From: Nitrosococcus wardiae
Lineage (GTDB): Bacteria; Pseudomonadota; Gammaproteobacteria; Nitrosococcales; Nitrosococcaceae
Assembly: GCF_004421105.1 (NCBI RefSeq)
Contig: NZ_CP038033.1
Coordinates: 949,659-1,013,658, forward strand
Direction: 5' to 3'
DNA: 64,000 bases
A program made the position numbers and the translations under genes. The notes under the pieces are model-generated. The model worked only from the letters and a program-made list of their open reading frames with translations, was not told the DNA's origin and did not search any database. Numbering within the stretch: position 1 is the stretch's first letter; every line of letters starts with the position of its first letter. Positions 1 to 64,000 of the stretch are shown here, piece after piece.

Positions 1-185
1 ATAAGCTTTCCTTCCTGGGAATAAACGCGGAGGGGGACCTGAAGCTGAACATTCCTGAGAGCCTCGGTAGAAGGTAGTTGGGGGACTAGGTAAAAGTATA
101 TCCCGATGGCAATAAGGATACCAATTGTTGTGGTAGTAAGCAACAAAACCGCAATCCAGCGGAGCAAGCGAGGGAGATATGTCAT
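1..185 (-). CDS. mrcA: Penicillin-binding protein 1A, N-terminal part (cut by window edge)
   Basis: Bifunctional peptidoglycan glycosyltransferase/transpeptidase anchored in the inner membrane. Only the first 61 residues are in the window. Seen: a short basic N-terminus, one hydrophobic anchor (about residues 10-33), then a YLVPQLPSTEAL stretch followed by VQLQVPLRVY, which matches the region after the anchor in PBP1A proteins. The gene runs off the left edge. It is divergent from pilM, the usual arrangement in gammaproteobacteria, with about 225 bp of promoter region between them. The call rests on the short recognisable N-terminus plus this context. Confidence 0.85.
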   Translation of the reverse strand, partial: MTYLPRLLRWIAVLLLTTTTIGILIAIGIYFYLVPQLPSTEALRNVQLQVPLRVYSQEGKL

Positions 186-383
186 GAAAGTTAATGGACA
201 AGCATGTGATTTATATCAAAGGAACGTGGTTAGGAACAGTATAAAACGTGTATCCAACTTAAGCTACGACCTTGGTCTACCACCTGAGTTCAGCACAAGC
301 AAAGCTATTCAGTCAAGCCGTGGTTGTAATTGGAAAAAATCTTTATAGGGCTGTGGTGAGGCAAAGGGGTCGTCTTCGGTTAA

Positions 384-1525
<1,142 letters not shown>

Positions 1526-1526
<1 letters not shown>

Positions 1527-2095
1527 TGGCTCGTATCAATTTATTGCCTTGGCGTGAAGCCCAGCGCAAAGAACGGGAAAAACAATTTTATCTCGCCTTG
1601 GGTTTCGGGGCAGTTCTAGCGGCCAGTATTGTCTTTTATATCAACTCGTATATTAATGGCTTAATCGATAACCAAACTCAACGCAATAAATTCTTACAAG
1701 ATCAGATAGCCATTGTAGATAAGCAGATACATAAAATTAAGGATTTGGAAAAAGAGAAAGAGAAGCTTCTGGCACGTATGGAAATAATTCAGAAGCTTCA
1801 AGCTAGCCGGCCCCAGATTGTGCACCTTTTTGATGAAATAGTTCGAATGCTTCCTAATGGGATTCATTTGGAGAATATAAAGCGTCAAGGGCATACCAAT
1901 ATATTACACGGTGTGGCTGAGTCAAATGCTCGGGTTTCTGTCTTCATGCGCAATTTAGATTCTTCTCCCGTATTTCAAGATCCTCGATTAGATGTCATCG
2001 AGAGAACAGGAAATAACCAACGAGCCGTGCGTAATTTTACGCTTCGCGTGCATGAGAACCATACCAATAGCCACGGCGATACGGGGGCGTTGTAA
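1526..2095 (+). CDS. pilN: Type IV pilus assembly protein PilN
   Basis: Bitopic inner-membrane protein (189 aa) linking cytoplasmic PilM to periplasmic PilO. Seen: the PilM-binding motif INLLPWR at residues 4-10, a transmembrane segment at about 22-42, then a charged coiled-coil stretch (about 50-90) leading into a periplasmic ferredoxin-like domain. The start overlaps the pilM stop and the stop overlaps the pilO start (TAATG at both junctions), so the three are translationally coupled. Confidence 0.95.
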
Positions 2096-2712
2096 TGAAT
2101 CTATCAGAACTCAATGAACTTGACTTCAGTGAAGTTGGTGATTGGCCCATTATTGCTAAGGCCATTGCGGTTATTTTGCTCTGCGCTTCAGTGGCGGGTG
2201 GCGGTTATTGGTTTTTTACTAAAGACAAGCTGCTACAGCTCGAGGAGCTTGAAAATAAGGAGCCGGAGCTGAAAGCCACTTTTGAAGCTAAACAGAAGAA
2301 GGCAGCCAACTTAGAAGCCTACGAAAAACAGATGGAGGAGATGAAGCTTTCCTTCGGCGCCATGCTGCGGCAATTACCTAGTAAGACAGAGGTTGCCGAC
2401 TTATTAGTTGATGTTTCTCAAACAGGGCTGTCAAGTGGGTTGGAATTTGAACTATTCAAACCGGGCTCTGAAGTACCAGCAGATTTTTATGCTGAATTAC
2501 CTATTCAAATTCGGGTCATTGGCGACTATCACCAATTTGGAGAATTCGTGAGCAAGGTGGCGGCTCTTCCCCGTATTGTGACCTTACACGATTTTTCTAT
2601 CGAAGGTGAGAAGAAGGAGACCGGGCAGCTAGCAATGGATATTACCGCCAAGACTTACCGTTATTTTGACGAAGGCGAGGTAGTAATGGGCCAAAAGCGG
2701 GGTAAAAAATGA
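2095..2712 (+). CDS. pilO: Type IV pilus assembly protein PilO
   Basis: Inner-membrane partner of PilN (205 aa) in the alignment complex. Seen: short cytoplasmic N-terminus, one membrane segment at about residues 21-42, a charged coiled coil (about 47-85), and a periplasmic domain with the family pattern LPSKTEVADLL. The stop codon overlaps the pilP start (ATGA). Length and position are typical. Confidence 0.95.
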   Translation: MNLSELNELDFSEVGDWPIIAKAIAVILLCASVAGGGYWFFTKDKLLQLEELENKEPELKATFEAKQKKAANLEAYEKQMEEMKLSFGAMLRQLPSKTEVADLLVDVSQTGLSSGLEFELFKPGSEVPADFYAELPIQIRVIGDYHQFGEFVSKVAALPRIVTLHDFSIEGEKKETGQLAMDITAKTYRYFDEGEVVMGQKRGKK

Positions 2713-3287
2713 ATAATGTGCAGCATATTAAGAAAGAAATCAAACTGAGTTCTCCAGCAGGAACCATGGGTTTGCTTGGTGTTTTATTGATTTCAGTATC
2801 CGGCTGTAGCGATGAGCAGTTGATCGATCTAAAACAATATGTGGAGCAGGTAAAATCTCGTCCTAAAGGGACGATTGAATCCTTGCCAGAAATCAAACCC
2901 CATGAAACTTTTACTTATCAAGCGGCTGAGTTGCGCAATCCTTTTATTCCCACCGTAGTAGAACTCCCTCCGGGACCCATGGCAAAGATGAGTCCTGGAT
3001 CTAAGAATACCCTTAAGCCTAATCTGAATCGACATAGAGAAGCTTTGGAGGAATATCCCCTCGCTTCGCTTAAGATGGTAGGTCTACTTGAACAAGGGGA
3101 GGAGGTTTGGGCGATTGTTCGAGCCTCCGATGGAATTTTATATCGTGTTAAAAAAGGTAATTATATGGGCCGAAACTATGGCAGGATTACCCACATTAAC
3201 GAAGAAATGATTGAACTCACCGAGATCGTCTCTGATGAGCAGGGCGGTTGGTTAGAGCGCCAGAACATGCTGGCATTGGCGGAGTAG
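2709..3287 (+). CDS. pilP: Type IV pilus biogenesis lipoprotein PilP
   Basis: Inner-membrane-anchored lipoprotein (192 aa from the first ATG) connecting PilNO to the secretin PilQ. Seen: hydrophobic segment ending in a lipobox-like SVSGC with the candidate lipidated Cys at residue 33. A C-terminal HR-type domain carries LKMVGLLEQG and VKKGNYMGRNYGRI motifs typical of PilP. An internal ATG at 2766 has its own AGGA sequence and would give a more standard signal peptide, so the true start may be there; the first ATG overlaps the pilO stop and was kept. Confidence 0.93.
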   Translation: MNNVQHIKKEIKLSSPAGTMGLLGVLLISVSGCSDEQLIDLKQYVEQVKSRPKGTIESLPEIKPHETFTYQAAELRNPFIPTVVELPPGPMAKMSPGSKNTLKPNLNRHREALEEYPLASLKMVGLLEQGEEVWAIVRASDGILYRVKKGNYMGRNYGRITHINEEMIELTEIVSDEQGGWLERQNMLALAE

Positions 3288-3303
3288 TAATAAGGGGAAG
3301 CTA

Positions 3304-5403
3304 ATGAAGTCCACGCACACAGTCGTTCCATCTATTTCTAGTCAGGCGTGCGGACAGCGCTGTTTCCTCCACGCTTTAATAGGTCTGCTGCTCCTGTGTT
3401 TGTTGCCCTGTACAGCCTGGGCTGCTACCGAATTGCAGGACATTGAATATTCATCCTTACCGGGTGAGGGAGTCCAGCTTCAGTTGGAGTTCTCAACGCC
3501 GGTTTCTGAACCTAAGTTCTTTGCAATTGATAATCCAGCTCGAATTGTATTAGATTTTCCAGGAGTCAAAATCGGCACAACGCCTCGATCCCAGAATATT
3601 GGAGTAGGGATGACCCGGAGTGTCACTATGGTGGAGGCAGCAGATCGAACCCGGGTCGTGATCAATTTGGTTCAGAGCGCGGCTTTTGAAACTCGGGTAG
3701 AGAAAAATATCGTTTATGTCACTGTAAACGGTTCTTCTATAGTCGCTTCAGCTAGACCAGATACGGCTGCTAATGACGGGCAGTATTTGATCAAAAATAT
3801 TGATTTTCGGCGTGGCGAGGACGGTGAAGGCCGAGTGATTGTATCTCTTTCGGATGCCCAGACTCCAGTAGATATCCGGGAGGAAGGGGAGCGTATTATC
3901 GTTGATTTTATGAATACTTCCCTGCCCAAGGAGTTTGAGCGGCGCCTTGATGTTTTGGACTTTGCTACGCCGGTTAAACTTATCGATACTTTTGCCAAGG
4001 ATGGGAGTGTGCGCATGATTATTAGTCCCACTGAAGCAGAACATGAGCACCTTTCTTATCAGTCCGAGGATACCTTAATTATCGAACTCAAGCCGCTCAC
4101 GAAAAAGGAAAAGGAATTAGCCAAGAAAAAGGAGTTTGGCTATGTGGGCGAAAAACTTTCTTTAAATTTCCAGAACATTGAGGTACGCGCTGTTTTGCAG
4201 TTGATTGCCGATTTCACGGGATTAAATCTGGTAGCAAGCGATACGGTGCAAGGCAATGTAACCCTGCGGCTCAAGAATGTACCCTGGGATCAGGCTTTGG
4301 ATATTATCCTCAAAACTAAAGGACTGGATATGCGCCGTACGGGTAATGTGATCTTAGTGGCACCGACTGAAGAGATTGCAACTCGTGAAAGGCTGGAGTT
4401 AGAAGCTAGAAAACAGGTGGAAGAGCTAGCACCGCTGCGCTCTGAATTTATTCAGGTGAACTTTGCCAAGGCTAGCGACCTTGCTGCGCTTATCCAAGCT
4501 GAAGAAAATACTCTTTTGTCGCCGCGAGGCCATGTGACGGTTGATGAGCGCACTAACACCTTACTGGTAATGGATACGGCCGACAGGTTAGCGGATCTTA
4601 GAAAGTTGGTGGCTCGCCTAGATATTCCAGTGCGTCAGGTGCTGATTGAGTCCCGTATTGTCATTGCTAATAGTGATTTCAGCAAGGATCTGGGGATCCG
4701 GTTTGGTTTAAGCAAGCGAGAAGATACTGGCGGGGCTTTTGATGAAGTGGTCACCTCGGGTTCGCTCAATGGCACGACCCAGATCATCAATAGGGAGACT
4801 TTGGAGCTTCAGGATCGGATGAATGTCAATTTGCCTGTAACCCGGCAAGACGCAGCGCGGATTGCCCTCGCCCTGACCAAGCTGCCTCTGGGTAACCTGT
4901 TAGAGTTGGAACTCTCCGCTCTTCAGGCAGAAGGACGTGGTGAGGTGATTTCCAATCCACGGGTTATCACCTCTAATCAGAAGGAAGCATTGATTGAACA
5001 GGGTACCGAAATTCCCTTTCAACAAGCCACCTCCAGCGGTGCTACTTCCGTTTCCTTTAAGAAGGCCGTGCTGAGCCTAAAGGTGATTCCTCAAATTACG
5101 CCTGATGATAGAATTATCATGGACTTAACGGTGAACAAAGACAGTGTGGGGCAAGTTTTTAATGGGGTGCCCAGCATCGATACCCGCGAGGTCGCAACCC
5201 AGGTGCTTGTCGACAACGGTCAAACCGTCGTGCTCGGCGGAATTTATGAGCAGGAGCAGAACCGAGCGAGCCGCCGGGTACCCTTTTTAGGGGATTTGCC
5301 CTATGTGGGGACATTGTTCCGGAACAAATCGGAGGTGAACAATAAGGATGAACTCCTCATCTTTGTGACCCCTAAGATTATCAAGGAGGGAATAAAGTTA
5401 TAA
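3304..5403 (+). CDS. pilQ: Type IV pilus outer-membrane secretin PilQ
   Basis: Forms the outer-membrane pore through which the pilus leaves the cell (699 aa). Seen in order: signal peptide ending near residue 41 (AWA-A), two AMIN peptidoglycan-binding domains (about 45-135 and 160-255), an STN/secretin short domain beginning ISLNFQNIEVRAVLQLIADF-like (about 280-345), a secretin N1 domain with the repeat DERTNTLLVMDTADRL, and the C-terminal secretin core ending in ELLIFVTPKII. Sixteen bases after pilP with a GGGGAAG ribosome site. A terminator follows. Confidence 0.97.
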   Translation: MKSTHTVVPSISSQACGQRCFLHALIGLLLLCLLPCTAWAATELQDIEYSSLPGEGVQLQLEFSTPVSEPKFFAIDNPARIVLDFPGVKIGTTPRSQNIGVGMTRSVTMVEAADRTRVVINLVQSAAFETRVEKNIVYVTVNGSSIVASARPDTAANDGQYLIKNIDFRRGEDGEGRVIVSLSDAQTPVDIREEGERIIVDFMNTSLPKEFERRLDVLDFATPVKLIDTFAKDGSVRMIISPTEAEHEHLSYQSEDTLIIELKPLTKKEKELAKKKEFGYVGEKLSLNFQNIEVRAVLQLIADFTGLNLVASDTVQGNVTLRLKNVPWDQALDIILKTKGLDMRRTGNVILVAPTEEIATRERLELEARKQVEELAPLRSEFIQVNFAKASDLAALIQAEENTLLSPRGHVTVDERTNTLLVMDTADRLADLRKLVARLDIPVRQVLIESRIVIANSDFSKDLGIRFGLSKREDTGGAFDEVVTSGSLNGTTQIINRETLELQDRMNVNLPVTRQDAARIALALTKLPLGNLLELELSALQAEGRGEVISNPRVITSNQKEALIEQGTEIPFQQATSSGATSVSFKKAVLSLKVIPQITPDDRIIMDLTVNKDSVGQVFNGVPSIDTREVATQVLVDNGQTVVLGGIYEQEQNRASRRVPFLGDLPYVGTLFRNKSEVNNKDELLIFVTPKIIKEGIKL

Positions 5404-5428
5404 TCCCCAGCTACCGCTATATCTGAAT

Positions 5429-5470
5429 AAGAAGGTCGAGTTCTCCTAGAGGGCTCGATTTTCTTATTTT
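5429..5470 (+). terminator. Rho-independent terminator after pilQ
   Basis: Imperfect inverted repeat with arms at 5429-5440 and 5454-5465 (core TCGAG/CTCGA, outer AAGAA/TTCTT) followed by a T-rich stretch. It lies 25 bp after the pilQ stop and would end the pil operon transcript before aroK. Confidence 0.7.
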
Positions 5471-5571
5471 GGCCGCCATTACTGTACAATAGTCATTCGT
5501 GTGGCGGCTCTTCCCCTTAGGCATGAGCTATTCTTTGTGCAGGTCGCCTATTAGCGATTTGTGGATTCAAT

Positions 5572-6120
5572 ATGGCTAGAAATATTTTCCTTGTGGGCCC
5601 AATGGGGGCCGGTAAAACAACCCTTGGTCGGTGCTTAGCAAAGACGCTGGGCAGAAAATTTTATGATAGTGATCGTGAAATTGAGTGCCGTACCGGGGTC
5701 AGTATCCCCGTTATCTTTGAAATCGAGGGGGAGGCCGGTTTCCGGCAGCGTGAAAGTAAAGTTATTGCTGAGCTTACCCAGCTAAACAATATTATATTGG
5801 CTACCGGGGGGGGAGTGGTGCTTGCCCTCGAGAATCGGCAAAAAATAGCACAGCGAGGAACCGTCGTCTATTTGTATGCATCCCCAGAACAACTATATCG
5901 CCGTACTGCCCATGATAACAGCCGTCCTTTATTACAGACGGAGAATCCGTTAGAGCGCTTGAAGCGCTTACTCAAGGAGCGTGATCCCCTGTATCGAGAG
6001 GTAGCGGATATCACTATCAAAACAGGCGAACGGCCAATCAAGGCCGTTGCCAATGAAGTGCTCCGGCAGCTTAAACGGTATGGAAATGTTCACGGGCAGA
6101 AATTTTCCGCCATACGCTAA
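5572..6120 (+). CDS. aroK: Shikimate kinase
   Basis: Cytosolic kinase (182 aa) converting shikimate to shikimate-3-phosphate with ATP, in the pathway to chorismate. Seen: Walker A motif GPMGAGKTT at residues 9-17, shikimate-binding DSDREIE at 33-39, the FRQRESKVI motif near 58, the GGGVVL turn near 81 and a lid region with DNSRPLL. Family-typical length. It sits in the pilQ-aroK-aroB order common in gammaproteobacteria. The chorismate made here would also feed the pabB gene at 8.4-9.9 kb (inference). Confidence 0.96.
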   Translation: MARNIFLVGPMGAGKTTLGRCLAKTLGRKFYDSDREIECRTGVSIPVIFEIEGEAGFRQRESKVIAELTQLNNIILATGGGVVLALENRQKIAQRGTVVYLYASPEQLYRRTAHDNSRPLLQTENPLERLKRLLKERDPLYREVADITIKTGERPIKAVANEVLRQLKRYGNVHGQKFSAIR

Positions 6121-6192
6121 AAGTAGCGAGGGCAGAATGACTTTAAATAAAGTAGCCTGCCTTTTTGCAAGGCTATAGGTGTTTGTTGCTTT

Positions 6193-7269
6193 ATGATTAC
6201 AGTACAAGTCGACCTTCAAGAACGCAGTTATCCCATCTATATTGGCAGCAGTCTGTTAGACCAGGGCCACCTTTTGGTAAAGCATATCGTGGGATCTGAG
6301 GTCATGGTCGTCACTAATGAGACGGTGGCGCCTTTATATCTAGAGGCCCTTTTGAAGGGGCTCAAAGACTACCGCTGTGCCCAAGTAATTCTGCCTGATG
6401 GTGAGCAATATAAGACTTTGGAGGTACTGGGGCGGATTTTTGATGGGTTGCTTAAAGCCCACTTTTCCAGGCACTGCACCGTGATTGCCTTGGGTGGCGG
6501 TGTCATTGGTGACATGGCGGGATTCGCCGCGGCCTGTTACCAGCGGGGCGTTGCTTATATCCAGGTTCCTACCACCTTATTAGCCCAGGTGGATTCTTCT
6601 GTCGGGGGCAAGACGGCGGTTAATCACCCTCGGGGAAAGAATATGATTGGTGCTTTTTACCAGCCCCGCTGTGTTTTGGCTGATACGGATACCCTCAATA
6701 CCCTGGATGAGAGGCAGTTGCGGGCGGGAGTGGCTGAAGTGATCAAATATGGCCTTATCCGGGATGCGGCATTTTTTGTCTGGTTAGAGGAGCATATCGA
6801 TGAGTTATTGGCGCGAAATCCCTTAGCATTGGCACAAGCCATTGAGCGGTCTTGCCATAATAAGGCCGAGGTCGTTGCGGCCGATGAGCGCGAATCAGGG
6901 ATACGGGCAATTCTTAATCTAGGCCATACTTTTGGCCATGCGATTGAAACAGGTCTGGGGTATGGTACCTGGTTGCATGGTGAAGCGGTGGCGGTGGGTA
7001 TGGCAATGGCAGCGAATTTGTCAAGGCGGCTAGGGTGGTTGTCGACTCCAGAAGTAAAGCGGGTGCTTAATCTACTGGAGCAGGCGGGGCTTCCTAGGCA
7101 TGCCCCGCGAGAAATTGATAAGGCTCGCTTCATGGAGCTGATGGCAGTGGATAAAAAAGTCATCGATGGGCATTTGCGCCTGGTATTACTGAAACAGCTG
7201 GGGCAGGCTACGGTGACCGGTGATTTTAGACCCGAGCTGCTAGAAGCGACGATAGAGGATTGCCGTTAG
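6193..7269 (+). CDS. aroB: 3-dehydroquinate synthase
   Basis: NAD- and metal-dependent cyclisation of DAHP to 3-dehydroquinate (358 aa), second step of the shikimate pathway. Seen: PDGEQYKT at residues 69-76, NAD-binding [11 protein letters not shown] at 101-111, [12 protein letters not shown] at 133-144, and a metal-binding [11 protein letters not shown] stretch near 240. Normal length, no disruption. It follows aroK by 72 bp and probably shares its transcript. The AT-rich gap after it marks the end of this housekeeping block. Confidence 0.96.
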
Positions 7270-7612
7270 GGGAGCCTAGCCAAATTCCGCTGGGATTTTT
7301 AGCCTCTTCGTGCGCACAGCGCACGCTACTTGTCGGCTCGTAGGGGCGGTTGAGCAACGCGAAACCGACTGTTAGGTGGCTTTTTGCAAACTTATTTTTT
7401 CTGCTGTAAAAAAAAAGCTGCAAATTCTTTTTTATTTCTTCATTCTACACACCCGTCTGCTCCAAAATACCTTATATTTTACAAATACTTATTTTGGTGG
7501 TGCTTATTTAAGTGCCTTAATTTTTAAATTTTACGGATATAAACGGCATAAAATATGCCTAATAAGATAGAGGGGGAAATTTACCCTCCAGTAAATAGCA
7601 GAGGTATTTACT
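7270..7612. other. AT-rich intergenic region with palindromes, no convincing gene
   Basis: About 340 bp after aroB, strongly AT-rich from 7380. It holds a 15-bp palindrome GGCATA-AAA-TATGCC (7545-7559) that could be an operator. A GAGGG/CCCTC hairpin lies at about 7570-7591. A further inverted repeat, AGTAAAT/ATTTACT (7591-7613), has a loop containing the Shine-Dalgarno-like AGAGG just before the mini-ORF. An AT-rich open frame inside it has no family features and I do not call it. Confidence 0.5.
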
Positions 7613-7744
7613 ATGGTTAATATGCAAAGACGTCGGTTTCAAGGAACGTTGACCATCAAAGAGGAAGAGTCCGTGATGAGATTATTCAAATCATGCGGGG
7701 GCTTTGTTCTTTTCATAATGGCAACATGGCTATTGGCATTATAA
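7613..7744 (+). CDS. Possible mini-protein, hydrophobic C-terminus
   Basis: A 43-codon frame: a charged N-terminal half (MQRRRF, KEEES) and a hydrophobic C-terminal half (GGFVLFIMATWLLAL) that could insert in the membrane. An AGAGG sequence lies nine bases before the ATG. An internal ATG at 7676 with GAGGAA upstream could give a 22-residue peptide. The stop is immediately followed by two strong hairpins. No family recognised. It might equally be a non-coding or regulatory transcript. Confidence 0.3.
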   Translation: MVNMQRRRFQGTLTIKEEESVMRLFKSCGGFVLFIMATWLLAL

Positions 7745-7825
7745 CAATATTTATAAATTAAATTTTTTGAGATAATTTATAATATTGTGCCCAGTTAAGG
7801 CTTTGTTCTAGCCGATAACTGGGCA
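7745..7825. terminator. Two tandem stem-loops between mini-ORF and kinase gene
   Basis: First hairpin: a 15/16-base arm CAATATTTATAAATTA (7745-7760) pairs with 7773-7787 with one bulged base. Second hairpin: perfect 10-bp arms TGCCCAGTTA (7788-7797) and TAACTGGGCA (7816-7825), extended inside by AGGC/GCC pairing. They sit between converging reading frames and probably act as a bidirectional terminator. No long T-run follows, so a purely rho-independent mode is not certain. Confidence 0.55.
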
Positions 7826-7827
7826 AT

Positions 7828-8436
7828 TTATTTATCTGGACAGATCCGGGTTCCCCTATTAGCCATACCTGCCTGGATGATTTGGAGGTAGTCATCGGCG
7901 GCAATGCAATAGCAGGGAACCGTCAGGGAATGAAGAAAACGAGGGAAAGCGGCGTCAACGATCCCCTGGGCAGCAAGGGTTCGGGCGCTGATGACCGGTT
8001 CCGATAGCCGTACTCTTTTGATCAAGATGAGCCGGCTGGCCTTTAGTTGACCGCTAAGCCAGGCCGCTAGGCTGTCAGAGGTAACCTCCCAGCTTTCTGG
8101 AATGGCAGGTTGATCCAATAGCTCGGCTGCGGGCAACCAAATCGGAACTCCCTGTTGGCTGAGTGCCTGTTTGATGTCTTTACGGCTGGCTGCGAGGCAA
8201 AGTCTAGGTTCCAAGCCCTGTAGCAAGCGGCCAAACTGTTCCATGGCAAGCAAGGCCATCCCATGGGCGCAGGAATCGGATACCCTCCAGCGGTTTTGGG
8301 CATGGCGTACTTGGTCAGCAAAGGGACCCCCACCCGGCACGATGACAATTGGGCCTTCAGAGGTAGCGAGTTGATGAAGCCACCGGGGTAAGCAGTGGCT
8401 TTCATAAAGACTGCCGCCAAGCTTGACGACCCACAT
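7828..8436 (-). CDS. Amino-acid-kinase-family protein of the H4MPT/methylofuran cluster (MfnE-like)
   Basis: Small kinase (202 aa) of the aspartate/glutamate/uridylate kinase superfamily. Seen: N-terminal phosphate-binding KLGGSLYES (5-13), VPGGGPFADQVR (about 33-44), and a C-terminal SDSLAAWL motif that resembles the nucleotide-site region of the family. In methanogens the related MfnE phosphorylates aminomethylfuran phosphate to the diphosphate for methanofuran synthesis, and methylotroph H4MPT clusters carry a homologue. Its place as last gene of the mfnD-like/mfnF-like/pabB unit supports that role. Substrate is inferred. Confidence 0.75.
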   Translation of the reverse strand: MWVVKLGGSLYESHCLPRWLHQLATSEGPIVIVPGGGPFADQVRHAQNRWRVSDSCAHGMALLAMEQFGRLLQGLEPRLCLAASRKDIKQALSQQGVPIWLPAAELLDQPAIPESWEVTSDSLAAWLSGQLKASRLILIKRVRLSEPVISARTLAAQGIVDAAFPRFLHSLTVPCYCIAADDYLQIIQAGMANRGTRICPDK

Positions 8437-9852
8437 CTATATCACTCTGCCCGATGCGGGAGCATTATACTCGCTCAAGGTTTGCAAAATAGCTGCTGCT
8501 TTATCTAGGGTTTCCTGGTATTCAGCCTCTTCCACCGAATCGGCAACGATTCCCCCTCCTGCCCAGAAGCGCAAAGAGTTTTGGTTATAAACCAGAGTAC
8601 GGATCGCAATATTGGTGTCCATGTTGCCTTCAAAACCAATATAGCCCAGGCTGCCACAATAAATCCCGCGGCGGTGGGGTTCTAATTCCTCGATGATCTC
8701 CATGGCGCGCACCTTGGGGGCGCCTGTGACTGATCCTCCGGGAAAGCAAGCTTGCAGTAAATCTATGGAGTCTCGCCCGGGTGCCAGTTGACCGCGTACG
8801 GTGCTTACTAGGTGGTGGACAGTCGCGAAGGACTCAATAGCACAGAGGCTAGGCACATGAATTGAGCCTGGGAGGCAGACTCGGCCTAGGTCATTACGTA
8901 AAAGATCGACGATCATCACATTTTCTGCCCGGTCTTTGGGGCTATTTTGAAGTTCCAGCGCAAATTTATGATCCACCATAGGGTTGGAATCTCGGGGCCG
9001 AGTGCCCTTGATGGGGCGGGTTTCAACCCGGCCTTCATTGACGAGTAAGAAGCGCTCCGGCGAGGTGCTCAATACCACCCCTTCTGGGGTGGCGAAGTAG
9101 GCACTGAAGGGGGCGGCGTTGCGCAAGCGTAAGCGACGGTAGAGGATCCACGGATCCCCTTGGGCCGGAACTTCAAAGCGTTGTGCTAAATTTGCCTGAT
9201 AGCAATCTCCTTCACGGATATAGTGTTGGATTCTTGCAAAAGCCTGGTGATAGTCTTCCCGGTCCATGTTGGATTCAATCCGGCCGCATAACCGAAATGG
9301 TGATGGGGGTGGCAAGCGACGGGCTTGGCTAAGGTGAAATTTAAGCGCTTCCCATCGTTTCCAAGTACGGGAATCATAACCTTGTCCTAGGAGGAAGCAG
9401 CGTCGCTGGTGGTGGTCGACGACAATGACCCAATCATAAAGCCCGACAGCCATCTCTGGCATATGTTCAGCATCAAGGGCAAAGGTGGGCAATTGCTCTA
9501 GGCGCCGTCCTAGGTCATAGCTGAAATAGCCCATGGCGCCACCCGCTAAAGGAAGCTCAGGAAAAGCAAGGGGAGGTTTTTTATTGTGGCAGCGGTGCAG
9601 TTCAGATTGCAGCAGGGCAAAGGGATTTTCAAGGCTTAAAAAGCTATCATGGCGCTTACAAACCGTCGTTTCGGATCCCCGGCAGCTGAAAGTCACGAAG
9701 GGATCCGCGGCAATAATGTCAAAGCGTCCAGATGAGCTAGTGGGCCTGCCGCTATCTAAAAATATGGGCCAGGGCTCCAGACGTATCGCCTCGAATAGCG
9801 GTACCGAGTCCTCGCAGTAGGGCAGTTCCGCATATAGAGATTGTGGCTTCAT
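8437..9852 (-). CDS. pabB: Aminodeoxychorismate synthase component I
   Basis: Makes 4-amino-4-deoxychorismate from chorismate with glutamine-derived ammonia, toward p-aminobenzoate (471 aa). Seen: N-terminal anthranilate-synthase-I domain, then the chorismate-binding domain with SPERFLLV, PIKGT at 280-284 and FPGGSVTGAPK near 370. The Lys in PIKGT is the PabB nucleophile (TrpE has Ala there), which decides between the two. It abuts the kinase gene with no gap. p-Aminobenzoate is a precursor of both folate and H4MPT, which fits its position inside an H4MPT cluster. Confidence 0.93.
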   Translation of the reverse strand: MKPQSLYAELPYCEDSVPLFEAIRLEPWPIFLDSGRPTSSSGRFDIIAADPFVTFSCRGSETTVCKRHDSFLSLENPFALLQSELHRCHNKKPPLAFPELPLAGGAMGYFSYDLGRRLEQLPTFALDAEHMPEMAVGLYDWVIVVDHHQRRCFLLGQGYDSRTWKRWEALKFHLSQARRLPPPSPFRLCGRIESNMDREDYHQAFARIQHYIREGDCYQANLAQRFEVPAQGDPWILYRRLRLRNAAPFSAYFATPEGVVLSTSPERFLLVNEGRVETRPIKGTRPRDSNPMVDHKFALELQNSPKDRAENVMIVDLLRNDLGRVCLPGSIHVPSLCAIESFATVHHLVSTVRGQLAPGRDSIDLLQACFPGGSVTGAPKVRAMEIIEELEPHRRGIYCGSLGYIGFEGNMDTNIAIRTLVYNQNSLRFWAGGGIVADSVEEAEYQETLDKAAAILQTLSEYNAPASGRVI

Positions 9853-9860
9853 ATATCAGA

Positions 9861-10922
9861 TTAGTCGGTTTTACCTTGCAGCTGTTCCCAGGCAAGCCGG
9901 GCAAGGGCAGCGGCTGGGGCATGGTCAGCGCTCAGGTAGGCCTGTAGGTTAGTTTCTAAGGCGGTAGCAAAATCCCTGTAGGGGCGATGAAGCCGCCGAG
10001 CACATTCGGCAGCGAGGAAACGGCCTATTCCCGCACCAATAATGGGGGCCTCTGGCGAAAGCTCTGCCTTCGAGAGCACCTGGAAGCTGGCCTTGGTCAG
10101 TTGCTGACATTGTCGCTCAGCAAAGTAGGCCGCTAACCCCTGCCAGGTTTGGAGGGGCCAATGTTTGCTATCCGCCCCTACCATTCGGGCTAGGCGCCGA
10201 GCGCAGTCTTGCGGCTGTTTGCCTTGATTATCGGCGCTTGGATGAAGATCCACACCTGCTGAAAGCCAGCCCAATAGATGATAGACATCGGCTGTAGTGG
10301 CAAAGTATTCGGCGGCTAACCGCACCCAGTGTCCTTCCAGGGGGACTTGCCGGGCTAAGGCCATAAGGGGGGTGCGTATCACCCCGCTATAGAGCAGCTC
10401 ACCACTCCTAAGGCGTTCCTGATCATTGTTGCCGTGAGGGCAGGGACTCCCCTCCCTGCAGGGAATGAGATCGCTGGTGGTGCTGCCAATGTCCAGGAAT
10501 AGTCCCTGAATCCAATGTCGGGCCGCTAACTGGCTAGTGGCAAGATAGTTAGCGGAAGCAATGGCTTCTGTATACTTGAGTGCTTGCTCCAGCGGGATGA
10601 GCCCTTGCGCCCCAGTGAATACGTATATCGGTATATCCTGAAAATGCTGTGAGGTATATTCTAGGATCTTGATGACCCCTTCATCCCGGTCGTTAAATAA
10701 ATCAGCCAGTTCTCCGGTCATGGTAATGGCGGCCAAACGACCCTTATCTCCTAGTTCAATCTCCATTTGGCTGAAAGCCTGTGTTAATTTTTCTAGGCCT
10801 TGCCAGAGGGGACAGGGGAGTTGAGTGCATGCCGTAATTCGACCCTGGGAATCAGTCAATGCTGCTTTGAGATGGGCACCGCCAATATCCCAGCCGCTAA
10901 CAGTGAGTTGCTTGGATAGCAA
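9861..10922 (-). CDS. Hydantoinase/oxoprolinase-like H4MPT-cluster protein (MfnF-like)
   Basis: Protein of 353 aa with an actin-like/hydantoinase-A fold. Seen: GWDIGGAHLKAAL (10-22), LFLDIGSTTSDLIP in the middle and a GAGIGRFLAAECARR motif near the C-terminus. In methanogens the related MfnF joins the furan diphosphate to gamma-glutamyl-tyramine; bacterial homologues occur in H4MPT-linked C1 clusters. The 5' end overlaps the upstream ATP-grasp gene by 26 bp, so the two are translated from one message. The chemistry in this organism is inferred. Confidence 0.78.
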   Translation of the reverse strand: MLSKQLTVSGWDIGGAHLKAALTDSQGRITACTQLPCPLWQGLEKLTQAFSQMEIELGDKGRLAAITMTGELADLFNDRDEGVIKILEYTSQHFQDIPIYVFTGAQGLIPLEQALKYTEAIASANYLATSQLAARHWIQGLFLDIGSTTSDLIPCREGSPCPHGNNDQERLRSGELLYSGVIRTPLMALARQVPLEGHWVRLAAEYFATTADVYHLLGWLSAGVDLHPSADNQGKQPQDCARRLARMVGADSKHWPLQTWQGLAAYFAERQCQQLTKASFQVLSKAELSPEAPIIGAGIGRFLAAECARRLHRPYRDFATALETNLQAYLSADHAPAAALARLAWEQLQGKTD

Positions 10923-11937
10923 GCCCTTCCTCCACCGAAATAGTCACTTTTTGGTTGGGCTGAGGCGGCAATTCTACCGCCTCCATCCCTTTGTGCAGCA
11001 GGGTCATGAACCAGCTAGCAGGGTTCACTCCGTAAACTTCCCGCAACCCTACGTAGCTGGTGGTGAGGCGGGGATTGATTTCTAGCACCACCGGCAGGGG
11101 ACTCAGAACAAGATCCACCCCGACAAAACCCCATAGCCCAGGGAGGACGCTGGCAATGGTATCGGCGAGGCCTTGGAAGATTTTGCGATCCAGTCGCTGA
11201 TACTCCATACCATTGACCGTAATGCCGGTAAGGCGCATTGCGCCATTTTCAATCTGGATCTGTTGGTGATTCCCGCACAATAAATGGGCTTCGGCTTCAG
11301 CACAGAGCAGAGAGAGGCTGGCTGCTGTTCCCTGGATATAGGGTTGGACAATTTGCTTTTCCCAAGTCTCGGAAGGGCTTTGCTGTTTCCAGGTGTTTAG
11401 CGCGGTAGCGTTCTCAAAATATAGAACATCGGTACCCCCTGCACCATCATCGGGCTTGCAGATCAGGGCGCCTGCTGTAAAAGTATCAGGTTGCCAATCC
11501 CTAAGCCAGACTGTGGGGGCGGTGGTGAGTCCTGCTGCAGCCAGATATTCGGCAGTCCGGGTTTTGCTCGCGGCAATGGCGGTTGCCTCGGGGCGGCAGC
11601 CGAGTAAGCGTTTGCCTGTTTTGAGTACCCAAGACTGAACTTCGGCCAATAGGCCATCGGTCTCTGGAGCAATGGGCAAGACTCCATCCACATAGTCTAA
11701 GCAGGCGAGCCAGCGGCGGCGAAAATCGTCCAAGTCGCGAACATAGTGGCAGCGGTGGGTATGAGGGGGAATGTCTAGGCGGAAATCCCGAAGAATAACG
11801 GGCTGTACCCCTTGATTTCCTGCCAAGTCGTTGAGCAACGCTTGCAGCATGGCATTGCCTTCTCTCACCAGATGGTCGGGTAAAGGCTCTGTACAGAGAG
11901 CGCCGCTGGTGATGTGTTCATAAACTAGGATTTTCAT
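10897..11937 (-). CDS. ATP-grasp ligase of the methylofuran pathway (MfnD-like)
   Basis: ATP-grasp protein (346 aa) beginning KILVYEHITSG, the start typical of this family. Seen: the ATP-binding ICKPDDGAGGTDV loop (about 159-171) and metal/ATP residues in LEINPRLTTSYVGL (about 285-300). The methanogen relative MfnD ligates glutamate to tyramine; in bacterial methylofuran tyrosine replaces tyramine, so a tyrosine/glutamate ligase is likely (inference). First gene of a minus-strand unit and divergent from the HisA-like gene, with a 53-bp shared promoter region. Confidence 0.78.
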   Translation of the reverse strand: MKILVYEHITSGALCTEPLPDHLVREGNAMLQALLNDLAGNQGVQPVILRDFRLDIPPHTHRCHYVRDLDDFRRRWLACLDYVDGVLPIAPETDGLLAEVQSWVLKTGKRLLGCRPEATAIAASKTRTAEYLAAAGLTTAPTVWLRDWQPDTFTAGALICKPDDGAGGTDVLYFENATALNTWKQQSPSETWEKQIVQPYIQGTAASLSLLCAEAEAHLLCGNHQQIQIENGAMRLTGITVNGMEYQRLDRKIFQGLADTIASVLPGLWGFVGVDLVLSPLPVVLEINPRLTTSYVGLREVYGVNPASWFMTLLHKGMEAVELPPQPNQKVTISVEEGLAIQATHC

Positions 11938-11990
11938 TGTTTAGTATTAGCCTAGGATAGGGTAGGTATTTATTGTAAAGGATTTGCGCA

Positions 11991-12731
11991 ATGAAACTTC
12001 TTCCCGTCCTTGATTTATTGGGTGGGGTGGTCGTCCATGCCAGCGGTGGGCGGCGGGATAGCTATCTGCCCTTAGTTTCTCCCCTTACGCCCGATTCTTC
12101 CCCTTTAGGGGTAGTGGCAGGATTACTGCAGCTCTATCGATTCCCCCATTTATACATTGCCGATTTAGACGCTATTATGGGGCAAGGTGATAATAGCGCG
12201 GTAATAGGGGCTATCGCTGAAAACTATCCTGCCTTGGCCTTATGGGTAGATGCAGGAATAGCCAGCCATAACGCTATAATCCAGTGGCTCGCTCTGGGGA
12301 TAGCACGACCCATTGTGGGAACGGAAACTCTACCCAACTTAGAGTTCTGGCAGATGCTGCAAACCTCCCCTTGGGCGGACCGCTTAGTACTGTCCTTGGA
12401 TCACCGCAGAGGAGAATTTCTAGGTCCTAGGGGATTGGATCAGCAGCCGGAGTTGTGGCCCGAAACGGTCATTGCCATGAGCTTAGATCAGGTCGGAAGT
12501 GGAGAAGGGCCAGATTGGGCTCTCTTGGAACGGCTGAAGCAAAAACGTCCTCAAAGGGGAGAATTATTGGCAGCAGGTGGAGTCCGTTGTCTCAAAGACT
12601 TAAGGCGATTGGCAGCCAGGGGAGTGCAGGGGGCCTTGCTGGCGAGCGCCTTGCATGAAGGGAGTTTAAAGGCGGCAGATATTATAAGAATCGTCCCCTC
12701 TCAAGAGAGGACGATGCCAGATTATTTTTAA
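11991..12731 (+). CDS. HisA/HisF-like TIM-barrel protein of H4MPT cluster
   Basis: A 246-aa protein of the HisA-like beta/alpha-barrel family. Seen: N-terminal KLLPVLDLLGGVVVHA (like HisA strand 1), DLDAIMG in the middle, and a C-terminal phosphate-site AAGGVRCLKDL followed by GALLASALHEG. It is not true HisA: there are no other histidine genes nearby and the context is H4MPT genes. Homologues follow fae in methylotroph clusters (the mch-orf5-orf7-fae-orf17 order), but here the gene is inverted relative to fae. A role in cofactor synthesis is inferred. Ribosome site AAAGGA. Confidence 0.75.
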   Translation: MKLLPVLDLLGGVVVHASGGRRDSYLPLVSPLTPDSSPLGVVAGLLQLYRFPHLYIADLDAIMGQGDNSAVIGAIAENYPALALWVDAGIASHNAIIQWLALGIARPIVGTETLPNLEFWQMLQTSPWADRLVLSLDHRRGEFLGPRGLDQQPELWPETVIAMSLDQVGSGEGPDWALLERLKQKRPQRGELLAAGGVRCLKDLRRLAARGVQGALLASALHEGSLKAADIIRIVPSQERTMPDYF

Positions 12732-12749
12732 TTCAAGGAATATAAGGAC

Positions 12750-13313
12750 TTAGGGGTGAGCCTCAAATGGGTGTTGGGTTTTCCCCTTTTGTTCCACCAC
12801 TTCTGAGGCTTTGGGTTCGCGCGCTACGGCGCGTTTGATAGCCAGCTTGGTGGCTTCGTAATTCCAGTCCTGGATGCGGGTATCATTATCAGCCTTGGAA
12901 TCAATAAAGACGCCTACGCAGATAAAAATATCGTCGGCTTCATTGGCAGGAATCGTCCCGTCTTCAACACAGTCGGCCACCGCCATGGCAACCCCACGCT
13001 GGGCAGGACCAAACATCTGGACGGCCTGCTTGCCGCCTTTGATAGTGACCTTGTTAAACATCACAGTAGCTGGTTTGACCATCAGATTGGGAGCGACCAG
13101 CGCTAGTAAAGAATTATGGCCCTCTTTCTGATTGGTCAGCGCATTGCAGAAGGCATCTTCTGCCGCGCTACCGCGGGGGCCCATGATGATATCAACATGA
13201 GCAACATTTTTTAGATCATTATCTTCAATGACTAGCGCTTCGCCAACGAGTATGCGGTCTACAACGGGCATTTTTTGTTCCCCCCTAGCAAACAGTTTGT
13301 CGAAAAACCCCAT
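12750..13313 (-). CDS. fae: Formaldehyde-activating enzyme
   Basis: Condenses formaldehyde with H4MPT to methylene-H4MPT (187 aa), the entry step of the pathway. Seen: the family core [19 protein letters not shown] (37-49) with the conserved His39 equivalent to the proposed catalytic His, [21 protein letters not shown], and C-terminal [10 protein letters not shown]-like and HPFEAHP motifs. There is a 14-residue N-terminal extension compared with typical Fae; AGGAGA precedes this start, while the internal Met15 also has a GGGGGGAA sequence upstream. Last gene of the long minus-strand C1 operon, convergent with the HisA-like gene. Confidence 0.96.
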
Positions 13314-13402
13314 GAGATTATCTCCTACTGGAAATAATAGGCTGCAACGTGTCTAAAAGGACACGCGCCCCTCACTATTGAAGAATCCAAGCAATTAGTT
13401 CT

Positions 13403-14290
13403 TCAAGCCTCCAAAAACTTGAGTTCACTGGTTTGGCATAAAGCTCCTACAAGTAGCGTTGCAGCAGTCAAATCAGCGCTGGTTCCTGGATTAATGAGAT
13501 CTCGCTTAAGGGCTTGATCCCAAGCTCTTAATTTCGTCTCCATCTGGAACCCTGGTCCTTGAATTATAAGCTGTTTTTGTATTTGGGAGGCTTTTTGTGC
13601 AACTTGCGCTGCGACAGTAGCGCCATATTTTCGCCTTACCAGGCTATCTGGGAGAGTAGCGAGAAAGGTAAGATACGCCAATGTGGTTGCCCACTCAATA
13701 TTTTCCCATTTGGCGAACCCTTCAAGCAGGCTAGGTATGCCCAGCTCAAAAATATCCCCAAAGCCACTATGGTATTGCCGCGCGATGTTATCCCACTCGG
13801 CAGCCCATTGCATAGCTTCTAGCAGCGTAACTTGGGGTTCTTCAGCAATGTCGTGTGCTGGGCTATGCCCCATGCCTCCCGGTTGAGCGAGGCGAATCCC
13901 TTGATAGGCTAGGCGGGCATCATCGATGTCCAGGCGGGCCAGCACAGTGGTCAATGCCTGTCTCAGTGTGGCTGGCTTCTCCGCCTCCAATGTGGCCCTT
14001 GCTAAGGGGGAAAATAGCAAGATGATCCCCAGATTGGTATTGGTTTTGACCACGGTTTTGGTTGCTATCACCGCAGCAAGGATGCGCTCACCAACCCCTT
14101 TGCCGGGGATGCTTAATACGGGGGCGATAGCCTGGGCACTGTGCAAAAAGTCCTCTACCTCCATGCCGTGTCCGCGACCATAAGCATTCACATTGCCAGG
14201 CTTGGGTGCTAATACTTCAACTCGGCAAGCCCACTCAATAATCCTTGCTAAGTTTGGCCAGGTGGCTTGAACCCCAGGTTTTGTCACCAA
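13403..14290 (-). CDS. CitG-like triphosphoribosyl-dephospho-CoA synthase family protein (H4MPT cluster)
   Basis: A 295-aa protein of the CitG/MdcB family. Seen: EVLAPKPGNVNAYGRGHGM near residue 25-43 with the PKPGN signature, and PGGMGHSPAHDI near 135. True CitG makes the citrate-lyase prosthetic group precursor, but no lyase genes occur here, and homologues of this gene are a standard member of bacterial H4MPT clusters (orf7). A phosphoribosyl transfer step in H4MPT biosynthesis would fit (inference). The 3' end of the upstream RimK-like gene overlaps its start by 7 bp. Confidence 0.75.
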   Translation of the reverse strand: MVTKPGVQATWPNLARIIEWACRVEVLAPKPGNVNAYGRGHGMEVEDFLHSAQAIAPVLSIPGKGVGERILAAVIATKTVVKTNTNLGIILLFSPLARATLEAEKPATLRQALTTVLARLDIDDARLAYQGIRLAQPGGMGHSPAHDIAEEPQVTLLEAMQWAAEWDNIARQYHSGFGDIFELGIPSLLEGFAKWENIEWATTLAYLTFLATLPDSLVRRKYGATVAAQVAQKASQIQKQLIIQGPGFQMETKLRAWDQALKRDLINPGTSADLTAATLLVGALCQTSELKFLEA

Positions 14291-15195
14291 CCGCTCTGCT
14301 CCAAATAAGGATGCTGGAGACGCTTTAGTAAAGCTTCTGCTAAGGCATTAGCAATATTGACCCCCGTGGTTTGTTGCAGGGCCTTCCAGGAGGGAACGCT
14401 GTTAACCTCTAGAACCTGAAAACCCTTATCTGGAGTTTGGATGATGTCCACGCCCGCATAGTCAACAGCAACCGCCCGGGTGGCTTGGCAGGCTAAGGTG
14501 CCCATTTGCCGATCTAAAGCGGCCGGGAAACATTCAGCTCCTCGGGCAACATTGGTGATCCAGCTTCGACCACGGCGAACCATGGCAGCAATACAACGGT
14601 GGTCGACTACAAAGAACCGCCAATCCTGCCACCTATTGGGCTGAGTGGGGGGTATGAATTCTTGCAAGTAGTAAAGCCCTCCGGTGACCTCGCAGGTCTC
14701 CAGATCAGTGCTCTTTCCTATCCGGGTAATCCCCTGTCCTTGGCAACCAAATAATGGTTTCAGAACGAGCTCATGTTTTTCTTGCTGTGCTTGGGCACTA
14801 ACGAAGCGGGCTTGCTCCCAATCTTCACAAGCCCAGGTACGGGGGGTGGGTACGCCCTTATAGCGTAGGAGCAGTGAAGTTCGCGCCTTGTCTACCGTGC
14901 GTTCAATGGCCAATGGGCTATTCAATACAGGGACCCCCAGTTCGGCCAGAGCGTGCAATATATCTAGCCGTAAGGTGATTTGTTCAAAACTCCCGGCGGC
15001 AATACCGCGGACGATGACTCCATCTGGTAGTTCCGCTCCTATTCCAGGAATATGGAGTCCAGAGGGCCGATCGAGATCAATCCGGCACTGGGCCAAGTTG
15101 GAGCGGATAAGGGTTATCCCATAGGGGGCCAGGGCGGTCTCTAGCTGGTCGCTGTGCCAGCCGTGGCTATCATTAAAGATGACCACCCGTATCAT
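14284..15195 (-). CDS. RimK-like ATP-grasp ligase of H4MPT cluster (MptN-like)
   Basis: A 303-aa ATP-grasp protein of the RimK/MptN group, which add glutamate to acceptor carboxylates. Seen: [11 protein letters not shown] (146-156) as the ATP-binding loop, a DWRFFVVDH strand, and [16 protein letters not shown] near 263 with the metal-binding Glu/Asn pair. It matches orf5 of methylotroph clusters in position, between mch and the CitG-like gene. Overlaps the mch stop by 4 bp. A glutamate-ligation step on the H4MPT side chain is inferred. Confidence 0.75.
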
Positions 15196-16181
15196 GAGGA
15201 TAGGCCAAAAGTTTTAGCTAACAACTCAAGGTTCAAGTTGCCTGCCTGGAAACTTTTACCGCTTTTGATCGAGGTCACCAGCACTTTGGCAGGACTAAAT
15301 AGCAGCGGATCGATTTGAAAAAAATCATAGCGATAGGATTTGAATATTTCCGCAAAGGGTCGGCCGTAATCCCGCGACCTGGTACTGGGCATCTGCTCGG
15401 CAAGATCCTGAGCCTCACTATCTTTACAATCCACAAAAAGATGCACTTGGCCGCCAAACAAAATAGCATCATTGGTTCGGCCCATAGCAGTCATAAAATC
15501 CCCCCCTGGTGGTGCTACAGGCGTGACTCCATAGCCATCGACGATCTGTCCCAGGGGAAATTTCAGAGTATGGGCTTTGTGTATAGCCACCTCTAAAACC
15601 CGAATAGCAATTTGCATTACTCCCGCTAAATGGGTTGTCGGGGTCAGGATAAGGGTCAAATTCTCCGGTTTGATTCCACAGGCCGTGGCGATTTTTTCGG
15701 CGATGGCCACAGGGGGATATTGATCCACCTCCATGACTAGACAAGTGGCTTCGGCCTTATCTCGGTAGCCCAACGCTTTGAACAGTTCTTCTTTTCCCGC
15801 TAAAGCGCGTCCCGGCCCTGAGCCCAAGGCATGAAATTTACTTCCCTTTTCGCTTTGGTGGGACAGACTCCAGCCCGCATACTGACTGCCTAGACAACAG
15901 AGGATAGGGGTTGCGGTATGAACATTGACCGACCAGGGCCAAGCCTCAAAACCGCTAATGGTGCCTAAAGTGGCGCAGCCTAAACCCCCCATACAGATTT
16001 CCCCTATCCGTCTGCCTGCTTCTAGACCCCCAGGAGCTTCAATCCCCGCATCCACAACTTGAGTACCGTTATCAAGGTCATGGATCTTGAGTCGAAGGGA
16101 TTCCGCCTCATGAACAAGGCGCTCCACGAAGGGTTGGCAGCTTGCATTAATGCTGGGCCATTGTGCTCCAAGATCGCTCAT
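15192..16181 (-). CDS. mch: Methenyltetrahydromethanopterin cyclohydrolase
   Basis: Interconverts methenyl-H4MPT and formyl-H4MPT in the cytosol. Seen: a full-length protein (329 aa from the ATG used) with [22 protein letters not shown] near the N-terminus (residues 54-75), [24 protein letters not shown], and a GSGPGRALA loop, all family hallmarks. A TTG six bases upstream is possible, but ATG is preferred. It stands in the pntAB-mtdA-to-fae operon, with its stop overlapping the next gene. Confidence 0.95.
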
Positions 16182-16265
16182 AGCCAATTTCTATCATTGA
16201 TTGGGCCGAGGGTGGTAGGAAAATAATAGCCGAAATCTCGGCATGTTGCTTGGTTGTGGGAATCT

Positions 16266-17489
16266 CTAAGCGGGTGTTTTATTTGGAGACAGCAGTTTCA
16301 GCACCTGTTGTTGGCGCCGTCGAATCAGCTGTCGGCATTCTTCGATATTGGCCCCCCTGGCGTGGATGGAACAAATGGGTTCTTCTCGCTCAATCTTGAG
16401 GTTGGCCACTGGGCAGTCATAGCAAAAGGTTGGCCAGACCATATGGGGTGGGATTTGCAATGGATAAGGGGCATAGAGAATGGAAAAGGCGCGGGTGGTG
16501 GTGATGGAGGTAACCCTAAAGGATAAGGGAACCTCTAGACAGGCTTTGACATGGGCGTCAAAGGGGTTAAAGAGATCGTGATAGAGGTCGAGGGAAGCGG
16601 GGGGGCGAGGATTGATTTCTAGGACCTGGATCCCCCCCGGCTCCTGGATAAAATCCAATCCGTTGAGGCCCCGCAGTCCGGTTGCTGTCACTATTGTGCG
16701 GAGATAGCTTTGTAAAAAGGTGGCGGCAGAGGGCGTTAAGTTTAAGGGGGTGGCAACTCCGCCATAACGGTAAGGTGCGGCGCGGGTGGCAGCGGTCCAT
16801 AGGTGGTTATAGCCGAGGATTTGCGTTTCCTTGCTATTGGCGAGAAATAGCACCGATCCCGGTTGCCCTTCTAGCTTCCGTTGATAGTAATAGGGGGGTG
16901 AGGTAGAGGCGCGCCGCTTTTGACTCTCCGGGCGCATTTCTTGCCATCTAACCCGCTTCCCGTGGATTAGTGCCTTGGTCATCGGTAATACATGATGGCC
17001 ACCCGTGCCGCCAATGGCCTTGCGCAGCCATCCGTGGGTAGGATCAGGGGGGGAGAAGCGGATTTCCGGTGCTGGAATGGCGAGTTTCCACAGCAAGGAG
17101 AAAAAACGGCGAGGATCGTTAAGCAGGCGAACACAGTGGGGTCTATTACCTAATAATACTCCCCACTGAGTCAATTCTTCCATGAACTCAGGGCGGTTTT
17201 CAAAGCCACTCCCAAAAACCAGGCCCACCGGGTTGGTTTCTGTCCTGATGAGCTGAGCTATCCTCTGGCGCCAATGCTCATCATCAGCGCCGGGGGGGAT
17301 CTGGACCCAAGCTGAGGCAACCTGCCGGGTTTCTCTGTCAGCGTAGCAGTCAGCAACCAACACGCGGTATCCGCCAGCGGCGGCGGATTGGGCTAGTGCG
17401 CGTCCGCTGGTACCCAGAATGAGGATGGGGTGGGCCAGATCCCATTTTCTTGGGTTACAGCAGGTTTCGAGCTTGCTTGAAAGCGTCAC
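16266..17489 (-). CDS. ATP-grasp protein of H4MPT cluster
   Basis: A 407-aa ATP-grasp family protein. Seen: ILILGTSGRALAQSA near residue 22 (nucleotide-fold N-domain), an ATP-loop GGTGGHHV near 160, and LEINPRPPASLDLY near 292. A C-terminal segment has FCYDCP, a second Cys in EEPICSIHA and a basic tail. Homologues appear in H4MPT clusters and are annotated only as ATP-grasp proteins; the ligated substrate is unknown to me. The start is GTG and lies inside the 3' end of the decayed mtdB (35 bp overlap), so expression may originally have been coupled to mtdB. Confidence 0.7.
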   Translation of the reverse strand: MTLSSKLETCCNPRKWDLAHPILILGTSGRALAQSAAAGGYRVLVADCYADRETRQVASAWVQIPPGADDEHWRQRIAQLIRTETNPVGLVFGSGFENRPEFMEELTQWGVLLGNRPHCVRLLNDPRRFFSLLWKLAIPAPEIRFSPPDPTHGWLRKAIGGTGGHHVLPMTKALIHGKRVRWQEMRPESQKRRASTSPPYYYQRKLEGQPGSVLFLANSKETQILGYNHLWTAATRAAPYRYGGVATPLNLTPSAATFLQSYLRTIVTATGLRGLNGLDFIQEPGGIQVLEINPRPPASLDLYHDLFNPFDAHVKACLEVPLSFRVTSITTTRAFSILYAPYPLQIPPHMVWPTFCYDCPVANLKIEREEPICSIHARGANIEECRQLIRRRQQQVLKLLSPNKTPA

Positions 17490-18170
17490 GAAAATCTAAA
17501 CAGACCGGTTATTGAGTGTCTAGCAAGGCCCGTAGAAGTGTTTGCTGCAGTTTATATTTCACATCTCCAACGGCCAGGGCACCGATGCCTACCGCTCCTG
17601 TTGCGCCTGAGGCATATTTAAGCGGTGCGCCGAAATCTTTAAGTTTTATGCCTTCAATTTATACTCGTTAGCTTTTTCTAAAGCAGTATCAATGGAGAGA
17701 TGGTCCACCAAGTGAGTATCGGCTCCTGCAAGGGCGGCAATAATACCGGTAGCTATCCCCATCGGGCCGGTGCCACCGAAAACCACGGCCCGGCAGCCTT
17801 TTAATTCAGTCTCATGTTTGGCTTTGAGTTCTTTTTCCACACAGGCGACGAGGGCAGCGGCAGTAGTGAAGGCACCACTAGGGTCGGTCAGTATTGAAAC
17901 CTCAAAAGGAGGAACCATGGCATTTTTTGCCGCCTCCAGCATTTCCAGCGCCAGGCCGATGTCTCGTCCACCCAGGAAAATTGCAGTTCGCTTTACTCCC
18001 CCTGGACCCCGGGAGAAGATGGTATCCTGTACCAGACCATTGATTTCCTCAAGTTTGACATGGGGGTAGGGAACAATCACCTCAAATCCCGTATCCACTG
18101 CCATGTTGATGTCAAACGGGCTGACATGGGGCATGGGGTCTAGCATGTGAATGATAGAGCGTTTTTCCAC
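17455..18170 (-). pseudogene. mtdB: Decayed NAD(P)-dependent methylene-H4MPT dehydrogenase (mtdB)
   Basis: The first 174 residues match the N-terminal part of MtdB: a start of MEKRSIIHMLDPMPHVSPFD type, IFSRGPGGVKRTAIFLGGRD, and the VVFGGTGPMGIATGI dinucleotide-site loop. The frame then stops at 17646. In another frame the C-terminal part resumes: GAVGIGALAVGDVKYKLQQ, LLDTQ, a TAA at the place where the family has Glu, then PVCLDFRDAFKQARNLL to a natural end. Against a family length near 290 residues, about 55-60 residues of the middle are deleted. So there is a deletion/frameshift plus a GAA-to-TAA nonsense change. mtdA nearby is intact. Confidence 0.88.
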
Positions 18171-18243
18171 GGAGCACCCTCCTCCATTATTAGGGTTGGG
18201 CCTTTACCAATGTACTTTATAGCATTTCCCGTTTAAAGGAGGT

Positions 18244-18307
18244 CTAAAGAGCTTGGAGTAAGCGTGACCAGACACGCTGTCTGGAAGCTCGACGCCGGCG
18301 TCTTTAG
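18244..18307. repeat. Nested palindromic intergenic element
   Basis: Between the RFAP synthase gene and the mtdB remnant. Outer arms CTAAAGA (18244-18250) and TCTTTAG (18301-18307) enclose GAGCTT/AAGCTC (18249-18254, 18285-18290). They also enclose a perfect hairpin CCAGACA-CGC-TGTCTGG (18268-18284) and a perfect 12-bp palindrome GACGCCGGCGTC (18291-18302). No T-run follows on either strand, so it does not look like a classic terminator; a dispersed palindromic repeat is more likely. Confidence 0.6.
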
Positions 18308-18395
18308 CTCAAGCCCGGAGTGCTAGTCTGAATCCTTCACTTGGACAGGCAGGAAAAAAAGCGGATATTTTATCTAGTCGGGGGTAATATTCGAT

Positions 18396-19403
18396 TTACT
18401 TTGTTGGGTCCACGAAAGATTCCATCTTGCCACCCTGATTGCAGGCCCGAGTAATGATAAATTGCAATTTTGGTCCCCCTTGGAGGGCCCCCTTAGCCCA
18501 TTGGATAAGACGGGCTTGGAGGTTACGTACTGCGGTTTCTCCCTCAACTAAGGCAAATCCCGTAGGCCCCCAGGAACTTTGGCCCACGGCAGGAATCCCC
18601 CATTGTTGGGCCTGTTGCAAGGCGGCTGCTATCCAGGGACTGGCAAACCGGGCTCCCTGGGCAGGGGCAAAATAGTCTCCTATGGCAGCTTGGATAGCAT
18701 TGAGCGCCTGGCCGAAAGTTTTAATATCCCGTTCCACCAGGGCCGGTAGGGCCTGCATCATGGTCAGGCGACATAAGGCTGCCGCCTGTTCCGCGGGAAA
18801 GGGGGGAAGGCTGTGGAAAGCCGCGCTTTCGGCTGTTCCATGGAGACCCTGCAGGGTAGGCTCAATGATTAAAAGTATCCACCATTCTTCAGGAAAGTCA
18901 TGGCGGCAGATAAGAGGCGGTATTCGTCCGTTGGGTTTCAGACCACCGTCAACCAGAAACCCTCCCTTGAGAAAGCTTCCAATACCAATACCTGAGCGCT
19001 TACCCCGATCGAGCAGGGCGGCAATCTCGGGGATGCTCAACGGCAGATGATTGACTTGGCTGATGGCTCGGCCTATGGCAAGTGCAAGCTGGGTGCCAGA
19101 GCCAAGTCCTGAGTGGTCAGGGATGGCCTCTTTGATGGTCAGATGAACGGCACGGTTGGCCTGCAGGCGTTGCTTTGAGAGTACCTTATAAAAATGCTCA
19201 GTTATCCGCTGGGCTCGATGACTCACGGGGCCTTGGTAATAGAAGCGGGGGGCAGGCATGGCCTCCACAATAGTGCGAGGCCATTCTAAAGCCAGGCCGA
19301 TGCTGCCAAACCTTCGCCCTAACCCTCCATGCAGGTCAAGGAATCCCAAGTGGAGGCGGGCTGGGGCGGATACCCGAACACCATTCCCCGGTGGGTACGG
19401 CAT
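18396..19403 (-). CDS. Beta-ribofuranosylaminobenzene 5'-phosphate synthase-like GHMP-family protein
   Basis: A 335-aa GHMP-fold protein. Seen: VSAPARLHLGFLDLHG at residues 11-26, DHSGLGSGTQLALAIG at 96-111 (the GHMP phosphate loop), and GIGIGSFLKGGFLVDGG typical of RFAP synthase rather than of sugar kinases. RFAP synthase condenses p-aminobenzoate with PRPP, the committing step of H4MPT synthesis, so it consumes the product route of the nearby pabB. It lies directly after mtdA in the operon (24 bp). Confidence 0.85.
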   Translation of the reverse strand: MPYPPGNGVRVSAPARLHLGFLDLHGGLGRRFGSIGLALEWPRTIVEAMPAPRFYYQGPVSHRAQRITEHFYKVLSKQRLQANRAVHLTIKEAIPDHSGLGSGTQLALAIGRAISQVNHLPLSIPEIAALLDRGKRSGIGIGSFLKGGFLVDGGLKPNGRIPPLICRHDFPEEWWILLIIEPTLQGLHGTAESAAFHSLPPFPAEQAAALCRLTMMQALPALVERDIKTFGQALNAIQAAIGDYFAPAQGARFASPWIAAALQQAQQWGIPAVGQSSWGPTGFALVEGETAVRNLQARLIQWAKGALQGGPKLQFIITRACNQGGKMESFVDPTK

Positions 19404-19427
19404 TATCTAGGAAGATAATCCCATGGG

Positions 19428-20291
19428 TTACTCGTCGATTTTACAAGCAATATCGTAGATCGTTATCTCATCCAACAAGCAATCGTTGCTTTTAAAGAGG
19501 GAGGTAATACTGCTCCGATGGATCTTCATTTTGAAATTGCCAATGGCAATGGCACCGTAGAAACGCTTACCAAAGCGCTCCACACCATCATCTGTGACCT
19601 TCATTTCTTCTACACCCAGGGGGGGCACCGCATTGACATCTGCCATGATTTCTAAAGTCAAGGCAGCTGACCATACGGATTGGGGGAGAAGGGAAACAGC
19701 CGGCGGCCCACAGGTAATGGCCACGTGGGCATTTTCTAATAGGGCTCTGGTATCTTCGGTGGAACGACTCTCGGCAGGTGTGATCCTGGCTTGGTAGCGG
19801 GATTGCATTTCTTTAGCGACTGCCATTGAGCGGCTGATATGACGAGAAGTTAGGACAACTTCGCTGGCCCCTTCCTTGAGCAAATAAAGGGCACAGCGTT
19901 GTCCCACGGGACCAGTGCCAGCGAGGATAACGGCTTTCTTGGCGCGAATATCGTAATTTCCCACGATTTTCCGGGCTAGGGCCGCCGCCGTGGTGTTCGC
20001 GCCATTGGGATCGAGCATGACCGAAACCCGCACCGACCCAAAGAAGCATTTTTTGACCGCTTCGGCAAGTTGCTGACTAGCCGAGACATGGGAACCTCCG
20101 AGGAAGATGGCGCTATTGGCCAATTGCTTACCGCCTCGGGTGAACATAAGACCATGGACTAGGTTTTCGACTTTATCGGGCGTCACCCCCCCATAGCTGA
20201 TGATGTGGTCAACGCCAGAGTCATAGGCCACCACCTGATCGAAGACGCTTGGAACCGGGTCTGTGTCAAGTTGAAGTAATAGCTTCTTCAT
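19428..20291 (-). CDS. mtdA: NADP-dependent methylene-H4MPT/methylene-H4F dehydrogenase
   Basis: Oxidises methylene-pterin to methenyl-pterin with NADP (287 aa). Seen: MtdA-type N-terminus with QLDTDPVPSVFD (7-18), FTRGGKQLANSAIFLGG near 50-66, the dinucleotide loop VILAGTGPVGQR (121-132), and ADVNAVPPLGVEEM. It is closer to MtdA than to MtdB by the TDxxPSVFD start and the IHRSSITSLFKS tail. It is intact, whereas its mtdB neighbour is broken, so it is the only usable dehydrogenase of this step in the window. It follows pntB, suggesting coupling of its NADPH output to transhydrogenase. Confidence 0.92.
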   Translation of the reverse strand: MKKLLLQLDTDPVPSVFDQVVAYDSGVDHIISYGGVTPDKVENLVHGLMFTRGGKQLANSAIFLGGSHVSASQQLAEAVKKCFFGSVRVSVMLDPNGANTTAAALARKIVGNYDIRAKKAVILAGTGPVGQRCALYLLKEGASEVVLTSRHISRSMAVAKEMQSRYQARITPAESRSTEDTRALLENAHVAITCGPPAVSLLPQSVWSAALTLEIMADVNAVPPLGVEEMKVTDDGVERFGKRFYGAIAIGNFKMKIHRSSITSLFKSNDCLLDEITIYDIACKIDE

Positions 20292-20378
20292 CTTGGCTGG
20301 TCTTGGAAATTTTAAAACAACGAGTCACAGCCTTTCTTTTCATCCTTAACTTAATAGGGAAAATCCTAAATCTTAAGT

Positions 20379-21827
20379 TTAGTGGGCAGCAGCCCGATAG
20401 GAAGCGGTTTCCTGAGTATCCTTATGGAGATGGGAGAGCACCGTATCCAGGCTGTCCTTGGCATCGCCAAAAAGCATGCGCGTGTTTTCTTTGTAGAACA
20501 ACGGATTATCTACACCCGCATAACCCGTTGCCATGCCTCGTTTCAGCACGATGGTGGTTTTTGCTTTCCACACTTCAAGGACCGGCATGCCTGCAATGGG
20601 GCTATCAGGAATTTCCTGGGCGGAAGGGTTGACAATGTCATTGGCGCCAATCACCACCGCCACGTCCGTGCGGGGGAAGTCCTGGTTAATCTCATCCATT
20701 TCCAAGACGATGTCGTAGGGGACCTTGGCTTCAGCTAGCAATACATTCATATGACCTGGCATGCGCCCGGCAACGGGATGGATTGCAAAGCGGACATTAA
20801 TGTTTTGCTCACGCAATAATTTGGTGATTTCATAAACGGTATGTTGGGCATGAGCCACGGCCATGCCATAACCGGGGATAATGGTGATGTTTTTAGCCGT
20901 TTCCAACAGATGGGCAGTTTCTTCAGCAGTAATGGCTACGACCCCCTGGGCGTCGCCAGGGGCGGTAGCGGTAGCGCCTCCCCCTTCGGTACCAAATCCT
21001 CCCATAATTACGCTGATGAAATTGCGGTTCATTGCCCGGCACATGATATAGCTGAGAATGGCGCCGCTACTGCCCACCAAGGCTCCGGTAACAATCAATA
21101 GATCGTTAGCAAGCATAAAGCCTGTGGCTGCTGCCGCCCATCCTGAGTAGCTATTGAGCATGGAAATAACGACGGGCATGTCTGCGCCTCCAATAGTCAT
21201 CACCATATGGACGCCAAATCCCAGTGCAACCACCGTCATCAGGAAGAGGTAGAATAATCCTCCACCCATTGACTCAGATCCTACAAAGGCTTTACCTAGC
21301 CAAATTGCCAGAATCAAAAGCCCTAGATTTAACCAGTGACGGGCAGGAAGCAATAATGGTTTGCTGCTGATACGTCCGCTCAGCTTGCCAAAAGCAATGA
21401 CGGAACCGGAAAAGGTGACGGCCCCAATAAGCACGCCGAGATAGGTTTCAATGTCATGGATTGTTTTTTCGACCCCCGTGGGGTGGGTCTCTGGAGCAAT
21501 GAAGTTGGTATAGCCGACTAAGACGGCAGCAAGGCCAACAAAACTATGGAGTATGGCCACCAGTTCCGGCATCTGGGTCATCTTGACTTGCTGGGCCACT
21601 TGGACCCCCCCGATTGCGCCGATAATCATGGCGATGACTATCCACACATAAGCGCCGATACCGGTAACTGCTTCGCTGAGGATCGTGGCGAGGATGGCGA
21701 TGGCCATGCCCACCATGCCATAGAGGTTGCCGCGCCGCGCTGTTTCCTGGTGGCTCAAGCCTCCCAGACTGAGGATGAACAGGATAGTTGCGCCAATATA
21801 GGCCATGGTAACCAAGCCTTGGGACAT
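20379..21827 (-). CDS. pntB: NAD(P) transhydrogenase subunit beta
   Basis: Membrane subunit of the proton-translocating transhydrogenase (482 aa). Seen: about eight or nine membrane helices in the first 280 residues, then the soluble NADP(H)-binding domain III with [32 protein letters not shown] and [14 protein letters not shown]. Strong AGGAGG ribosome site; 13 bp after pntA. It exchanges hydride between NADPH and NADH across the coupling membrane. Its position at the head of the C1 operon suggests it handles reductant from MtdA. Confidence 0.95.
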
Positions 21828-21840
21828 GATGTTGTGCCTC

Positions 21841-23415
21841 CTACTTCCTGAACATCCGCAGCATACGCTGGGTTACGAGAAAACCACCTGCAATGTTGAT
21901 GCTGGTGATCAAGATGGCGATTCCGGCTAGGAGCGCAATCAGAATCCCAGATTTGGACACCTGAATCAGTGCCCCAATGATGATAATGCTACTGATAGCG
22001 TTGGTGACGCTCATCAGCGGGGTGTGCAAAGAGGGCGTCACATTCCAGATAACTTGATAGCCCACGAAGCAGGCTAACACAAATACCGTGAAATGGGTCA
22101 TGAAGGAGGGAGGGGCTACTGTTCCTAGACCCCATAAACCCAGACCGCCTAGGCTCATGAGTAAGCCAATCCGCCATTCTTTGGAAAGTTTCCATTTTTC
22201 TTTTGCCTCGGCTGGGGCAGGCGCCGGTGCCGGTTGCGGTTGCTCTGGTTTGGGAGCAGGTGCAGCCGATATCTTAGGTGGCGGAGGGGGCCAGGTAATC
22301 TCCCCTTCTTTGATTACCGTGAGGCCTCGAAGCACCTCATCCTCCATATTCAAATGGACAGTGCCATCCTTCTCAGGGCATAGTTCTTCAAGTAAGTGAC
22401 GTAAATTGGTCGCGTATAACTGGCTCGACTGGGTGGGGAGGCGGCTTGGTAGGTCAGTGTAGCCAATAAGAGCCACCCCGTGTTTCACGACGACTTCATC
22501 AGGTTTCGTTAAGGCGCAATTCCCTCCCTGCTCGGCTGCCAGGTCAACAATGACACTGCCATCTTTCATCGACTCCACCATGCCCTCAGTAATGAGTACG
22601 GGAGCTTTTTTGCCGGGTATTAAAGCGGTGGTCACGATAATATCCACGTCCATGGCCTGATGGGCGAAGAGGTCCATTTCTGCCTGGATGAATTCCTTAG
22701 TCATTTCCTTGGCATAGCCGCCTTCTCCAGCACTTTGTTCTTCAAATTTGAGTTCAAGAAACTCAGCCCCCATGCTCTGGACTTGTTCTTTCACTTCGGG
22801 CCGAGTGTCAAATGCTCGCACAACAGCCCCCAGTCCTACGGCGGTACCGATTGCTGAAAGTCCGGCAACACCCGCCCCGATGACCAGGATTTTAGCAGGG
22901 GGAATTTTGCCTGCAGCAGTAATTTGTCCCGCAAAGAAACGGCCGAAATGGTGGGAAGCTTCAATAATGGCCCGGTAACCCGCAATATTAGCCATTGAGC
23001 TCAGGGCATCGAGCTTCTGAGCGCGGGAGACTCGAGGGACGCTGTCCATCGCTAACACATTGGCCTTTTTAGCCGCTAAGCGCTCCAATAGCTCCTTGTT
23101 TTGGGCTGGCCAGATAAAGCTGAGCAGGTAACTGCCTTCCCGCAATAGCTCTAATTCATCAATGCACAATTCGGGGTGCATTTCCGGAGGACGGACTTTG
23201 AGGATGATATCCGAGTTTGACCATAAATATTGGGTGTCCTCAACAATTTCAACCCCTGCTTCACGGTAGGCTGCATCGGAGAAATTGGCATTGAGGCCGG
23301 CACCGGTTTCCAGCGCCACTGAAAACCCTAATTTTTGCAGGCGCTCGGCTGCATCGGGGGTAGTGGCAACGCGCTTTTCACCCGTATGGATCTCTTTAGG
23401 AATTCCAATTCGCAT
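21841..23415 (-). CDS. pntA: NAD(P) transhydrogenase subunit alpha
   Basis: NAD(H)-binding subunit (524 aa), single-chain form like the E. coli type. Seen: N-terminal [20 protein letters not shown], the dinucleotide loop [20 protein letters not shown] near 175, and [18 protein letters not shown] Pro/Ala-rich linker (about 380-405) leads to a C-terminal membrane part with three or four helices (about 415-520). First gene of the pntAB-mtdA-fae unit; its upstream 238 bp is shared divergently with the Cys-rich protein gene. Confidence 0.95.
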
Positions 23416-23653
23416 TTTTATTACTTTAATCTATTGCTCCCGCTAAAGACGAAAAATTATCGCATACTTGCCAAACTTTGCAATTCTTGGCTGTAGCAAT
23501 AAGGTTTGGTTCATAAGTCAATCGCCCCCAATTCAAACTCACTAGAGAGGAGATAGCGTAGAATAGGACTATTGTGCTAGGAACTGATTTTTGGTGGGGC
23601 AGTCTGAAATCCCTGTGGAAACATCATCGAGAACTGAGCCAGAGGTGCAAGAG

Positions 23654-23985
23654 ATGAGGAAACTTAAGTTGCTAATTTTGGGGGCAGGTCTTAAGTGACA
23701 GCGAATGATTATCCTACCGCTATGCGAGTGGAGTACGTATTGCAGTGCATGGCAGCTAACGGCAACAAACCCGAGATGTTGTATAAGTGTTCCTGCAGCA
23801 TTGACGAAATTGCCCGTCAGGTGAGTGTCGACACCTATGTGGAAGGAAATACCATACTTCAATTGATGAATGTGGGAGGGGAGAAAGGAGGTCTCTTCCG
23901 GGATCCAGAAGAGGGTCGGCGTAAGGCGGGGTTGCTTAAAAAGGCCCAAGCATTGGCCAATAATAAAAAATGCTTTTTCCAATAA
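23654..23985 (+). pseudogene. Conserved secreted Cys-rich protein; signal peptide apparently frameshifted
   Basis: The main frame (GTG at 23695 to 23985) encodes about 96 residues: ANDYPTAMRVEYVLQCM, YKCSCSIDEIARQ, TYVEGNTILQL, GGEKGGLFRDPEE, ending KCFF. I recall similar exported proteins near PQQ-dehydrogenase genes in methylotrophs. Those begin with a signal peptide before the ANDYPT-like segment. Here an ATG at 23654 opens MRKLKLLILGAGLK, a signal-peptide start, but in a different frame that stops at TGA (23696-23698). This suggests a small deletion broke the export signal. If GTG is the true start, an unexported protein would be made. Confidence 0.55.
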
Positions 23986-23999
23986 TGCTGTTTAAGAGC

Positions 24000-24024
24000 A
24001 AACGCCGCTGCTAGGGCGGCGTTT
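24000..24024. terminator. Bidirectional hairpin between convergent genes
   Basis: Perfect 9-bp arms AAACGCCGC (24000-24008) and GCGGCGTTT (24016-24024) with a 7-base loop, placed 15 bp after the Cys-rich protein gene and 30 bp before the end of the convergent cupredoxin gene. The short T/A flanks fit a modest rho-independent terminator in either direction. Confidence 0.65.
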
Positions 24025-24053
24025 CTCAATGGGAAAAGTGTAGAATTCTTTAA

Positions 24054-24491
24054 CTACTGCCTAGCTTTGATAGCCTGTTTAGCCTTCCTAAAGGCCCGTT
24101 GGACCGCACCATGGGCGCTTTTCACCCTTTCTTCCAGTTCGGTAAGATTTTTAGGCTCACCGACCACGATGGCTCCCGTCATGCCAAGGCCAATATGAGG
24201 GCTACATTCGTATAGATAAATACCTTCTTCTTTGAGGGTGATGTTAAAATTTTGGCCCATCTGGGATTGCCAAGGTTCAGCGCCTTCGGGGATGAGGCCA
24301 TTGCCTGATCGGGTGTCATGGGCGGACATATTGGTCCAGCTGATGGTATCGCCGGGTTCGGCAAAGACCACCATGGGGTTAAATGCCGGTCCTATGGTCT
24401 TAATGACATGGGTCTCGGCGGTGGCCATGCCCGAGAAGGCCAAAATCATGATCAATGCTACACCTAATAAAGCGTTTTTGGCATTTATCAT
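24054..24491 (-). CDS. Periplasmic type-1 copper protein (amicyanin/plastocyanin-like cupredoxin)
   Basis: Small blue-copper electron carrier (145 aa). Seen: signal peptide with hydrophobic core to about residue 25 (ATA-E), and type-1 copper ligands His58 (SAHD), Cys96, His99 and Met104 in YECSPHIGLGM. A basic C-terminal helical tail (about 115-145) is unusual for simple plastocyanins. The frame is open upstream, but the ATG used here is the one that gives a proper signal peptide. It may carry electrons for a periplasmic dehydrogenase or oxidase; partner unknown. Next to the Cys-rich protein and xoxF remains. Confidence 0.8.
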   Translation of the reverse strand: MINAKNALLGVALIMILAFSGMATAETHVIKTIGPAFNPMVVFAEPGDTISWTNMSAHDTRSGNGLIPEGAEPWQSQMGQNFNITLKEEGIYLYECSPHIGLGMTGAIVVGEPKNLTELEERVKSAHGAVQRAFRKAKQAIKARQ

Positions 24492-24814
24492 AAAATTATC
24501 CCACTCTATATTAGGGTTAAACGGAGAGCCCGATTTTTGAGGATGATAATCATACTGATAATTCCCCTTTAAAGTCGAAGTTTTTACACTTTTGCCATTT
24601 AAAGGGAGAGAGAAGATTTGAACACTATGAAAGGCCATTTTCTCAGCTTGATTTTCTATCAATATGGGCTACGGAGTATTGGTTGGGTTAGTCACATCTG
24701 CCCAGGGAAAGTTCCTAATTTAAGGTTTTCCAGGCCAGGGCCAAAGTGCTAGCGCCTTGTTAAAATACTCATTAGATATCTGGCGTTTACTTTAAAAATC
24801 AGGTGATTTCTACG

Positions 24815-26254
24815 ATGACAGTTTGTACCCGTTTTGCCCCTAGTCCCACTGGCTACTTGCATGTGGGTGGCGCTCGCACGGCTCTTTTTTCGTGGCTTTA
24901 TGCGCGCAAACATGGAGGCCGTTTTATCCTGCGTATGGAAGATACGGACCGGGAGCGATCCTCTGTCGAGTCGGTCAATGCCATCCTTGAAGGAATGACT
25001 TGGCTCGGTTTGGAATACGATGAAGGACCTTTTTACCAAACCGATCGCTTTTCCCGCTACCGGGAGATCGTTGAGCAATTGTTGGCTTCCGGTCATGCTT
25101 ACCTTTGCTACTGTACCCGAGAGGAGCTTGAGGCGAGGCGTGCTGAGCAGATAGCCCGTAAGGAAAAACCTCGTTACGATGGGCGATGTCGGGAACGGCA
25201 GTCTCCACGGGAAGGAGTTTCCCCTGTGGTCCGTTTCAAAAACCCCCTGGAAGGTCAGGTCGTGATACGAGATTTAGTTCGTGGTACGGTGGTCTTCCAG
25301 AATAGTGAACTGGATGATTTAATCCTAGCCCGTGCCGATGGCACCCCCACCTATAACTTAACCGTGGTGGTGGATGACATGGATATGGGAATAACCCATG
25401 TCATTCGGGGAGATGATCACCTCAACAATACTCCTCGCCAGAGCAATATTTTCTATGCCCTGGGTAAGGAACCGCCGGTTTATGGCCATGTGCCTATGAT
25501 TTTAGGTCCGGATAGACAACGCCTATCGAAGCGGCATGGTGCCGTCAGTGTCGTCAGTTACCGGGAGGCGGGATATTTACCTGAGGCACTGCTGAACTAT
25601 TTAGTTCGCCTGGGCTGGTCCCATGGGGATCAGGAAGTTTTCAGTGTGGATGAAATGATCACATTATTTGACATTACGGATGTCAATCAATCGGCCTCTA
25701 TTTTTAACCCAGAGAAATTGCTTTGGCTCAATCAGCAGTACATTAAAAAGAGTGAGCCCGCCCACATTGTCCACCATTTGAGCTGGCACTTGGGGCGGTT
25801 AGGGATTGATCCTGCCGAGGGGCCTGATTTGACTGCAGTTGTTCAGGCCCAGCAGGAGCGGGCCAAAACCTTGGTGGAAATGGCCCATAACAGCGTGCCA
25901 TTTTACCGCGACTTTGATGGCTATGAGGAAACAGCAGCCAAGAAACACCTTAATGCTTCCGTGCTGCAACCCTTACAAGAGTTACGTGACCTTTTGGAAA
26001 AAGTCCAGTCCTGGAAAGCTTCCGTCTTGCATGAAATTCTGCTCGAAACGGTGGAGAAGTATGGACTAAAGCTAGGTAAATTAGCCCAACCCTTGCGGGT
26101 GGCGGTGATGGGACGTCCCATTTCGCCACCGATTGATGTCACGCTTGAATTAATAGGGCGGGAGAGAACGCTTTCCCGCATTGACCAGGCTCTCACCTGG
26201 ATTAGTCACCGTGAGACCCCAATAGCAACCCCATCTGGGCATGAAACAGCGTAG
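24815..26254 (+). CDS. gltX: Glutamyl-tRNA synthetase
   Basis: Charges tRNA-Glu (479 aa from the ATG used). Seen: class-I signature in FAPSPTGYLHVGGARTAL (residues 6-23) with the HVGG form of HIGH, the CYCTREELE zinc-region-like motif, and the KMSKS-type RLSKRHGAVSV. An in-frame GTG lies 12 bp upstream, but the ATG has AGGTGA at good spacing. Intact housekeeping gene separating the C1 operon from the methanol dehydrogenase remnants. Confidence 0.96.
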   Translation: MTVCTRFAPSPTGYLHVGGARTALFSWLYARKHGGRFILRMEDTDRERSSVESVNAILEGMTWLGLEYDEGPFYQTDRFSRYREIVEQLLASGHAYLCYCTREELEARRAEQIARKEKPRYDGRCRERQSPREGVSPVVRFKNPLEGQVVIRDLVRGTVVFQNSELDDLILARADGTPTYNLTVVVDDMDMGITHVIRGDDHLNNTPRQSNIFYALGKEPPVYGHVPMILGPDRQRLSKRHGAVSVVSYREAGYLPEALLNYLVRLGWSHGDQEVFSVDEMITLFDITDVNQSASIFNPEKLLWLNQQYIKKSEPAHIVHHLSWHLGRLGIDPAEGPDLTAVVQAQQERAKTLVEMAHNSVPFYRDFDGYEETAAKKHLNASVLQPLQELRDLLEKVQSWKASVLHEILLETVEKYGLKLGKLAQPLRVAVMGRPISPPIDVTLELIGRERTLSRIDQALTWISHRETPIATPSGHETA

Positions 26255-26326
26255 CATCCGTTTTTTTGGCAGCAAATTTTCCTCATAAAAAGCTTTTCCA
26301 TCAAAGCAGTGATTTCGGGGGTGGAG

Positions 26327-26354
26327 TTGACTTGGCGTAGAGCGGGTCTATGTT
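26327..26354 (+). promoter_or_regulatory. Possible sigma-70 promoter upstream of xoxF remnant
   Basis: TTGACT (26327-26332) and TATGTT (26349-26354) separated by 16 bp, about 120 bp before the xoxF start. Match to consensus is fair; this is a visual call only. Confidence 0.3.
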
Positions 26355-26474
26355 TATCCTCACACAGGAAGCGAATGGGGGAGTCTTGTTGCTACCGGCG
26401 CTAGCTTCGCTTAGCTACAGCAATAATAGCAGCAAGGCAATAAATTTCAAGCTAAATTCTAGCTGGAGAGGGTG

Positions 26475-28252
26475 ATGACGATGAAGCTGAGGACGGTCTC
26501 ATTGGCGATACTGGCATTAATAATGTCAGGAATGGAACTCGCCGTTGCTGATGAACTCCTGGAGATGCAGAAAAATTCTGATAACTGGATAATGCCCGCG
26601 GGCAACTACGATAACCAGCGTTACAGCAAGCTCGATCAAATCAACACTGACAACGCCAAAGATTTGCGAGTAGCATGGACTTTTTCCACCGGCGTACTAC
26701 GGGGCCATGAGGGTAATCCCTTGGTTATCGATGGCACGATGTATGTTCACACCCCTTTTCCTAATAAAGTATTTGCCCTGGATTTGGATGAGGAGGGGGC
26801 GATTAGGTGGAAGTACGAGCCGGTGCAAAATTATGAGGAAACCGTTCCCGTCATGTGTTGTGATACCATCAATCGGGGTTTGGCTTATGGGGACGGCAAG
26901 ATTTTTCTGGCCCAGGCCGACACCACCCTCGTTGCGTTGGATGCCAAGACCGGTAAGGTCGCCCGGTCGGTCAAGCGTGATGATCCAAAGCAAGGGGCAA
27001 CCTCCACTGGTGCTCCCCATGTCTTTAAGGACAAAGTGTTCGCGGCTATCTCGAAGCTTATGACGTGAACTCCGGCGAGAGAATTTGGAAAGCCTATAGC
27101 ACTGGGCCAGACGAGGAAATGCTCATTGACCCTGAAAAGACCACCCATCTTTTAAAGCCGGTAGGTAAAATTTCTAGCCTTGAAAGCTGGGAAGGGGATC
27201 AGTGGAAAATTGGCGGCGGCACCACCTGGGGTTGGTTTGCCTATGATCCGGAATTAAATTTGGTGTATTACGGGACCGCCAATCCCGGTACTTGGAATCC
27301 ACTGCAGCGACCCGGTGATAATCGTTGGTCTATGACTATTTTTGCCCGGGATCTTGATACGGGTATTGCCAAATAGGCTTATCAGATGACTCCCCATGAT
27401 GAATGGGACTATGACGGCGTCAATGAGATGGTGCTGGTTGACCAGAAGATTGACGGTGAGGAGCGTAGGCTTTTGGTGCATCTGGACCGCAACGGCTTTA
27501 GTTATACCCTGGATCGGGTCACGGGAGAGCTACTGGTCGCTGAGAAGTTTGATCCCATCGTGAACTGGGCTACTCACGTTGATATGGAGACGGGGCGTCC
27601 ACAGGTGGATCCCCGCTACTCGACCCACCAAAATGGACAGGATGTTAATACTACCAATATCTGCCCAGCGGCCCTAGGTTCTAAAGACCAACAGCCGGTC
27701 GCCTTCTCACCCCGGACGGGCCTCTTCTATGTGCCTGCCAACCACGTGTGTATGAACTATGAGCCCTTCGAGGTAAGCTACACGGCAGGTCAACCCTATG
27801 TGGGGGCGACGCTGACGATGTTTCCAGGTGGTAAGGTGTTGTGGGATGGCTCTACCCATCTAGGTCGGTTCTTCGCCTGGGATGCTCGGGAGGGTAAAAT
27901 CGTTTGGGAAATCCCTGAGCGCTTTTCCGTATGGAGTGGTACCCTGGCTACCGCAGGTGATATTGTGACTTATGGGACCTTAGAAGGTTATCTCAAAGTG
28001 GTGGATGCCAAAAGTGGCCGTGAACTCTATCACTTCAAGACCCCCTCAGGCATTATTGGCAAAGTGATGACTTATCAACACCAGGGTAAGCAGTATCTGG
28101 CCGTCCTCTCCGGTCTTGGTGGCTGGGCGGGGATTGGCATGGCTGCTGGCTTACAGGGAGAGACGGAAGGTCTGGGTGCGGTGGGCGCTTACCGCTCTCT
28201 TGAAGATTGGACCAATTTAGGCGGTACCCTGACGGTATTTACCCTTCCATGA
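26475..28252 (+). pseudogene. xoxF: Decayed XoxF-type PQQ methanol dehydrogenase
   Basis: Periplasmic PQQ dehydrogenase family, full-length outline about 590 residues. Seen: signal peptide, [18 protein letters not shown], the adjacent Cys pair in [26 protein letters not shown], and the active-site [11 protein letters not shown]. In the last motif the second Asp of DYD is the lanthanide-type (XoxF) mark. Two lesions: near 27052 about ten codons of the conserved GGEFGVRG region are gone with a frame change, ending frame one at 27068. At 27374-27376 TAG replaces the Trp of the [12 protein letters not shown] motif. The C-terminal part is otherwise complete. A translated product is very unlikely. 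Confidence 0.92.
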
Positions 28253-28403
28253 TCGTTTCCCAAGATCAATAGGAAATGGATGTCTGGCACCCCGTGAAAA
28301 GGGTACCAGGCGCTTCATTAGAAATTCCTTCCTGATTTTAACCTCAGCTAAACTAAGAAATGATGACCTTATGCCCCATGACACTTGCTGGGAGTCTAGA
28401 GAG

Positions 28404-29289
28404 ATGGGTGAGTTTGTAAAGAAATTTTTTGTGATTTTGGGGATGGCGCTAGTGATACTATTTACTATGGTGCCTGCCCTCTCCCAAACGGTAGGGGAGA
28501 ATAACGGAAAGTCCTAAGAGTCTGCGCCGATCCCAATAATCTACCCTATTCTGACCGTCAAAAGCGCGGATTTGAAAACAAAATTGCCGAGCTTTTTGCG
28601 AAAGATTTAGGTTGGGATTTAGAGTATATATCTGGTTTCCACAGCGAATAGGGTTTATTCGGAATACCCTCAAAAAACCTGTTCCTGCTGAGAAACGATA
28701 TCGCTGCGATTTGGTTTTGGGCGTACCGACGGGTTACGACTTGGTTGCAACCACTAAGCCCTATTATCAATCAACCTACACCATGGTTTACCGCAAGAAG
28801 AGCGGGTTGGACCTCAAAAGTGTTCAAGATATTGCGACCCTTCGGCAGGAGCAGGGCAGACGCCTCAAGGTGGCGGTCTTTGACCGTACGCCGGGGGTCG
28901 ATCTTCTGGTGAAATACCATATTCTGGATCAGGCGCTCTCTTATCAGCTGCAAACAGGCGATGTAGAGGCTTACCACGGCCGGATATTGGAGACCGATCT
29001 TTTAGAAGGCAAATTTGATGTGGCATTAATTTGGGGGCCTATTGCGGGCTACTTTGCCGCTAAAAGTCCGGAAAGTTTAGTGCTGATCCCCTTACATAGT
29101 GAGCCGAATATACGTTTAGAGTACGCGGTATCAATGGGAGTTCGTCGAGGCGAGGACGCATGGAAAGCCACGATTCAGGATTTTTTGGATCGCAGAAAAG
29201 AGCAGATTAAAGCTATTCTTACTGACTACCATATTTCCTTGGTGGATAAAAAGGAGGGGTTTTTGGCGAAAAGGGAACCAATCAGGTAG
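28404..29289 (+). pseudogene. xoxJ: Decayed XoxJ/MxaJ-like periplasmic binding protein
   Basis: Three frames together give one XoxJ-like protein. First, MGEFVKKFFVILGMALV with signal peptide, ending in a stop at 28517. Second, from about 28508, KVLRVCADPNNLPYSDRQ and GFENKIAELFAKDLGW to a stop near 28650. Third, from about 28627, WFPQRIGFIRNTLKK, LVLGVPTGYDLVATTKPYYQS and the rest to 29289. Two frameshifts therefore disrupt it. The family is encoded with xoxF and supports methanol dehydrogenase activity. A TTG in the third frame could start a truncated protein without export signal, but I think it is dead. Confidence 0.85.
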
Positions 29290-29293
29290 CCAG

Positions 29294-29701
29294 CTATTTG
29301 ACTACTCGCAAAGAGGGTTTGCGATCCCCTTTGTCGGAAGAAGGTGGAGAGGGACCGCCGCCACCGTTATCCTCTTCTGGAAAAACCATTCCCTGTCCGT
29401 TCTCCCGGGCATAAATAGCCAAAGTAGCGCGAACGGGAAAGATCACTTTGTAGGGGCTACCGGAGAAGCGGGCAGAAAAGCTGATCCAGTCATTTTCGAG
29501 AGAAAGCTCACGCACAGAGTTGGGATGGACATTGAGAACGATTTTGCCATCAGTGACATGCTGTGGAGGAACATTAACACCGGGCATTGCAGCATCTACC
29601 AGTAGGTGAGGGGTTAAACCATTATCGACAATCCACTGGTATAAGGCCCGAATTAGGTAAGGGCGGCTGGAGGTCATGGGGGGGGTGGGGTTATCAACCA
29701 T
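29294..29701 (-). CDS. sspB: ClpXP protease specificity-enhancing factor SspB
   Basis: Adaptor that delivers ssrA-tagged proteins to ClpXP (135 aa). Seen: SSRPYLIRALYQWIVDNGLTPHLLVDA near the N-terminus (tag-binding domain), NDWISFSARFSG, and the conserved C-terminal ClpX-binding tail PSLRVVK. The ATG used is nine residues-equivalent upstream of a second possible start (MTSSRPYL, residue 9). It follows sspA by 17 bp, the standard sspAB order, and ends 4 bp from the convergent xoxJ remnant. Confidence 0.95.
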   Translation of the reverse strand: MVDNPTPPMTSSRPYLIRALYQWIVDNGLTPHLLVDAAMPGVNVPPQHVTDGKIVLNVHPNSVRELSLENDWISFSARFSGSPYKVIFPVRATLAIYARENGQGMVFPEEDNGGGGPSPPSSDKGDRKPSLRVVK

Positions 29702-29718
29702 GACGTGCTTGGATCCCT

Positions 29719-30357
29719 TCAGACGGTAGTGGTGTTTTTTGCTCGTATTTCCCGCTCCGCATTGCTCAGACTTTTCTGGAAAGAATCCCGGGAGAAAATA
29801 CGATTAGCATATTCCTCAACAAGCTTCGCTTGAGGGGGTAGCTTAACGTCTAGAGCGGGCAACCGCCATAGCAGAGGCGCTAAGGCGCAGTCTAACAAAG
29901 AAAACTCTTCATTCATAAAGAAAGGTGTTTTTTCGAAAGCTGGGCTCAATACGGTGAGATCCTCGATCAGCATTTTGCGAGCTTTAGGCCCTATGCTAGA
30001 TCGAGGTGTATTGCCAAGCAAGCGGTACCACTCCCGATCAATACGGTAAAGCATAAGTCGAATACGTGCCCTGGAAATGGGATCTACCGGCATTAAGGGG
30101 GGATGGGGAAATCGCTCATCGAAATATTCCATGATGACCTGTGATTCGTACAATACCAGATCCCGATCCACAAGAGTAGGAGTCGAGTTGTACGGATTGA
30201 GCTGAACCAAGTCCTCCGGCAAACGATCTGGATCTATATCAATGATATCTGTGGAAATATTCTTTTCTGCCACGACGATACGGGTACGGTGGCAAAGCGG
30301 GCATAAAGGATCTGAATATAAGGTTGTTATAGAACGCTTACTAGGTGAAAGGGCCAT
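29719..30357 (-). CDS. sspA: Stringent starvation protein A (GST-fold)
   Basis: RNA-polymerase-associated protein with a glutathione-transferase fold (212 aa). Seen: thioredoxin-like N-domain with TLYSDPLCPLCHRTRIV, STPTLVDRDLVLYESQVIMEYFDERFPHPPLMP (GST-type cis-Pro and E-S pair), and an all-helical C-domain. Homologues act in stress and stationary-phase transcription. The sspAB pair sits next to petABC, an arrangement common in beta/gammaproteobacteria. Confidence 0.95.
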   Translation of the reverse strand: MALSPSKRSITTLYSDPLCPLCHRTRIVVAEKNISTDIIDIDPDRLPEDLVQLNPYNSTPTLVDRDLVLYESQVIMEYFDERFPHPPLMPVDPISRARIRLMLYRIDREWYRLLGNTPRSSIGPKARKMLIEDLTVLSPAFEKTPFFMNEEFSLLDCALAPLLWRLPALDVKLPPQAKLVEEYANRIFSRDSFQKSLSNAEREIRAKNTTTV

Positions 30358-30544
30358 AGAACCTTCTTCCCCACATTCCTACTCCTGTGAGCACCCTTAT
30401 GAATATTTTGATTTATATAGTCACAGGGCGTTGGACAGTTTTTGCCAGCTGACGGTCCACCCTCAAACTTTACCGGCATTTGCTCAATTGGATCCGGTTG
30501 AAGCAGGGGTTGAGCTGGGCAAAAACTGTCCGAATTATCTTACC

Positions 30545-31279
30545 TCAATGAACGTCTTTCCAATATTCCTTTTTGAGGAAATAGGCAACGCCACAAAAGA
30601 GTGCGATGTAGAGCAGCACCCAAGGGCCAAGTTTTTCCCGCTCAAGCCGAGCAGGTTCGCTCACATAGGTCATAAAATTAACCAAGTCATCTAGCATCTG
30701 CTCGTACTCGCTGGGAGTCAGGGCCCCTTCAACGGCCAATTCAAACTCTGTGCTGTGGGTTTCATCCCCCTCTTCCTCTTTCTTACCCGCAAGTTGTTGC
30801 CATCCTTGCAGGGGCCACAACACATGAGGCATGGCCGTATCCTTGAATACCAGATTATTAACCCCGGTGGGACGGTTTGGATCCAAGTAAAAGGTTCGCA
30901 GGTAAGTATGCAACCAGGCGGGGCCTCGGGAACGAGCCACCAAAGATAAGTCTGGCGGAGCGACACCAAACCAGCGTTCGGCATTCTCGGGTTTCATAGC
31001 GATAGTCATGGCGTCATGGATCTTATCCGTGGTAAGCATCAGGTTATCAGCAACCTGCTCTTCGGTTAGATCCAGGTCCTCTGCCATTCGGCTATAGCGC
31101 ATGTATTGGGCTGAATGGCAGCTGAGGCAGTAATTAACGAAAACCTGTGCACCCCGTTGCAAGGAGGCCTTATCGTTGAGATCGATCTCCACACTATCCA
31201 AAGGATAGCTGTTTGATACGGCCCAAACTAACGTGGTCGATGAGAAGAAGAGGAACAAACAAGCAATAATTCTTTTCAT
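30545..31279 (-). CDS. petC: Cytochrome c1 of the bc1 complex
   Basis: Haem-bearing periplasm-facing subunit of ubiquinol:cytochrome c oxidoreductase (244 aa). Seen: signal peptide (about 1-20), haem c motif CLSCH at 51-55, a candidate axial Met in DTAMPHVLW, and a C-terminal membrane anchor (GPWVLLYIALFCGVAYFL) with a basic end. Starts 4 bp inside the petB stop, so translationally coupled. In a chemolithotroph this complex may also run in reverse to make reductant (family knowledge, not visible here). Confidence 0.95.
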   Translation of the reverse strand: MKRIIACLFLFFSSTTLVWAVSNSYPLDSVEIDLNDKASLQRGAQVFVNYCLSCHSAQYMRYSRMAEDLDLTEEQVADNLMLTTDKIHDAMTIAMKPENAERWFGVAPPDLSLVARSRGPAWLHTYLRTFYLDPNRPTGVNNLVFKDTAMPHVLWPLQGWQQLAGKKEEEGDETHSTEFELAVEGALTPSEYEQMLDDLVNFMTYVSEPARLEREKLGPWVLLYIALFCGVAYFLKKEYWKDVH

Positions 31280-32502
31280 TTTGAGGTCACCCTTTCTGGA
31301 ACGGGTTTAGTTTTGTCCAGTTTGGTGTAGATCGGCATTAGCAGGAAGAAAGCAAAATAAAAGGCTGAAAATACCCTGGCAAACATGGTCAGCAGCGGTG
31401 TGGCAGGTTGTGTGCCCAGATAGCCTAATCCCACAAAGCTAATAACAAAGAGTCCTATGGCAGACTTAAAAAACAGCCCCCGGTAACGGATAGATTTGAC
31501 CGGACTGCGATCCAGCCAGGGCAGGAAAAACCATAGGAAGATGGCAGCATCCATGGCGATGACACCTAATAACTTGTCAGGTATCGATCGCAATATGGAG
31601 TAGAAAGGAGTGAGATACCACAGAGGTCTGATATGCTCCGGTGTGGCTAGGGGATTGGCCGGTTCGAAGTTAGGATGTTCCAAGAACCATCCCCCTAGCT
31701 CAGGCGCATAGAAAACGACCCAGGCAAATAGGAACAGAAAGATCCCAAATCCCCACAAATCTTTGACAGTATAATAAGGGTGGAACGGAATGCCGTCTAA
31801 GGGGAGACCATTGGAGCCTTTTTTCTCTTTGATTTCTACTCCGTCTGGGTTGTTGGAACCTGTTTCGTGCAGCGCCATAATGTGAGCGACGACCAGTGCA
31901 ATCAGCAGCAAGGGCATTAGAAATACATGGAAGGCGAAGAAGCGGTTTAAGGTGGCGTCAGAGACTACATAATCGCCGCGAATCCATTCGGCTAAGCCTT
32001 CGCCAATGATTGGAAAAGCCCCAAAGAGAGAGATGGTGACCTGGGCACCCCAGTAGGACATTTGTCCCCAGGGTAGCAAGTAACCCATAAACGCCTCTGC
32101 CACCAGGGTAAGGTATATTAATACTCCGATGATCCACACCATTTCCCGGGGTTTCTTATGGGAGCCATAAATTATTCCGCGGAACATGTGGAGATAGATC
32201 AGAATAAAAAATGCGGAGGCCCCAGTAGAATGCATGTAACGGATTAACCAGCCCCATTCCACATCCCGCATGATGTATTCAACAGAGCCGAAGGCTAGAT
32301 CAGCCGCTGGTTTGTAATTCATGGTCAAGAAGAGCCCAGTGACCAACTGGATAACCAGCACCAACATGGCCAGAGAACCAAAAAAATACCAAATATTGAA
32401 ATTTTTTGGCGCGTAGTATTCCGACGCATGCTCCTTCCATAGTTTGGAGAGTGGAAGGCGGTTATCAATCCATTTAAATGTTTGATTTATAATTTTTTTC
32501 AT
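31276..32502 (-). CDS. petB: Cytochrome b of the bc1 complex
   Basis: Integral subunit with two b haems and the quinone sites (408 aa, long eight-helix form). Seen: FGSLAMLVLVIQLVTGLFLTM (first helix), RYMHSTGASAFFILIYLHMFRG and AFHVFLMPLLLIALVVAHIMALH with the His pairs for both haems, the Qo-site sequence PEW-like LATPEHIRPLWYL (here PEH-type), and a C-terminal set of helices. It overlaps both neighbours by a few bases in the petABC order. Confidence 0.96.
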   Translation of the reverse strand: MKKIINQTFKWIDNRLPLSKLWKEHASEYYAPKNFNIWYFFGSLAMLVLVIQLVTGLFLTMNYKPAADLAFGSVEYIMRDVEWGWLIRYMHSTGASAFFILIYLHMFRGIIYGSHKKPREMVWIIGVLIYLTLVAEAFMGYLLPWGQMSYWGAQVTISLFGAFPIIGEGLAEWIRGDYVVSDATLNRFFAFHVFLMPLLLIALVVAHIMALHETGSNNPDGVEIKEKKGSNGLPLDGIPFHPYYTVKDLWGFGIFLFLFAWVVFYAPELGGWFLEHPNFEPANPLATPEHIRPLWYLTPFYSILRSIPDKLLGVIAMDAAIFLWFFLPWLDRSPVKSIRYRGLFFKSAIGLFVISFVGLGYLGTQPATPLLTMFARVFSAFYFAFFLLMPIYTKLDKTKPVPERVTSK

Positions 32503-33122
32503 TAGGCTGCCTCCCCTGGGGTTTCACCAACTGGGGTTTCACCAATCAGAAGACGGTTTTCCGCAAGGAAACGATAGGGCGGCACTATTAGATTTGTCGG
32601 TGCGGGGACTCCTGCGTAGACCCGACCCGACATGTCAAAACGAGAACCGTGGCAAGGGCAGAAAAATCCACCTTGCCAATCAGGGCCTAAATCAGGTGGG
32701 GCAACCTCCGGGCGGAAGGTGGGGGAGCAGCCCAAGTGGGTGCAAATCCCGATGACTACGAGGACGTCAGGTTCAATGGAACGATAAATGTTCTGGGCGA
32801 AGGGGGGTTGTTGAGATTCCTCTTCGCTTAAGGGGTCACGGAGCGTACTGCTCTCTGTAAGCGCCTCTACACTTTCTATCTCTTCCTGGGTTCGGCGGAG
32901 AATCCAGACCGGTTTACCACGCCATTCAACGGTCATAAGTTGGCCAGGTTCAAGATTGCTGATATCGACTTCTACGGGGGCGCCAGCAGCTTGAGCTCGC
33001 TCGCTAGGTTGCATGGACTTGACAAATGGTACTGCTGTAAAGCCTATGCCAACCCCTCCGACCACTGTCGCAGTAGTCGTCAAAAAGCGGCGTTTGCCCT
33101 GATCGACGCTATCTGTGCTCAT
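32502..33122 (-). CDS. petA: Rieske iron-sulfur subunit of the bc1 complex
   Basis: 2Fe-2S protein that moves electrons from quinol to cytochrome c1 (206 aa). Seen: twin-Arg start [14 protein letters not shown] (Tat signal/anchor, about 10-33), and cluster ligands in CTHLGC (127-132) and CPCHGS (155-160). After residue 190 there is a short repeated [13 protein letters not shown] tail: a duplicated GETPVGE-like unit visible in the DNA as a near-perfect 15-bp direct repeat near 32515-32545. First gene of petABC. Confidence 0.95.
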
Positions 33123-33263
33123 ATATTTTGCTCCCTTAACTAAAGGCAGATGACGAGAATTGTTATTTAATAATTGCTTTAATATTCAACTAAAAGAAGT
33201 CTGGAGCGGTGTTTGCATCGCGCAATTCTACCACAAAGAGCCGGAAAACTTGGTCATGATGGG

Positions 33264-33926
33264 TTAAGCCAGCAGAACGGCGAGGATACCGGTGATAAAA
33301 ATACCGTCAAATGTACCGGCGCCGCCGATGGAAGCGATTGGCGTGCCCATCTGACGAACATCCTTGAGGCGCAAAATATCTGCGCCAAGTAAAACTCCCA
33401 GGGTCCCGGCAATATAAGCGAGAGGTGCCCGATACTCAGGAGCGATGAGCTGGGCGGCAAGCGCCGCAGAAAGGGGAGCAATAAAGATAGGCATCCCAAT
33501 TCCCATCCCCGGTATGGGCCGGCTAAAAAGATAACTCACTGTACTGACCGCAGCAATTCCTAGAATCGCCTGATTTAACGCTAGGCCGCTGTTTTGAAAT
33601 AAATAGAGCGAGAAAGTCAAAGGGATGAGGCATCCTCCCGCATTGACCGCAATTATTGTCTTCCCGTGAAAAGGTCTTTGTGGTGGGCGCAGTAGGCCCA
33701 ACCGGGATTTGCTCTGGAATGATTCGGGAGGGCATTGCGCGGTGATGGAAAATAATGGCAGGTTAATAAGGCTTCCAAACAAAGATCCAAACAAGAGTAT
33801 CGCCGCAGACTCAGGAGAAAGGCCTAATTTTTCCACGGCCAAGGTCAAGGCCCCGATTTGGATAAAGGCTATCAGAAAGCTGATAAGGAAAAAAGCAAGC
33901 AAAAGATGAAGAGGTGAGAAAGGCAT
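33264..33926 (-). CDS. DUF1614 family membrane protein
   Basis: A 220-aa integral membrane protein, about six or seven helices. Seen: PLHLLLAFFLISFLIAFIQIGA, PESAAILLFGSLFGSLINLPL, AVNAGGCLIPLTFSLYLF, and a C-terminal IASIGGAGTFDGIFITGILAVL with the GGAGTFDGIF signature of DUF1614. Function not known. It is a single gene, 140 bp downstream of the petA promoter region on the same strand, with FmdB divergent. Confidence 0.8.
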   Translation of the reverse strand: MPFSPLHLLLAFFLISFLIAFIQIGALTLAVEKLGLSPESAAILLFGSLFGSLINLPLFSITAQCPPESFQSKSRLGLLRPPQRPFHGKTIIAVNAGGCLIPLTFSLYLFQNSGLALNQAILGIAAVSTVSYLFSRPIPGMGIGMPIFIAPLSAALAAQLIAPEYRAPLAYIAGTLGVLLGADILRLKDVRQMGTPIASIGGAGTFDGIFITGILAVLLA

Positions 33927-34197
33927 AGCTGTTGTGCCAAGGCAACTGAGTCTACAGAACTCATATTAAGAAAGCGGAAATTGTAACACCCCCCCATTAA
34001 TCCGCAAAGGCGTTGAAATAGAACATATTGTCCCCATATTGAGCAGGTGGCTTAATAGGATGCTAAAAAGGTCCCTCTACCAGCGCCCTTGTGAGCCTAA
34101 AGAGCACGATTAATGTGACGTTAATTTTTTGATTTTTTAGTTTATTTTGATTTCCCTACCTATACTTAAACGTTGAAATGGAATGAGGAATTGGACT

Positions 34198-34512
34198 ATG
34201 CCCATCTATGAATATCGCTGCCAGGCTTGTGGTCACGAAATGGAGCTGTTGCAAAAGATAGCCGATGAGCCATTACGGGAATGTCCCTCTTGTGGCGAAG
34301 GGCAATTACGTAAATTAGTGTCTGCCGTTGGGTTTCGGCTCAAAGGTGGGGGGTGGTACGAAACTGATTTTAAAAACGGTGACAAGCGAAACGTGGTGAG
34401 TTCTAGCGACGGCTCTAAAGATAAAGAAGATTCTGGAAAAGCCAAGGACAAGCAGGCGGGAGCCCCTGCGGCTAAACCGACAGACAGTTCCCCTGCCGCT
34501 ACCTCGGGTTAG
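34198..34512 (+). CDS. FmdB-family zinc-ribbon protein
   Basis: Small regulatory-type zinc ribbon (104 aa). Seen: [21 protein letters not shown] at the start, with Cys pairs CQAC and CPSC near 24-27 residues apart, the [20 protein letters not shown] motif, then a low-complexity Lys/Ala/Ser tail. The start is set at the ATG before PIYEYRC because the family begins there; an in-frame upstream start is not needed. In gammaproteobacteria it usually precedes aspS, as here. Molecular role unclear. Confidence 0.9.
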
Positions 34513-34562
34513 CGGGAATGGGAACTCTTTAGCTATTGCGTTTATCATGTTCGATGATGACG

Positions 34563-34645
34563 GATTAGATACGCAATGGGTTATTCCCGCGTAGGCGGAA
34601 ATCTAATCGCTGCCTGAAAAAACGGGATAGCTGCCTATGCGGGAA
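34563..34645. repeat. Palindromic intergenic repeat pair
   Basis: Between fmdB and aspS. Perfect 8-bp arms GATTAGAT (34563-34570) and ATCTAATC (34601-34608), and an overlapping 13-base inverted pair TTCCCGCGTAGGC (34584-34596) and GCCTATGCGGGAA (34633-34645) with one mismatch. It looks like a mobile palindromic unit of the REP kind. The rest of this 270-bp gap shows nothing else. Confidence 0.5.
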
Positions 34646-34786
34646 GGACAACTCCGAGGCTATAGTGTAAATCCTGTGGGATTTAGGTAAGGGCAAAATT
34701 CTAGCCTTGTTGCACAGGCTGACCGTGAAGCCGTAATATTCGTCATTTTGTTTTAACGTTTCCTAGTATATGTTAAGGATTTCTCC

Positions 34787-36574
34787 ATGCGCAGCCACTA
34801 TTGCGGCGACCTTTCTGAAGCCCATATTGATCAAGAAGTCACCCTTTGCGGTTGGGTAAACCGCCGCCGAGACCATGGAGGTGTGATTTTTATTGATCTC
34901 CGTGATCGGGAGGGCTTAATCCAATTGGTCTTTGACCCAGAGGATTCTCCCGAAAATTTTAGGCATGCTGAGCAGGTACGGAGTGAATATGTCCTCCAAG
35001 TCAAGGGCCGGGTGCGGCACCGACCGGAAGGGACTGAAAATCCGGATCTAAAGACGGGCAAAATTGAAGTACTGAGTCAGGAGCTTGTTTTACTGAATGC
35101 TTCAGAAACGCCGCCGTTTCCCGTTGATGAAAAATTAGAGGTGAGCGAGGAAGTCCGGCTGCGCTATCGTTACATTGACCTCCGGCGGCCGGAAAGTTTG
35201 CAGCGTCTGCGGTTCCGCTCGGAAATTATCCGACAACTGCGCAAGTTTTTGGATGAGCGGGGATTTCTCGATATCGATACCCCCGTTCTGACTAAGTCGA
35301 CTCCCGAGGGTGCCCGTGATTTTCTGGTTCCAAGCCGGACTCATCCTGGCCAATTTTTTGCTTTACCTCAGTCCCCCCAATTGTTCAAACAGCTCCTAAT
35401 GATTGCCGGGGTGGACCGTTACTATCAGATGGTGCGTTGTTTTCGCGATGAGGATTTGCGGGCTGACCGTCAACCCGAGTTTACTCAGCTCGACATAGAG
35501 ACTTCATTCCTTCATGAGGATGAGTTTATGGGGTTGATGGAAGAGATGATTAAGGAGCTATTTGCCACGGTATTAGAAGTACCCCTCCACACGCCGTTCA
35601 TTCGGATGCCCTACGCCGAGGCTTTGGCCTGCTTTGGTTTGGACAAGCCTGATTTGCGTATTCCCCTAAGATTGGTGGAAGTAGGGGATTTGATGAAGAT
35701 GGTGGAGTTTAAGGTCTTTGCCGAACCGGCCCAAGATCGGGACGGGCGAGTCGCTGCGCTACGGTTACCTGGTGGTGGCAAGCTTAGCCGTAAAGAGATT
35801 GATGACTACACTAAGTTTGTGGCTATCTATGGTGCCAAGGGTTTGGCCTATATTAAGGTGGTTGAGCGTCGTCGGGGGCGGGAGGGATTGCAGTCTCCTA
35901 TCCTTAAGTTCTTGCCTGATGAGGTGATTGGCGCCATTCTGGACCGCACGGGTGCTGAGGATGGAGATGTCATCTTTTTTGGCGCTGACAAAGCTTCCAT
36001 TGTCAATGAAGCTCTTGGAGCTTTGCGAGAGAAGCTAGGCCACGACCACGGCTTAGTGGAACATGGCTGGCGCCCTCTTTGGGTGATAGATTTTCCCATG
36101 TTCGAGTGGGATGAGACCAGTAGCCGCTGGAGTGCTTTACACCATCCTTTTACTTCTCCTAAAGAGGAAGACCTTCCCCTGCTGGAGCAAGATCCAGGCG
36201 CTTGTCGGTCTCGCGCCTATGATTTAGTGCTAAATGGTACTGAGGTGGGGGGGGGCTCTATGCGTATCTTTCGCTCCCAGGTCCAGACTCAAGTTTTTCG
36301 TTTGTTAGGGATTGGCGATGAAGAAGCCAGGGAAAAATTCGGGTTTCTATTGGATGCGCTGAAATATGGTTGTCCGCCCCATGGGGGGATTGCATTTGGG
36401 TTGGATCGCCTGGTGATGTTGATGACTGGAAGCGCTTCAATCCGAGAAGTCATCGCTTTTCCCAAGACTCAAACGGCGACTTGTCCCCTTACAGGGGCGC
36501 CTGGCCCGGTTGCAGAGGCGCAATTACGCGAACTCGGGATTCGAGCGCGCAAATCAACTCCAGAGAAGGGGTAG
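34787..36574 (+). CDS. aspS: Aspartyl-tRNA synthetase
   Basis: Class-II synthetase (595 aa, bacterial long type). Seen: OB-fold anticodon domain (1-110) with [19 protein letters not shown], motif 2 [23 protein letters not shown] near 220, the bacterial GAD insertion (about 290-420), and motif 3 [15 protein letters not shown] near 540. C-terminus ends typically with ELGIRARK. Intact. Whether it is discriminating or also acts on tRNA-Asn cannot be decided from the sequence alone. Confidence 0.96.
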
Positions 36575-36816
36575 ATCATTAAATCTCAATAGGAGTCTTT
36601 TGAAAGAAGGGACCTGTTTTCAGAAAAACTAGGCGGCCAGCCGCTAACGCGCTACGTTCAAGATCCCCTGTAAGAGAGACTGAGAGAGGCTGTACTTGCG
36701 TTATTGTTGAAATTCAACCGCTTCTTTTTTACCCATTAGGGGCTACCTATTTGTTATAATTCTTTAGTAAAATAGTAAAGTATTTATTTTTTACCGTCCC
36801 TAGCGAAGATAAAAAG

Positions 36817-37914
36817 ATGGCTGAAGCGGCAGTAATTCAGAGCTACATTGATCTTAGTGATACTGAGTGTGAGGACCGGATTGCCAGAGCCAAAGCGGCT
36901 TTAGGCTCACAGGTCGTTATCCTTGGACACCACTATCAACGGGAAGAAGTTTTCCAGTTTGCTGATTATTCTGGCGACTCCCTCAAATTGTCACGTCAGG
37001 CCGCTGCTTCAGATGCCCATTATATTATTTTTTGTGGTGTCCATTTTATGGCTGAAGTGGCAGATATTCTGTCTCGCCCTGAACAAAAGGCTATTCTCCC
37101 TGATATGGCCGCAGGTTGTGCTATGGCCGATATGGCTGACTTAGCCAAGGTGGAGCGGGCCTGGCGGGAATTAGGCGAAATTTTGGAGCCTGAACAAGAG
37201 GTGACTCCGGTCACTTATATCAACTCTGCCGCCAACCTCAAGGCCTTTTGCGGTCGCCACGGGGGTATCGTTTGTACCTCAAGCAATGCCCAGGCTGTCC
37301 TTAAATGGGCCTTTGACCGTCGTGAAAAGGTGTTGTTTTTCCCTGATCAGCACTTGGGGCGGAATACTGGCTATAGTATGGGGATTCCGCTAGAAGAAAT
37401 GGTGGTTTGGGATTTTAATCAGCCCTACGGGGGGTTAACTCGGGAGCAGATTCAGGCGGCCCGGATAATCCTCTGGCAAGGTCACTGTTCGGTGCATCAA
37501 ATGTTCCAGCCGGTCCATATCGATCGTTTTCTGGAGCGCTATCCTGATGCAAAAGTTATCTCTCATCCCGAGAACAGCTTCGAGGTCTGCCAAAAGTCCC
37601 ATTATGTCGGTTCAACCGAATACATCATCAAGACTATCCGGGAGGCAGAGCCCGGTACCCGTTGGTTGGTGGGGACCGAGCTTAATTTGGTGAATCGCTT
37701 GCGTGAGCATTACAAAACGGAAGGTAAATCTATCCACTTTATGTCACCTACGGTATGTATGTGCTCAACCATGTTTCGGATTGATCCCCAGCATTTGGCC
37801 TGGAGCTTGGAAAACTTGATTTCCGGGCAAGTCGTGAATCAAATCAAGGTGCCCGAAGAAGAAGCTGAGCTTGCCCGCTTGGCTTTGACTCGGATGTTGG
37901 AGGTCTCCCCCTAA
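36817..37914 (+). CDS. nadA: Quinolinate synthase A
   Basis: 4Fe-4S enzyme making quinolinate from iminoaspartate and dihydroxyacetone phosphate in NAD synthesis (365 aa). Seen: LGHHYQREEVFQFADYSGDSL near 37-57, FCGVHFMAEVADI (first cluster Cys), GHCSVHQMF, and a C-terminal VCMCSTMFRI holding the further Cys ligands. A TATAAT at 36755-36760 is a candidate -10 box. The 240-bp gap before it holds no gene. Confidence 0.95.
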   Translation: MAEAAVIQSYIDLSDTECEDRIARAKAALGSQVVILGHHYQREEVFQFADYSGDSLKLSRQAAASDAHYIIFCGVHFMAEVADILSRPEQKAILPDMAAGCAMADMADLAKVERAWRELGEILEPEQEVTPVTYINSAANLKAFCGRHGGIVCTSSNAQAVLKWAFDRREKVLFFPDQHLGRNTGYSMGIPLEEMVVWDFNQPYGGLTREQIQAARIILWQGHCSVHQMFQPVHIDRFLERYPDAKVISHPENSFEVCQKSHYVGSTEYIIKTIREAEPGTRWLVGTELNLVNRLREHYKTEGKSIHFMSPTVCMCSTMFRIDPQHLAWSLENLISGQVVNQIKVPEEEAELARLALTRMLEVSP

Positions 37915-37970
37915 AGCAGGTAATATTCTTTATTACCTAAAACTCCGTAAATAACTACCAGTGAATAGAT

Positions 37971-38198
37971 ATGGCCGTGAGCGAAACAACAACTTCAGAT
38001 ACTAATACTTCTCCAACCCATGGAACCCAGGCTAATGAAGCCTGCCGTTATGAGGTCACGCGCGCGGATTTACCCTTATCTTGTCCAATGCCCTCTATGG
38101 AATTATGGAACTCCCACCCCCGGGTTTATCTCCCTATTGAAGAAACGGGGCGGGAACGTTGCCCCTATTGTGGGGCGATATATGTGCTCAAGGACTAA
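37971..38198 (+). CDS. Zinc-finger domain protein (zf-CHCC type)
   Basis: A 75-aa protein. Seen: Ser/Thr-rich start, then SCPMPSMELWNSHPRVYLPIEETGRERCPYCGAIYVL, with zinc ligands Cys/His/Cys/Cys (Cys in LSCPM, His in NSHPR, CPYC near the end). This matches the CHCC zinc-finger family related to the NDUFS6 subunit. Small proteins of this type often lie in such gene neighbourhoods; role unknown. Confidence 0.8.
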   Translation: MAVSETTTSDTNTSPTHGTQANEACRYEVTRADLPLSCPMPSMELWNSHPRVYLPIEETGRERCPYCGAIYVLKD

Positions 38199-38287
38199 AG
38201 GGAACAGAAGTCAATAAGATCAGGCTAGCAAAGCTCGAAGTTTAGGATAGCTATTTAATTCCCTTTATTATGAAGTAGGCTAACTGC

Positions 38288-38488
38288 TTAGCGGCGAAAC
38301 AGCCAAAAGAGTAAGGAAAGAATCAAACTAATTAAGATGGATGTGGTAATCGGGAAATAAAAACGGAAATTTTCTCGCTCAATGACAATATCGCCGGGTA
38401 GTCGGCCGAGGCCCAATTTGGTTAGCCATGGCCAGAGGACCCCTATCACAACCAATATGAGTCCCAGAGTGATCAGCAGTCGCGACAT
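38288..38488 (-). CDS. DUF2905 small membrane protein
   Basis: A 66-aa protein with two membrane segments. Seen: SRLLITLGLILVVIGVLWPW, GLGRLPGDIVIERENFRFYFP (the LPGDI-(V/R)-I-ER family signature) and a C-terminal helix ending in RR. The start chosen (38488) has AGGTGTA upstream and matches the family; six extra upstream codons are open but unlikely. Function unknown. Divergent from the Nudix gene. Confidence 0.85.
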   Translation of the reverse strand: MSRLLITLGLILVVIGVLWPWLTKLGLGRLPGDIVIERENFRFYFPITTSILISLILSLLFWLFRR

Positions 38489-38529
38489 TACACCTGGCCT
38501 TAGCACCGTTTTACAAAATAATTCTTTTT

Positions 38530-39480
38530 ATGATACTACAGGTGGCCGCAGGTGCAATCTTTAATGATCAGGGCCAGGTATTGTTATCCAAACGCCCTTC
38601 CCATGTTCACCAAGGTAATTTGTGGGAATTTCCGGGAGGCAAGCTCAATCCAGGTGAGAGTGTAGCTCAGGCCCTTTCCAGGGAGTTGTGGGAAGAGCTC
38701 GGGATCCGAGTCCTCCAAGCCCGCCCCTTATTACAAGTGCATCATGATTATCCGGATCGGTCTGTGCGGCTCCATACGTGGCGAGTCGATCGCTTTTCTG
38801 GCATGGCGAGGGGCCAAGAAGGGCAACCTGTGGAATGGGTTCGACCTGCGGATTTAAGCAGCTATCCTTTCCCGGCGGCTAACCAACCCATCGTCACGGC
38901 GGTACGTCTGCCATCCACTTATCTTATTACGGGGGGGCCGGTTGAGGATCTGACAGTATTCTTAGACCGTTTACTCCAGTCATTGCAAGCCGGGGTACGG
39001 TTGGTCCAGCTGCGGGCTAAAAATCTTAGTCCGCTGCATTACCAAACTTTGGCACGAGAGGCTCGGCGCTTGTGTTTGGAGCATGAGGCAGTCTTATTGC
39101 TGAATACCTCACCAACCCGGGCTGTGGAGTTGGGCGCTGATGGGGTGCATCTGACCAGCGAGCGTTTGCTGCGCCTCTCCCAACGGCCCTTGGGAGTGGA
39201 TAGATGGGTAGCGGCTTCCTGCCACAACCCTCAACAACTGGCCCACGCTGCCAGAATTGGCGTCGATTTTGCCGTACTCGGACCGGTCCTTGAAACGCCT
39301 TCCCATCCACAAGCATCCCCCTTGGGTTGGGAGCGGTTCCAAACCTTGGTGGCGCAAGCTCCTTTTCCCGTTTACGCCTTAGGAGGCATGGAACTGGAGC
39401 ATTTGCAGGAAGCGTGGCATCGGGGGGCCCAAGGTATTGCCGCTATTCGAGCCTTGTGGGGGCATGGGCCTAAAAGCTAA
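38530..39480 (+). CDS. Nudix hydrolase-thiamine phosphate synthase-like fusion (MutT/ThiE type)
   Basis: A 316-aa two-domain protein. N-terminal Nudix domain of the MutT type with box GGKLNPGESVAQALSREL..WEELGI (about 36-59, all REUXEE residues present), preceded by LLSKRPSHVHQGNLWEFPGG. C-terminal part (about 135-310) is a ThiE-like TIM barrel with VRLVQLRAKNL, GADGVHLTSE and AVLGPVLETPSH. Known in gammaproteobacteria as MutT fused to a thiamine-monophosphate-synthase-like domain; likely role is clearing oxidised dGTP, and the second domain's activity is uncertain. Confidence 0.88.
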   Translation: MILQVAAGAIFNDQGQVLLSKRPSHVHQGNLWEFPGGKLNPGESVAQALSRELWEELGIRVLQARPLLQVHHDYPDRSVRLHTWRVDRFSGMARGQEGQPVEWVRPADLSSYPFPAANQPIVTAVRLPSTYLITGGPVEDLTVFLDRLLQSLQAGVRLVQLRAKNLSPLHYQTLAREARRLCLEHEAVLLLNTSPTRAVELGADGVHLTSERLLRLSQRPLGVDRWVAASCHNPQQLAHAARIGVDFAVLGPVLETPSHPQASPLGWERFQTLVAQAPFPVYALGGMELEHLQEAWHRGAQGIAAIRALWGHGPKS

Positions 39481-39485
39481 TGCTG

Positions 39486-39674
39486 TTACTCTTCTGAAGA
39501 AGGGCTGGGTTTTACTTCCTCTCCTGGGATCCGATGGGTTTCTGTGGCCCAGGCACTGAGATCAATCAGTCGGCAGCGTTCGCTACAGAAAGGACGCCAG
39601 GGGTTTTCCTGGGACCAGAGGGTTTCACGGCCGCAGGTGGGGCAATGGATATACCGTTTTCTATCCTCACTCAT
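39486..39674 (-). CDS. yacG: DNA gyrase inhibitor YacG
   Basis: Small zinc protein (62 aa) that binds gyrase. Seen: zinc ligands CPTCG near residue 10 and CSERC near 30, with [19 protein letters not shown], the family core. The start overlaps the zapD stop (ATGA), so coupled to it. An earlier in-frame codon is open but lies inside zapD and is not needed. Confidence 0.92.
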
Positions 39675-40438
39675 ATAGCACAACAGCATAGCTCGAAGGA
39701 GATGTCTTCTTCAACGGGTTGGGTTGGCTTATCAATAGAAAAAACCATGAAGCGTATGCTAAAACGATGTTTTCCCCCACTGATTTCCGGAAAGCAATCG
39801 CTATCGGGAGGCAGCAGTACCCTGACCATTTGGTAAGGCGTGTGGGTATCTAAATTTTGCTGATAAAACCCCCCTTTAGCCACTTGCGGTGTAGGAGGAG
39901 CACTGCTTCGAATGAGCTGAAGAATTAATTCCGTAGCGTTGCGGATAGGATCAAAGTCTTGAAACCAATTTTCGAGATCCGAAACGCGTTGTTCAGCCGG
40001 CGATCTTCGCCAGTAGTGATAGTTAGGCAGATCAAAGTCACAGGCACCACCGGGGATAGTAGATCGTTGCCGGATGCTATGGAGGAACTCGCTATCTTTA
40101 AGCTGTTGCCCAAGTTGCATATTATTAGCCCGTAGGGTGTCAGCCAGGCTTTCAATCTGTTGCAAGAATTCGTCTAGGCGTTCTCGATCCACATGGGGGG
40201 ACTTTTGGAGACGCGACAGATTAGTTTGTAGGCGTTCTAGTTCTTTGATAGCTTCGGTTTTTAGATCACTTCGGCCAAAGATAGTCAGTAATTCGAATAG
40301 GCCAGTGAGTGCACCCTGGCTATCCCATTCTGACTCGCCCGGCAGGTAGTGCTGGACCTGGCGGAATAGGAACTCGAGTCTTAGCAGGGTCCGGACTCTT
40401 TCGTTAAGCGGTTGTTCGTAAAAATTTTTATTTAGCAC
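39671..40438 (-). CDS. zapD: Cell division protein ZapD
   Basis: FtsZ-associated protein that bundles FtsZ filaments (255 aa). Seen: [19 protein letters not shown] at the N-terminus, [17 protein letters not shown], a helical segment with REEQLADTL-like region, and [19 protein letters not shown], all typical. C-terminus has unusual CCC residues (ELCCCAI). Order coaE-zapD-yacG, as in related genomes, on the minus strand. Confidence 0.92.
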
Positions 40439-40510
40439 AATAATCCTAGAAACAGCAGTAAACTAAACATTTTCGATCAGGTTGAGGTGAGTAGCAAATG
40501 CTAGGAAGTG

Positions 40511-41110
40511 CTAGGAAGCCAAGGAGAGATATTTTTGGTGGCAACGCTCAATTTGGCGATGCAGGGTGGCCAAATCGGTATCATTGACGATGATATCATC
40601 AGCGGCGGCGAGTCGAACCGCGCGGGGGCATTGGGTCCGAAGAATGGCATCAATTTCCTCATCTGAAAGCTGGTCCCGGGCTTTAACCCGATGGCGTTGG
40701 ATGGCCTCAGGGACATCAATTACCAGAATTCGGTCAATAGAGCCTTCCTGAGCAGTTTCTATTAGCAAGGGAATGATGAGAATGCAGTAAGGCGTTGTCA
40801 ACTGAGTAGCCCGGTGATGCATTTCTTGGAGTATTCGGGGATGCAATATTGCTTCTAGGCGGGCTTTTAATGTTTCATTGGCAAATACGAGACGGCGTAA
40901 GCGAGCCCGATCGAGCATTCCTTGAGCGTTTAATATTTCTTCGCCAAAAGTGGTAATAATCTCAGCAAGGGCCGGCTGGCCAGGTTCGACTAATTCTCGG
41001 GCGATGGTATCGGTATCAATGACAGGGACGCCTAATTCGGCAAAAATCTGAGCTGCTGTAGATTTACCGCTACCAATACCGCCGGTGAGTCCAACCTTGT
41101 AAATAGGCAT
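40511..41110 (-). CDS. coaE: Dephospho-CoA kinase
   Basis: Last step of CoA synthesis (199 aa). Seen: Walker [13 protein letters not shown] near residues 6-17, [24 protein letters not shown] and a LID/adenine region with [10 protein letters not shown]. The ATG at 41110 is preferred over an upstream TTG because of AGGT spacing and family start. Follows pilD in the pilBCD-coaE order usual in gammaproteobacteria. Confidence 0.95.
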
Positions 41111-41158
41111 TTTCAGCAACCTATGTTTACGGCTCCGTAGTTTAGGGAAAGCTGCAGC

Positions 41159-42028
41159 TTAGCCGAGTCCGGTGAAGGAGAGATAAAAATGGTTGATATC
41201 CTGTCCCCACATCAAGGCTAACCAACCCGCAGCTGCAAGATAAGGGCCAAAGGGGAGGGGGGTTTCTCGGTGTTGGCTGGAAAGAGAGAGCCATATGGTA
41301 CCCAGTAGGGCGCCTACCAGTGAGGAAAGTAGAATGATAGCAGGGAGCATCGTCCAGCCCAACCAGGCACCAAGGAGTGCTAAAAGTTTGAAGTCGCCAT
41401 ATCCCATTCCCTCTTTTTTGGTAAGCAGCCGAAACAGATGGTAAACCAGCCATAGGGAAAGATAGCCTGCCATGGCGCCAATAAGGCTGGTTCGGACATC
41501 CGTAAATACCTCAAATAAACTTAGTCCTAATCCAAACCAAAGAAAAGGAAGGGTAATACTGTCGGGCAGCAGTTGGTGATCAAAATCAATAAAGGTAAGC
41601 GTAATAAGGGCATAACTCAAGAGCAAAGCGGCAATGGTTTCCCAGCTGGTGCCAAAGTGCCAAGCTACGGCAGCAGAAAGCACGCCGGTTAAAAGCTCTA
41701 CCAGGGGATAGCGGGGGGAAATAGAAGCGCCGCAGTGATTGCAGCGTCCCAGTAACAGGAGATAACTGAATAAGGGAATGTTCTCCCAAGCTTGTATTTT
41801 GTGGCGACACGCTGGACAGCGAGAGCGGGGGACGAACAGGTTGAATGGTTCCTGCTCCGGTAGGGACTTACCATGCAGTTCCGCACACTGGCTCTTCCAC
41901 TGTCTTTCCATCATGAGGGGAAGGCGGTAAATCACCACATTAAGGAAACTGCCTACCACTAAGCCTAGTACAAAGGCTGAAGCCACAAAGGCAATCAGAT
42001 GATTCTCAAAAAAGGCAATAACTTCCAT
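41159..42028 (-). CDS. pilD: Type IV prepilin peptidase/N-methyltransferase
   Basis: Membrane aspartic protease that cleaves and methylates prepilins (289 aa, eight or so helices). Seen: GSFLNVVIYRLPLMM, two zinc-type CxxC pairs (C71/C74, C96/C99), catalytic Asp motifs FIDFDHQLLPD and GMGYGDFKLLALLGAWLG. Complete. It serves pilins encoded elsewhere; no major pilin gene lies in the window. Confidence 0.95.
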   Translation of the reverse strand: MEVIAFFENHLIAFVASAFVLGLVVGSFLNVVIYRLPLMMERQWKSQCAELHGKSLPEQEPFNLFVPRSRCPACRHKIQAWENIPLFSYLLLLGRCNHCGASISPRYPLVELLTGVLSAAVAWHFGTSWETIAALLLSYALITLTFIDFDHQLLPDSITLPFLWFGLGLSLFEVFTDVRTSLIGAMAGYLSLWLVYHLFRLLTKKEGMGYGDFKLLALLGAWLGWTMLPAIILLSSLVGALLGTIWLSLSSQHRETPLPFGPYLAAAGWLALMWGQDINHFYLSFTGLG

Positions 42029-42047
42029 GAACCCCTATCAAATCCAG

Positions 42048-43268
42048 TTAAACGACCGAGCCCATCTTGAAGATGGGTAAGTACATGGCGATGACAAGGC
42101 CGCCCACCAAAACCCCTAGTATCGCCATGATAAGAGGCTCTAGCAAGCTACTTAGGGCATCAACGGCATTATCGACTTCCTCCTCATAGAAATCGGCTAC
42201 TTTGGCTAGCATCTGATCGATTGAGCCTGCTTCTTCACCAATAGCTACCATCTGCACCACCATATTAGGAAATAATTGGCTGCTGCGCATAGCCGCTTGT
42301 AACTGAGTCCCGGTGGAGACCTCATCACGCATGCGGAGGATGGCCTGAGCATAGACGGAGTTGCCAGCAGCGCCAGCCACAGAGGCCATTGCTTCAACCA
42401 AGGGAACGCCGGCGGCAAACATGGTCGAGAGGGTACGGGCATAGCGGGCGATAGTTGCCTTGTTCAGGATATCGCCAATCACCGGCAGCTTGAGTAGTAG
42501 TTTATCGAAGAGATGGTTGATCTTGCGTGAGCGCCGCCTGGCTTCGATAAGGCTATAAATGGCGACCCCCATGCCTCCAAAAATAGCCCACCACCACTCT
42601 TGAAAGAGGGCGGAAAGCTGGAGTACTAATAAGGTGAGGGCGGGGAGATCGGCGCCGAAATTCTGGAACAAGGTTTGAAATTGGGGGATAACGAAGATAA
42701 GCAAAATAGCGGTAATGATAAAAGCCACCACCACTACGGCGGTAGGATAGAATAGCGCTTTTTTTATCTTTCCCTTTATGGCCTCTGTCTTTTCTTTGTA
42801 AGTGGCGATTTTATCCAGCAATGTCTCAAGGGTACCGGACTGCTCCCCGGCATTGACCAGGTTACAAAAAAGGTCGTCAAACTGCCTTGGGTGTTTCTTG
42901 AGGGCTTCAGCCAGCGTGCCGCCACCCTCCACTTCCCCCTTGATATTTAGGACCAGCGCTTGCATGGAGGCGTTTTCATGGCCGCGACCTATGATTTCAA
43001 AGGCCTGAACCAATGGTACGCCCGCGGACATCATCGTTGCCAGTTGGCGGCTAAAAATAGCGATTTCCTTAGGGGTGATTTTTTTCTTGCCTCGGCTAAA
43101 CAAAGGCGTGGGTTTTTTCCGGACCTTTAAGGGTACAATGCCTTGTCGCCGTAGATCGGCTTTCACCATGCTAGTGTTTTTGCCGTTCACCTCGCCTTTA
43201 ACCCGCTGCCCCTGCCGGTTGGCGCCTTCCCAGACAAAAATCTGCTGCTTCGTGGCTGCTTGCGCCAT
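42048..43268 (-). CDS. pilC: Type IV pilus inner-membrane platform protein PilC
   Basis: Polytopic GspF-family protein (406 aa). Seen: a duplicated T2SF domain, first with FSRQLATMMSAGVPLVQAFEIIGRG (about 70-95) and second with RTLSTMFAAGVPLVEAMASVAGAAGN (about 275-300), and three membrane segments (near 168-200, 220-240, 380-400). It lies between pilB and pilD with short gaps. Confidence 0.95.
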   Translation of the reverse strand: MAQAATKQQIFVWEGANRQGQRVKGEVNGKNTSMVKADLRRQGIVPLKVRKKPTPLFSRGKKKITPKEIAIFSRQLATMMSAGVPLVQAFEIIGRGHENASMQALVLNIKGEVEGGGTLAEALKKHPRQFDDLFCNLVNAGEQSGTLETLLDKIATYKEKTEAIKGKIKKALFYPTAVVVVAFIITAILLIFVIPQFQTLFQNFGADLPALTLLVLQLSALFQEWWWAIFGGMGVAIYSLIEARRRSRKINHLFDKLLLKLPVIGDILNKATIARYARTLSTMFAAGVPLVEAMASVAGAAGNSVYAQAILRMRDEVSTGTQLQAAMRSSQLFPNMVVQMVAIGEEAGSIDQMLAKVADFYEEEVDNAVDALSSLLEPLIMAILGVLVGGLVIAMYLPIFKMGSVV

Positions 43269-43272
43269 CAGA

Positions 43273-44988
43273 TTACTCCTTCGTCACGCGGTTGATTTCC
43301 TCTAAACTGGTAATCCCATCAATAACTTTTTTGAGCCCAGACTGGCGTAGATCGACCACTCCTTCCTTTTTAGCTTGCTCCGAGAGCTCCATGGAGTTGC
43401 CCCCTGCCATAATGATGCGCCCCATCTCCTCGGATACCGGCATGACTTGATAGATGCCCACTCGGCCCTTATAGCCTCCTGAGCAGCGCTGGCAGCCTAC
43501 TGCTTTATAAATAGTGGGTGAGGCGTCGAGCTGGGCTTGGGTGAAACCTTCTTCTAATAAGGCTTCCTGAGGGATCTTCTCGGGAGCTTTACATCGGGAA
43601 CAAAGGCGCCGTGCCAAGCGCTGGGCAATAATCAGAGAGACTGCCGAGGCAATGTTGTAGGAAGCCACCCCCATGTTTAATAACCGAGTCAGGGTCTGGG
43701 GTGCGTCATTGGTGTGGAGGGTGGAAAGCACCATATGACCGGTTTGGGCCGCTTTGATGGCAATTTCAGCCGTTTCGAGATCCCGAATCTCACCTACCAT
43801 GATGACATCAGGATCTTGACGTAAAAAGGCTCTTAGGGCTCCAGCAAAGGTCAACCCTACCTTCGGGTATACGTTAACCTGATTAATGCCGGGCAGGTTG
43901 ATTTCGGCCGGATCCTCGGCGGTGGAGATATTACGGTCCGCGGTATTAAGAATATTCAGCGCGGTATAAAGAGAGACGGTTTTACCGCTGCCAGTGGGGC
44001 CAGTAACCAGCACCATCCCGTAAGGCCGGTGGATAGTTTCTAGAAAGATTTGTTTTTGTTTTTCTTCATAACCGAGGGCGTCGATTCCCAATTGGGCGCT
44101 GGAGGGGTCCAGGATACGAAGGACGATTTTCTCACCAAATAAAGTAGGACAGGTATTGACACGAAAGTCAATTGCTCGGTTTTTGGAGATATTCATTTTC
44201 ATGCGCCCATCTTGGGGCACGCGCCGTTCGGAAATATCCAAGCGGGCCATCACCTTAAGGCGAGCTGCTAGCCGGCTTGCTAGGCTTACGGGAGGGCAAA
44301 CGACTTCCCGCAGCACCCCATCTTGGCGGTATCTAATCCGATAGATTTTCTCATAGGGCTCAAAATGGATATCCGAGGCCCCCTGATGAATGGCATCCAA
44401 TAGGGCCTTATTAATAAAGCGTACTACAGGTGTATCATCGACGTCAGATTCGATAGAATTTTGCGGGGTCTCCTCTTCGCCCCCGGAAATGTCGAGATCA
44501 TCTAATGCGGTATCATTCAGATCGGCAAGGGAAGTGTCTTGGGCCTCCATGGCCCGATCAATAGTTTGTGCTAGCTTATCTTCTTCAACGAGGATAGCTT
44601 CGGTATTAATCCCCGCGTGGAATTTAATTTCGTCTAATGCCTGGAGGTTGGTGGGATCGGCCACGGCAACGAACAGGCGATTCCCGCGCTTGAAAATGGG
44701 TAATGCTTGATGCTGGCGGATTAGTTTTTCTTCCACCAGGCCTTTGGGAAGGCAGTCCAAATCCAACGCATCGAGATCGAAGAGAGGAATGCCAAATTCC
44801 TGTGAGGCCGCTTGGCTAATATCCAGGCTTTTGAGTAGTTTTTGCTGGACTAAGTAAGTGACAAAAGGAATACTGGCCTTGCGGGACTGCTCATGAGCCT
44901 GCAGGGCATCCGCTTCGCTAAGTAGCCCATCTTCCACTAAACGGCGGGCCAGACCGTTCATTATGATCTGTGCTCCAGGGGTTGCCAT
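43273..44988 (-). CDS. pilB: Type IV pilus assembly ATPase PilB
   Basis: Hexameric extension ATPase (571 aa from the start used). Seen: N-terminal GspE-N domains starting IIMNGLARRLVEDGLL, Walker A GPTGSGKT, Asp box IRDLETAEIAIKAAQTGH, Walker B DPDVIMVGEIRD, and a four-Cys zinc site CSRCKAP ... CQRCSGG. A longer frame is open upstream, but the ATG used follows GGAGGT and agrees with PilB family starts. Upstream divergent lptM. Confidence 0.95.
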   Translation of the reverse strand: MATPGAQIIMNGLARRLVEDGLLSEADALQAHEQSRKASIPFVTYLVQQKLLKSLDISQAASQEFGIPLFDLDALDLDCLPKGLVEEKLIRQHQALPIFKRGNRLFVAVADPTNLQALDEIKFHAGINTEAILVEEDKLAQTIDRAMEAQDTSLADLNDTALDDLDISGGEEETPQNSIESDVDDTPVVRFINKALLDAIHQGASDIHFEPYEKIYRIRYRQDGVLREVVCPPVSLASRLAARLKVMARLDISERRVPQDGRMKMNISKNRAIDFRVNTCPTLFGEKIVLRILDPSSAQLGIDALGYEEKQKQIFLETIHRPYGMVLVTGPTGSGKTVSLYTALNILNTADRNISTAEDPAEINLPGINQVNVYPKVGLTFAGALRAFLRQDPDVIMVGEIRDLETAEIAIKAAQTGHMVLSTLHTNDAPQTLTRLLNMGVASYNIASAVSLIIAQRLARRLCSRCKAPEKIPQEALLEEGFTQAQLDASPTIYKAVGCQRCSGGYKGRVGIYQVMPVSEEMGRIIMAGGNSMELSEQAKKEGVVDLRQSGLKKVIDGITSLEEINRVTKE

Positions 44989-45203
44989 ATATTCTAATGT
45001 ACCTCCAGTAGGGGGGATATTCCGTGGCGACAATCTCAATAATGGAAGGTCTCTGGGAGCGGATTCCCCATGCGACATTTAAAGATATCGCGAGTTTTGG
45101 CTAATTCTTGAGGTCGTTGGTAGAGATCAAAGAGCAAGAAGTGGCGAAAATCATGACTAAAAAACCGCTACAATGGGCACTTTACTTTCTTAAGGAGGCA
45201 AGC

Positions 45204-45338
45204 ATGGGGCTGCGACGCAGGAAGGGGGCGCTAGGTCTTACTGCGCTATTGTTTTTAGGGGTGTTGGTGACAGGTTGTGGCCAAAAGGGGCCGCTTTATA
45301 TACCAAAAGAGAAAGGGATGATGCAAAAGGCAATCTGA
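45204..45338 (+). CDS. lptM: LPS translocon maturation lipoprotein LptM
   Basis: Tiny outer-membrane lipoprotein (44 aa) of the YifL/LptM family. Seen: signal peptide with lipobox LVTGC (Cys25) followed at once by the family signature GQKGPLYIP. Strong AAGGAGG five bases before the ATG fixes the start, although the frame stays open upstream. It precedes lysA by 3 bp, as usual. Confidence 0.9.
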   Translation: MGLRRRKGALGLTALLFLGVLVTGCGQKGPLYIPKEKGMMQKAI

Positions 45339-45341
45339 TCT

Positions 45342-46592
45342 ATGGACCATTTTCACTACCACGATAATACTTTATGGGCGGAAGAGGTTCCTTTGCCGGA
45401 GATTGCAAGCCGCTTTGGTACGCCTTGTTACGTTTATTCTCGATCCATGATTGAGCATCAATGGCAGGCATTCGACCAAGCTTTCCAGGAGTATCCCCAC
45501 CGGGTATGCTACGCGGTGAAGGCTAACTCTAATCTAGCCGTTTTGAATATCCTAGCCCGTTTGGGATCGGGATTTGATATCGTTTCGGTGGGGGAACTCG
45601 AACGGGTGCTCGCCGCAGGAGGCGATCCTGGGCAAGTAGTCTTCTCTGGGGTGGGCAAGCGGGCTGACGAGATGCACCGGGCCCTTACCGCCGGTATTGC
45701 CTGCTTTAACGTGGAATCTGAAGCCGAATTAGCGCATTTAAACCACATTGCCGGGAAGTTAGGGCGGCGAGCGCCGGTGTCCCTGCGGGTAAATCCCGAT
45801 GTGGATGCGCGTACCCATCCTTACATTGCAACGGGGCTGCGTGAAAATAAATTTGGCATAGAAATTGACCAGGCTCTAGAAGTCTATGCCCATGCTGTTA
45901 CCTTGCCTTATATTGATATCCTCGGTGTGGATTGTCACATTGGTTCTCAGCTCACTTCTTTATCTCCCTTCTTGGCTGCTCTGGAACGGGTTTTAGCGTT
46001 AGTCGACCAGTTAGCTGAGCGGGGGGTTGAGGTCCGTCATATTGATCTTGGGGGGGGGTTGGGAATTACCTATCGGGATGAAACACCGCCTAGTCCGCAG
46101 CAATATGCCTCTGCTTTGCGAGAAAAATTGGCGGGAAGAAATTTGGAGGTTTGGATCGAGCCTGGTCGGGCCATTGTCGGCAATGGAGGGGTGTTGTTAA
46201 CCCGGGTTGAGTATCTCAAACATACTCCCCAGAAGAATTTTGCCATTGTGGATGCGGCGATGAATGATCTGCTCCGCCCGGCGCTCTACGATGCTTGGCA
46301 AGAAATTATCCCGGTGACGATTGGCACCGATGGCCAGTCGCACTTCTTTGATGTGGTGGGGCCGGTATGTGAGACCGGCGACTTTCTCGGTAAACAGCGT
46401 CATCTTGCCCTCGGGGTTGGGACGTTGCTGGTGGCACGGGCCGCCGGGGCCTACGGCTTTACCATGAGCTCCAATTATAATTCTCGGCCACGGGCAGCTG
46501 AGGTGATGGTGGACGGCAGTGAGGCCTATTTGGTACGGAAGCGGGAAACCGTGGAATCTCTCTATGCCGGTGAATCGATCTTACCTGAATAG
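45342..46592 (+). CDS. lysA: Diaminopimelate decarboxylase
   Basis: PLP enzyme forming lysine from meso-diaminopimelate (416 aa). Seen: PLP-lysine motif CYAVKANSN (near 50), HIGSQL, DLGGGLGITY, EPGRAIVGNGG, and C-terminal GPVCETGDFLG. Normal length and intact. Part of the lptM-lysA-methyltransferase-dapF-DUF484-xerC run. Confidence 0.96.
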   Translation: MDHFHYHDNTLWAEEVPLPEIASRFGTPCYVYSRSMIEHQWQAFDQAFQEYPHRVCYAVKANSNLAVLNILARLGSGFDIVSVGELERVLAAGGDPGQVVFSGVGKRADEMHRALTAGIACFNVESEAELAHLNHIAGKLGRRAPVSLRVNPDVDARTHPYIATGLRENKFGIEIDQALEVYAHAVTLPYIDILGVDCHIGSQLTSLSPFLAALERVLALVDQLAERGVEVRHIDLGGGLGITYRDETPPSPQQYASALREKLAGRNLEVWIEPGRAIVGNGGVLLTRVEYLKHTPQKNFAIVDAAMNDLLRPALYDAWQEIIPVTIGTDGQSHFFDVVGPVCETGDFLGKQRHLALGVGTLLVARAAGAYGFTMSSNYNSRPRAAEVMVDGSEAYLVRKRETVESLYAGESILPE

Positions 46593-46652
46593 TGTGTTAT
46601 TTATCATTTCCCTGTTAAAGAGCATAAAACAAGTAGTCGTGATGTCCTAGCC

Positions 46653-47324
46653 GTGAAACGTATCCCCGAGCCTGAATTAATGGAAGATGAGGCCCAAGCT
46701 CAGGCCTATGCTGAGGCTGATTTTTCCGAGCCCAACAGCCATTTTATAGAACTGCTGCAGGCGGCTTTTCCCCCTGGCACCATTAAAGGCCATGTGCTCG
46801 ATTTGGGCTGCGGTCCAGGAGATATTACCTTGCGGGTCGCACAGGCCTGGCCTTCCTGTACTGTCCATGGCGTAGACGGCGCTGCCGCCATGTTGCAGCA
46901 TGGACAACGAGCGCTTAGCCAAGCGGGGTTGGGGGAGCGGGTCCAGTTCATACACGGGCGGTTGCCAGAGGTCCGATTGCCCCGGGGGAAATACGATGTA
47001 CTCATCAGTAATAGTCTGCTCCATCATCTGCTTGAACCGGCCGTTTTATGGGATTGCCTCAAGCGCTACGGCGCCCGGGGCGCGCCGGTTTTTATTATGG
47101 ATCTCCGCCGTCCGGCCACCCGCCATGAGGTCAAGGCTTTGGTGGAACACTATGGGGTCGGCGAGCCGGAGATCCTGCAGCGAGATTTTTTCAATTCATT
47201 GCTGGCGGCCTTTGAGCCGGAGGAAGTCCAAGGACAACTGGTTCAAGCGGGGCTTGATTCGTTGCAGGTGGAGGTGGCGAGCGATAGACACTTGACTATT
47301 TCAGGTTTGTTGGCCCCTTCTTAG
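46653..47324 (+). CDS. Class I SAM-dependent methyltransferase, substrate unknown
   Basis: A 223-aa Rossmann-type methyltransferase. Seen: SAM motif I VLDLGCGPGDIT (about 48-59), VHGVDGAAAMLQ (motif II), and YDVLISNSLLHHLLEP (motif IV). The N-terminal KRIPEPELMEDEAQAQAYAEADF is characteristic of a small conserved subfamily I have seen next to lysA/dapF-type genes; its substrate is not known. Start GTG chosen because it gives the family N-terminus. Confidence 0.8.
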   Translation: MKRIPEPELMEDEAQAQAYAEADFSEPNSHFIELLQAAFPPGTIKGHVLDLGCGPGDITLRVAQAWPSCTVHGVDGAAAMLQHGQRALSQAGLGERVQFIHGRLPEVRLPRGKYDVLISNSLLHHLLEPAVLWDCLKRYGARGAPVFIMDLRRPATRHEVKALVEHYGVGEPEILQRDFFNSLLAAFEPEEVQGQLVQAGLDSLQVEVASDRHLTISGLLAPS

Positions 47325-47362
47325 GGAGTGCAATTAGTTAGTTTTTGATAAATAAGCATAAA

Positions 47363-48193
47363 ATGCGAATTGCCTTTACCAAGATGCAGGGTCTGGGCAA
47401 TGATTTTGTGGTGATTGACACCATTTCCCAGCCATTATCTTTAACTGCTTCCCAGGTACGTCGGATTGCCGATCGCCGCCTAGGCATAGGCTGTGACCAA
47501 GTGCTGTTGGTAGCGCCGCCTCCCTCTCCGGAGGTTGATTTTGGTTATCGGATTTTTAACGCTGATGGGGGAGAAGTGGAACAGTGTGGTAACGGTGCCC
47601 GCTGCTTTGCCCGCTTCGTTCGGGAACAAGGCCTTACCGGTAAAGAAAGGTTGCAAGTCCAGACCGCTGGTGGCGTTATTCATTTGCACCTAGAGACTGA
47701 TAAGCAGGTCACCGTGGATATGGGGGTGCCCCGTTTTGCCCCCGATGAGATCCCGTTTAAAGCAGACCATGAGGCAGACTATTACCTGTTGGAATTCGAT
47801 AAACAGCGCGTAGAAATTGGAGCCGTATCCATGGGCAATCCCCACTGCGTGCTGCGCGTGCCAGAGATTGATACTGCCCCTATAGCCTACTGGGGACCTA
47901 TACTGGAAAGGCACCCCCGCTTTCCCCAGCGGGTTAATGTGGGTTTTGTCCAAGTCATCTCCCCTGGCCATATCCGTCTGCGGGTCTATGAGCGAGGTGC
48001 AGGAGAAACCCCCGCTTGTGGAACTGGGGCCTGTGCGGCAATGGTGATAGGCCGACGGCGGGGCTGGCTGAGTGGGCAAGTTTATGTGGACCTGCCCGGT
48101 GGGCGTTTAGGTATTCACTGGGCGGGTGAGGGTCAATCTGTTTGGATGACAGGGCCGGCAGAAACCGTGTTCGAGGGGACTATCGAGCTATGA
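47363..48193 (+). CDS. dapF: Diaminopimelate epimerase
   Basis: Converts LL- to meso-diaminopimelate without a cofactor (276 aa). Seen: [15 protein letters not shown] at the start, catalytic Cys pair in [11 protein letters not shown] and [11 protein letters not shown], and [13 protein letters not shown] chosen for the family start; an upstream TTG is in frame but unlikely. The stop overlaps the DUF484 start (ATGA). Confidence 0.96.
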
Positions 48194-48921
48194 AAAAGAG
48201 AGCTAGAGCAAAAGAGGCGCCCAAAACTCAGCTAGAGGAAGAGCGAGGGCGTGAACAAGCGGTAGTGGAATACCTACGTACCCATAAGGATTTTTTTATT
48301 CACCATTCGGATCTTTTGAGTGAACTGACCATTCCCCACCCCAGCGGTGATGCCATTAGCCTAGTGGAGCGACAATTAGCACTGTTGCGAGAGCAGAACC
48401 GGGAGTTAAAGTGGCAATTACGGGATTTGATTGAAAACGCTACGGCGAATGATAATTTAAGCAAGAAAGTTCACCAATTCGCTCTGACAGTGCTGTCGGC
48501 GGCGACTCCCCAGGCCATGCTAGAAGCTTTGTTTTCCTCTTTGCGGACTGATTTCGAAGTCGATGTTATTGCATTACGGCTGTTTTTTGATGACCCATCC
48601 TCGCCGTCTCCTTTTTCGGATCATCCTGAAGTAGTGTTAGTTTCTCGAAATGCACCTGAACTGGAAGTGTTTAGCAGTATTTTGAAAAGCTCTCGGCCCA
48701 TTTGTGGCCGGCTCACTGCAGAGCAGGGCGCATACCTGTTTGGGGACGCTGTGGAGCAGGCGGTGTCTTGTGTTCTGATTCCCCTCGGTGAGGAGCAGCG
48801 TAGAGGCTTGCTTGCTATAGGCAGTCAGGAGCCGAACCGGTTTCGTGCCGATCTAGGCACGATGTTTCTGGATTATTTGGGGGCTATTGTGGAGCGGGCT
48901 TTGCATCGTCATTGGACATAG
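48190..48921 (+). CDS. DUF484 family protein
   Basis: A 243-aa protein. Seen: basic N-terminus, FLRTHKDFF-like helix ([18 protein letters not shown]), [19 protein letters not shown] coiled coil, then a GAF-like C-domain. It sits between dapF and xerC, its usual place in gammaproteobacteria, and its start overlaps the dapF stop. Function not established. Confidence 0.88.
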
Positions 48922-48927
48922 CAGACC

Positions 48928-49830
48928 ATGGAAGAGGAACAGCAGACTTGGATTCAGCGCTTTCTCACCCATCTCCAGTATGAGCGGGGTCTCTCAGGGC
49001 AAACTATCGTCAGTTACCGCCGTGATCTTGCAAAGGTGGTTGCTTTTTGTGATCGTCATGGAATCCGGGGATGGGGAGAGTTAGATGCCCAAAAAGTCCG
49101 GGCACTGGTGGCTACCCATCACCAAAAGGGGCTTTCTGGGCGTAGTATCCAGCGTCTATTATCGGCCCTCCGCAGTTTTTCCGCCTATCTGCAGCGGGAA
49201 GGCGTTATGAATAATCACCCGGCACAAGGCGTTTCTGCACCGAGAGGGAAGCGCCAATTGCCCCGTACCCTCGATGTGGATCAAGTTGCCCAATTATTGA
49301 ACGGGAAACCTAGCACAGAGCTGCTGCTTCGCGATCAGGCCATGCTGGAGTTGTTCTACTCCTCCGGGCTCCGATTGGCTGAGTTGGTGGGGCTGAACTT
49401 GAGGGAATTAGATCTAGAGGCCTCCTTAGTGCGGGTCGTGGGTAAGGGTGCCAAAACCCGGGAAGTCCCCCTCGGCCGGCAGGCGAAAGCAGCTCTCTTG
49501 GCTTGGCTTCCAGTGCGGGCGGCATGGACCCGTCAAAACCAAGACGCCGTCTTTGTGTCTCGGCGAGGCCGCCGTCTGTCGCCCCGTGCGGTACAGAAAC
49601 GGCTGCGTATTTGGGGGTTGCGGCAGGGACTCGATGTGGCTATCCATCCCCATCGCTTGCGGCATGCTTTTGCGTCCCATTTACTGGAATCCAGTGGTGA
49701 TTTACGAGCCATACAGGAATTGCTGGGTCATGCCGATATCAGTACGACACAAGTTTATACGCATTTAGATTTTCAGCATCTCGCTAAAGTTTATGATCAA
49801 ACCCACCCTCGGGCTAGGAAAAAGTATTAA
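48928..49830 (+). CDS. xerC: Tyrosine recombinase XerC
   Basis: Resolves chromosome dimers at dif with XerD (300 aa). Seen: N-terminal SAM-like core-binding domain (about 5-90) and catalytic residues R149 (SSGLRL), K173, H242 and R245 (HPHRLRHAF), H268 (LGHAD) and nucleophile Y277 (TQVYTHL). Six bp after the DUF484 stop. It is the chromosomal XerC by context, not an element integrase. Confidence 0.95.
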   Translation: MEEEQQTWIQRFLTHLQYERGLSGQTIVSYRRDLAKVVAFCDRHGIRGWGELDAQKVRALVATHHQKGLSGRSIQRLLSALRSFSAYLQREGVMNNHPAQGVSAPRGKRQLPRTLDVDQVAQLLNGKPSTELLLRDQAMLELFYSSGLRLAELVGLNLRELDLEASLVRVVGKGAKTREVPLGRQAKAALLAWLPVRAAWTRQNQDAVFVSRRGRRLSPRAVQKRLRIWGLRQGLDVAIHPHRLRHAFASHLLESSGDLRAIQELLGHADISTTQVYTHLDFQHLAKVYDQTHPRARKKY

Positions 49831-49988
49831 CTGGTCACAGTTTGGCTCCAGGATCTGAAAAAATAGAAGTTGCAACCGATACAAGTATAAGTTCCACAAA
49901 GATGATTTAAAGAAATGGGTGGGCTTTGATAGGTAGTCGAAGCGGATAGCCACCCGTTGCGCTTGTTCAGCTATTAGGGATCCACAGA

Positions 49989-51917
49989 ATGACGGTTGCC
50001 ACTCGATTTGACGAACTCAAAGCTATGGGGGATCTGCCCTCTCCTTCTGGGGTTGCCCTAGAGATTATGCGCCTCACCCAGCGCGAAGATACCTCCATAC
50101 AAGATCTGGCAAAGGCCATTCAGACCGATCCGGCCCTTTCGGGAAGGTTGCTTAAGCTAGCCAACTCTGCCTATCTGGGAGTCCGCCGCCCTGTGATTGC
50201 CATCGAAGATGGCATAAGACTGCTGGGGATGCAAGCCATTCGGCATTTTGCCCTCGGGATCTCCGTGCTCTCCAATTGCGGCCATGGCCGCTGTGAAGGG
50301 TTTGATTATCTAAAATTTTGGTCCCATTCCTTGGCCACTGCTCTTGCTGCCCAAGCACTTGCGAATTTGGACCGTGCTGTGGCCCCAGAAGAGGCCTTTA
50401 CCTGTGGTTTACTCGCGCGTGTGGGCAAGCTGGCTCTGGCAAGCATCTATCCGGATGGCTATACGGCCGTCCTGTTGTCAATTCCCCATGAAGATGAGCA
50501 AGCCCTAATCGTTTGTGAACAAGAGAAATTTGCCACTGATCATAGGGAATTGACCAGAGCGCTTTTGGAAGATTGGGGCTTGCCTGTTATCCATGTGGAT
50601 GGGGTCGCCGCGAGTTATCAACTTGGGCTAGAGGATTTGGAGGACAATTCGCGGGTACAGCGGCTTGCCAGGCAACTCCATCTTGCCGGCCGGATGGCTT
50701 GGCTTTGTGTTGCCCAAACCGTTGATCAGCCCCATTGCTTGGCCCATTTGGAGGAGCTTGCCCCCAGCTTAGAATTAGACAAGGTGCTTGTAGGTCAATT
50801 GCTCGAAAAGGTGACCCAAGAGTGGACCGAGTGGGGGCGGTTATTGGATGTGCCTACCCAGGAAGTTCCCTCTCTAGCCGAGCTCAAAGAGGGGCTTCAA
50901 GCGAAGATGAGGCTGCAAACCTCCCTCCGGGAGGTTGAGTTTCTCCCTCTTAGGATTTTACTGGTTAGCGATGATGAATTGAACCTTAAGCGGCTTTCCG
51001 GCTGGCTTGAGGGCATGGGGCATTCAGTGACTAGCGCCGGTGAGGCGAGTGAAGGACTTTCCCTGGCTTTGAGCAAGCAACCCCAAGTGGTCATTTGTGA
51101 ACGGCGCATACCGGGGATGGATTGCTTGGAGTTTTGCCAGAGCTTGCGGCAAACCAAGTTTGGCCAACAAGTTTATATTATCGTGTTGACCTGTTCGGAG
51201 AATGGAGATGACGCCATCCAGGCTTTCGAGGCAGGGGCTGATGATCATCTTGCAAAGCCTTTGAGTCCTAGACTTTTACAAGCCCGCCTTTGGGGTGGGC
51301 AGCGCCTTATTCGACTTCGGCAAGAAGTGGAGCGGGAGCGGGAGGCCACCCGCCGTTACCTAGCTGAACTCGCTGTCGCTAACCGGCGTCTGGAACAGAT
51401 GGCGATGACTGATTCGTTGACTGCGCTGCCTAATCGCCGTTATGCAATGGAGCGGATGGAGCAGGCATGGGCTGAATATCAGCGTAATGGAACCTCCTTA
51501 TCCTGCTTGGTCGTAGATTTGGATTTCTTTAAACAGATCAATGACCATTATGGTCATGATATCGGCGATGGCGTATTGCGAGAGATTGCCAATGTGCTCC
51601 GCCATTCAGCCCGTAGCAGTGATGTGGTCTGCCGCTTAGGTGGCGAAGAGTTTTTCGTCATCTGCGCCAATACCACGGCTGCCGAAGCGTTGCAGGTGGC
51701 CGAGCGATTACGCCGTGCTGTAAAAAGCCATCGCTGGACCGTGCCGGGTTTCGATGGGGACTTAAGTATTAGTATAGGTCTGGCGGCAAGTTTAGAAGGG
51801 ATGAAAGAATGGGATGATCTTTACCGCCTGGCTGACCAAGCCCTTTATAATGCCAAACACAAAGGCCGAGACCAGATTTGCATGGCGCGATCGCCAGCGC
51901 CAGATGAAAAAGATTGA
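49989..51917 (+). CDS. HDOD-receiver-GGDEF three-domain signalling protein
   Basis: A 642-aa cytoplasmic protein. Domains: HDOD (about 10-210), linker, receiver (about 321-430), coiled coil (430-470), GGDEF diguanylate cyclase (470-635). The GGDEF site is intact, GGEEF at 551-555, with an inhibitory-site RxxD at 542-545. The receiver keeps the acidic pair D328/D329, T401 and K423, but the phosphoacceptor is Glu371 (ICERRIPG), not Asp. This may mimic a phosphorylated state, giving constant or non-phosphorylation control. Likely makes cyclic-di-GMP. Stands alone, no neighbouring kinase. Confidence 0.9.
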   Translation: MTVATRFDELKAMGDLPSPSGVALEIMRLTQREDTSIQDLAKAIQTDPALSGRLLKLANSAYLGVRRPVIAIEDGIRLLGMQAIRHFALGISVLSNCGHGRCEGFDYLKFWSHSLATALAAQALANLDRAVAPEEAFTCGLLARVGKLALASIYPDGYTAVLLSIPHEDEQALIVCEQEKFATDHRELTRALLEDWGLPVIHVDGVAASYQLGLEDLEDNSRVQRLARQLHLAGRMAWLCVAQTVDQPHCLAHLEELAPSLELDKVLVGQLLEKVTQEWTEWGRLLDVPTQEVPSLAELKEGLQAKMRLQTSLREVEFLPLRILLVSDDELNLKRLSGWLEGMGHSVTSAGEASEGLSLALSKQPQVVICERRIPGMDCLEFCQSLRQTKFGQQVYIIVLTCSENGDDAIQAFEAGADDHLAKPLSPRLLQARLWGGQRLIRLRQEVEREREATRRYLAELAVANRRLEQMAMTDSLTALPNRRYAMERMEQAWAEYQRNGTSLSCLVVDLDFFKQINDHYGHDIGDGVLREIANVLRHSARSSDVVCRLGGEEFFVICANTTAAEALQVAERLRRAVKSHRWTVPGFDGDLSISIGLAASLEGMKEWDDLYRLADQALYNAKHKGRDQICMARSPAPDEKD

Positions 51918-52206
51918 TTTGTTTCTAAAACCCTGAAATTAATTTCATCCTTTCTGTTCTATTACCCTGCCCTATCTTTAATGCCCTAGCTCTGTCTGCG
52001 CAGGCAATCAAACTTACCCCTTCGCCAATTATTTTCTCTCCTCACTTTTCTTTATTAATCCCCTCTGTACTCCATAATTAACCATTTCTTAACATTCCTT
52101 AAAAAGGGTTTATGGGGATTTCCCTGTCCCCTGGCTCCACGCCACCGGCTTGCTCCAGAAATACTTCAAAACTTTCGCTAAAGTACTTAAGCAAAATGCA
52201 AACAAA
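51918..52206. other. AT-rich intergenic region, no gene
   Basis: About 290 bp from the GGDEF gene to the PHO-box-like array, low in G and C with runs of T and C. No convincing open frame, repeat or hairpin is seen. The stretch before 52294 stays open in the frame of the next gene, but without a proper start there. Confidence 0.5.
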
Positions 52207-52235
52207 ATGTCATCAATCATTCATAATTTTGTCAT
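52207..52235 (+). promoter_or_regulatory. PHO-box-like direct repeats upstream of TonB operon
   Basis: Three 7-base half-sites on an exact 11-bp period: ATGTCAT (52207), CATTCAT (52218), TTGTCAT (52229). The E. coli PhoB half-site is CTGTCAT at 11-bp spacing; two of the three here match at 6 of 7 and one at 5 of 7. It is 59 bp before the start of the DUF3450 gene, a suitable place for activation. Visual match only; no score. Confidence 0.5.
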
Positions 52236-52293
52236 CTTTGTTTTTTACCATGTCGCTTCTTTCAATTCAGGTGTCAACAACGCTGGATATTTA

Positions 52294-53067
52294 ATGATTC
52301 CTTTTTCTTCTATTGCTGCAGCATTGCCTAGAGTCGCATTTTTAGTCGGATGCTTCCTGCTTTGGAGTGGTGTCCAGGCGGATAGCCTAGACAATTTGGC
52401 AGAGGAGCTTATCCGCATGCGCAGCGAAGTTGAAGAGCTGCAGAGTCAGCTTGATCTAGAAAAAGAAAAACATAAGAACCGCATGGAGGTTTTGTCCTCT
52501 CAGTTGGCTGAGTTGAGCACTGAAAACCGGCGTTTGTCTTTATCAGTGGAGCAATTGCATCAAACTTTTGAAGAACACAGGCAGCAGCTAAGTCATAGAC
52601 AATCAGGGGAGACGGAACTTTTACCAGTCATGCTTAAGGCAGTTGATTATCTGCAAGATTATGTACGGACTGGACTCCCGTTTAAAGTCGAGGGTCGTCT
52701 GAGGGAACTAGAACAATTGCATACTCAATTGAAGACCGGTGTTTTAGACCCGAAAAAATCTGCTAACCGCATTTGGGCATTTATTGAAGATGAAGTCCGG
52801 CTGAGTAAAGAAAATGGAATCTACCGCCAAACCATTCAACTGGACGGTGAAAACAACCTCGCTGAGGTGGCTAAAATCGGCATGATGTTGCTCTTTTTCC
52901 AGACCGAGGATAGCCGGGTGGGAATGGCGCAACAGGACAAAGATCATTGGCGTTTCGTGGTAATGGACACAGAACAAGACCGCAAACATATTGTTCAGCT
53001 TTTCGATTCCCTCAAGAAGCAAATCCGGCAAGGATATTTTGAATTGCCTAACCCCCTCGAGTCATGA
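52294..53067 (+). CDS. DUF3450 family periplasmic coiled-coil protein
   Basis: A 257-aa exported protein, first gene of the TonB operon. Seen: signal peptide (hydrophobic core about 10-25, QA-D cleavage near 28), a long coiled coil (about 32-110, many EEL/EVE/QLA heptads), then a globular part with RTGLPFKVEGRLRELEQLH and KIGMMLLFFQTED. The DUF3450-ttpC-exbB-exbD-tonB-TPR order is conserved in TonB2-type loci. The ATG used gives a signal peptide; the longer frame does not. Confidence 0.85.
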   Translation: MIPFSSIAAALPRVAFLVGCFLLWSGVQADSLDNLAEELIRMRSEVEELQSQLDLEKEKHKNRMEVLSSQLAELSTENRRLSLSVEQLHQTFEEHRQQLSHRQSGETELLPVMLKAVDYLQDYVRTGLPFKVEGRLRELEQLHTQLKTGVLDPKKSANRIWAFIEDEVRLSKENGIYRQTIQLDGENNLAEVAKIGMMLLFFQTEDSRVGMAQQDKDHWRFVVMDTEQDRKHIVQLFDSLKKQIRQGYFELPNPLES

Positions 53068-54557
53068 TGAGTATTCGGTCTTTTTTTATCTGCCTGATGA
53101 TGCTATGGGTCATCGCTAACAGTGCTGTGGTCCAGTCCGAGGACAATTCTTCTATCCCTAGAGTTGCCGGACAGCCGGAGGAAAACTCCCCTGAGCAATC
53201 GTCATTACCTGCTCAAAAACCTACTGAGTTAGAAACCTTAGAAGCAGCCTATAAGCGAGAATTTGCTTTCCTCCAATCTCAAAAGCGGGAACTCGAACAG
53301 CGCATCGATAATTTTCGTCAAAAGAGTCAAGCTAGCGAGCGGCAATTGGAAGGAAATATCCGCTCCCTAGAGCAGAAGAATGTCTCTTTAACCGCCGAGG
53401 CCGACCGCCTGAATCGAAGTATCGAGCAGGTGGAACGGCGTAGCGAGGCCGCCCGGGAGCGCAACGAATTGTTGCAAATGACCTTTAAGCAAGCAAACGC
53501 CACTTTGGAAAGTTATGGTTTCAAGCTTCAATCTCAGGCCCAGTTTGAGCAGGCCGCTCCAGAGAAAAAACTTGCATTTTTGTTCGGGCAAGGTCTGAGA
53601 CTGTTGCGCCAAGTGGGACAGGTCCAACGGACTCAGGATAAATTTTTTCTTGGCGATGGCACGGAAGCCGAAGGAACAGTGATTCGTTTCGGTAATATTG
53701 CTGCTTACGGGGTAAGCCCTCAGGGCGCCGGTATTCTTGTGCCTGCCGGCGGTGAACAGTTCAAGATGTGGTCGCAGCCAGCTCCGGAAGTGGCCAAGAC
53801 ATTGGCAGCAGGGCAACAACCGCCGACTCTGAAAATCTTTTTATTCGAATCCCAGGATCAAGCCATTGAGGAGAAAGCTGAAAAAACCCTCTTAGTGACC
53901 ATCAATGAAGGGGGGCCGGTTGCTTGGGTGATCATGGGACTGGGAGGAGTGGCGTTATTGCTGATACTTCTGCGGGTACTGTTCTTAAGCGGAGCAAGCG
54001 CCAATACCCGTCGCTTGACTCAGCAAGTCAATGATCTTATCCAACAGGGAAAGCATCAGCAGGCCCAAGAACTTTGCCAGCAGACTCGGGGGGCTATTGC
54101 CCGAGTAATGGCGGCAACTATTCGTAATTTGGATCGGGACCGGCCTCATTTGGAGGACATCATCTCCGAGGCTATTTTGCATGAATCAGCCCACCTTAAT
54201 CGCTTCGGATCGGTGATTTTGATCATTGCTGCCATTTCGCCGCTCCTGGGGCTATTGGGAACAGTGACCGGCATGATTTCCACCTTTGATATTATCACCG
54301 AATTTGGGACCGGCGATCCTAAACTCCTGTCCAGTGGTATTTCCATTGCCTTGATCACCACCGAAGTCGGCTTGGCGGTGGCTATTCCTACCCTGTTCGT
54401 GGGTACGCTCCTGTCGAGCTGGGCGGAACGAATCAAGGATAACATGGAAAAGGCCGCCTTGCGCGTCACCAATATTTCCCAAGTAGATAAAAAAGTAGAA
54501 CCGGCATCGGCGGCAAGCGCCGAACCTGAAGGTCCTCTCGCCTACTCCGCAGTGTGA
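53064..54557 (+). CDS. TtpC-like MotA/TolQ/ExbB-family protein with periplasmic coiled-coil extension
   Basis: A 497-aa energiser component. Seen: signal peptide, coiled coil (about 55-150), a globular periplasmic part (DFRFGNIAAYGVSPQ-like, near 200-270), then the proton-channel domain with membrane helices near 290-315, 375-400 and 420-445 (GSVILIIAAISPLLGLLGTVTGMI). This is the arrangement of TtpC from Vibrio TonB2 systems, in which TtpC is a fourth partner of the TonB complex. Start overlaps the previous stop (ATGATGA). Confidence 0.85.
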   Translation: MMSIRSFFICLMMLWVIANSAVVQSEDNSSIPRVAGQPEENSPEQSSLPAQKPTELETLEAAYKREFAFLQSQKRELEQRIDNFRQKSQASERQLEGNIRSLEQKNVSLTAEADRLNRSIEQVERRSEAARERNELLQMTFKQANATLESYGFKLQSQAQFEQAAPEKKLAFLFGQGLRLLRQVGQVQRTQDKFFLGDGTEAEGTVIRFGNIAAYGVSPQGAGILVPAGGEQFKMWSQPAPEVAKTLAAGQQPPTLKIFLFESQDQAIEEKAEKTLLVTINEGGPVAWVIMGLGGVALLLILLRVLFLSGASANTRRLTQQVNDLIQQGKHQQAQELCQQTRGAIARVMAATIRNLDRDRPHLEDIISEAILHESAHLNRFGSVILIIAAISPLLGLLGTVTGMISTFDIITEFGTGDPKLLSSGISIALITTEVGLAVAIPTLFVGTLLSSWAERIKDNMEKAALRVTNISQVDKKVEPASAASAEPEGPLAYSAV

Positions 54558-55204
54558 TTCATAGGCTTAACGAAGCGATGAATTTTTCCGAGATTTGGGA
54601 AGCAGGGAGTCATTTCTATCAAGCGGGCGGCTATGTGATGCCTCCCTTGATGGTGGCGACCTTACTGTTGTGGTTTGCTATCGGTTATCGCTTTTGGATC
54701 TTGCGCCGAGGGACCGTCTTGAGTGTGAGGGAATGCCTCTGTCGACTCCAGGAAGAGCCCCACCATCAGCCTCAGGGAATGATTGAGCACATGATTGTCC
54801 AGGGGTTGGCCATTGCTAGAACCCGTCCGCCTTATTTGCGGCGTCATCTAGACGAAGTATTTGCTGCTCAGGAGCAAGAGCTGAAGAAGTTTGCCACGCT
54901 CATCCGAAGTATCGTGGTGATTGCGCCTCTGCTCGGGCTTTTGGGAACGGTGGTGGGCATGATTGAAACTTTTGAATCCTTGGCGGATATGGCCCTGTTC
55001 ACCCAGTCAGGAGGGATTGCAGGAGGAATTTCTCAAGCCCTGTTTACAACCCAGATGGGATTGGTGGTCGCTATTCCAGGATTACTTATCAAAGGACTGC
55101 TGGATAGGAAGCAGAAGCAGTTAGAAATGGAATTTGCCCAGATTAAAGACCTACTTTGCAGTGACACATTTTCATCAGCCACTCAGGCAGCATCTAATTT
55201 CTAG
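54554..55204 (+). CDS. exbB: ExbB-type proton-channel protein
   Basis: Three-helix MotA/TolQ/ExbB protein (216 aa). Seen: first helix YVMPPLMVATLLLWFAIGYRFWIL, then IRSIVVIAPLLGLLGTVVGMIETFESLA with the channel-lining Gly-rich pattern and third helix GLVVAIPGLLIKGLL. Start is GTG overlapping the ttpC stop (GTGA); an ATG 24 bp further in is the alternative. With ExbD it would power TonB by proton motive force. Confidence 0.92.
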   Translation: MIHRLNEAMNFSEIWEAGSHFYQAGGYVMPPLMVATLLLWFAIGYRFWILRRGTVLSVRECLCRLQEEPHHQPQGMIEHMIVQGLAIARTRPPYLRRHLDEVFAAQEQELKKFATLIRSIVVIAPLLGLLGTVVGMIETFESLADMALFTQSGGIAGGISQALFTTQMGLVVAIPGLLIKGLLDRKQKQLEMEFAQIKDLLCSDTFSSATQAASNF

Positions 55205-55210
55205 TTAAAT

Positions 55211-55615
55211 ATGCGATACCGGGAACGCAAAGAAGATTCCAGCACCATCGATATCTCGCCGCTTATCGATATCGTGTTTATTTTGCTGATTTTTTTTATG
55301 GTCAGCACGACCTTCATCAAAGACATGCAGCTGGAGCTGAATCGACCCAATGCCTCCAGTGCTTCATTGGCTTCCACCAAGGCGATTCGCCTTTACATCG
55401 ATCAAAGTGGCGAAACCTATCTCGATGGCGAGCCCATCCGCTTGTGGCTAATCCAAAGCAAGCTCAGGGATATGCTTAAAACCACGACCTCAAAAACCGT
55501 GCTCGTGGTGACGGACGACGGGGTGCCTGCCGGTAAGTTGGTGGAGGTTGTGGATCAAGCCCGCCTGGCTGGCGCCCAGGATGTAGGGGTGGCCACCGAG
55601 CGAGAAGCGGGTTGA
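55211..55615 (+). CDS. exbD: ExbD-type biopolymer transport protein
   Basis: Small bitopic protein (134 aa). Seen: single membrane helix with the essential Asp in ISPLIDIVFILLIFFMV (about 16-33), then a periplasmic domain with LYIDQSGETYLDGEPI. Six bp after exbB and almost touching tonB. Standard partner of ExbB and TonB. Confidence 0.92.
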   Translation: MRYRERKEDSSTIDISPLIDIVFILLIFFMVSTTFIKDMQLELNRPNASSASLASTKAIRLYIDQSGETYLDGEPIRLWLIQSKLRDMLKTTTSKTVLVVTDDGVPAGKLVEVVDQARLAGAQDVGVATEREAG

Positions 55616-55629
55616 CGGGATGGGCAACG

Positions 55630-56265
55630 ATGAACAGTGGGGCAGGGAAATACCTGGCGGCGGTGATTTCCATGATGGTAGGGGGCACCTTGGTCTTTGG
55701 GTTAGTGATTTTGATGAATCGTCTTGCCCCCCAAGTGGAAAAGCCGCCAACTCCGGAAGCGAGAAATTTAGCGGTAGTTAAGCAACCTAAACCCAAACCT
55801 AAGAAAGAGATCAAGCGGCAAAAGCCTAAACCTAAACCGAGGCGCGTCACCCCGCCTGCTCCTTTGGCAGGACTCGATTCCGCCCTATCTGGTATTGACC
55901 TGGGACTGCCTGGTTTAGCGACTGATGATTTGAGCGATCTCAACGATCAACTCCTGGGCAATACCCAAGTGGGGGTGATGACGGAGGATTCAGTGGATGT
56001 TCCGCCCCGCCCTCTATCTCGCGGATCGTTTAAATATCCTCGCAATGCTAAAAAGCGAGGCATCACCGGGTATGTGGTCCTTTCCCTGTTGATTGACGAA
56101 GATGGAGAAGTGGTCCAAGTGAAAGTCTTGGAGGCCTCTCCGAGCGGGATTTTTGATGCTTCGGCGGTGACCGGGATTAAGCAATGGCAATTTGAACCAG
56201 CGAAATATCAGGGCAAGAAGGTAAAAACCTGGGCCAAACAGAAAATTAAATTTGATTTGGGCTAA
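55630..56265 (+). CDS. tonB: TonB protein
   Basis: Energy-transducing protein (211 aa) that contacts outer-membrane receptors. Seen: N-terminal helix (about 5-30), Pro/Lys-rich spacer (KPKPKKEIKRQKPKPKPRR near 60-85), and C-terminal TonB domain with FKYPRNAKKRGITGYVVLSL and a GIKQWQFEPAKYQGKK end. ATG used; a TTG 18 bp earlier is in frame and overlaps exbD. Compact TonB2-like size. Confidence 0.9.
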   Translation: MNSGAGKYLAAVISMMVGGTLVFGLVILMNRLAPQVEKPPTPEARNLAVVKQPKPKPKKEIKRQKPKPKPRRVTPPAPLAGLDSALSGIDLGLPGLATDDLSDLNDQLLGNTQVGVMTEDSVDVPPRPLSRGSFKYPRNAKKRGITGYVVLSLLIDEDGEVVQVKVLEASPSGIFDASAVTGIKQWQFEPAKYQGKKVKTWAKQKIKFDLG

Positions 56266-56307
56266 TGCGAGTAGCGCTTTGACCATGTGCCGGAATGCAA
56301 ATTGAGC

Positions 56308-57489
56308 ATGAGCAGAAAGATTTCTCCCCTCTCTATGTTGGTCCTGCTAGTGGCGGTGCTGTGGCTCGGGGTGACTTTTAGCCTTGCCGCCAAGGAAAAG
56401 GAAAAGCCCGATCCTGCAGAAACGGATTTTCTCGCCTTAGCGGCAATGCTGCTCAAGGATGGCCATTCTCTCCGCGCTCTGACCACCTTAAATCAAGTGG
56501 ACCCGGAAGCGGAGGAGTTGGACCGGGGGCGGTTTTATACCCTCAAGGGGTTGGCTCAGCTCAATCTTCAACAGGAAATCGAGGCCAAGGAAAGTTTCCA
56601 ACAGGCGTTGGCCCATGGTCAGACTGAGCCGATTATCCATGTTTACCTCGCCCAGGCCCACTATGCCCTCAAAGAGTACCGCGAAACCGTTGCTGCCATT
56701 GAGCAAGCGGGGACCGTGATCCATCAATATCCGGCCCTCTATGAAATGAAAGCCCAGAGTTACTGGCTGCTGGGAGAGCAGAATGCAGCCTGGCGTACTT
56801 TAAGCGTTGCCCACAAGGCCTTTCCTGAAGATTACCGTTTCCTGCGCCGGCAAGTATTTTACCTCTTGGATCTGAAACTCTACCGTCAAGCTGCAGAATT
56901 GGGGCGGCGTTATTTTGTTCAATCCCAAGCCGAGGTGGCTGATTACATGGCTATTGGCAATGCCCTTCGACTAAGTAGGCAATCTCAGGAAGCCTTGACT
57001 ATTTTGGAACAGGGGCGGTTGCTATACCCCCATCATGAAGGTCTAGCGAAGGTCCTTGCCCATACCTATTTGGATCTAGAACAGCCCTTTTCGGCGGCCT
57101 ACCTGCTAGAACAAGCAGCCCGCAATAATCCTGAATTGCTTGCCGAAGCCGCTGAACTCTATCGTCGCGCTGGCCGATTCTACCGGGCCTTAGGCCTCAA
57201 TGCAGAGATTCGCAATCAAAAGGTTAAATTCAAACAGCGGCTTTCCATTCTTCTTGCCCTCAAGCGCTATGCCCAGGCAAGTGGTATGGAAACCGACCTT
57301 TATCGAGTCGGCTTACTAAGCGACGAAAATATTCGTTATGCCATTGCCTATGCCAATTTTGCTATTGGGGATTATGAGCAAGCCGATCAGCATTTGAAGC
57401 ATATTCGCACGCCTGATTTGTTCAAAAAATCAGTGGCCCTCAGGCGGGCAATGGATGAATGTCGAGCAGAGCCGGAGCGATGCTTATAG
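56308..57489 (+). CDS. TPR-repeat periplasmic protein of TonB2-type operon
   Basis: A 393-aa helical-repeat protein. Seen: signal peptide (about 1-28), then a run of TPR-like units such as GRFYTLKGLAQLNLQ, YLAQAHYALKEY and LAHTYLDLEQPFSAAYLLEQAA spread over 60-370. In Vibrio-type TonB2 loci a TPR protein follows tonB, so it probably works with the complex. Start codon chosen for the signal peptide; a GTG 21 bp upstream is in frame. Confidence 0.82.
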   Translation: MSRKISPLSMLVLLVAVLWLGVTFSLAAKEKEKPDPAETDFLALAAMLLKDGHSLRALTTLNQVDPEAEELDRGRFYTLKGLAQLNLQQEIEAKESFQQALAHGQTEPIIHVYLAQAHYALKEYRETVAAIEQAGTVIHQYPALYEMKAQSYWLLGEQNAAWRTLSVAHKAFPEDYRFLRRQVFYLLDLKLYRQAAELGRRYFVQSQAEVADYMAIGNALRLSRQSQEALTILEQGRLLYPHHEGLAKVLAHTYLDLEQPFSAAYLLEQAARNNPELLAEAAELYRRAGRFYRALGLNAEIRNQKVKFKQRLSILLALKRYAQASGMETDLYRVGLLSDENIRYAIAYANFAIGDYEQADQHLKHIRTPDLFKKSVALRRAMDECRAEPERCL

Positions 57490-57529
57490 GAGCGTACTGA
57501 GCCGTTCCCCCATTTTCCTGAAGGCAGCC

Positions 57530-57563
57530 GTGGGGCGTGGGGCGTGGGGCGTGGGGCGTGGGC
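57530..57563. repeat. Heptamer tandem repeat (GTGGGGC)n
   Basis: Four perfect copies of GTGGGGC from 57530 to 57557 and a partial fifth ending at 57563. It lies in the 140-bp gap between the TPR gene and the receptor remnant, about 75-110 bp before the receptor start. Repeats of this kind can change copy number by slippage. Confidence 0.85.
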
Positions 57564-57994
57564 AAGAAGGTACTTCTTTCCCTAGGTCTTTAACGATCCC
57601 AAATAACAACAATAAGCTGGCATAGCCCACTGGTGATCATGCGATATTCTTTTGTTTTCCTTGCCCTGCTGATAGGGATTCCCGGTGCTGGATTCGCTGC
57701 GGACCCCGCCGAATTATCCATTTATCTTTTTCAAGAAGGCCGACCCCAGTCGGAGGTGAAACTAGTTGTGGATGGCCAGCAATCCTTAAGCAGCGACCGG
57801 GATGGCGCCATTCACCTTTTGATTGAACCGGGTTCCCACTGCTTAAGTTTTAGCCGCTCTGGGAAGAGTCTCTTCATCTATGACCTTACGGTGGTAGCAG
57901 GGGAAAATATCCGGCTGTTTATTATTTTATTGGTAAATGAAAAAAACCACGTCCTCTGGGCGTGGTCAGAGTTCAACGGCTTTGCCAGTTGAAC

Positions 57995-58058
57995 GGCTCA
58001 TTGTTACCTCTATTCCGCGTTGTCCCCACAACGCACCGAGAGGTAAGAACAATGAGCC
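57995..58058 (+). promoter_or_regulatory. Long hairpin hiding the tnpA ribosome site and start
   Basis: Arms GGCTCATTGTT (57995-58005) and AACAATGAGCC (58048-58058) perfectly complementary; inside, ACCTCT/AGAGGT and GCGTTGT/ACAACGC with a CCCC loop. The right arm holds AGAGGTAAG and the ATG of tnpA. Known for IS200: such a leader hairpin blocks read-through and translation of transposase. A second IR GTTCAAC/GTTGAAC lies just before it (57971-57994). Confidence 0.75.
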
Positions 58059-58486
58059 GTTTTCGGAAGCTATCACATACAATCTGGCACTGTCAGTATC
58101 ACATCGTATGGGTGCCGAAGTACCGTCATCGGATACTGACGGGACGGGTGGCAGAGGAAGTCGGGTGGTGCATACGCGCTTTTGCAGAGCAGCAGAAGGG
58201 GGAGGTGGTGGAGCTGAATGTCCAGTTCGATCACGTTCATTGGTTGGTATGGGTGCCCCCGAAGGTCTCGCTCTCGGATTTTGTGGGAACGGTGAAGGGA
58301 CGCACGGCGATACGGGTATTCAACAAATTCCGAGAGCTAAAGCGCCGACTGTACTGGGGTCATCGGTTTTGGGCGCGAGGGTACTGTGTAGATACGGTGG
58401 GATTGGATGAGGCGAAAATCCGCGCGTATGTGCAGTACCAAGAGAGACGAGAGCGCCGGGCAGAGCAACAAGGTCTGGATGTCTAA
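58052..58486 (+). CDS. tnpA: IS200/IS605-family transposase TnpA
   Basis: Y1 HUH single-strand transposase (144 aa). Seen: YHIVWVPKYRHRIL near 16-29, HUH motif HVHWLVWVP (His61 and His63), and the catalytic Tyr in IRAYVQYQ (Tyr126 likely). Full length. Start at ATG 58052 inside the leader hairpin; an upstream in-frame extension exists but is element sequence. Excises and inserts single-stranded DNA at hairpins. Confidence 0.95.
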   Translation: MSRFRKLSHTIWHCQYHIVWVPKYRHRILTGRVAEEVGWCIRAFAEQQKGEVVELNVQFDHVHWLVWVPPKVSLSDFVGTVKGRTAIRVFNKFRELKRRLYWGHRFWARGYCVDTVGLDEAKIRAYVQYQERRERRAEQQGLDV

Positions 58487-60241
58487 TTGATTGACGAGTG
58501 AAAGGGGGCAACTTAAGCCTTGCCTCCTCTGGGGGCAAGGCAGACTCATCCCCTTTTAGGGGTCAATACAAATCCACCCGCTCTGCGGGTGGATTCTTTA
58601 CTTGCGGATTCCAGGGAGCCTTCCATGGAAGTGGAAAGCTCCGCAGTAGGTGGCGAGAAGGTTGAATCCAAACAGGAGGTGGTGAAAGGCGAGCCGGGTT
58701 TGATCCGAGGCCGGGTGCTTTCAGCCGAAGACGGCAATCCTTTGGTGGGAGTGAAATTGTATGTGAGCGGTTTGAATCTGGAAATGACCAGTGATCAAGA
58801 GGGGACTTATCAAGCAGAATTGCCTCCAGGGGAGTACAGTGTTTCGGCGGTGACCGCCGGCTTTAATACCCAGATTCGCGATTCCATCAATTAGCAGTGG
58901 ACAATTTTCCTTTTCCCGCCGGGCAGACAGCAATCAGACGATCTTTGCCGATTTAACTGATAATGACGATACCATTCGCTTTTCCGTCAATCTGCCGTTA
59001 GAACTATTCAACCGCCTCGATCTCAATTTATCCAGTGGTTATCTTTCCCGGCAGCGTGAACGGGAGTCGGAAATCCGCCGTTTTGATTTTGCCCAGTTCG
59101 GTCCTAAATCCCGGGATCCGGAAATTCTTGCCCTTTCTTCCCTGGAAGATATCTTGTCCCCAGAAAATATTGGGGTTGAGGGATTTCAACTCCGCGAAGC
59201 CACCCGCCCAACCGATAATTATGAAGCCATCCAAGAGTTAGAGGCTTATTTTAGCCAAATTGATGCCAATTTTTTTGATCGGCTACGTTTGGCGGGGGGG
59301 GTGCGGGTGGAAGACAATCGCCAGAGCGTCAAAACCTTCGCTTTGTTCAATCCTAATCAGGAGCCTATTGAGTCAGTGCTCAGTAGCGTCGATCTACTGC
59401 GTGCCGTGGCGGCCACTTATTTCCTGAGTGAGCAACAGCTATAGTGAGACCCTTTCCCGTCCCGACTTTAGGGAGCTTTCCCCAGCACCGTTCATCGATC
59501 CGGAATCTGATGCAGAAACCGTGGGCAATCCAGATCTCCAGCAGATTTTTATCACGAGCTACGATTTACGCTGGGAGTACTACTTCTCGCCTAGTGAACA
59601 TATGTCGGCTGCCTTTTTCTGGAAGGATATCCAAAGCCCCATTGAAAAAATTCTTCTGCCGGGTCCCGCTGGACTGCTGACTTTGGAGAATGCCGAAACG
59701 GCCAATGTTTGGGGAATTGAACTGGAATTGATGAAATATTTGGATTTTATCCATCCTCGTCTAGAGCATTTTTATTTCGGCGGCAATGTCACCTATACCC
59801 AGTCGGAAATCCAACTCAAGCCAGAGGATTTGGCTGTGCAAACCACTGGTCAGCGGCCATTCCAAGGGCATTCCCCCTATTGTTAATGCGCAGATTGGCT
59901 ATGACAATCCCGCTCGGGGCATTGTCGCCACCCTGCTCTACAATACTTCCGGCGAGCGCATTATTGAAGTAGGAACTTTAGGGGCACCGGATAAATACGA
60001 GCAGCCCTTCCATCAATTGGATTTCGTGTATCGTCACCAATTTGGCGATCACTGGCGGTTGAATTTAAAAATGAGAAATCTCTTAGATGATGAAATAGAG
60101 GTACTGCAGGGAGATAAGGTGACTCGTGCTTTCCGTCCGGGGCGGGAGTTTAGCATTGGTTTTACGTGGGACTTTTAAGGCCGGTGAACGTGGCTCCATG
60201 TTGGCAAAGCTCGGCTTTCTCTCTCAGCGATTGTCGCTATT

Positions 60242-60281
60242 TTGTCATCTTTCTGTCATCTGAATTTAAAAATACTGTCAT
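60242..60281 (+). promoter_or_regulatory. PHO-box-like array upstream of secreted-protein gene
   Basis: TTGTCAT (60242), CTGTCAT (60253) and CTGTCAT (60275): spacings 11 and 22 bp, so all on one helical face. Two match the E. coli PhoB half-site exactly. A -10-like TAAACT lies 10 bp after the last half-site, a normal PhoB-promoter geometry. It is 55 bp before the start codon of the secreted protein. No score computed. Confidence 0.6.
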
Positions 60282-60336
60282 TCCCGCCCCTTAAACTGTG
60301 ATGAGTTACTCAATAAGCATACAAGGGCACTACTCC

Positions 60337-60897
60337 ATGAAACGAACGAATACTCTCCGCAAGATGATTATCCCTGCTGCCTTGATTGGGGGATTAGGCA
60401 TGGGATCAGCATACGCCATCAATGTTGAGAATGTTGATGGTACGCTTACTGGTAATTGGTGGGAAGGCCCAGAAAAATCTGGCCGTGGTTTGCTCTTAGA
60501 GGTGACGGAGGCGGACACGGGCAATGTGTTGGTTGTGAACTGGTTCACCTACGATGACGGTGGCAATCAAATCTGGCTGAACGGTGCCGCGCCTGTTGAC
60601 AGGGGGTCTAACTCTGTCACTGTACCTCTTATCCGCAAGGAAGGCGGTCAATTTGGCCCCAATTTCCAGGCTGACCAGGCCAGCGCTATCGATTGGGGGG
60701 AAGCCACCTTCACTTTTGAATCTTGTAATCAAGGGACAGTCGATTTTAATGGCCTAGATGGCACCGGTACTTTTGAAATCCAAAATTTAACTCGCCCCCA
60801 AGGCATTACTTGTGTCATTGAAGAGGTCGACTTTATTGGTGCTTTCCGAGATCGCAATGATGATTGGACTCAGGATTGGACTATTGGCCTCGATTAA
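60337..60897 (+). CDS. Secreted protein of unknown function with WW-G-type motif
   Basis: A 186-aa protein with signal peptide (MKRTNTLRK, hydrophobic core, SAYA-I cleavage near 27). The mature part has GNWWEGPEKSGRGLLLEVTE and VVNWFTYDDGGNQIWLNG, a motif pair I recognise from secreted or surface proteins of gammaproteobacteria (xWWxPxxSGxG...WFTYDxxGxxxWL). Two Cys (CNQG, TCVIEE) may form a disulphide. Function unknown. It lies under the PHO-box-like array and after the TonB receptor remnant, suggesting phosphate-starvation expression. Confidence 0.75.
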   Translation: MKRTNTLRKMIIPAALIGGLGMGSAYAINVENVDGTLTGNWWEGPEKSGRGLLLEVTEADTGNVLVVNWFTYDDGGNQIWLNGAAPVDRGSNSVTVPLIRKEGGQFGPNFQADQASAIDWGEATFTFESCNQGTVDFNGLDGTGTFEIQNLTRPQGITCVIEEVDFIGAFRDRNDDWTQDWTIGLD

Positions 60898-60918
60898 TTA
60901 TCTTTGTTTCTGTTAAGA

Positions 60919-60954
60919 AAAAAACCCGTGGGCTGTAGAGCTTGCGGGTTTTTT
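60919..60954 (+). terminator. Rho-independent terminator after secreted-protein gene
   Basis: Perfect 10-bp arms AAAAAACCCG (60919-60928) and CGGGTTTTTT (60945-60954) with a T-run, 22 bp after the stop. A strong intrinsic terminator, symmetric enough to act on both strands. Confidence 0.85.
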
Positions 60955-61191
60955 ATTGCCCTCCGCTAGTGGAGCCAGAGATTTCATCTCGTGCTCTAAC
61001 TGATCGCTTCCCTTTTACAGAGTTTCTGAATCCTCGCCTTATTAACAGTTTTTTTCACTACGTCTAGGTTCTTTTGGGCATGAGATACCAGAGGACAATG
61101 GCCACGAGGAATAAAGTTTTTCCTATGCTTGCGCTTGATGAGAGCTTTCGCAATGTCACTGTTCGCTTCCAAGAAACGATTGACAATACAG

Positions 61192-63573
61192 TCACTTAAG
61201 TGGCATTTTAGGCGGATTTTCCTGCAGTTCAATGGCTGAGGTAAGAATGATGCGCTTTGCATGTCTTCGGCTGGGTTTGACCTTCAGCCGCCCTTCTATC
61301 TGATACAAGCGCTCCTCAATATGCTCCAGGATATTATAGGCAAAGGGCTGAGCTTTGTCTGGCACCCTGTCGAGGGATGCTTCAAGATTGATGCTCTTTT
61401 TCGGTATCAACTCAATTAAATGGTACCCGTCCTGCTGGCCGAGAATCACGCGCACTTTGGCCAGTTTGAAGTATCGGGCCATATACAGGAGCAAATCTTC
61501 TACATTCTGGAACATTAAAAGGCGTTGTCCAGGTTCTTTCATACAGTGAGCACCGCGTACCCCAACTTCCACCTCCATCCCATACACCAACTTCATATGG
61601 TGAGCGAGTTGCTGCAGGGCAGCCAGCAAACCACCTTTCTCTTCAAGCAAAATGTGATCAGTTACCTGAACATCTTGGGGCTGGAGTGAGCGGTCGATTT
61701 CTAGATCTTCTTGTCTCAATTCGCGCCACCACAGTGGGATAAGCGCGATACCGGCCAGTAGGAGAACCCATGGCCAAAAAGCGGACTCACCAGGGATACT
61801 GAGTATAAGTTTGCCCACGCTGACAAGCAGGAAAAATAAGGACAGGGCGGTGAGAATCGCAGCTTTCAGCCGTCGTTGAAATGCTTCCAATGGCGCGTTG
61901 GAACGATCGCCCGCTTTCTGTGCCGTATTTGACCAGAAGCCGAAGGGTTGGACCCGCTCATAGAAAGAGACGAGCACCTGATCATCGGTGCGCGGTGTTA
62001 CATAGGTGATGCCGATCGCTGCACTGGTGGTTACCAGCGCCATAATGCTAAGGCGCAGCCATTCGGTCTCAGGCTCCATTCCTAAGAAAAGTAATAGCAG
62101 TGGCGCGGTGATCAGGGACGCGGCTATGGCTGCCAATTCTGAATACAGATTAATTCGTTCCCATAGCCACCGCAGGATCAAAACGGAGCCCATTCCGGCA
62201 CCGAACAACAGCGAGATGAACCAGGCCGCTTGAATTGATCCCAAATTGGCCATGATTGCAAGCGCAATCACCAGGATCAGGATATTTGCCAATCGCGCTA
62301 CGATGACCAATTCATGGCTTTTGGGCTCCCGTTTGAACCAGTGTTGGGAGATTAGGCGATCATAGATATCATTACTCCAGTACGAAGCACCCCAATTCAG
62401 GTGCGTGTCCACAGTTGAAGCCAATGCCGCCAATAGACCGACCATCATCAAGCCGCGAATGCCTGGAGGCAGTAACTCGTTAATACCGGTGGCAAAGAGT
62501 ATCTCTCGGGAGGTTGCAAAATCTCCGCCGCTGATCTCTTGGGGCGAGAATGGATACAGAACAAGCAAGCCCACCGCAATGGCCAACCAGAGCAGGCTGC
62601 GGAGGAAAATCTGCATCCAGGCGAAGACCACCCCAGCCACCCGCGCATCCCGATCAGTGCGGCAAGCCATGGAACGCTGCGCCAGGTAACCGGTGCCATC
62701 TGCGTTCATCTGAAATAACCATTGCAGGCCAATCAAGGTCAAGAAGGGCAACAAGAGAGCCGATGTGGCTTCTGGGAAGAACGAGAGCATTCTGCTAGCC
62801 TCCTCGGCGCCATAAAGGTGAATGACTTGCGTCGCCAACCCCTCTAGTCCACCCACTTCCTTGATAATAACCCAGGCGTAAATGAAGGTGCCGATCATCG
62901 CTAAAATAAACTGGACTACGTCTGTGGCAACCACTGCACGCAACCCGCCCGTGGTCGAATACATGGCCGTGAATAGGAGAATCAGCAGGATCGATATCGC
63001 GTTATTAGTTGTCGCGATCTCTGGTGCAAGGCCCGTTACACTTTCGCCCAGCCGCAGTCCAGTCCCTGCAATGGAAGATACGACCGATTCATAAAAGCCA
63101 CTAGGCAGCCACTCATGCCAAGGCAAGAATACCTCAGTAATACGCACAGTCGCCACCATTACCATAGCGAGAACAACACAATTGATAACCGTGCCGTAGT
63201 AAATTGCCTTCAGACCACGCAGCAGTAACACTCCCCGTCCGCTGTAGCGGGTTTCGGTAAATTCAGCATCAGTAAGCACTCCGCTGCGCCGCCAGCCAAT
63301 GGCAAAGACAAAGGCCATCAACAGAAAGGCAAAACCGTAAATCCAAAGGCGCCAAAGCGCAAAAATCCCGGCTGTGGCGATCAAGCCGGTTACCAGCAGT
63401 GGTGTGTCCGCAGCAGATTGCGTAGCGGCCATAGAAAAGCCTGCCCGCCACCCGGAAATGGTCTTACCGGCAAGAAAGTACTCTTGCAGATTTTGAGAAG
63501 CTGCTCGGCGGGAATATAACCCAGCTGAGATAGCATAAACCACGAAAGCAAGGACAATGAGTAGATCAATCAT
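61192..63573 (-). CDS. Sodium:solute symporter (SSS family) with C-terminal soluble domain
   Basis: A 793-aa membrane protein. Seen: SSS core with a hydrophobic N-terminus, RRAASQNLQEYFLAGKTISGW, FSMAATQSAADTPLL, STTGGLRAVVATDVVQ, and about 13 helices to residue 520, then two helices near 590-635. The last ~150 residues are soluble: a GLLAALQQLAHHMKLVYGMEVEV segment and MFQNVEDLLLYMARYFKLAKVRVIL resemble the ATPase region of NarX/UhpB-type histidine kinases, but the catalytic N-box Asn is missing. CbrA-type proteins fuse SSS to a kinase, so a relic sensor tail is possible. Substrate unknown. Confidence 0.85.
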   Translation of the reverse strand: MIDLLIVLAFVVYAISAGLYSRRAASQNLQEYFLAGKTISGWRAGFSMAATQSAADTPLLVTGLIATAGIFALWRLWIYGFAFLLMAFVFAIGWRRSGVLTDAEFTETRYSGRGVLLLRGLKAIYYGTVINCVVLAMVMVATVRITEVFLPWHEWLPSGFYESVVSSIAGTGLRLGESVTGLAPEIATTNNAISILLILLFTAMYSTTGGLRAVVATDVVQFILAMIGTFIYAWVIIKEVGGLEGLATQVIHLYGAEEASRMLSFFPEATSALLLPFLTLIGLQWLFQMNADGTGYLAQRSMACRTDRDARVAGVVFAWMQIFLRSLLWLAIAVGLLVLYPFSPQEISGGDFATSREILFATGINELLPPGIRGLMMVGLLAALASTVDTHLNWGASYWSNDIYDRLISQHWFKREPKSHELVIVARLANILILVIALAIMANLGSIQAAWFISLLFGAGMGSVLILRWLWERINLYSELAAIAASLITAPLLLLFLGMEPETEWLRLSIMALVTTSAAIGITYVTPRTDDQVLVSFYERVQPFGFWSNTAQKAGDRSNAPLEAFQRRLKAAILTALSLFFLLVSVGKLILSIPGESAFWPWVLLLAGIALIPLWWRELRQEDLEIDRSLQPQDVQVTDHILLEEKGGLLAALQQLAHHMKLVYGMEVEVGVRGAHCMKEPGQRLLMFQNVEDLLLYMARYFKLAKVRVILGQQDGYHLIELIPKKSINLEASLDRVPDKAQPFAYNILEHIEERLYQIEGRLKVKPSRRHAKRIILTSAIELQENPPKMPLK

Positions 63574-63809
63574 GATACTGAGCGCATATTGTGCAGTTTG
63601 GCGGAAACCCCGAGATAGTTGCTGTCGTAATTCTCAGAAACTTCCTTTCCATTTAGCGACCTATTAGGTTTATCGACTTGCAACTCCACCCATTCTTTTG
63701 CTTTACTTTTAGCAAACGTATTTGTATGAGCTTAGTGGAGCTGTTTTGCGATGTCGATGATTTCTAGCGCATTGGTTTCTGAGTGGCCGTAGTCCAGGTA
63801 GAGAGCAGC
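63570..63809 (-). pseudogene. Unidentified short frame abutting the symporter, interrupted by TAA
   Basis: One reading frame runs ALYLDYGHSETNALEIIDIAKQLH, hits TAA at 63732-63734, and continues in the same frame AKSKAKEWVELQVDKPNRS and NGKEVSENYDSNYLGVSAKLHNMRSVS. It ends with a TGA that overlaps the symporter ATG (ATGA coupling). This amino-acid pattern looks coding, but I recognise no family. It may be a decayed gene, or a 39-residue ORF starting at GTG 63689. Confidence 0.35.
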
Positions 63810-63862
63810 CTACGGGGAATTAGCAGCCGAGTCGATGCTAGCTAGGATTAGCACCAGAGTTT

Positions 63863-63893
63863 AAAAAAAAATAGCCCGGAGGGGATCCGGGCT
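63863..63893 (-). terminator. Rho-independent terminator, minus strand
   Basis: Perfect arms AGCCCGGA (63873-63880) and TCCGGGCT (63886-63893) with an adjacent A-run on the plus strand (63863-63871), giving a T-run on the minus strand. It would end the transcript of the gene cut by the right edge. Confidence 0.8.
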
Positions 63894-63900
63894 AAAGGGT

Positions 63901-64000
63901 TTAGAGATAGTACCACGACTTTTCCGCCTCGTGGCCAGGCTGAATTAGAAAAGCTGTTATGGGTAAGTATATTTTTATGCTCGCGAGTATTCTATAGAGG
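63901..64000 (-). CDS. C-terminal end of an unidentified gene (cut by right edge)
   Basis: Open minus-strand frame entering from the right edge and ending at TAA 63901-63903, 8 bp before a strong terminator. The visible residues end LIQPGHEAEKSWYYL. No family can be named from 32 residues. The terminator position supports a real gene end. Confidence 0.4.
   Translation of the reverse strand, partial: LYRILASIKIYLPITAFLIQPGHEAEKSWYYL

Follow-up and report, generated by a model that had tools for sequence, protein, structure and literature searches.

The TonB2 operon of Vibrio vulnificus, ttpB2-ttpC2-exbB2-exbD2-tonB2-ttpD2, starts with a DUF3450 gene and ends with a TPR gene and, according to the accessible part of its description, carries a Fur box, is Fur-controlled and transports iron-siderophores (PMC6957404). 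The available text of a further report describes the function of vibrio TonB3 as unknown and states that the TonB2 system of Teredinibacter also serves carbohydrate use (PMC10734418). In Caulobacter crescentus, where the gene order is elpS (CC0170), CC0171 and gspC-N, the lipoprotein ElpS is specifically upregulated under phosphate starvation, is not induced by iron depletion, and is paired with the adjoining TonB-dependent receptor CC0171, which is reportedly constitutive (PMC2996285, accessible text). Among the members of the PhoB regulon of this organism are TonB receptors believed to take up phosphate from alternative donors (PMC11208175, accessible text). In Flavobacterium johnsoniae, the beta-helix-like lipoproteins FI and FII of PUSIII/PUSIV are induced by phosphate depletion and clustered with TonB-dependent receptors, FII lying within a phoBR cluster; they share 31-36% identity with the Caulobacter protein over 50-54% coverage (PMC8115612, accessible text). 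As far as the accessible texts go, a dedicated TonB energiser is mentioned neither for the Caulobacter pair (PMC2996285) nor for the PhoB-controlled receptors (PMC11208175), and a ttp-type TonB operon is not mentioned for these Bacteroidota systems (PMC8115612). Searches of the open-licence PMC literature, a scope that leaves subscription papers aside, brought up no phosphate-controlled ttp or TonB2 system.

Here, we analysed a stretch of 64,000 nucleotides from Nitrosococcus wardiae (the window; NZ_CP038033.1, positions 949,659 to 1,013,658), in whose own numbering all coordinates are given, every feature lying on the forward strand. Our main reading, to which we assign a probability of about 0.78, is that the window carries PhoB-controlled PHO boxes together with a Pho-regulon, Ttp-type TonB module that includes an ElpS/receptor pair and has become degenerate in this genome. 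The energiser consists of a ttpB-type gene (52294..53067; Pfam DUF3450, 7e-46), a ttpC-type gene encoding a long MotA/TolQ/ExbB protein (53064..54557; Pfam MotA_ExbB), exbB (54554..55204; Pfam MotA_ExbB), exbD (55211..55615; Pfam ExbD), tonB (55612..56265; Pfam TonB_C) and a ttpD-type gene encoding a TPR protein (56287..57489; TPR-type Pfam matches). All six genes are full length, and their order is identical to that of the V. vulnificus operon; in contrast to the latter, they are accompanied by PHO boxes and no Fur box. Downstream are a TonB-dependent receptor pseudogene (57633..60178) and an ElpS-like secreted-protein remnant (60337..60897), so that, as in the ElpS family, a receptor adjoins the secreted protein, intact in the related genome described below and broken in the window.

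A PHO-box array precedes each of the two transcription units. Array 1 (52207..52235), upstream of the six-gene operon, comprises three half-sites at period 11, ATGTCAT (52207), CATTCAT (52218) and TTGTCAT (52229), and ends 58 bp (71 bp by another estimate) before the likely ttpB-type ATG at 52294; an alternative longer ORF from a TTG at 52150 would span the array. Array 2 (60231..60281), upstream of the secreted-protein gene, comprises five positions at the same period, TTGTCGC (60231), TTGTCAT (60242), CTGTCAT (60253), the degenerate ATTTAAA (60264) and CTGTCAT (60275). The initial annotation had described half-sites at exact 11-bp spacing before both units and two perfect CTGTCAT sites, and both observations hold, the perfect sites being those at 60253 and 60275. 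A Pho-regulon member is expected to carry such half-sites, 7 bp long and recurring every 11 bp, in front of the gene. Simple counts miss this signal because it consists of three units at period 11: single copies of CTGTCAT showed no enrichment in the window (5 vs 6.06 expected), and CTGTCAT-N4-CTGTCAT with up to 3 mismatches was not clearly enriched there either (6 vs 3.73 expected). We scored the sequence with a PhoB matrix, hand-set in two-unit and three-unit versions at period 11. By the three-unit version, the scan that the annotation had proposed, the arrays scored 28.5 and 26.7, on par with the pstS promoter (28.4) and the oprP-facing array (26.8) of the same genome; the best other site in the window reached 12.1.

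The pattern TGTCAT-N5-TGTCAT-N5-TGTCAT, with up to 3 mismatches, matched the 4,022,640-bp genome 9 times at 7 places, three of these matches coming from successive registers of array 2, and the reversed pattern used as a control matched once. Ranked by mismatches, pstS came first (1), followed by both arrays tied in second place (2 each); oprP and an acyltransferase gene were among the other places. Exact TGTCAT-N5-TGTCAT occurs four times in the genome, namely at window position 60243, at oprP/phoB, at phoR-pstS and beside a patatin gene, and the genes adjoining the reference sites encode Porin_O_P, response-regulator, PhoR and PBP_like_2 domains. The motif of the arrays is therefore also that found at pstS/phoB in the same genome.

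Within a genus sample of four genomes, the window DUF3450 gene is shared only by G001, where the locus is intact: the same six genes are followed by a 1037-aa TonB-dependent receptor, with plug, barrel and carboxypeptidase-regulatory domains, and a 565-aa secreted protein. Both arrays are retained in G001. Its array 2 is shorter by exactly 11 bp, that is, one unit, and therefore keeps the register; its array 1 (ATGTCAT/AGTTCAC/TCGTCAT), next to diverged upstream DNA, is weak by score (two-unit 9.8, three-unit 15.3), which counts against Pho control. The G001 reading frame has no start codon as far upstream as the TTG of the longer ttpB-type ORF. Another, more distant DUF3450 gene is present in all four genomes, with two-unit PHO scores of 8.0-10.6, or 0.9-10.6 when the start is chosen differently, and no Fur box was found before it.

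Alignment to the intact G001 receptor delimited the window pseudogene and revealed an insertion after about residue 100, a deletion of about 1.23 kb and two small frame-changing gaps. The inserted stretch (about 57932-58595) contains an IS200-like Y1 transposase gene (57962..58486; Pfam Y1_Tnp, 3.1e-36). A single ORF with plug and barrel is found in G001, compared with five pieces in the window; a whole-genome search with the intact receptor (E up to 1e-15) gave five matches, all of them pieces of the pseudogene, and hence no second receptor copy at that threshold. The secreted protein retains the N-terminal ~160 and the last ~25 of 565 residues, and we consider it a remnant because the C-terminal beta-helix domain characteristic of ElpS-type proteins, present in G001, has been deleted. 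The initial annotation had overlooked that a receptor gene lies between the arrays, that it is broken and that the secreted protein is truncated.

The arrays, the gene content, their conservation and the breakage are established at the level of the sequence; as regards their meaning, the arrays are most likely PHO boxes, and the module most likely corresponds to an ElpS/receptor pair for phosphate starvation that has a TonB energiser of its own. Pho control appears well supported at the sequence level, since the arrays resemble those at pstS and oprP, relatives keep them, and homologues of the secreted protein are reported to be induced by phosphate starvation in Caulobacter and Flavobacterium. 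Under such starvation, phosphorylated PhoB would bind both arrays and switch on the six-gene energiser and the ElpS-like secreted beta-helix protein. In intact relatives, the ElpS-like surface protein would probably capture or free a phosphate-bearing polymer or complex, and the large receptor adjoining its gene would import the ligand using the dedicated TonB complex; in the window genome, where the receptor gene is dead, the import step could not run through its own receptor. Thus, of the phosphate-starvation outer-membrane uptake regulon put forward in the initial annotation, Pho control is supported by the sequence comparisons, and uptake fits intact relatives but not the window, with its receptor pseudogene and ElpS-like remnant. 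Nothing found points to phytate, which had been suggested as a substrate, our searches having been directed at genes other than phytases.

We call the module degenerate because it has kept the energiser genes and both boxes but has lost a working receptor gene and all but a remnant of the ElpS-like protein. The arrays could instead be fossils: genuine PHO boxes whose module has ceased to function in this genome. We regard this reading as a serious contender, although on the doubtful side. The multiple lesions of the receptor gene, the lack of a second copy and the loss of the main domain of the ElpS-like protein speak for it; against it, the six full-length TonB-operon genes show dN/dS values of 0.00-0.13 relative to G001 (xerC, 0.14), and both arrays are still strong by score. 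The receptor fragments themselves give 0.04-0.25, and their loss may therefore be recent; for this reason, and because both readings take the arrays as PHO boxes, the fossil explanation overlaps with the degenerate Pho-regulon module that we favour.

The window and G001 secreted proteins resemble ElpS, and the link to CC0170 runs via synteny in Brevundimonas, Maricaulis and others. A search with an alignment of the ElpS-like domain gave 543 relatives, the best 80 of which were taken as named loci; of these, 65 ElpS-like ORFs entered the scan, because ORFs with <300 nt upstream and unassigned ORFs <150 aa were dropped. Among these best 80 of 543, a two-unit score of at least 16 was found upstream of 23/65 ElpS-like and 6/17 DUF3450 genes, compared with 1/62 receptor genes, 26/625 other ORFs, and 0/82 ttpC, exbB, exbD, tonB and TPR genes. 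The controls gave 2/65 ElpS-like and 0/17 DUF3450 genes with period 10, 3/65 and 1/17 with period 12, and 0/65 and 1/17 with the reversed matrix. Fisher's test returned p-values of 5e-13 (ElpS-like) and 8e-5 (DUF3450), both too small given the relatedness of the loci. Among the other ORFs with high scores, several resemble phoB, phoR, pstS, porin or ppk genes, or have a promoter in common with the ElpS-like gene; one box common to two divergent genes (locus L120) was counted for both. Of the 45 boxes scoring at least 14, 39 point at the gene. Scores below 14, obtained for 29/65 ElpS-like and 8/17 DUF3450 genes, count against Pho control, as do the constitutive expression of CC0171 in the accessible account of the Caulobacter pair (PMC2996285), the hand-set origin of the matrix and the loss of the receptor and the ElpS-like domain in the window; of the eight DUF3450 loci, three are gammaproteobacterial and the other five are deltaproteobacterial or planctomycetal or have no placement. 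Loss of the half-sites in relatives had been named as grounds for abandoning the phosphate hypothesis; they are kept in G001 and at distant loci, though about half of the latter have no box.

In a second sample, of 369 genomes of the class, the ElpS-like C-terminal domain occurs in 28, the window's genome being counted through its remnant, and a receptor gene lies beside it at 18 of the 30 class loci fetched with 1.5-kb flanks. A window-like DUF3450 gene, defined by a cut-off of E <1e-40 that was chosen after the list was seen, occurs in 12/369 genomes, all 12 within the 28 with the ElpS-like domain; in 11 of the 12, both lie on one contig within ~16 kb, and four genomes with weaker DUF3450 matches fall outside the 28. 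Outside the window, a score of 14 is reached at only 5/9 DUF3450 loci (one at the limit) and 8/23 ElpS-like loci, which counts against Pho control; with the reversed matrix, it is reached at none of either. For the ElpS-like figures, 6 of the 30 loci gave no ORF and 24 were scored including the window, three of them with <300 nt upstream and some coming from one genome. The nine DUF3450 loci exclude the window; L181, located at the start of a contig; L182 (156 nt); L191, which is a genome's second copy and scores 14.5 for PHO and 14.7 with the reversed matrix; and the weak matches L187-L190, L192 (PHO 17.2) and L193.

Gene neighbourhoods point in the same direction as the Pho reading. At three loci (L105, L106 and L152), phoB-like genes and a porin gene lie next to the ElpS-like and receptor genes, and at a fourth (L097) the neighbour is pstS. 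Plasmid pBGP9 of Alteromonas macleodii brings together phoBR, a phosphate-binding protein and the whole uptake module, being annotated as phoB, phoR, phosphate-binding protein, 2OG oxygenase, a hypothetical protein (the ElpS-like gene), TonB-dependent receptor, DUF3450, two MotA/TolQ/ExbB, ExbD, TonB and TPR. Boxes precede phoB (17.1), the ElpS-like gene (16.6) and DUF3450 (14.6; three-unit 19.7, in reverse orientation) on this plasmid; the receptor (5.6) and the binding protein (7.4) have none. A replicon of Pseudoalteromonas shioyasakiensis carries the uptake genes in a different order, and DUF3450 (16.9) and the ElpS-like gene (15.3) are each preceded by a box there. In several Alphaproteobacteria, type II secretion genes follow the ElpS-like/receptor pair, a placement shared with Caulobacter elpS; at one locus of an uncultured Caulobacterales (L157), none was seen beside the pair, as read by eye.

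OmpR-family regulators commonly bind direct repeats with a period of about 11 bp, like that of the arrays, and many receiver-domain proteins are encoded in the genome, so another regulator of this family might bind the arrays and the module might answer a different signal. We consider this improbable, as pstS and oprP/phoB of the window's genome carry this motif too, and phoB and pst genes lie next to homologous loci. Upstream of the window genes, the best Fur matches have 9/19 mismatches before ttpB, where a vibrio-type iron TonB2 operon would carry its Fur box, and 8/19 before the secreted-protein gene, the shuffled median being 8; iron control of the window operon was rejected, its Fur match being at chance level. 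The homologue in Vibrio sp. THAF190c is the opposite case, with a Fur-like site (4/19 mismatches) and no PHO box (4.5), and those of Salinivibrio, Photobacterium and Aeromonas are clear for neither (PHO 9.3, 10.2 and 2.9; Fur mismatches 8, 6 and 7). Vibrio-type TonB2 uptake of iron or another metal under Fur, with coincidental half-sites, has the gene order of V. vulnificus in its favour (PMC6957404, accessible part) and is the least credible of the explanations, all the more so as elpS did not respond to iron depletion in the accessible Caulobacter account (PMC2996285).

Beyond this locus, we tentatively suggest, at odds somewhat short of even, that some TonB complexes form a class devoted to phosphate starvation and not to iron: a portable PhoB-driven module, formed by the ElpS-like beta-helix protein, the large receptor and ttpBC-exbBD-tonB-ttpD as its own energiser, with phoBR and a phosphate-binding protein in some cases, which would import phosphate held in large molecules. 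This class might extend to ttp clusters such as vibrio TonB3, and the locus gives a way into ttp clusters whose function is unknown, suggesting that Ttp-type TonB systems serve more than iron and carbohydrate. Both the outer-membrane receptors of phosphate starvation and ElpS-like proteins occur widely and have no known substrate; linking the pair to its own TonB complex, with boxes before both transcription units, turns them into a single genetic unit open to deletion and assay. The window is, in addition, an example of such a module losing its receptor while the promoter boxes persist.

The ElpS-like domain gave no PDB sequence match up to E 1 and no Pfam or NCBIfam match. Parallel beta-helix proteins match its structure model (mean pLDDT 90.9) in large numbers; the best hit has Z 23.4, with 3.4 A over 278 residues, and Foldseek TM does not exceed 0.38. 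This fold is common to pectate-lyase-like proteins, and a function from structure was rejected, as these matches give a fold and no activity. By eye, no lipobox cysteine is seen at the signal peptide of the window protein or the G001 protein, in contrast to the lipoprotein ElpS, and a lipoprotein-signal cysteine is present in many Alteromonadales homologues.

Within the window, an IS200-like Y1 transposase (57962-58486) lies inside the TonB-dependent receptor gene. In two other Nitrosococcus genomes, the genes found 3' of the same GGDEF gene are unrelated, corresponding, as judged by eye, to siderophore-type receptor genes in G002 (locus L053), and to transposases and others in G003 (L054). 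A further DUF3450 gene, located at G000:C1:653014-653730 in the N. wardiae genome (L001), has counterparts in the three other genus members (L002-L004); in all four genomes the DNA upstream of this gene lacks both a clear PHO box and a clear Fur box.

Two of the PHO-like sites in the N. wardiae genome outside the window stand out. One array (G000:C1:1233872-1233910, L040), with a three-unit score of 24.6 on our hand-set PhoB matrix, precedes an Acetyltransf_5/GNAT gene similar to that of OlsB, an ornithine-lipid enzyme. The other is an exact TGTCAT-N5-TGTCAT (G000:C1:3500715-3500731, L039) placed 5' of a patatin-like phospholipase gene and oriented away from it.

The 239-kb plasmid pBGP9 of Alteromonas macleodii carries, clustered at 15166-31499 (L194), phoB, phoR and a phosphate-binding protein gene together with the entire module of ElpS-like secreted protein, receptor and ttp operon, and a Tn3-like transposase is found close by; the cluster looks as if it were movable. 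Certain ElpS-like proteins from Alteromonadales (L063/L090, L064, L117, L127 and other loci) are far longer, about 880-1370 aa, and contain the beta-helix domain twice in a single frame.
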